From: an uncultured Gemmatimonadota bacterium
Lineage (GTDB): Bacteria; Gemmatimonadota; Gemmatimonadetes; Gemmatimonadales; Gemmatimonadaceae
NCBI GenBank assembly: GCA_946478895.1
Contig: CAMLDY010000045.1
Location: forward strand, 1-19,386
Direction of reading: 5' to 3'
Length of the DNA stretch: 19,386 nucleotides
In this document: positions 1-19,386 of the stretch, in pieces
Layout: each line of letters starts with the position of its first letter
Position numbering within the stretch: position 1 is the stretch's first letter
The notes under the pieces: model-generated
Told to the model about the DNA's origin: nothing
The model's input: the letters and a program-made list of their open reading frames with translations, nothing else
The model's database searches: none
Program-made: the position numbers and the translations under genes

Positions 1-92
1 GGGAATGCTTTCTGCATTGCTGACCCGCGACTCGGTGGAGAAATCGCTTCCTGAATGGATAGCGAAATGCTGAGTGCACATAACGCACCTCG
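1..92 (+). other. Left edge; possible 3' tail of an upstream gene
   Basis: Positions 2-73 read through in one + frame to a TGA stop and would encode about 23 residues ending LPEWIAKC. The other two + frames close sooner. This could be the end of a gene lying mostly outside the window, but 23 codons are too few to identify it, and it may equally be noncoding leader of the operon that starts at 93. I see no convincing promoter or terminator hairpin in these 92 bases. Confidence 0.2.
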
Positions 93-1979
93 ATGATAAC
101 AACGGGTCCGATGCCGAAAACCAGCGTGCCACGCTTTGCTCAGCGACGGTCCGCGCTTCTTCTGTCGATTGCCGCCGGCCTGATTGGATGCTCGGGGCAA
201 AAGCCGGCTGACGAAACCGCTCAAACTCCAACGATTGCCGCGACGCCGGCCGCGGGACGAAGCAACGGCGGGGCGAGTGCGATCGAGCCCGAGGATGGCC
301 AGTGGGTTCGCCCGGCGAAAACCTACTCGAGCACCCGGTTCAGCGGACTGAACGAGATAACCGCCGACAACGTAAAGAACCTGCACCTCGCCTGGACCTT
401 CGGGACGGGAATTCTGCGGGGGCATGAAGCGGCGCCGCTCGTCGTCAACAACACGATGTACATCGTGACGCCGTTCCCGAACATCCTCTACGCGCTCGAT
501 CTCACCAAACCGGGCGCGCCGATGAAATGGATTTACAGGCCCGGCCCGATTGCGGCCTCGCAGGGCGTCGCCTGTTGCGACGTGGTGAATCGCGGCGCGT
601 CGTACGCGGACGGGAAGATCGTGTACAACACCCTCGACAATCGCACCGTCGCCGTCGACGCCAACACCGGGAAGGAGCTCTGGAAAACCAAAGTCGGGGA
701 GATCAACCTCGGCGAAAGCATGACGATGGCGCCGCTGATCGTGAAGAACCACGTGTTCGTGGGAAACAGCGGTGGAGAGTTTGGAATTCGCGGCTGGCTG
801 ACGGCGCTCGATCTAAATAGCGGAAAGATCGTCTGGCGCGCTTACCACACGGGCCCTGATTCGGCCGTTCTGATTGGCAGCAGGTTCAAGCCGTTCTACG
901 CGGACGACCGCAAGCCGAATCTCGGCGTGAACTCCTGGCCGGGTGACACGTGGAAGATTGGCGGCGGGGGAGTGTGGGGCTGGATCTCGTATGATCCGCA
1001 GCTGAATCTGATCTATTACGGCACCTCGAATCCCGGTCCGTGGAATCCGGAGCAGCGACCAGGCGACAACAAGTGGACGGCGACGATCTTCGCTCGCGAT
1101 CCCGAGACCGGCGAAGCGGTGTGGGCATATCAAATGAGCCCGCACGACATGCACGATTACGACGGTGTGAACGAGAATCTGCTTCTCGATCTGCCCATCA
1201 ACGGCGCCACCCGCAAAGTCCTGGTTCACCCCGACCGCAACGGCTACGTGTACGTGATCGACCGGCAGACGGGGGAGGTGTTGTCCGCCGATCCGTTCGG
1301 CTACATCAACACGTCGACGGGTGTCGATCTCAAGACCGGACGCATCAAGTATGTGCAGGAAAAGGAGCCGAGGATCGGCCAGGTCGTGCGTAATTCCTGT
1401 CCGGCGTCACCGGGCGCAAAGGATTGGCAGCCGTCGTCGTTCTCGCCCGTCACCGGCCTCATCTACATCCCGCATCAGAATCTCTGTCAGGATGTCGAAG
1501 CGGTGGAAGCCAGCTACATCGCGGGAACGCCGTTCGTCGGCATGAACGTGAAGATGTTCGCGGGACCGGGTGGCAATCGCGGATTCTTCGATGCCTGGGA
1601 TCCTGTCGCTCGGAAAATCGTGTGGCGCATCCCCGAACACTTTCCAGTGTGGAGCGGCGCGCTAGCCACGGCAGGGAACGTAGTGTTCTACGGAACGATG
1701 GAGGGTTGGTTCAAGGCCGTCGATGCGCGCACGGGTCAGGAGCTGTGGAAGTTCAAGACCGGCTCCGGAATCATCGGACAGCCGATCAGCTATCGCGGGC
1801 CCGACGGCAAGCAGTACATCGCCGTGCTTTCGGGCGTCGGGGGATGGTCGGGGGCGATCGTCGCCGGCGGAATCGATCCGCGCGATTCGTCGGCAGCGTT
1901 GGGATTCGTGAACGCGATGACGGATCTACCCGGCGCGACCAACAAGGGCGGAATGCTCTATGTCTTCGCGCTTCCTTAG
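93..1979 (+). CDS. PQQ-dependent methanol/alcohol dehydrogenase, XoxF-like, predicted lipoprotein
   Basis: Periplasmic quinoprotein that oxidises methanol or another primary alcohol and passes electrons to cytochrome c. The 628-aa product has the eight-bladed propeller pattern, with repeated D-x3-G-x3-W motifs (for example ALDLNSGKIVW). Active-site features are visible: the vicinal disulfide C161-C162, metal ligands E229 (GGEFGIRG) and N313 (TSNPGPWN), catalytic D355, and R382 (HPDRNG). D357 lies two residues after the catalytic Asp (HDYDGVN), the position that binds the lanthanide in XoxF enzymes and is not acidic in calcium MxaF. The N-terminus is positively charged and hydrophobic and ends in lipobox L30-I-G-C33, followed by a low-complexity linker to about residue 65, so the enzyme is probably lipid-anchored, which is unusual for XoxF. 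An alternative ATG lies at 111; neither start has a strong ribosome binding site. First gene of the operon. Substrate is inferred from family; ethanol or another alcohol is possible. Confidence 0.92.
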   Translation: MITTGPMPKTSVPRFAQRRSALLLSIAAGLIGCSGQKPADETAQTPTIAATPAAGRSNGGASAIEPEDGQWVRPAKTYSSTRFSGLNEITADNVKNLHLAWTFGTGILRGHEAAPLVVNNTMYIVTPFPNILYALDLTKPGAPMKWIYRPGPIAASQGVACCDVVNRGASYADGKIVYNTLDNRTVAVDANTGKELWKTKVGEINLGESMTMAPLIVKNHVFVGNSGGEFGIRGWLTALDLNSGKIVWRAYHTGPDSAVLIGSRFKPFYADDRKPNLGVNSWPGDTWKIGGGGVWGWISYDPQLNLIYYGTSNPGPWNPEQRPGDNKWTATIFARDPETGEAVWAYQMSPHDMHDYDGVNENLLLDLPINGATRKVLVHPDRNGYVYVIDRQTGEVLSADPFGYINTSTGVDLKTGRIKYVQEKEPRIGQVVRNSCPASPGAKDWQPSSFSPVTGLIYIPHQNLCQDVEAVEASYIAGTPFVGMNVKMFAGPGGNRGFFDAWDPVARKIVWRIPEHFPVWSGALATAGNVVFYGTMEGWFKAVDARTGQELWKFKTGSGIIGQPISYRGPDGKQYIAVLSGVGGWSGAIVAGGIDPRDSSAALGFVNAMTDLPGATNKGGMLYVFALP

Positions 1980-2790
1980 CCTGCTCGCCGCGGCCGCGGC
2001 CGTCGCGTGCGGACCGGCTCGGGCCGCTACCACGATGCGCGAGCTGCGTGTCTGCGCCGACCCCAACAACATGCCGTTCTCGAATCAGCAGCAGCAGGGC
2101 TTCGAGAACAGGATCGCCGAGCTCGTCGCGCGCGAGATGGACGCGAAGCTGAGTTACGTCTGGTACGCGCAGCGGCGCGGCTTTACGCGCAACACCATCA
2201 ATGCCGGGAAGTGCGACGTCTACATCGGTGTTCCGACGAGCCTCGACCGACTCAGCGCCACCATCCCGTACTATCGCTCGACCTACGTCTTCGCGACGCG
2301 GCAGGATCGAAACATCAAGCTGGCTTCGTTCGACGATCCAGCGCTTCGGAAACTCACTATTGGCGTGCAGCTTATCGGCGACGATTTCACGAACACTCCG
2401 CCGGCCCACGCACTGACGGCTCGCAACATCGTCCGGAACGTGAAGGGCTACAGTGTTTACGCCGACTATCGTGAGCCGAATCCGCCGGCGCGCATTATCG
2501 ACGCTGTGGCGAAAGGAGACATCGACGTCGCGATCGCGTGGGGCCCGCTGGCCGGCTACTTCGCCAAACACGAGCCCGTAGCGATAGACATCACGCCGGT
2601 CTCGCCGCAGATCGATCTCCCGTTCCTGCCGATGGTATTCGACATCTCGATGGGGGTGCGGCGCGGCAAGGACTCGTTGCGCGACCAGCTCAACGCGATC
2701 ATCACGCGGCGAAAGCCGGAGATCGATGCCATCCTCGACAGCTACGGCGTGCCGCGGCTCGCCGTCGGCCAGGTGGGGAGCCAGTCATGA
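1960..2790 (+). CDS. XoxJ/MxaJ-like quinoprotein-dehydrogenase-associated substrate-binding protein
   Basis: Periplasmic protein of the solute-binding fold that accompanies methanol dehydrogenases; XoxJ/MxaJ is thought to help mature or activate the enzyme rather than serve an ABC transporter. The 276-aa product begins with a Sec signal (hydrophobic residues about 6-17, likely cleavage after ARA at 22). C17 in VAC could instead be a weak lipobox cysteine. The mature start LRVCADPNNMPFSN, then GFENRIAELVARE, QRRGFTRNT, and PYYRSTYVF, are hallmarks of this family (recognised from memory). No permease or ATPase genes are nearby, which fits the accessory role. The ATG overlaps the dehydrogenase stop by 20 nt and follows AAGGG at 1944-1948. 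The start is clear because the signal peptide begins there. Confidence 0.9.
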   Translation: MSSRFLSLLAAAAAVACGPARAATTMRELRVCADPNNMPFSNQQQQGFENRIAELVAREMDAKLSYVWYAQRRGFTRNTINAGKCDVYIGVPTSLDRLSATIPYYRSTYVFATRQDRNIKLASFDDPALRKLTIGVQLIGDDFTNTPPAHALTARNIVRNVKGYSVYADYREPNPPARIIDAVAKGDIDVAIAWGPLAGYFAKHEPVAIDITPVSPQIDLPFLPMVFDISMGVRRGKDSLRDQLNAIITRRKPEIDAILDSYGVPRLAVGQVGSQS

Positions 2791-3365
2791 CGCGAATTAT
2801 GCCGGCTTGGTCGAGCGCGGTGCGCGGCGGAGCCCTCGCCGTCATTGCATTGGCCGTGATGGTGTCGTGCAAGCGCGAGCAGCGGCGTTTTCGCGAGACA
2901 CCGCCGTCGGCAACTGCGGCAAACCTGGTGACGATGAGCGAGCTGCAGCCCGGCCCGGCGGTGATCGAAGCGGAGCTACGCAACCCGTATGAAGACAACG
3001 CCTACGCGGTGTCGGAGGGCAAGCGGCTGTTCGACCAAATGAACTGTTCCGGCTGTCACTCGCACGGCGGGGGTGGGATCGGTCCTCCGCTCACCGACAA
3101 CGAATGGATCTACGGCAGCGAGCCGCAGAACATCTTTTCGACGATCATCGAGGGACGGCCCAACGGCATGCCGGCGTTCCGCGGCAAGCTGCCCAACTAT
3201 CAGATCTGGCAGCTGGTCGGTTACGTCCGGGCGCTTGGCGGAATTCAGGGCAAGGCCGTGCGCACGACGCGCGACGACCACATGATGTACAAGGAGTCCG
3301 AACAGGCGCGCGACAAGGGCCATCCTTCTCCTACCTTCGTCCCGCCCACGTCCGTCAAGCAATGA
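2787..3365 (+). CDS. Lipoprotein cytochrome c, probable electron acceptor of the dehydrogenase
   Basis: Monoheme c-type cytochrome of 192 aa, expected to take electrons from the PQQ enzyme and pass them to the oxidase encoded next. Heme motif C87-S-G-C90-H91, followed by GGGGIGPPL; likely axial methionine M128 in NGMPAFRG. The N-terminus has a hydrophobic stretch (about 12-26) ending in V26-S27-C28, an acceptable lipobox, so it is probably membrane-anchored. A tail of about 40 residues after the heme domain is charged and unassigned. The reading frame is open further upstream (from 2538) inside the xoxJ-like gene, but the ATG at 2787 is preferred: it overlaps the upstream TGA as ATGA, has GGGGAG at 2775-2780, and places the signal sequence at the N-terminus. 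It occupies the position of XoxG/MxaG in known clusters; orthology to XoxG is not established. Confidence 0.88.
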   Translation: MTRIMPAWSSAVRGGALAVIALAVMVSCKREQRRFRETPPSATAANLVTMSELQPGPAVIEAELRNPYEDNAYAVSEGKRLFDQMNCSGCHSHGGGGIGPPLTDNEWIYGSEPQNIFSTIIEGRPNGMPAFRGKLPNYQIWQLVGYVRALGGIQGKAVRTTRDDHMMYKESEQARDKGHPSPTFVPPTSVKQ

Positions 3366-4408
3366 TGCCGGCGCGTCCGCGCGTGCCAACCCCCTATGCC
3401 TCGGTGCTGTCTGGGTGCATCGTCGCGCTCGCCGCCGGTTGCTCAGGCTGGCAGTCGGCGCTCGATCCCAAGGGCCCGCGCGCCGATGCGGTGGCGAAGC
3501 TGCACTGGAGCCTCGTCACCGTCGCCACCGTCGTCTACGTCATCGTCATCAGCGCGTTGATCTACGCGCTGTGGCGCGGCTATCATCGCACTGTACCCGA
3601 CCAGGCGCACGTTCACCAGGAGACGCCGGAGCAGGCCGACACCATGAAGCGCGGCGTCGTCATCGCCGTCGGTCTGACGGTCGTCGTCATGCTCGCTTTC
3701 GTTTTCACGAGCGTCTCGGTCGGCAGCACGGTCGCCCGCGTCGATGGCAACGAGCCGCTCCGCATCGACGTCGTGGGTCACCAGTGGTGGTGGGAAGTGA
3801 AGTACCCCGATGCCGACCCGCACAACAACTTCGAGACCGCCAACGAGATTCACGTCCCGGTTGGACGACCGGTGCTCATCAAGATGACGGCGGCGGACGT
3901 CATCCACAGTTTCTGGGCGCCGAACATCGGCGGAAAAAAGGATCTCATACCAGGCCACGAGACAGTCACCTGGTTCCGCGCCGACTCGGCGGGGGTGTAC
4001 CGCGGGCAATGCGCCGAGTTCTGTGGCCACCAGCACGCCAACATGGCGTTCTTCATCGTCGCCGAGCCGCGACTCGAGTTCGAGAGCTGGCTGCAGAAGC
4101 AGCGCGGTGAAGCGCCGCAGCCGGCTGACTCCCTGACGCAGGCAGGCCAGCAAGTCTTTCTGAGCGGGCCGTGCGTGATGTGTCACACCATCAGTGGCAC
4201 CCCCGCCGCCGCGACGGTGGGGCCGAACCTCACCCACCTCGCCAGCCGCCGGACCATCGCGGCGGGGACTCTGCCGAACAATACCGGTAACCTCGCCGGC
4301 TGGATTCTCGATCCACAGAGCATCAAGCCCGGTGTCAAGATGCCTCCCAGCGAGCTCGATCCCCAGTCGTTGCGCGCACTGCTCGCGTATCTGGAGAGCC
4401 TCAAATGA
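3362..4408 (+). CDS. coxB: Cytochrome c oxidase subunit II with fused cytochrome c domain (caa3 type)
   Basis: Electron-entry subunit of a caa3-type heme-copper oxidase; 348 aa. In order: signal with lipobox A25-G26-C27, transmembrane helices at about 48-71 and 97-120, the cupredoxin domain with the aromatic GHQWWWE segment (139-145), and the binuclear CuA site H182, C217, E219, C221, H225, M228 (CAEFCGHQHANM). A C-terminal cytochrome c domain follows, with C271-V-M-C274-H275 and likely axial M327 (KMPPSE). The fused heme lets the oxidase accept electrons without soluble cytochrome c, and fits the lipoprotein cytochrome just upstream. The start is the first of two adjacent ATGs (3362, 3365), overlapping the previous stop as ATGA; no clear ribosome binding site is seen, so translational coupling is likely. 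The frame is open upstream to 3104, but that part is a shadow of the cytochrome gene. Confidence 0.95.
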   Translation: MMPARPRVPTPYASVLSGCIVALAAGCSGWQSALDPKGPRADAVAKLHWSLVTVATVVYVIVISALIYALWRGYHRTVPDQAHVHQETPEQADTMKRGVVIAVGLTVVVMLAFVFTSVSVGSTVARVDGNEPLRIDVVGHQWWWEVKYPDADPHNNFETANEIHVPVGRPVLIKMTAADVIHSFWAPNIGGKKDLIPGHETVTWFRADSAGVYRGQCAEFCGHQHANMAFFIVAEPRLEFESWLQKQRGEAPQPADSLTQAGQQVFLSGPCVMCHTISGTPAAATVGPNLTHLASRRTIAAGTLPNNTGNLAGWILDPQSIKPGVKMPPSELDPQSLRALLAYLESLK

Positions 4409-6366
4409 CGGCGTCAGCTCCGCTGCCCGCAGTCCCCGATCCCGACTTCCGGCGTGATCTGATCAGCCCGCGCGACGAGGAGGAAATGCGCGCCAAGCTG
4501 TCGGCGACGTGGAAGGAGAAGTCCGGCTTCTACGGCTGGCTGACATCCACCAACCACAAGTCGATCGCGAAGCGGTACCTCGTCACCGCGATCATCTTCT
4601 TCATTCTCGGTGGACTGGAAGCCGGCATGATGCGGCTCCAGCTGTCACGACCGGAGAATCGCTTCATCGGACCGGATCTGTACAACCAGATCTTCACCAT
4701 GCACGGCAGTACCATGATGTTCCTGTTCGCGGTGCCGGTGATGGAAGCGGTCGGGCTGTACCTCGTGCCCCTGATGATCGGCACGCGGAACGTCGCCTTC
4801 CCGCGACTGAACGCGCTCGGCTACTGGATGTATTTGTTCGGCGGGGTGCTGCTCTACGTCGCGTTCTTCATGAACACCGGTCCCGACGCCGGGTGGTTCG
4901 CCTACGTTCCGCTTGCCGGACCCCAATATTCGCCCGGCAAGCGGGTGGACATCTGGGCGCAGATGATCACCTTCACCGAGGTCGCCGCCCTGATCGGCGC
5001 GGTGGAGATAGTCACGACGATCTTCAAGCAGCGTGCTCCGGGAATGTCGCTCAATCGGATGCCGCTGTTCGTCTGGGCGGAGCTGATCATGTCGTTCATG
5101 ATCATCTTCGCGCTGCCGGCGATCGTCGTGTCGAGCACCATGCTCGCGGCGGACCGCCTCGTCGATACGCACTTCTTCAATCCCGCGGAAGGCGGCGACG
5201 CGATTCTCTGGCAGCACCTGTTCTGGTTCTTCGGTCACCCCGAGGTCTACATCATCTTCATTCCCGCTCTGGGAATGGTGTCGTCGGTGGTGGAGGCTTT
5301 CACGCAGCGACGGATCTTCGGCTACCCCGCGATGATCCTGTCGATGGTGAGCACGGCGTTCCTCGGCTTCGGTCTCTGGGTGCACCACATGTTCGCGACG
5401 CCGTTGCCGCAGCTCGGCCAAAGCTTTTTCACCGCAGCGAGCTCAGCGATCTCGATTCCATCCGGCGTCCAGATATTCTGCTGGATCGCGACGATCTGGG
5501 GCGGGCGGCCGCGATTCTCGACGGCATTCAAGTTCATCATCGGGTTTTTCTTTCTGTTCATCATCGGCGGCATGACCGGCGTGATGATCGCGTCGATTCC
5601 GTACGATCTGCAGGTTCACGACACCTTCTTCATCGTCGCGCACTTTCACTACGTGCTGATCGGTGGGGCGCTGTTTCCGCTGTGGGCGGGATTCTATTAC
5701 TGGTTCCCGAAGCTCAGTGGCCGAATGTTGAGCGAGCGGGCGGGGAACTGGAATTTCTGGCTCTTCTTCATCGGCATGAACATCACGTTCTTCCCGATGC
5801 ACATTCTCGGGTTGATGGGAATGCCCCGGCGCGTCTACACGTATCTGCCCGAGATGGGTTGGGGGCCGTTGAATTCGCTGGCAAGCTTCGGTGCGGTGTT
5901 CATCGTCGCGAGCGTGTGCGTGTTCATCGGCAACGTCTGGTACGCTTTGCGACGTGGCGTTCCGGCAGGCGACAATCCGTGGAACGCACCGACGCTGGAG
6001 TGGGCGACGAGCTCGCCGCCGCCCAGCTACAACCACCTCTACATCCCGGTGGTGGAGGGCCGCGATCCGATCTGGGATGCGGCGCCCGGCGAGCTGGCGG
6101 TCGTCACCGGACTTCGTACGGACCGGCACGAGGGGCTGGTGACGAGCATCATGGATGCGATTCCCGAGCGCCGCTACGAGTTCAAGAAAGAGACGATCCT
6201 GCCATTTCTCCTCGCGGTGTTCGGGGGCGGGACGATCGTCATCGCCATTTTCAGCCCGTGGGGCGTGACGGTCGGCGCGATAACGTCTTTCATCATTCTC
6301 GCCGGATGGTTCTGGCCGACGATCTCGCCGGACCATGACACGCCGGTGGCGCGGGAGCCATTGTGA
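4405..6366 (+). CDS. ctaD: Cytochrome c oxidase subunit I, variant proton channels
   Basis: Catalytic heme-copper subunit that reduces O2 to water; 653 aa with about 12 core membrane helices, plus a hydrophobic pair near 608-645. Metal and heme ligands are all present: H100 (TMHGS), CuB H278 with cross-link Y282 and E280 (GHPEVY), H327-H328, and H413 and H415 (AHFHY). Conserved MPRR follows. Compared with Paracoccus subunit I (from memory), D-channel D124 is N129 (TRNVAFPR), D-channel N113 is L118, and K-channel K354 is Q356 (PSGVQIFCW), while E280 and N136 are kept. It therefore belongs to a divergent A-type subfamily, perhaps related to alternative CoxN-like oxidases. It overlaps subunit II by ATGA and has GGAG at 4393-4396. 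Its function as an oxidase is secure; proton pumping is uncertain. Confidence 0.96.
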   Translation: MTASAPLPAVPDPDFRRDLISPRDEEEMRAKLSATWKEKSGFYGWLTSTNHKSIAKRYLVTAIIFFILGGLEAGMMRLQLSRPENRFIGPDLYNQIFTMHGSTMMFLFAVPVMEAVGLYLVPLMIGTRNVAFPRLNALGYWMYLFGGVLLYVAFFMNTGPDAGWFAYVPLAGPQYSPGKRVDIWAQMITFTEVAALIGAVEIVTTIFKQRAPGMSLNRMPLFVWAELIMSFMIIFALPAIVVSSTMLAADRLVDTHFFNPAEGGDAILWQHLFWFFGHPEVYIIFIPALGMVSSVVEAFTQRRIFGYPAMILSMVSTAFLGFGLWVHHMFATPLPQLGQSFFTAASSAISIPSGVQIFCWIATIWGGRPRFSTAFKFIIGFFFLFIIGGMTGVMIASIPYDLQVHDTFFIVAHFHYVLIGGALFPLWAGFYYWFPKLSGRMLSERAGNWNFWLFFIGMNITFFPMHILGLMGMPRRVYTYLPEMGWGPLNSLASFGAVFIVASVCVFIGNVWYALRRGVPAGDNPWNAPTLEWATSSPPPSYNHLYIPVVEGRDPIWDAAPGELAVVTGLRTDRHEGLVTSIMDAIPERRYEFKKETILPFLLAVFGGGTIVIAIFSPWGVTVGAITSFIILAGWFWPTISPDHDTPVAREPL

Positions 6367-6971
6367 GACGCCGCCCCGTCATCGACGTCGCCGTCCTCGA
6401 CGACCACTCGTTCAGCCACCACGCCCCCATCTGGTGGGGCAACCTGCTGATGATCCTGATCGAGGGCGCGGCATTCGCGCTGCTCGTCGCCAGCTACTAC
6501 TACATCCGCCGGAACTTCGACACCTGGCCGCCGCCGCGAACTCTGCTTCCGGAGCTCGGGGTCTCGTCGGCAAATGTGGCGCTCCAGCTCGTGAGTCTGC
6601 TTCCAATGTGGTACGCGGCGAAGCTGGCGTTCGCGCACGAGCCGCCGGCGCGGATCGGCAAATGGCTGCTGGTCGTGGTCGCGTGCGGCGTCGGGGCGAT
6701 CATCCTGCGCGGCTTCGAGTTCGCGGGACTCCATACAAGGTACGACTCCAATGCCTATGGATCGATCACCTGGATGATCCTGTCGGTACACCTCGCGCAC
6801 CTGATCGCGGGCAGTCTGGAAACGCTCCTCATCGCGCTGGTGATGCTGATCGGGCCCGTCGAGAAGAAGCACTACACCGATACGACGGTGATGGCGGCGT
6901 ACTGGTACTTCGTGGTGTACTCATGGGTCGCGCTCTGGCTCGTGGTATTCGTCTCGGTGAGGTTCATATGA
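6363..6971 (+). CDS. ctaE: Cytochrome c oxidase subunit III (short form)
   Basis: Membrane subunit III of the heme-copper oxidase, 202 aa, with about five transmembrane helices, as in bacterial short forms lacking the first two helices. Family features include WWGNLLMILIEGAAF near 24-38, the conserved membrane glutamate E119 in RGFEF, SVHLAHLIAG (141-150) and YWYFVVYSWVALW (180-192). In the last motif the usual YWHFVD has Tyr and Val instead of His and Asp, a further sign that this oxidase diverges from the standard aa3 type. Translation starts at a GTG that overlaps the subunit I stop; GGGAG at 6353-6357 supports it. The subunit stabilises subunit I and is thought to aid sustained proton uptake through the D channel. 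Confidence 0.9.
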   Translation: MRRRPVIDVAVLDDHSFSHHAPIWWGNLLMILIEGAAFALLVASYYYIRRNFDTWPPPRTLLPELGVSSANVALQLVSLLPMWYAAKLAFAHEPPARIGKWLLVVVACGVGAIILRGFEFAGLHTRYDSNAYGSITWMILSVHLAHLIAGSLETLLIALVMLIGPVEKKHYTDTTVMAAYWYFVVYSWVALWLVVFVSVRFI

Positions 6972-7363
6972 CCGAAAGCGTTGCTCAGGCAGAGCGGCAG
7001 CGGCATGAAGTCGCGCGGACCGGAAATTCGCTCGACCTCTGGTTCGGGATGGTCGGCGGCCCGATGTCGGGGATGCTGATGGTCTGGGTCAACTATCCCC
7101 TCGTCGACCGCGCGTGTGTGAGCGGCAACCGGCTATGGCTGCACGGCTCGTCGCTCCTGTTCCTTCTGATCACGATCGCGGCTGGAATCTCGGCCTGGCG
7201 ATTCTACAAACGCGTCGGCGATTTCCCGTTGGTCGAGGGCGGGGTAATGCCGCGCAGCAGGTTCATGGCGCTCGTCGGGATGTTCACTGCCACGCTCGCG
7301 CTGATCGAGATCACGATGCAGTGGATCCCGATTTTCTTCCTCGGATCATGCATCGGCACCTGA
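6968..7363 (+). CDS. Small membrane protein of the oxidase operon, function unknown
   Basis: A 131-aa integral membrane protein that I do not recognise by name. After a polar N-terminus of about 25 residues there are three or four hydrophobic segments: about 26-42, 58-77, and 96-127 (possibly two). Two cysteines fall in or near periplasmic-side loops (C49 in DRACVSGN and one near the C-terminus in GSCIGT). Its position between subunit III and the CtaG fusion, and its ATGA overlap with subunit III plus GAGG at 6959-6962, make it a real gene co-translated with the oxidase. It could be a small accessory subunit filling the place of subunit IV, which is otherwise missing, or a biogenesis factor. 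Neither role can be shown from the sequence. Confidence 0.8.
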   Translation: MTESVAQAERQRHEVARTGNSLDLWFGMVGGPMSGMLMVWVNYPLVDRACVSGNRLWLHGSSLLFLLITIAAGISAWRFYKRVGDFPLVEGGVMPRSRFMALVGMFTATLALIEITMQWIPIFFLGSCIGT

Positions 7364-8637
7364 GCGCCTGGGCAGGCACAGCAGGAGTGGCGCTGCTTCC
7401 GGAATCCGCGGCCGCGCATCCCGTTGAGGCCCTCGCCCCTGCGGCTCTATGGTCAACCTGGTCGTGGGAGCCCGCAGTGGTGATCATCCTAGCGGCGACT
7501 GCCGCGCTCTACGCAATCGGGCTGCGCCGGCTGTGGTCAAAGTCGATTGGCACGGGGATTCGCGTATGGGAAGCGACGGCATTCGCGGGCGGCTGGCTTG
7601 CCGCGGCGCTCGCACTCGTCTCACCGCTCCACGCACTAGGCGGATCGCTGTTTTCGGCGCACATGGCGCAGCACGAGGTTCTGATCGCAGTCAGCGCGCC
7701 GCTGTTGGTGCTCGGCCGGCCGCTGATCCCGTTCCTCTGGGCGCTGCCACCCCATTGGCGAACGGGCATTGGCAGCGCGACCAAAGCCCCGGTGGTGAGC
7801 GCGCCATGGTCTGTGCTAACGCGCCCGTCGGTCGCGTTCGCACTCCACGCGATTGCGCTCTGGGTGTGGCATTTGCCGGGTCCGTATCAGGCGACCATCC
7901 ACAGCGAAATGATGCACAGCCTTCAGCATCTGAGTTTCATCTCGACCGCGCTGCTGTTCTGGTGGACGGTTTTCGGAGCGAGATACTCGATGCTCGGCTA
8001 CGGTGGCGCGGTCTTCTACCTGTTTGCTACGGCGCTCCAGACCGGAGCGCTCGGCGCGCTGCTCACCTTTGCCCCGGGACTTTGGTATCCGGCCTACGCG
8101 ACCACGGCGCCCGTCTGGGGATTGAGTCCGCTCGAAGACCAGCAGCTCGGTGGAATCATCATGTGGATTCCAGGGAGCATTCCGTACGTGATCGCGGGGC
8201 TGGTGTTGTTCGCCCGCTGGCTCAAGGAATCCGAGACGCGCGCTGTGCGTCACTACGCCTCGGTGATGAGCGCTCGCACGCTGGTTATTGTGATTTCCGT
8301 CGTAGCGCTCTCATCGTGCGATCGCGCATCCGGCGACGACAGATTTCAGATCACCAACGCAGATCCCGGGCGTGGCCGCGATGCAATCCGTCGCTACGGC
8401 TGCGGATCCTGCCACACCATCCCTGGTGTCGCAGGGGCGCGTGGAATGGTAGGTCCGCCGCTGGGCCAGGTGTCGCAGCGAGTATTCATCGCGGGGGTGC
8501 TGACCAATCAGCCCGACAACATGATTCGATGGATCGAGAATCCGCCGGGTATCGACGCAAAGACGGCAATGCCGAACATGGGCGTCACGGCGCGCGATGC
8601 TCGCGACATCGCTTCCTACCTCTACACGCTCAGGTAA
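7348..8637 (+). CDS. ctaG: CtaG-type oxidase assembly factor fused to a cytochrome c domain
   Basis: 429-aa fusion. Residues about 1-295 are a caa3_CtaG-type multi-helix membrane protein, with around seven helices after a signal-like start ending AAAH. Histidine-rich motifs typical of the family are seen (SAHMAQHE 103-110, LWVWHLPGPY 171-180, HSEMMHSLQHLS 185-196); CtaG proteins are needed for caa3 oxidase assembly, probably for copper delivery. Residues 307-324 (M307 to LSSC324) look exactly like a lipoprotein signal, and residues 340-429 are a class I cytochrome c domain with C352-G-S-C355-H356 and candidate axial M408 or M411. There is no stop between the parts. A separate 123-aa lipoprotein could start at ATG 8266, but no ribosome binding site precedes it. 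The start at 7348 overlaps the previous gene by 16 nt; later starts would cut the first helices. Confidence 0.88.
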   Translation: MHRHLSAWAGTAGVALLPESAAAHPVEALAPAALWSTWSWEPAVVIILAATAALYAIGLRRLWSKSIGTGIRVWEATAFAGGWLAAALALVSPLHALGGSLFSAHMAQHEVLIAVSAPLLVLGRPLIPFLWALPPHWRTGIGSATKAPVVSAPWSVLTRPSVAFALHAIALWVWHLPGPYQATIHSEMMHSLQHLSFISTALLFWWTVFGARYSMLGYGGAVFYLFATALQTGALGALLTFAPGLWYPAYATTAPVWGLSPLEDQQLGGIIMWIPGSIPYVIAGLVLFARWLKESETRAVRHYASVMSARTLVIVISVVALSSCDRASGDDRFQITNADPGRGRDAIRRYGCGSCHTIPGVAGARGMVGPPLGQVSQRVFIAGVLTNQPDNMIRWIENPPGIDAKTAMPNMGVTARDARDIASYLYTLR

Positions 8638-8643
8638 CGAGCG

Positions 8644-9525
8644 CTACTCGGTCGTGGCGTGTTCCTCGGCCACCTGCGCGTAGTTGAACAGTGCAACGAG
8701 GAGCACCCCGCCGACTGCGTTCCCGAGCAGGGAGGGAACGATGAAGCTTCCGATCATCTCTCCCCAGCCAGCTGCTCCAGTAGCCGCCCGATAGAACGCT
8801 TCGACGCTGCCGGCGATGGAATGCCGGAAATGGAACGCGGAGATCGGCGCCGTGGCAACCCAGATCATGAAGATTTGCGCGGTCGTTTCGATGGTCGATG
8901 CAAGCAGCCACGCGAGCAGTGCGATCAGCCAGCCGCCGAAGATTGCCTTGTAGAACACCATGCCGAAGCCGCCCTCGGTGCTCTGTCGAGCGACTTCCTG
9001 CATTGAGGGATGCAGTGGAGCGTCGATGATGTTCGTTGCGCCGAGGATCCAGCCGAATACGAGCGCGCCGATAAGATTGCCGACGATCAGCAGTCCCCAC
9101 ATCCGCAACAATTTCCTGAGTGTCGTTCCATCGCGCTTGTGCAGAAGCGGGATCACCGGCTCGAGGGTGTTCTCGGTGAACAGCTCGCTGCGGCCCATGA
9201 TCACGAACATGAATCCAATCGGGTACGCGAGGGATGCGAGCGGGTGTTTGTACGGCTCGGGCGCGTAGTGGCTGACGAACGCCGAGGCGAGGAAACTGAA
9301 GCCAATCAGCATTCCGGCGGCGAGCGACGAAAACAGCAAAGAGCTCGCGGGCCGCTCGAGCTCCTCGACGGCCGGTCCGCGGATGTTCTCGTGGATCTCC
9401 AGCGCGCTGAGACGGGTTCCGCTCTCAGGCCGGGGAACCGTCTTGCGTCCGAACGGATTGGTGGGCTTTGCCTCTTCGGGCTCTTCCCACTCCGACTTCT
9501 TCGATTCCGGCTTGTCGTGTTCCAC
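8644..9525 (-). CDS. Formate/nitrite transporter (FNT) family channel, YfdC-like
   Basis: Pentameric FNT channels move small monovalent anions such as formate or nitrite across the inner membrane. The 293-aa product has a hydrophilic N-terminus of about 55 residues rich in Glu, Lys and Pro, then six predicted helices. Family marks include GRSELFTENTL (111-121), the central-pore histidine in RHSIAG (H235, matching FocA EHSIAN), and LLGNAVGGVLLVALFNY near the C-terminus. The long charged N-terminus and the ELFTENT motif place it with the YfdC-like branch, whose substrate is not settled. Translation begins at a GTG; no other start exists between it and the in-frame stop upstream, and no strong ribosome binding site is seen. 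It ends 6 nt from the convergent ctaG fusion. Formate would suit a methanol-oxidising neighbour, but that is inference. Confidence 0.88.
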   Translation of the reverse strand: MEHDKPESKKSEWEEPEEAKPTNPFGRKTVPRPESGTRLSALEIHENIRGPAVEELERPASSLLFSSLAAGMLIGFSFLASAFVSHYAPEPYKHPLASLAYPIGFMFVIMGRSELFTENTLEPVIPLLHKRDGTTLRKLLRMWGLLIVGNLIGALVFGWILGATNIIDAPLHPSMQEVARQSTEGGFGMVFYKAIFGGWLIALLAWLLASTIETTAQIFMIWVATAPISAFHFRHSIAGSVEAFYRAATGAAGWGEMIGSFIVPSLLGNAVGGVLLVALFNYAQVAEEHATTE

Positions 9526-9554
9526 GACCGGCGCAATCGGAAGTTCCGTGCCCG

Positions 9555-9576
9555 GCGCTTGCGTTGGCGCAAGCGC
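9555..9576 (-). terminator. Perfect 9-bp stem-loop after the receptor gene
   Basis: GCGCTTGCG at 9555-9563 and its exact complement CGCAAGCGC at 9568-9576 flank a 4-nt loop. The hairpin lies 1 nt past the stop of the TonB-dependent receptor and 29 nt before the FNT start on the - strand. There is no run of T after it in either direction, so it is not a classical intrinsic terminator. It could still slow polymerase, protect the 3' end of the receptor message, or separate expression of the two genes. Confidence 0.35.
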
Positions 9577-9577
9577 G

Positions 9578-11683
9578 TTAGCGGGGAGTGGCTATCCCCG
9601 TCAAAGTCAGTCCCACGTACAGCGCGCGCTGGGTGCCGGGTTCGTAAAATTTTCCCCCCGCGGCGTTCACGCTTACTGATGAGACATACTTCGTGTCGAG
9701 AAGATTCTGCACACCGAGGATGATTTCGGCTGCGGAGTGCCGCAGTGCAGCACTGCTCACCAGGCGCATGCTGAACATCGCATAGCCGGGCGAGCTCTCA
9801 GAGTTCGCGTCGTTGACGAACATGCGATCGGCAAGGCTGGCCTCTCCAACGACGGTCACGAACGGAAGTCGGAGCGTGGCGCTCCCCTGAAGCACTTGGC
9901 GCGGAATCCCCGGAATGCGATTGCCCGCATAGTGGGCGGTGTCGACGGTGAAATCGACGAAGCGATAATTCGCGTAGGTGTACGCTGCGCCGAGGTCCAG
10001 GCTGCGCATGTTGACGCCGAGGCCGAGCTCGGCACCGCGTCGGGAGGTGCGGCCGGCGTTGCGGAAGTACCGTCGCCCGTTGCTGGCCGGGATGTCGAAT
10101 GGAATCAGCTCGTCGTGGACCGATGTTGCGAAAAGCGCGGCGCTGTACTGAAGCCCGTTGACCGAGATCCCCTTGGCGCCGATCTCGTAGGTGAGGGATC
10201 GCTGCGGCTGAAGATCCTGGTTGATCCCGCCAGTTCCCGTCGGCCGATTGCCGAGCTCGGTCGCCGTCGGTGTCTCGAAGGCGGACGACACGTTCGCGTA
10301 GGCGCTGTGGGATGCGCCGAGGCGCGCGACAATCCCGAACATCGGACTGATTGCGTCGAGGAGTCGCCGGCCTGAGTCGTCGGGATTGTTGGCGTCGATC
10401 AGGTGATCCTGGACGTGAAAGCGCACGCCATCGGCGCGTACTCCCGCCGTGACGAGATAGCGGCTCGACAGCTCCAGCTCATCGCGCAGATAGGAGCCGA
10501 GGGACGACACGAGCTCACGCTGGTCGAGCGTAACACTGCCTCTCTCGACTCCGACGACGGGGCAGGTTGCGGTCGCGGCAGTGAGCGGCGGGACGTCGTT
10601 GCAGTTGGTAAAGTTCCGGCGCTCGTCGTTCTGAAACTGCAACTCGGCGCCGGCGGTAACGCGATTGTCGGCGCCAAACAACGACCACGGCATCGTCGCG
10701 CGCAGGTTCCCGCCGGAGATGGTGCGGCCGACGTCGACGATGCCGAAGGTGAGCGGGTTGTCGAGGCTTCTGGTCCCGGCGTAGCCGGATACTTCGATCT
10801 CACCGTGTGCTCCGTACCGCCGCGCCGTGAGACCGAGCTGTGACTGGGTCACGGCTTTGCGCGCACCTTTCCGAACGGAGAACGGATCCGCCATTCCAGG
10901 ATCAGTCTCGAACTGCGCGCGCGTCAGGGCTCCGGGATTCTGGGCGAGAGGAGTGTTGATGCCGAGCCACTCCACCGCGTAGGAGCTGCCGGGGCCGTCG
11001 TAAGACAACCGGGCAAAGCCATTCGACATTCGCTGCCGGGAGTAGCTGCGATATCCTTCGTTCTCGGTGCGCGCCACGTTGGCCTGATAGCCCAGGCGAC
11101 CCGACGTGCCTTCGGCTTTCGCCACGTATCGCCGCGAGCCGAAGCTGCCGTTCCAGGCCCGGATCGCGGCGGCAACGGGAACCGGCATCGGTTGGCTGCT
11201 TCTGATATCGACGACACCGCCGCCGGCGTTTCCGTAAAGCGACGACGCGCTTCCGCGCATTACCTCGACGCGGCCGACGGACTCCAGGTCGAGAAAGTCA
11301 ACCGGCGTCTGACCGTCCGGCAGGGTGAGTGGGATTCCATCCCGCAACACCTTTATTCCCCGCACCCCGAAGGCCGACCGCGCCCCGAATCCGCGAATCG
11401 AGATTCGCGGATCCTGCGACGGGTTGTTGCGGTTTGAGACGGTGAGGCCCGGAATGAGCCAGAGACTTTCGTCGAGCGACAGGTGGCGCTGCCCCGGCCG
11501 CGCGGAATCCGGCGTCTGCACACTGATCGCGTAGGGAAGATCGAGCAGTGATTTCCCGGCGCCGCGACTGACTTCCACGACCACCGGCTCGAGGCGGGTG
11601 ACCGCGGTGTCCTGAGCGCTCGTCATCGCCGGAAAGATCGCACCGACAATCGCCGCGGCCGGGAGCGCCGTGAAACGGATCAT
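9578..11683 (-). CDS. TonB-dependent outer-membrane receptor, PqqU/YncD-like plug
   Basis: Outer-membrane receptor (701 aa) that imports a scarce ligand using TonB energy. Signal peptide about 1-24, ending SAQ; TonB-box-like EPVVVEVSR at 32-40; plug at about 45-165 with RISIRGFGARSAFGVRGIKV (93-112), DGIPLTLPDGQ (115-125), VEVMRGSASSLYGNAGGGVV; then a beta-barrel with paired Asn/Cys-rich loops and a C-terminal strand ALYVGLTLTG. The plug is strikingly like E. coli YncD, shown to be the PQQ receptor PqqU, so PQQ is a candidate ligand; a siderophore or lanthanide chelate is also possible. The last residues (IATPR) lack the terminal aromatic usual for barrel insertion. The frame is open upstream to 12085 but overlaps the kinase gene; the ATG at 11683 is chosen because the signal peptide begins there. 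The gene follows the kinase stop by 46 nt. Confidence 0.9.
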   Translation of the reverse strand: MIRFTALPAAAIVGAIFPAMTSAQDTAVTRLEPVVVEVSRGAGKSLLDLPYAISVQTPDSARPGQRHLSLDESLWLIPGLTVSNRNNPSQDPRISIRGFGARSAFGVRGIKVLRDGIPLTLPDGQTPVDFLDLESVGRVEVMRGSASSLYGNAGGGVVDIRSSQPMPVPVAAAIRAWNGSFGSRRYVAKAEGTSGRLGYQANVARTENEGYRSYSRQRMSNGFARLSYDGPGSSYAVEWLGINTPLAQNPGALTRAQFETDPGMADPFSVRKGARKAVTQSQLGLTARRYGAHGEIEVSGYAGTRSLDNPLTFGIVDVGRTISGGNLRATMPWSLFGADNRVTAGAELQFQNDERRNFTNCNDVPPLTAATATCPVVGVERGSVTLDQRELVSSLGSYLRDELELSSRYLVTAGVRADGVRFHVQDHLIDANNPDDSGRRLLDAISPMFGIVARLGASHSAYANVSSAFETPTATELGNRPTGTGGINQDLQPQRSLTYEIGAKGISVNGLQYSAALFATSVHDELIPFDIPASNGRRYFRNAGRTSRRGAELGLGVNMRSLDLGAAYTYANYRFVDFTVDTAHYAGNRIPGIPRQVLQGSATLRLPFVTVVGEASLADRMFVNDANSESSPGYAMFSMRLVSSAALRHSAAEIILGVQNLLDTKYVSSVSVNAAGGKFYEPGTQRALYVGLTLTGIATPR

Positions 11684-11729
11684 GCCTGAAATAAAGCGGC
11701 GGTGAATGCGTGTCGACAGGAGCGCGACG

Positions 11730-14279
11730 TCACCGCTTGCCCGCCGACTTCGCGAAGCGATAGCCGCGGATGCTGGTTTGTTTCCACTGCTCCATGATCT
11801 TGCGCACGATGTCGACGATGAAATCCGCCGACTGCGGGTCGACGTCGATGGTGGCGATCGTATCAACGATCTGCTGGCAGAGCAGATCCACGTCGCGCGC
11901 GATCTCGCCCTCCGTCCACCCGAGCCTGTACCGCTGCGCACCGTGCAGCTCGGCGAGAAGCCTCTGGATCTCGGCGCCATCGCGGAGCAGATCGCTGGCG
12001 CGTCCCCTGGTTTCGGCGAGCAGCTGCGCGGCGCGGATGATCTCGGTGACGACGGTGTCGGCGTGATCGCGAATGTGCGCTTCATTCACCGCGGACAAAT
12101 CCGGAACTCCGTCGTCGTCCCGCACCCGCTGCACGTACGTCCCGGCGATGAGATCGATGCGGTTGAGAAGAGCCTGCGCAAGATGTCTCACTCCCACCAC
12201 ATCCGGCGTTGCCTCCGCTGCTGGTGGGTGGTCGGGCTGTGGCGCGGGCCGTTCTTCCGATGCCCCGCCGCGCAGCCAGAGCGTGAACGTCGAGCCGCCG
12301 CCGACGGTGCTTTGCACCGTGATGTCGCCGCCCATCAGCCGTGCGAGCTGACGACTGATGGCAAGGCCCAATCCGGTTCCGCCTTCCGAGCGAGTATAAC
12401 CGGAGTCTCCCTGCACGAACGGCTCGAAGATTCTCGTCAGCTGCTCGGGAGGAATGCCGATGCCGTTGTCGGCGACGCGAATGAACGTCCATGATCCCTC
12501 GCCGACCAATCGTGCACCGGGATCGGGATGATCGGCGGATCCGCACTCGAGCGTGACGGCGCCGCCCGGATTGGTGAACTTGACGGCATTCGACAGAAGG
12601 TTGACGAGGATCTGACGCACCCGATCGGGATCGCCCATGTAGGACGTCCCTTCCGCACCATCGCATTCCTCGGGATAGTCGATGCCGCGCGCGACTGCCT
12701 GTGGCCCGATCAGCGCGATGGTGGCGTGAATCACGTCACTCACGTACGCCGTTTCGCGCGACACACTGACGCGGCCGGCTTCGATCTTCGAAAGATCGAG
12801 GATGTCGTTTACGAGTCCCAGTAGGTGCACGGCGCTGGAGCGCAGGCGCTGAAGGTGATCGTGCTGTGGCGGGCTTACTGCGCCGAGCACACCCATGTCG
12901 ATCAGCTGAGTGTAGCCGAGTATTGCGTTCAGGGGCGTGCGAAACTCATGACTCATCGTGGCGAGAAATTCACTCTTGCCACGATTTGCCATTTCCGCTT
13001 CTTCCTGCGCGCGCTCGGCGATCTCTCTCGCTTCGACAGCGCCCTCGAGGGCAAGGTCGCGTTGGCGTTCGGCGTGCTTGCGCGCGGTGATGTCGGAGTG
13101 GGTGCCCACCCACTCCTCGATATTTCCGGTCGCATCGAATACCGGCACCGCCCGGGCGAGCATCTCGAGGTACTCGCCGTTGCGGGTCCTGACGCGGTGC
13201 TCCACTTCGTAGATCGCGCCGGCGGACAGCGCTCTGCGCCACGCCGTGATCGTCTTGTCGCGATCTTCAGGGTGGACGGCATCGAGCCATCCGTTGCCCC
13301 GCATCTCCTCGAAAGACTGGCCGGTGAGCTGATGCCAGTCGTCTTCCTCGACTAGCATCGTACCGTTCCCGTCCATTTTCCAGACGGCAGCGGTGGTCGA
13401 TTCGATCAGCGAGCGAAAACGCTTTTCGCTTTCCTGGAGCATCCGCTGAGCGCGCTGCTTGTCGGAGATGTCGGCGAAGTAGACGGATAACCCTTCTGGC
13501 GAGGGGTATGCATGGACCTCGAACCACGAGTCGAGCGGTGGATAGTATTCGGCGAATGCGACGACCGATTGTGATTCGACGGCGCGCCGGTATTGTTCGG
13601 CGAACGCCGAGGTGGCGGCATCGGGAAACTCGTCCCAGACGATTTTTCCGACGAGATCCTCGCGGCGGCGCTGCAGGATCAGGGCTGCCTTCTCGTTCAC
13701 GTAGGTGAAGCGCCAGTTTTCGTCGAGGGCAAAGAAAGCGTCGCTGATTCGCTCGAGAACATCGGAGAGTCGCTTCTGGCCCTCGCGAGCTTCGGCTGCC
13801 GCCGCTTGCGCCCGGGCCAGTTCCGCGGCAGCGTCGCGGATTCTCTCCCTGCTCCGGTAGAGGTCGCAGAAGACGCTGACCTTCGATCTGACCACTTCCG
13901 GACTGAGCGGCTTGAAGAGGTAGTCGACCGCTCCGCTCTCATAACCCTGGAGGATCAGGCGCTCGTCGGGGTTGCCGGCGGTGAGGAAGATCAGCGGGAT
14001 GCCGGAAGTCTTTTTTCGCTGCTTGATCCTCCGCGCCGTCTCGAGGCCATCCATGCCCGGCATCGCGACATCGAGGAGCACCAGAGCGAAATCAGAGTCG
14101 AGGAGGTGGCCGAGCGCTTCTTCGCCCGAGCTCGCCCGCACAAGGTTTTCACCGAGGGGCTCGAGAATCGCCTCAATGGCGAGGAGATTTTCCGGCCTGT
14201 CGTCCACTATCAGGACGTTCACGGGCGCGGATTCGCCGGCGAGCACAGTATCGCGGGCGAGTGGCGAGGTCGACTGCAT
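11730..14279 (-). CDS. Hybrid sensor kinase: receiver-PAS-PAS-histidine kinase with C-terminal RsbRD-like domain
   Basis: Cytoplasmic signalling protein of 849 aa with no membrane helices. Order: receiver domain 20-140 (acidic D26/D27, phospho-acceptor D70, T100, K123); coiled-coil linker 145-172; PAS about 170-275; PAS_3-type about 283-402 (AVHPEDR); coiled coil to 435; HisKA with H444 (SHEFRTP); ATPase domain with N564, DNGIGIP 604-610, FEPF 618-621, GGTGLGLA 633-640. After a Pro-rich linker (675-695), residues about 697-840 form a helical domain whose LHGAQRYRLGWTEGEI pattern resembles RsbRD_N, seen in RsbR-like and some kinase proteins and normally N-terminal. Having a receiver first and no output domain suggests a phosphorelay or a kinase controlled by another kinase. 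The ATG at 14279 has no strong ribosome binding site. Signal sensed is unknown. Confidence 0.9.
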   Translation of the reverse strand: MQSTSPLARDTVLAGESAPVNVLIVDDRPENLLAIEAILEPLGENLVRASSGEEALGHLLDSDFALVLLDVAMPGMDGLETARRIKQRKKTSGIPLIFLTAGNPDERLILQGYESGAVDYLFKPLSPEVVRSKVSVFCDLYRSRERIRDAAAELARAQAAAAEAREGQKRLSDVLERISDAFFALDENWRFTYVNEKAALILQRRREDLVGKIVWDEFPDAATSAFAEQYRRAVESQSVVAFAEYYPPLDSWFEVHAYPSPEGLSVYFADISDKQRAQRMLQESEKRFRSLIESTTAAVWKMDGNGTMLVEEDDWHQLTGQSFEEMRGNGWLDAVHPEDRDKTITAWRRALSAGAIYEVEHRVRTRNGEYLEMLARAVPVFDATGNIEEWVGTHSDITARKHAERQRDLALEGAVEAREIAERAQEEAEMANRGKSEFLATMSHEFRTPLNAILGYTQLIDMGVLGAVSPPQHDHLQRLRSSAVHLLGLVNDILDLSKIEAGRVSVSRETAYVSDVIHATIALIGPQAVARGIDYPEECDGAEGTSYMGDPDRVRQILVNLLSNAVKFTNPGGAVTLECGSADHPDPGARLVGEGSWTFIRVADNGIGIPPEQLTRIFEPFVQGDSGYTRSEGGTGLGLAISRQLARLMGGDITVQSTVGGGSTFTLWLRGGASEERPAPQPDHPPAAEATPDVVGVRHLAQALLNRIDLIAGTYVQRVRDDDGVPDLSAVNEAHIRDHADTVVTEIIRAAQLLAETRGRASDLLRDGAEIQRLLAELHGAQRYRLGWTEGEIARDVDLLCQQIVDTIATIDVDPQSADFIVDIVRKIMEQWKQTSIRGYRFAKSAGKR

Positions 14280-14325
14280 GGAAACGTGCTACCCATGCAA
14301 GTAACGGACAACGAGCCTGAGCGGC

Positions 14326-17130
<2,805 letters not shown>

Positions 17131-17235
17131 AACCGGTGTGCGAAGGGAGAATCCGTCGTAATAAGGACGACCAACTCACTCTCTCCGGCACCTACCAATC
17201 GGCCCGAAACGATCTCGCGCCATTGCCGCCTCGTC

Positions 17236-17916
17236 CTATTCCTCGTACTCGTCGGAGCCCTGGACCCAGAGGAATGACTGGATGTCGATCATGTCCCGCG
17301 GCTCGAGATCGCTGAGGTCGTCGGACACGACCTGCGCAAACTCGAGGAGATTGGAGTACGTCTCCCAGTTCGGGCGCGAACGGTAGCGGAATTCGAAGCC
17401 GTACTCTCGCGCCGCGGTGCGTGTCACCATCGGCTTGAGGAAGAAATGCGTCTCGGGCTGCGCCAGAAATCCGAACACCGTGAGCAACGGCCAGGTGAGA
17501 ACTCTGGTCTGTCGGCGCGGAAGTCCGGCAACAGTCGAGCACCATTCCTCGAACCTGTTTTCGAGGCTGCCACGGCCGTACAAAAAATCGTAGAGTCCCT
17601 CGGCGAACGACCTGGCGCCGGCGGTTGATTTGACTGCGTCGCGCAGCGCCATCTTCTCGAACGAGAACAGCAGGTTGGTGCGCGATTCTATCGTCACGGC
17701 GCGCCGCGCCACTTCCGCGTAGCTGCCGTCGGCAATCAGATCGTGATGGGTTTTCCGGTCCAGAATCTCTTCCCAGCGCTCGTGGGCTTCCCACTTGTAG
17801 CCGCGCTCCCAGTCGATGTACTTCGCGTCGTAGAACCCCTTGCGGAAAAATCGCAGGAACTTGCGACGACACTTCAGCGCGCCCTTCGAGCTGACACCTT
17901 CCACTGCCACAGCCAT
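17236..17916 (-). CDS. Conserved-looking hypothetical protein (226 aa) between kinases
   Basis: I do not recognise a named family. The product is 226 aa, soluble, mostly helical by composition, and rich in aromatic and charged residues. Notable segments are RKFLRFFRKGFYDAKYIDW (18-36), GYKWEAHERWEEIL (39-52), ESRTNLLFSFEKMALRDAV (76-94), and an acidic C-terminus ending DEYEE. No signal peptide, membrane helix, metal-binding cysteine cluster or nucleotide-binding motif is seen. Composition and frame use match its neighbours and no competing frame looks better. ATG at 17916 is preceded by GAGGG at a good distance. It lies 70 nt downstream of one kinase and 105 nt upstream of the next, so it is probably co-transcribed with them and could be a partner or target of the signalling cluster. 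Confidence 0.75.
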   Translation of the reverse strand: MAVAVEGVSSKGALKCRRKFLRFFRKGFYDAKYIDWERGYKWEAHERWEEILDRKTHHDLIADGSYAEVARRAVTIESRTNLLFSFEKMALRDAVKSTAGARSFAEGLYDFLYGRGSLENRFEEWCSTVAGLPRRQTRVLTWPLLTVFGFLAQPETHFFLKPMVTRTAAREYGFEFRYRSRPNWETYSNLLEFAQVVSDDLSDLEPRDMIDIQSFLWVQGSDEYEE

Positions 17917-17986
17917 TGCTACGCCCTCGAATGGTCTCCAGGGCTACCAATGCGAAGTTCAGACCATCCGAGGAGAATTCATTCGC

Positions 17987-18967
17987 TCAGCGTTTGTGGA
18001 AACGCGGCAGCTCCATCGGCGTCGCACGCCTGGCGGCGCGGGGAAGCGCGAGCGTAAACGTCGAGCCGACACCTTCCTCGCTCTCGAGAGTGATGTCGGC
18101 CCCCATGCCGCGCGCCAGGCCGCGACTGATCGGCAGGCCGAGCCCGGTGCCATCGGTGGTGCGGGTGAGACCGCGATCGAGCTGGACGAACGGCTCGAAT
18201 ACGGACTCCTGCTTGTCGACCGGGATTCCGACACCCGTGTCGGCGACGTGGATGGAGACGCTCTTTTCGCCGACCGTACACGCGACCCGGATGCGCCCGC
18301 CGGCGGGAGTGAACTTCACCGCGTTTGAGACCAGGTTGATCATGATCTGTCGCAGCTTGTCGGGATCGGTGCGCACGTAGACGTTGGCCGCAGGCATGTC
18401 GCAGCGGTACTCCAGGTCTTTCGCGCGCGCGAGCGGACTCACCACCGCGTCGAGATCGACGACGAGCGCGCGCACGGAGACCTCGATGATGTCGAACTTG
18501 ACCTCGGTTGCCTCGAGGCGGGTGAAGTTGAGGATGTCGTTGATGATGCCGAGGAGGTGTTCCTGGCTGCGCTTGATGCGGCCGAGGTCGGCGCGCTGGG
18601 CTTCGGTGAGGGGCCCGCGCAGCTCCATCTCCAGCAGATCGACGTAGCCGCCGATGGAATTGAGGGGGGTTCGGAGCTCGTGACTCATGACGGCGAGAAA
18701 TTCCGCCTTCGAGCGGTTGGCGGCGTCGGCGGCCGCCCAGGCTTTTCGCGCCTCGCTGATCGCGGCCCGCAATTCCTCATTAGTTAAGGCCAGCTCGTGC
18801 GCGAGCTCCCGGGCTTCGGTGGTCTGATGCTCGAGCTGTCGCGCCTGGGTCTGGAGGACGTTGTTGCTTTCCTCGAGTGCTGCCATGCGCGCGGCCGCGA
18901 CCTCGCGCTGTCTGGACATTCGGACAGCACGAATGACGGCGTTGACCTTTGGGAAGGTGAATGGCAT
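17987..18967 (-). CDS. Sensor histidine kinase with N-terminal coiled coil
   Basis: Soluble 326-aa histidine kinase without a recognisable sensor domain. Residues about 18-85 form a long coiled coil with heptad-like Leu/Ala spacing, the HisKA domain has H96 (SHELRTP), and the ATPase domain shows N215 (NLVSNAVKF), DTGVGIP 243-249, FEPF 257-260 and GTGLGLP 273-279. It lacks its own receiver domain and no cognate response regulator is adjacent, so it may act on the receivers of the two hybrid kinases downstream. I chose the ATG at 18967; the frame can be extended to a GTG at 19066, but the extra 33 residues are Arg/Ser-rich, look like translated intergenic DNA, and have no family match that I know. 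It is the promoter-proximal gene of the - strand group. Confidence 0.88.
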   Translation of the reverse strand: MPFTFPKVNAVIRAVRMSRQREVAAARMAALEESNNVLQTQARQLEHQTTEARELAHELALTNEELRAAISEARKAWAAADAANRSKAEFLAVMSHELRTPLNSIGGYVDLLEMELRGPLTEAQRADLGRIKRSQEHLLGIINDILNFTRLEATEVKFDIIEVSVRALVVDLDAVVSPLARAKDLEYRCDMPAANVYVRTDPDKLRQIMINLVSNAVKFTPAGGRIRVACTVGEKSVSIHVADTGVGIPVDKQESVFEPFVQLDRGLTRTTDGTGLGLPISRGLARGMGADITLESEEGVGSTFTLALPRAARRATPMELPRFHKR

Positions 18968-19163
18968 TTTCGCGCCCGCACTACGGGTTACTCTAGTGAC
19001 GTTTCGCCATAGCCTGCCGACACTCGAAGGCCGGTTTGGTGCGCGGGAGCGTACTAAAATCGGCACTCAACGCAGATTTGTGATGTGGCCGGACGGCGCG
19101 CGATGGAGAAAAACGGACGGTGCCTAAGGCCAACCTTCGCGTTTATCTTCAGGTCTCTAGGTC
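18968..19163. other. Divergent intergenic region
   Basis: These 196 bases separate the - strand kinase group from the + strand tRNA, so promoters for both directions should lie here. I could not pick out a -35/-10 pair good enough to report on either strand, and found no strong inverted repeat. Short open frames that cross it look like chance extensions. Confidence 0.5.
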
Positions 19164-19236
<73 letters not shown>

Positions 19237-19240
19237 TTTA

Positions 19241-19386
19241 ATGGCGCGAAAAACCACCAAGCAGCCCGACGTGTCGCGGGCACTCAACGCAATTCGCCGC
19301 ATGGTGCGCGGACTGCGCTCGGCGGCAGAAACGGTCGAGCGGGAATTCCGGATCAGCGCGGCGCAGCTGTTCGTGCTCAGCGAGCT
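19241..19386 (+). CDS. MarR-family transcriptional regulator, 5' part only
   Basis: The first 48 codons are present and the gene runs off the window. The N-terminus has a basic start followed by ALNAIRRMVRGLRSAAETVE and ISAAQLFVLSEL, which match the dimerisation helix and the beginning of the DNA-binding domain in MarR proteins; these are dimeric winged-helix regulators that usually repress and respond to small molecules. The ATG comes only 4 nt after the tRNA-Lys 3' end and lacks a ribosome binding site; a second in-frame ATG at 19301 would cut into the first helix. The target genes cannot be told from the window. Confidence 0.75.
   Translation, partial: MARKTTKQPDVSRALNAIRRMVRGLRSAAETVEREFRISAAQLFVLSE

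Follow-up and report, generated by a model that had tools for sequence, protein, structure and literature searches.

An overlapping gene array joins a lanthanide-type methanol dehydrogenase to a caa3-type oxidase with altered proton-channel residues in an uncultured Gemmatimonadota bacterium

The stretch of DNA analysed here, referred to as the window, comprises 19,386 nucleotides of a contig from an uncultured soil bacterium of the Gemmatimonadota. Between positions 93 and 8637 it carries one array of eight genes on the forward strand (Table 1), in which every neighbouring pair overlaps, by 20, 4, 4, 4, 4, 4 and 16 bases at the seven junctions from 5' to 3'. All eight frames are uninterrupted and have homologues; both the gene content listed in a first-pass annotation and its description as a single co-directional array are borne out. 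In a scan of positions 1-9600 on both strands, neither promoter-like sites (2 found, 1.5 expected) nor terminator-like sites (3 found, 5.6 expected) were in surplus. Upstream of xoxF the window holds 92 bases, the promoter lying outside it. A formate/nitrite transporter gene is present downstream of the array.

Table 1. Genes of the array in the window
Feature	Position	Strand	Product	Basis
xoxF	93..1979	+	PQQ/lanthanide-type methanol dehydrogenase, 628 aa, probable lipoprotein (LIGC)	TIGR03075; 4mae; Ln-ligand positions; lipobox by eye
xoxJ	1960..2790	+	periplasmic binding-protein-like partner, 276 aa	TIGR03871
lipoprotein cytochrome c (XoxG position)	2787..3365	+	192 aa, one CxxCH	PF13442; lipobox by eye
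coxB	3362..4408	+	subunit II, CuA domain and fused cytochrome c	PF00116 and PF00034; 2yev_B
coxA	4405..6366	+	subunit I, 653 aa, two-helix C-terminal tail	TIGR02891
coxC	6363..6971	+	short subunit III, 202 aa	PF00510 just under cut-off; position
131-aa membrane protein, between coxC and ctaG	6968..7363	+		alignment with related frames
ctaG fused to C-terminal cytochrome c	7348..8637 (probable start)	+	429 aa	PF09678; CxxCH; fused homologues

XoxF scores 640.5 bits against TIGR03075 (cut-off 480.05) and 678.9 bits against its nearest PDB match, the methanol dehydrogenase 4mae, as compared with more than 1000 bits for the close relatives listed. The lanthanide-ligand positions are occupied by E229, N313, D355 and D357, and vicinal cysteines are found at 161/162; among 81 aligned XoxF the ligands E, N and D are kept throughout and the second Asp in 80. 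By its PQQ fold and the extra lanthanide-coordinating Asp, presumably the counterpart of D301 of SolV XoxF if the ligand positions assumed for 4mae hold, the window protein is a predicted lanthanide-dependent methanol dehydrogenase. Its lipobox is claimed for the window only, since a crude pattern hit 26 of 80 loci, some of them clearly falsely. The adjoining gene product is identified as XoxJ by its match to TIGR03871 (311.6 bits, cut-off 212.15). The stand-alone cytochrome, with its CxxCH at residue 87, reaches 46.1 bits against the MoxG/cL model TIGR03872, far under the cut-off of 147.8, and is therefore named cytochrome c and not XoxG or cL.

That the dehydrogenase serves mainly another alcohol or an aldehyde, or is rarely used, is rather unlikely. 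The methanol assignment comes from the best PDB match, 4mae, and excerpts of PMC9291206 report XoxF3 of Methylocella silvestris as barely expressed, at trace level, so that a working role is not assured in every host, though Methylosinus XoxF3 is reported to increase with Ce (PMC12482762, in part). Against another substrate speak the XoxJ partner and the conserved lanthanide-ligand positions, and the downstream transporter would fit C1 oxidation.

CoxB scores 172.9 bits against TIGR02866 (cut-off 147.7), with 2yev_B as best PDB match, and CoxA 700.6 bits against TIGR02891 (cut-off 670.75), its tail bearing hydrophobic segments at 598-616 and 619-637. All 61 class I CoxA compared keep the active-site Tyr together with the ligands of heme, CuB and Mg. 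As judged from its genes the enzyme is of the caa3 type, having a CuA subunit II with a fused c heme and a COX1 with all heme and CuB ligands. The name CoxC rests on position and on model matches under cut-off (20.3 bits against Pfam COX3, PF00510, cut-off 23.8). An alignment of the 131-aa membrane protein with 34 frames of related loci shows two nearly invariant cysteines, and AlphaFold predicts the protein to be helical (pLDDT 88.8). CtaG belongs to the Caa3_CtaG family (PF09678, 206.4 bits, cut-off 27.7) and, at 59 bits, falls short of the 279.35 of the TIGR02737 equivalog. The extra hemes that had been proposed for CoxB and CtaG are matched by CxxCH motifs at residues 271 and 352, respectively. 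CtaG probably starts at 7348, which gives it a length common among homologues; since 108 of 120 listed homologues span 400-440 aa, the fusion to a cytochrome is regarded as real, and a misreading of two genes is ruled out for this group. In a number of relatives, two separate ctaG matches are found per locus, as if from separate genes.

Compared with the type A (A1) heme-copper oxidase residue set in Table 2 of PMC3084760, seen in part, the window CoxA has neither the K-channel nor the D-channel set in full. K-channel residues Lys354, Thr351, Ser291 and Tyr280 correspond to Gln356, Ser353, Ser293 and Tyr282; D-channel residues Asp124, Asn113, Asn131, Asn199, Ser134, Ser193 and Glu278 correspond to Asn, Leu, Asn, Glu, Gly, Ala and Glu, only N131 and E278 of the seven being retained and Asn129 standing in the place of Asp124. 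A glutamate, Glu192, is gained in helix IV, and the window CoxB is devoid of the K-channel Glu motif of subunit II. The D/N and K/Q differences appear both in HMMER alignments to solved chains and in MAFFT alignments; with whole frames and homologues, this led to the dropping of an artefact or pseudogene reading.

Oxidases without the K-channel lysine form one clade (support 0.977) of 117 among 146 CoxA (116 readable, one gap), a proportion that is no natural frequency, the set having been gathered via XoxF or by likeness to the window and holding at least one duplicate pair (L183 is the contig of L038); outside this clade no K-less CoxA was seen among the 146. All 25 CoxB partners of oxidases scored as K-bearing have the subunit II Glu; among the other 116 CoxB rows (2 gaps) it is seen only in L119 and L126, the CoxA of which do bear the K-channel Lys, overlooked by the residue pattern. 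The readable CoxB partners of the K-free clade are all devoid of this Glu. Of the 60 readable linked CoxA frames, 59 have lost D124 and all have lost N113.

Two branches can be told apart in the K-free clade. In one, the channel mouth is intact and Trp or Phe occupies the Glu278 position. In the other, to which the window oxidase belongs, the D-channel entrance is mostly lost, Glu192 is universal (93 of 93 clade members without Trp or Phe at 280; 0 of 29 K-bearing CoxA), D124 is retained in 11 of 93, and the N199 position is Glu201 in 48 and Ala in 25 of the 93. Such a distribution is what one might expect if Glu192, Glu201 and their neighbours stood in for Asp124 and Lys354, so that an equivalent path would sustain pumping at full stoichiometry and the energetics would be unchanged; four members that combine both new glutamates with D124 and N113 would fit a new path having arisen first. 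Nonetheless, Glu201 is not general, given the Ala found at its position, and the K-route residues are missing from both subunits. Model oxidases mutated in the D- or K-channel are, moreover, slow or decoupled. An equivalent path is a serious alternative, whose odds fall somewhat short of even.

The first-pass annotation had staked its reading on conserved linkage of XoxF, XoxJ and CoxBAC genes, and in this it was right: of the 60 related loci whose sequence continues for 8 kb or more past xoxF, 52 have coxBAC downstream of it, in several phyla, a similar gene order recurring in Gemmatimonadota, Acidobacteriota and Proteobacteria. Cultured bacteria with the cluster include Azospirillum melinis, Mesorhizobium and Acidobacteriaceae KBS 96. 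When the search starts from the oxidase, XoxF is found within 6 kb of at least 26 of 45 in Gemmatimonadota, a lower bound, since scoring was confined to the top 4 or 5 candidates in each genome. The count includes G071 (the centre genome, chosen as a cluster holder) and G070 (known beforehand too), just as the other genome searches count the cluster-holding centre genomes G001 and G002.

The linkage is not exclusive; some oxidases of the clade adjoin a different PQQ dehydrogenase, others a Rieske/cytochrome b pair, and others neither of these. One may envisage a general caa3 oxidase that accepts electrons from whichever periplasmic cytochrome c is available, such as one served by bc1, the adjacency of xoxF being due to co-regulation or hitch-hiking. 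Consistent with this are the Rieske and cytochrome b genes adjoining the clade oxidase at L162, the eight loci with a clade oxidase and no PQQ dehydrogenase in the available stretch (L111, L154, L162, L163, L165, L167, L175 and L182), and the other oxidases of cluster-bearing genomes, which have 3-9 COX1-family matches each, a few of them fragments. The recurrence of a similar gene order in three phyla argues the other way, as does a PQQ dehydrogenase within 6 kb of 13 of 20 Glu192-type and 8 of 10 Trp/Phe280-type oxidases (a hand count over those Gemmatimonadota regions that the CoxA search recovered and that extend 6 kb or more upstream), and a general oxidase is held to be quite unlikely. 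The term private, applied to the module in the first-pass annotation, is nevertheless too strong in view of the further COX1-family genes and because, of the 30 Gemmatimonadota clade oxidases with 6 kb or more of sequence upstream, 9 lack a PQQ dehydrogenase at a distance of up to 6 kb. Likewise, as the same clade occurs beside Rieske/cytochrome b genes (L162) or free of a dehydrogenase in the available stretch (L111, L154), the channel changes are a property of the clade and no proof of coupling to XoxF; channel loss as a trait specific to XoxF-linked oxidases was in part dropped for this reason.

The reading favoured here, at a probability of about 0.7, takes the array to be a putative operon for a periplasmic electron chain from alcohol to oxygen, of the same kind as XoxF3 clusters and type a-II COX operons, with a rebuilt D-side proton entry and a changed pumping yield. 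XoxF, with PQQ and a lanthanide, would oxidise methanol or a similar alcohol; electrons would pass from the lipoprotein cytochrome c into CoxB, at its heme c and CuA, and then via heme a to the heme a3-CuB site of CoxA, where O2 would be reduced. CtaG-c would act in assembly or in supplying copper, perhaps with a part in electron transfer as well. Protons for chemistry would arrive by the rebuilt D-side route, and such an entry would imply a pumping yield different from that of a canonical caa3 oxidase, probably a lower one on the residues considered.

Should methanol electrons join the chain at the level of cytochrome c, its energy yield would be fixed by the oxidase alone. Were this true, yield estimates for soil lanthanide-dependent methylotrophs would change, and a natural A-family enzyme would be available to test which channel serves chemistry and which pumping, its value residing in the loss of K-channel residues in two subunits and of much of the D-channel mouth, with the catalytic ligands kept, across several phyla. 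A further-reaching reading, put forward tentatively and with the odds clearly against it, regards the K-free clade as a distinct heme-copper proton-channel architecture, the K-channel gone in both subunits and the D-side path rebuilt (the nearness of Glu192 to Glu278 being taken from alignment). Its chief role would then be that of a dedicated terminal oxidase of low coupling for lanthanide-dependent alcohol oxidation, in which it would be the sole coupling site.

Known xox clusters had been said to rely on oxidases encoded elsewhere; this is contradicted by published xoxF3-cox clusters (PMC10875860) and type a-II operons (PMC4013037), both seen in part, and with both already in print an unreported operon type is ruled out. 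Loss of the K-channel is in itself already known, and the XoxF-linked clade is unnamed in the open-licence literature searched; among the matches listed in open-licence PMC text, mostly titles and the starts of abstracts, no report of channel loss in XoxF-linked oxidases was found.

The passages of PMC10875860 compared, in which proton channels are absent and Keltjens 2014 is cited for cox/ctaG in xoxF3 operons, describe XoxF3 clusters with the same genes as the window, namely CoxI-III, CtaG, XoxG, XoxJ and a protein of ~110-130 aa between CoxIII and CtaG, in Acidobacteria and, in part, in Gemmatimonadetes and Verrucomicrobia. The neighbourhood of the window xoxF resembles these clusters. Methylocaldum is reported to carry multiple xoxF3 copies (PMC12482762, in part), and a Methylocaldum genome has three XoxF copies at 68-72% to the window XoxF and two at 45-50%. 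Type a-II COX operons, described for proteobacteria in PMC4013037, the main text of which nowhere uses the word proton, often include PQQ dehydrogenases and share with the window a COX1 of 630-670 aa with a fused tail, COX4-like in type a-II and putatively so in the window, and a five-helix subunit III; a 653-aa COX1, a two-helix C-terminal extension and xoxF within the operon place the window array among them. Among solved structures, the caa3 oxidase of Thermus thermophilus (2yev) has, as in the window, a CoxB with fused cytochrome c, whereas the LEVVWTLIP motif of its subunit II is missing from the window CoxB; the closest solved structure to the window XoxF is that of SolV XoxF (4mae), which has the same aligned metal-ligand residues.

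The operon consists of eight overlapping genes on one strand (successive overlaps of 20, 4, 4, 4, 4, 4 and 16 bases), namely xoxF, xoxJ, a lipoprotein cytochrome c gene, coxB, coxA, coxC, the gene of a 131-aa membrane protein and ctaG. CoxB has a cytochrome c domain fused to it, and CtaG likewise a cytochrome c. The gene content and single array, read in the first-pass annotation as one alcohol-to-oxygen chain, are borne out. A scan of the operon region found promoter- and terminator-like sites in no excess over shuffled expectation. The formate/nitrite transporter beside the operon is perhaps for formate out of C1 oxidation. Among the related loci (L numbers), gathered through XoxF or likeness to the window's oxidase, the TonB-dependent receptor has zero relatives at E 1e-8, so that a lanthanide-receptor role finds no support there; relatives of the transporter occur in seven (L002, L152, L146, L151, L052, L014, L013).

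Coordinates of the operon and its flanking genes in the window
Feature	Position	Strand	Remark
xoxF-ctaG operon	93-8637	+	eight genes
small membrane protein	6968-7363	+	between coxC and ctaG
formate/nitrite transporter	8644-9525	-	convergent with the operon, ending at 8644
TonB-dependent receptor	9578-11683	-	701 aa
histidine kinase	11730-14279	-	one of a cluster of three, two being multi-PAS with receiver domain
histidine kinase	14326-17130	-	same cluster
histidine kinase	17987-19066	-	same cluster

The window XoxF scores above the TIGR03075 cut-off, and its top PDB match is 4mae, the SolV methanol dehydrogenase. Its E229, N313, D355 and D357 occupy the four lanthanide-ligand positions (by SolV numbering); across the window and 80 loci the first three are E, N and D in 81/81 and the last is D in 80/81. 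The closest named relatives of this XoxF among the matches listed are Gemmatimonadaceae MAGs, which makes Gemmatimonadota the probable source of the window. One Methylocaldum genome encodes three copies 68-72% identical to the window's and two at 45-50%, and multiple xoxF3 copies in Methylocaldum are described in PMC12482762. These copies and the gene neighbourhood point to the window enzyme being a putative XoxF3. A tandem pair of xoxF (59% and 67% to the window's) precedes a single xoxJ-cox cluster in L151 (10056-13587).

A scan of genome contigs for XoxF gave 191 relatives, the best 80 of which were kept; these are not independent, because 24 of the 80 carry Mesorhizobium titles. The conserved adjacency of xoxF and oxidase, which the first-pass annotation had proposed for checking, was recovered: coxB, coxA and coxC lie downstream on the same strand in 52 of the 60 loci with at least 8 kb beyond xoxF. 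Among the eight exceptions, the oxidase cluster is upstream or convergent in L033, L039, L075, L076 and L080, coxB nevertheless remaining downstream in the last three, and no coxA was seen in L021, L068 and L078. According to record titles, hosts of the cluster include Gemmatimonadota, Acidobacteriota and alpha-, beta- and gammaproteobacteria.

Seen from the oxidase, with counts that take in the centre genomes already known to have the cluster, CoxA at 60% or more occurs in 2/60 sampled Acidobacteriota genomes, both copies XoxF-linked (L007, L114), and matching CoxA in at least 4/289 alphaproteobacterial genomes, where two adjoin XoxF, one (L127) a different PQQ dehydrogenase at 49% to that of the window, and one (L128) none. 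At least 34/249 Gemmatimonadota genomes hold at least 45 matches, at least 26 of the 45 with XoxF within 6 kb, the sequence of some others stopping at a contig end. In the Gemmatimonadota regions retrieved, 30 oxidases are preceded by 6 kb or more of sequence; by hand count, a PQQ dehydrogenase lies no more than 6 kb away, to one side or the other, in 21 of these. Among the remaining nine, L157 has a xoxJ-like gene without a dehydrogenase match, and the oxidase of L162 adjoins genes for a Rieske protein and for a cytochrome b that carries a fused c heme (Pfam), an arrangement which the neighbours in L163 and L165, judged from N-termini, resemble. In all three of these oxidases D124 is replaced by Glu and Glu278 by Asp. 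A second class I oxidase cluster lies at 6498-13041 of L111, a 6.26 Mb contig, without xoxF in 18 kb; the same genome has the Mesorhizobium ciceri plasmid locus L053, whose copy has xoxF.

Cluster-bearing genomes hold several PF00115 (COX1) matches, 3 to 9 in ten of them and 3 to 7 in seven more, a few being fragments under the cut-off; therefore, the XoxF-linked oxidase is an extra one, which fits a dedicated role without proving it.

As to the oxidase itself, 61/61 class I CoxA have kept every ligand of heme, CuB and Mg as well as the cross-link tyrosine. Against solved chains, the D-channel Asp (D124, canonical numbering) is Asn129 in the window and the K-channel Lys (K354) is Gln356. In the XoxF-linked set (61 of 70 CoxA frames, from 60 loci, one split in two; + strand, at least 55% identical), readable rows have lost D124 in 59/60, N113 in 60/60 and K354 in 58/58, and have kept E278 in 58/58. 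Sixteen canonical rows have N113, N131 and N199 in 16/16 each, the only informative positions since the rows were picked for D, K and E; in a less circular grouping, D124, N113 and N199 are kept in 21/21 K- and E-bearing CoxA.

In a tree of 146 CoxA including the Gemmatimonadota set (FastTree, LG+gamma), 29 bear the K-channel Lys and the remaining 117 (116 read, one gap) make up a single clade with local support 0.977, no K-less CoxA falling outside it. Arg57 marks 116/117 of its members and 0/29 of the others. The clade splits exclusively and exhaustively into a branch of 93 with Glu192 (window numbering, as for 201 and 280; support 0.991; position 280 Glu in 88, Asp in 5), a residue found in 0/29 K-bearing CoxA, and one of 24 whose residue 280 is Trp or Phe (support 0.998), in which D124 and N199 are kept in 24/24. 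D124 is retained in 11/93 of the Glu192 branch, and four members (L169, L171, L174, L177) combine Glu192 and Glu201 with N113 and D124; these four would fit the new acids having arisen before the old D-channel entrance went. A second XoxF-linked branch reads HPWVY for HPEVY (Glu278 to Trp; L033, L039, L072, L075, L076, L080, L129, L130, L136 and Gemmatimonadota loci); it is without the K-channel Lys, its D-channel entrance being mostly intact.

In canonical oxidases the Glu of the subunit II motif LExxWTxxP opens the K-channel. It is present in 25/25 CoxB partnering CoxA read as K-bearing and, among 116 other rows (2 gaps), in L119 and L126 only, whose CoxA do bear the Lys, overlooked by the pattern used for sorting; the Lys position of L001, L020 and L160 is not covered. 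The K-less CoxB mostly have Val at the Glu site, a tally that is approximate because alignment is difficult there for this set, the absence of the motif being plain. Partner residues gone in two subunits argue that the K-route was truly lost.

After coxC, a rule-based scan found a hydrophobic frame of 85-210 aa in 67 loci, two of them artefacts, and by the same rule none in L004, L069 and L079. Two cysteines are nearly invariant in 34 frames aligned with the window's, whose confidently predicted fold is a helical bundle. The likeness to "vesicle-mediated transport" reported for this family in PMC10875860 may stem from generic helical-bundle matches, e.g. syntaxin Habc.

The arrangement of xoxF with cox genes is already known in print. 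PMC10875860 describes XoxF3 clusters of the window's type, including all 12 Acidobacteria genomes with XoxF, shows that Acidobacteria and Gemmatimonadetes share conserved clusters, and refers to Keltjens 2014 for xoxF3 operons containing cox and ctaG; COX operon type a-II, defined by a COX1-COX4 fusion, often includes PQQ dehydrogenases (PMC4013037, section 9); and a review legend, apparently to a figure of methanol-dehydrogenase gene clusters, lists cox and CtaG (PMC11845868). Therefore, the view of the first-pass annotation, by which known clusters depend on an oxidase from another part of the genome, does not hold for this kind.

In model oxidases, mutating the D- or K-channel gives slow enzymes, and altering N199/N207 decouples pumping. 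I infer that the proton yield of the window oxidase might be lower or differently routed. Among the matches listed from the open-licence PMC literature, no description of an XoxF-linked K-less oxidase clade was found. PMC8239418 mentions K-channel variants, with one scenario of seven losses in family A. PMC3084760 tells type A enzymes by the residues of their D- and K-channels and finds only 4/1216 sequences without channel residues, all nearest to type B; in contrast to the type A there defined, the window oxidase belongs to family A by sequence, yet fails both the D- and the K-channel lists.
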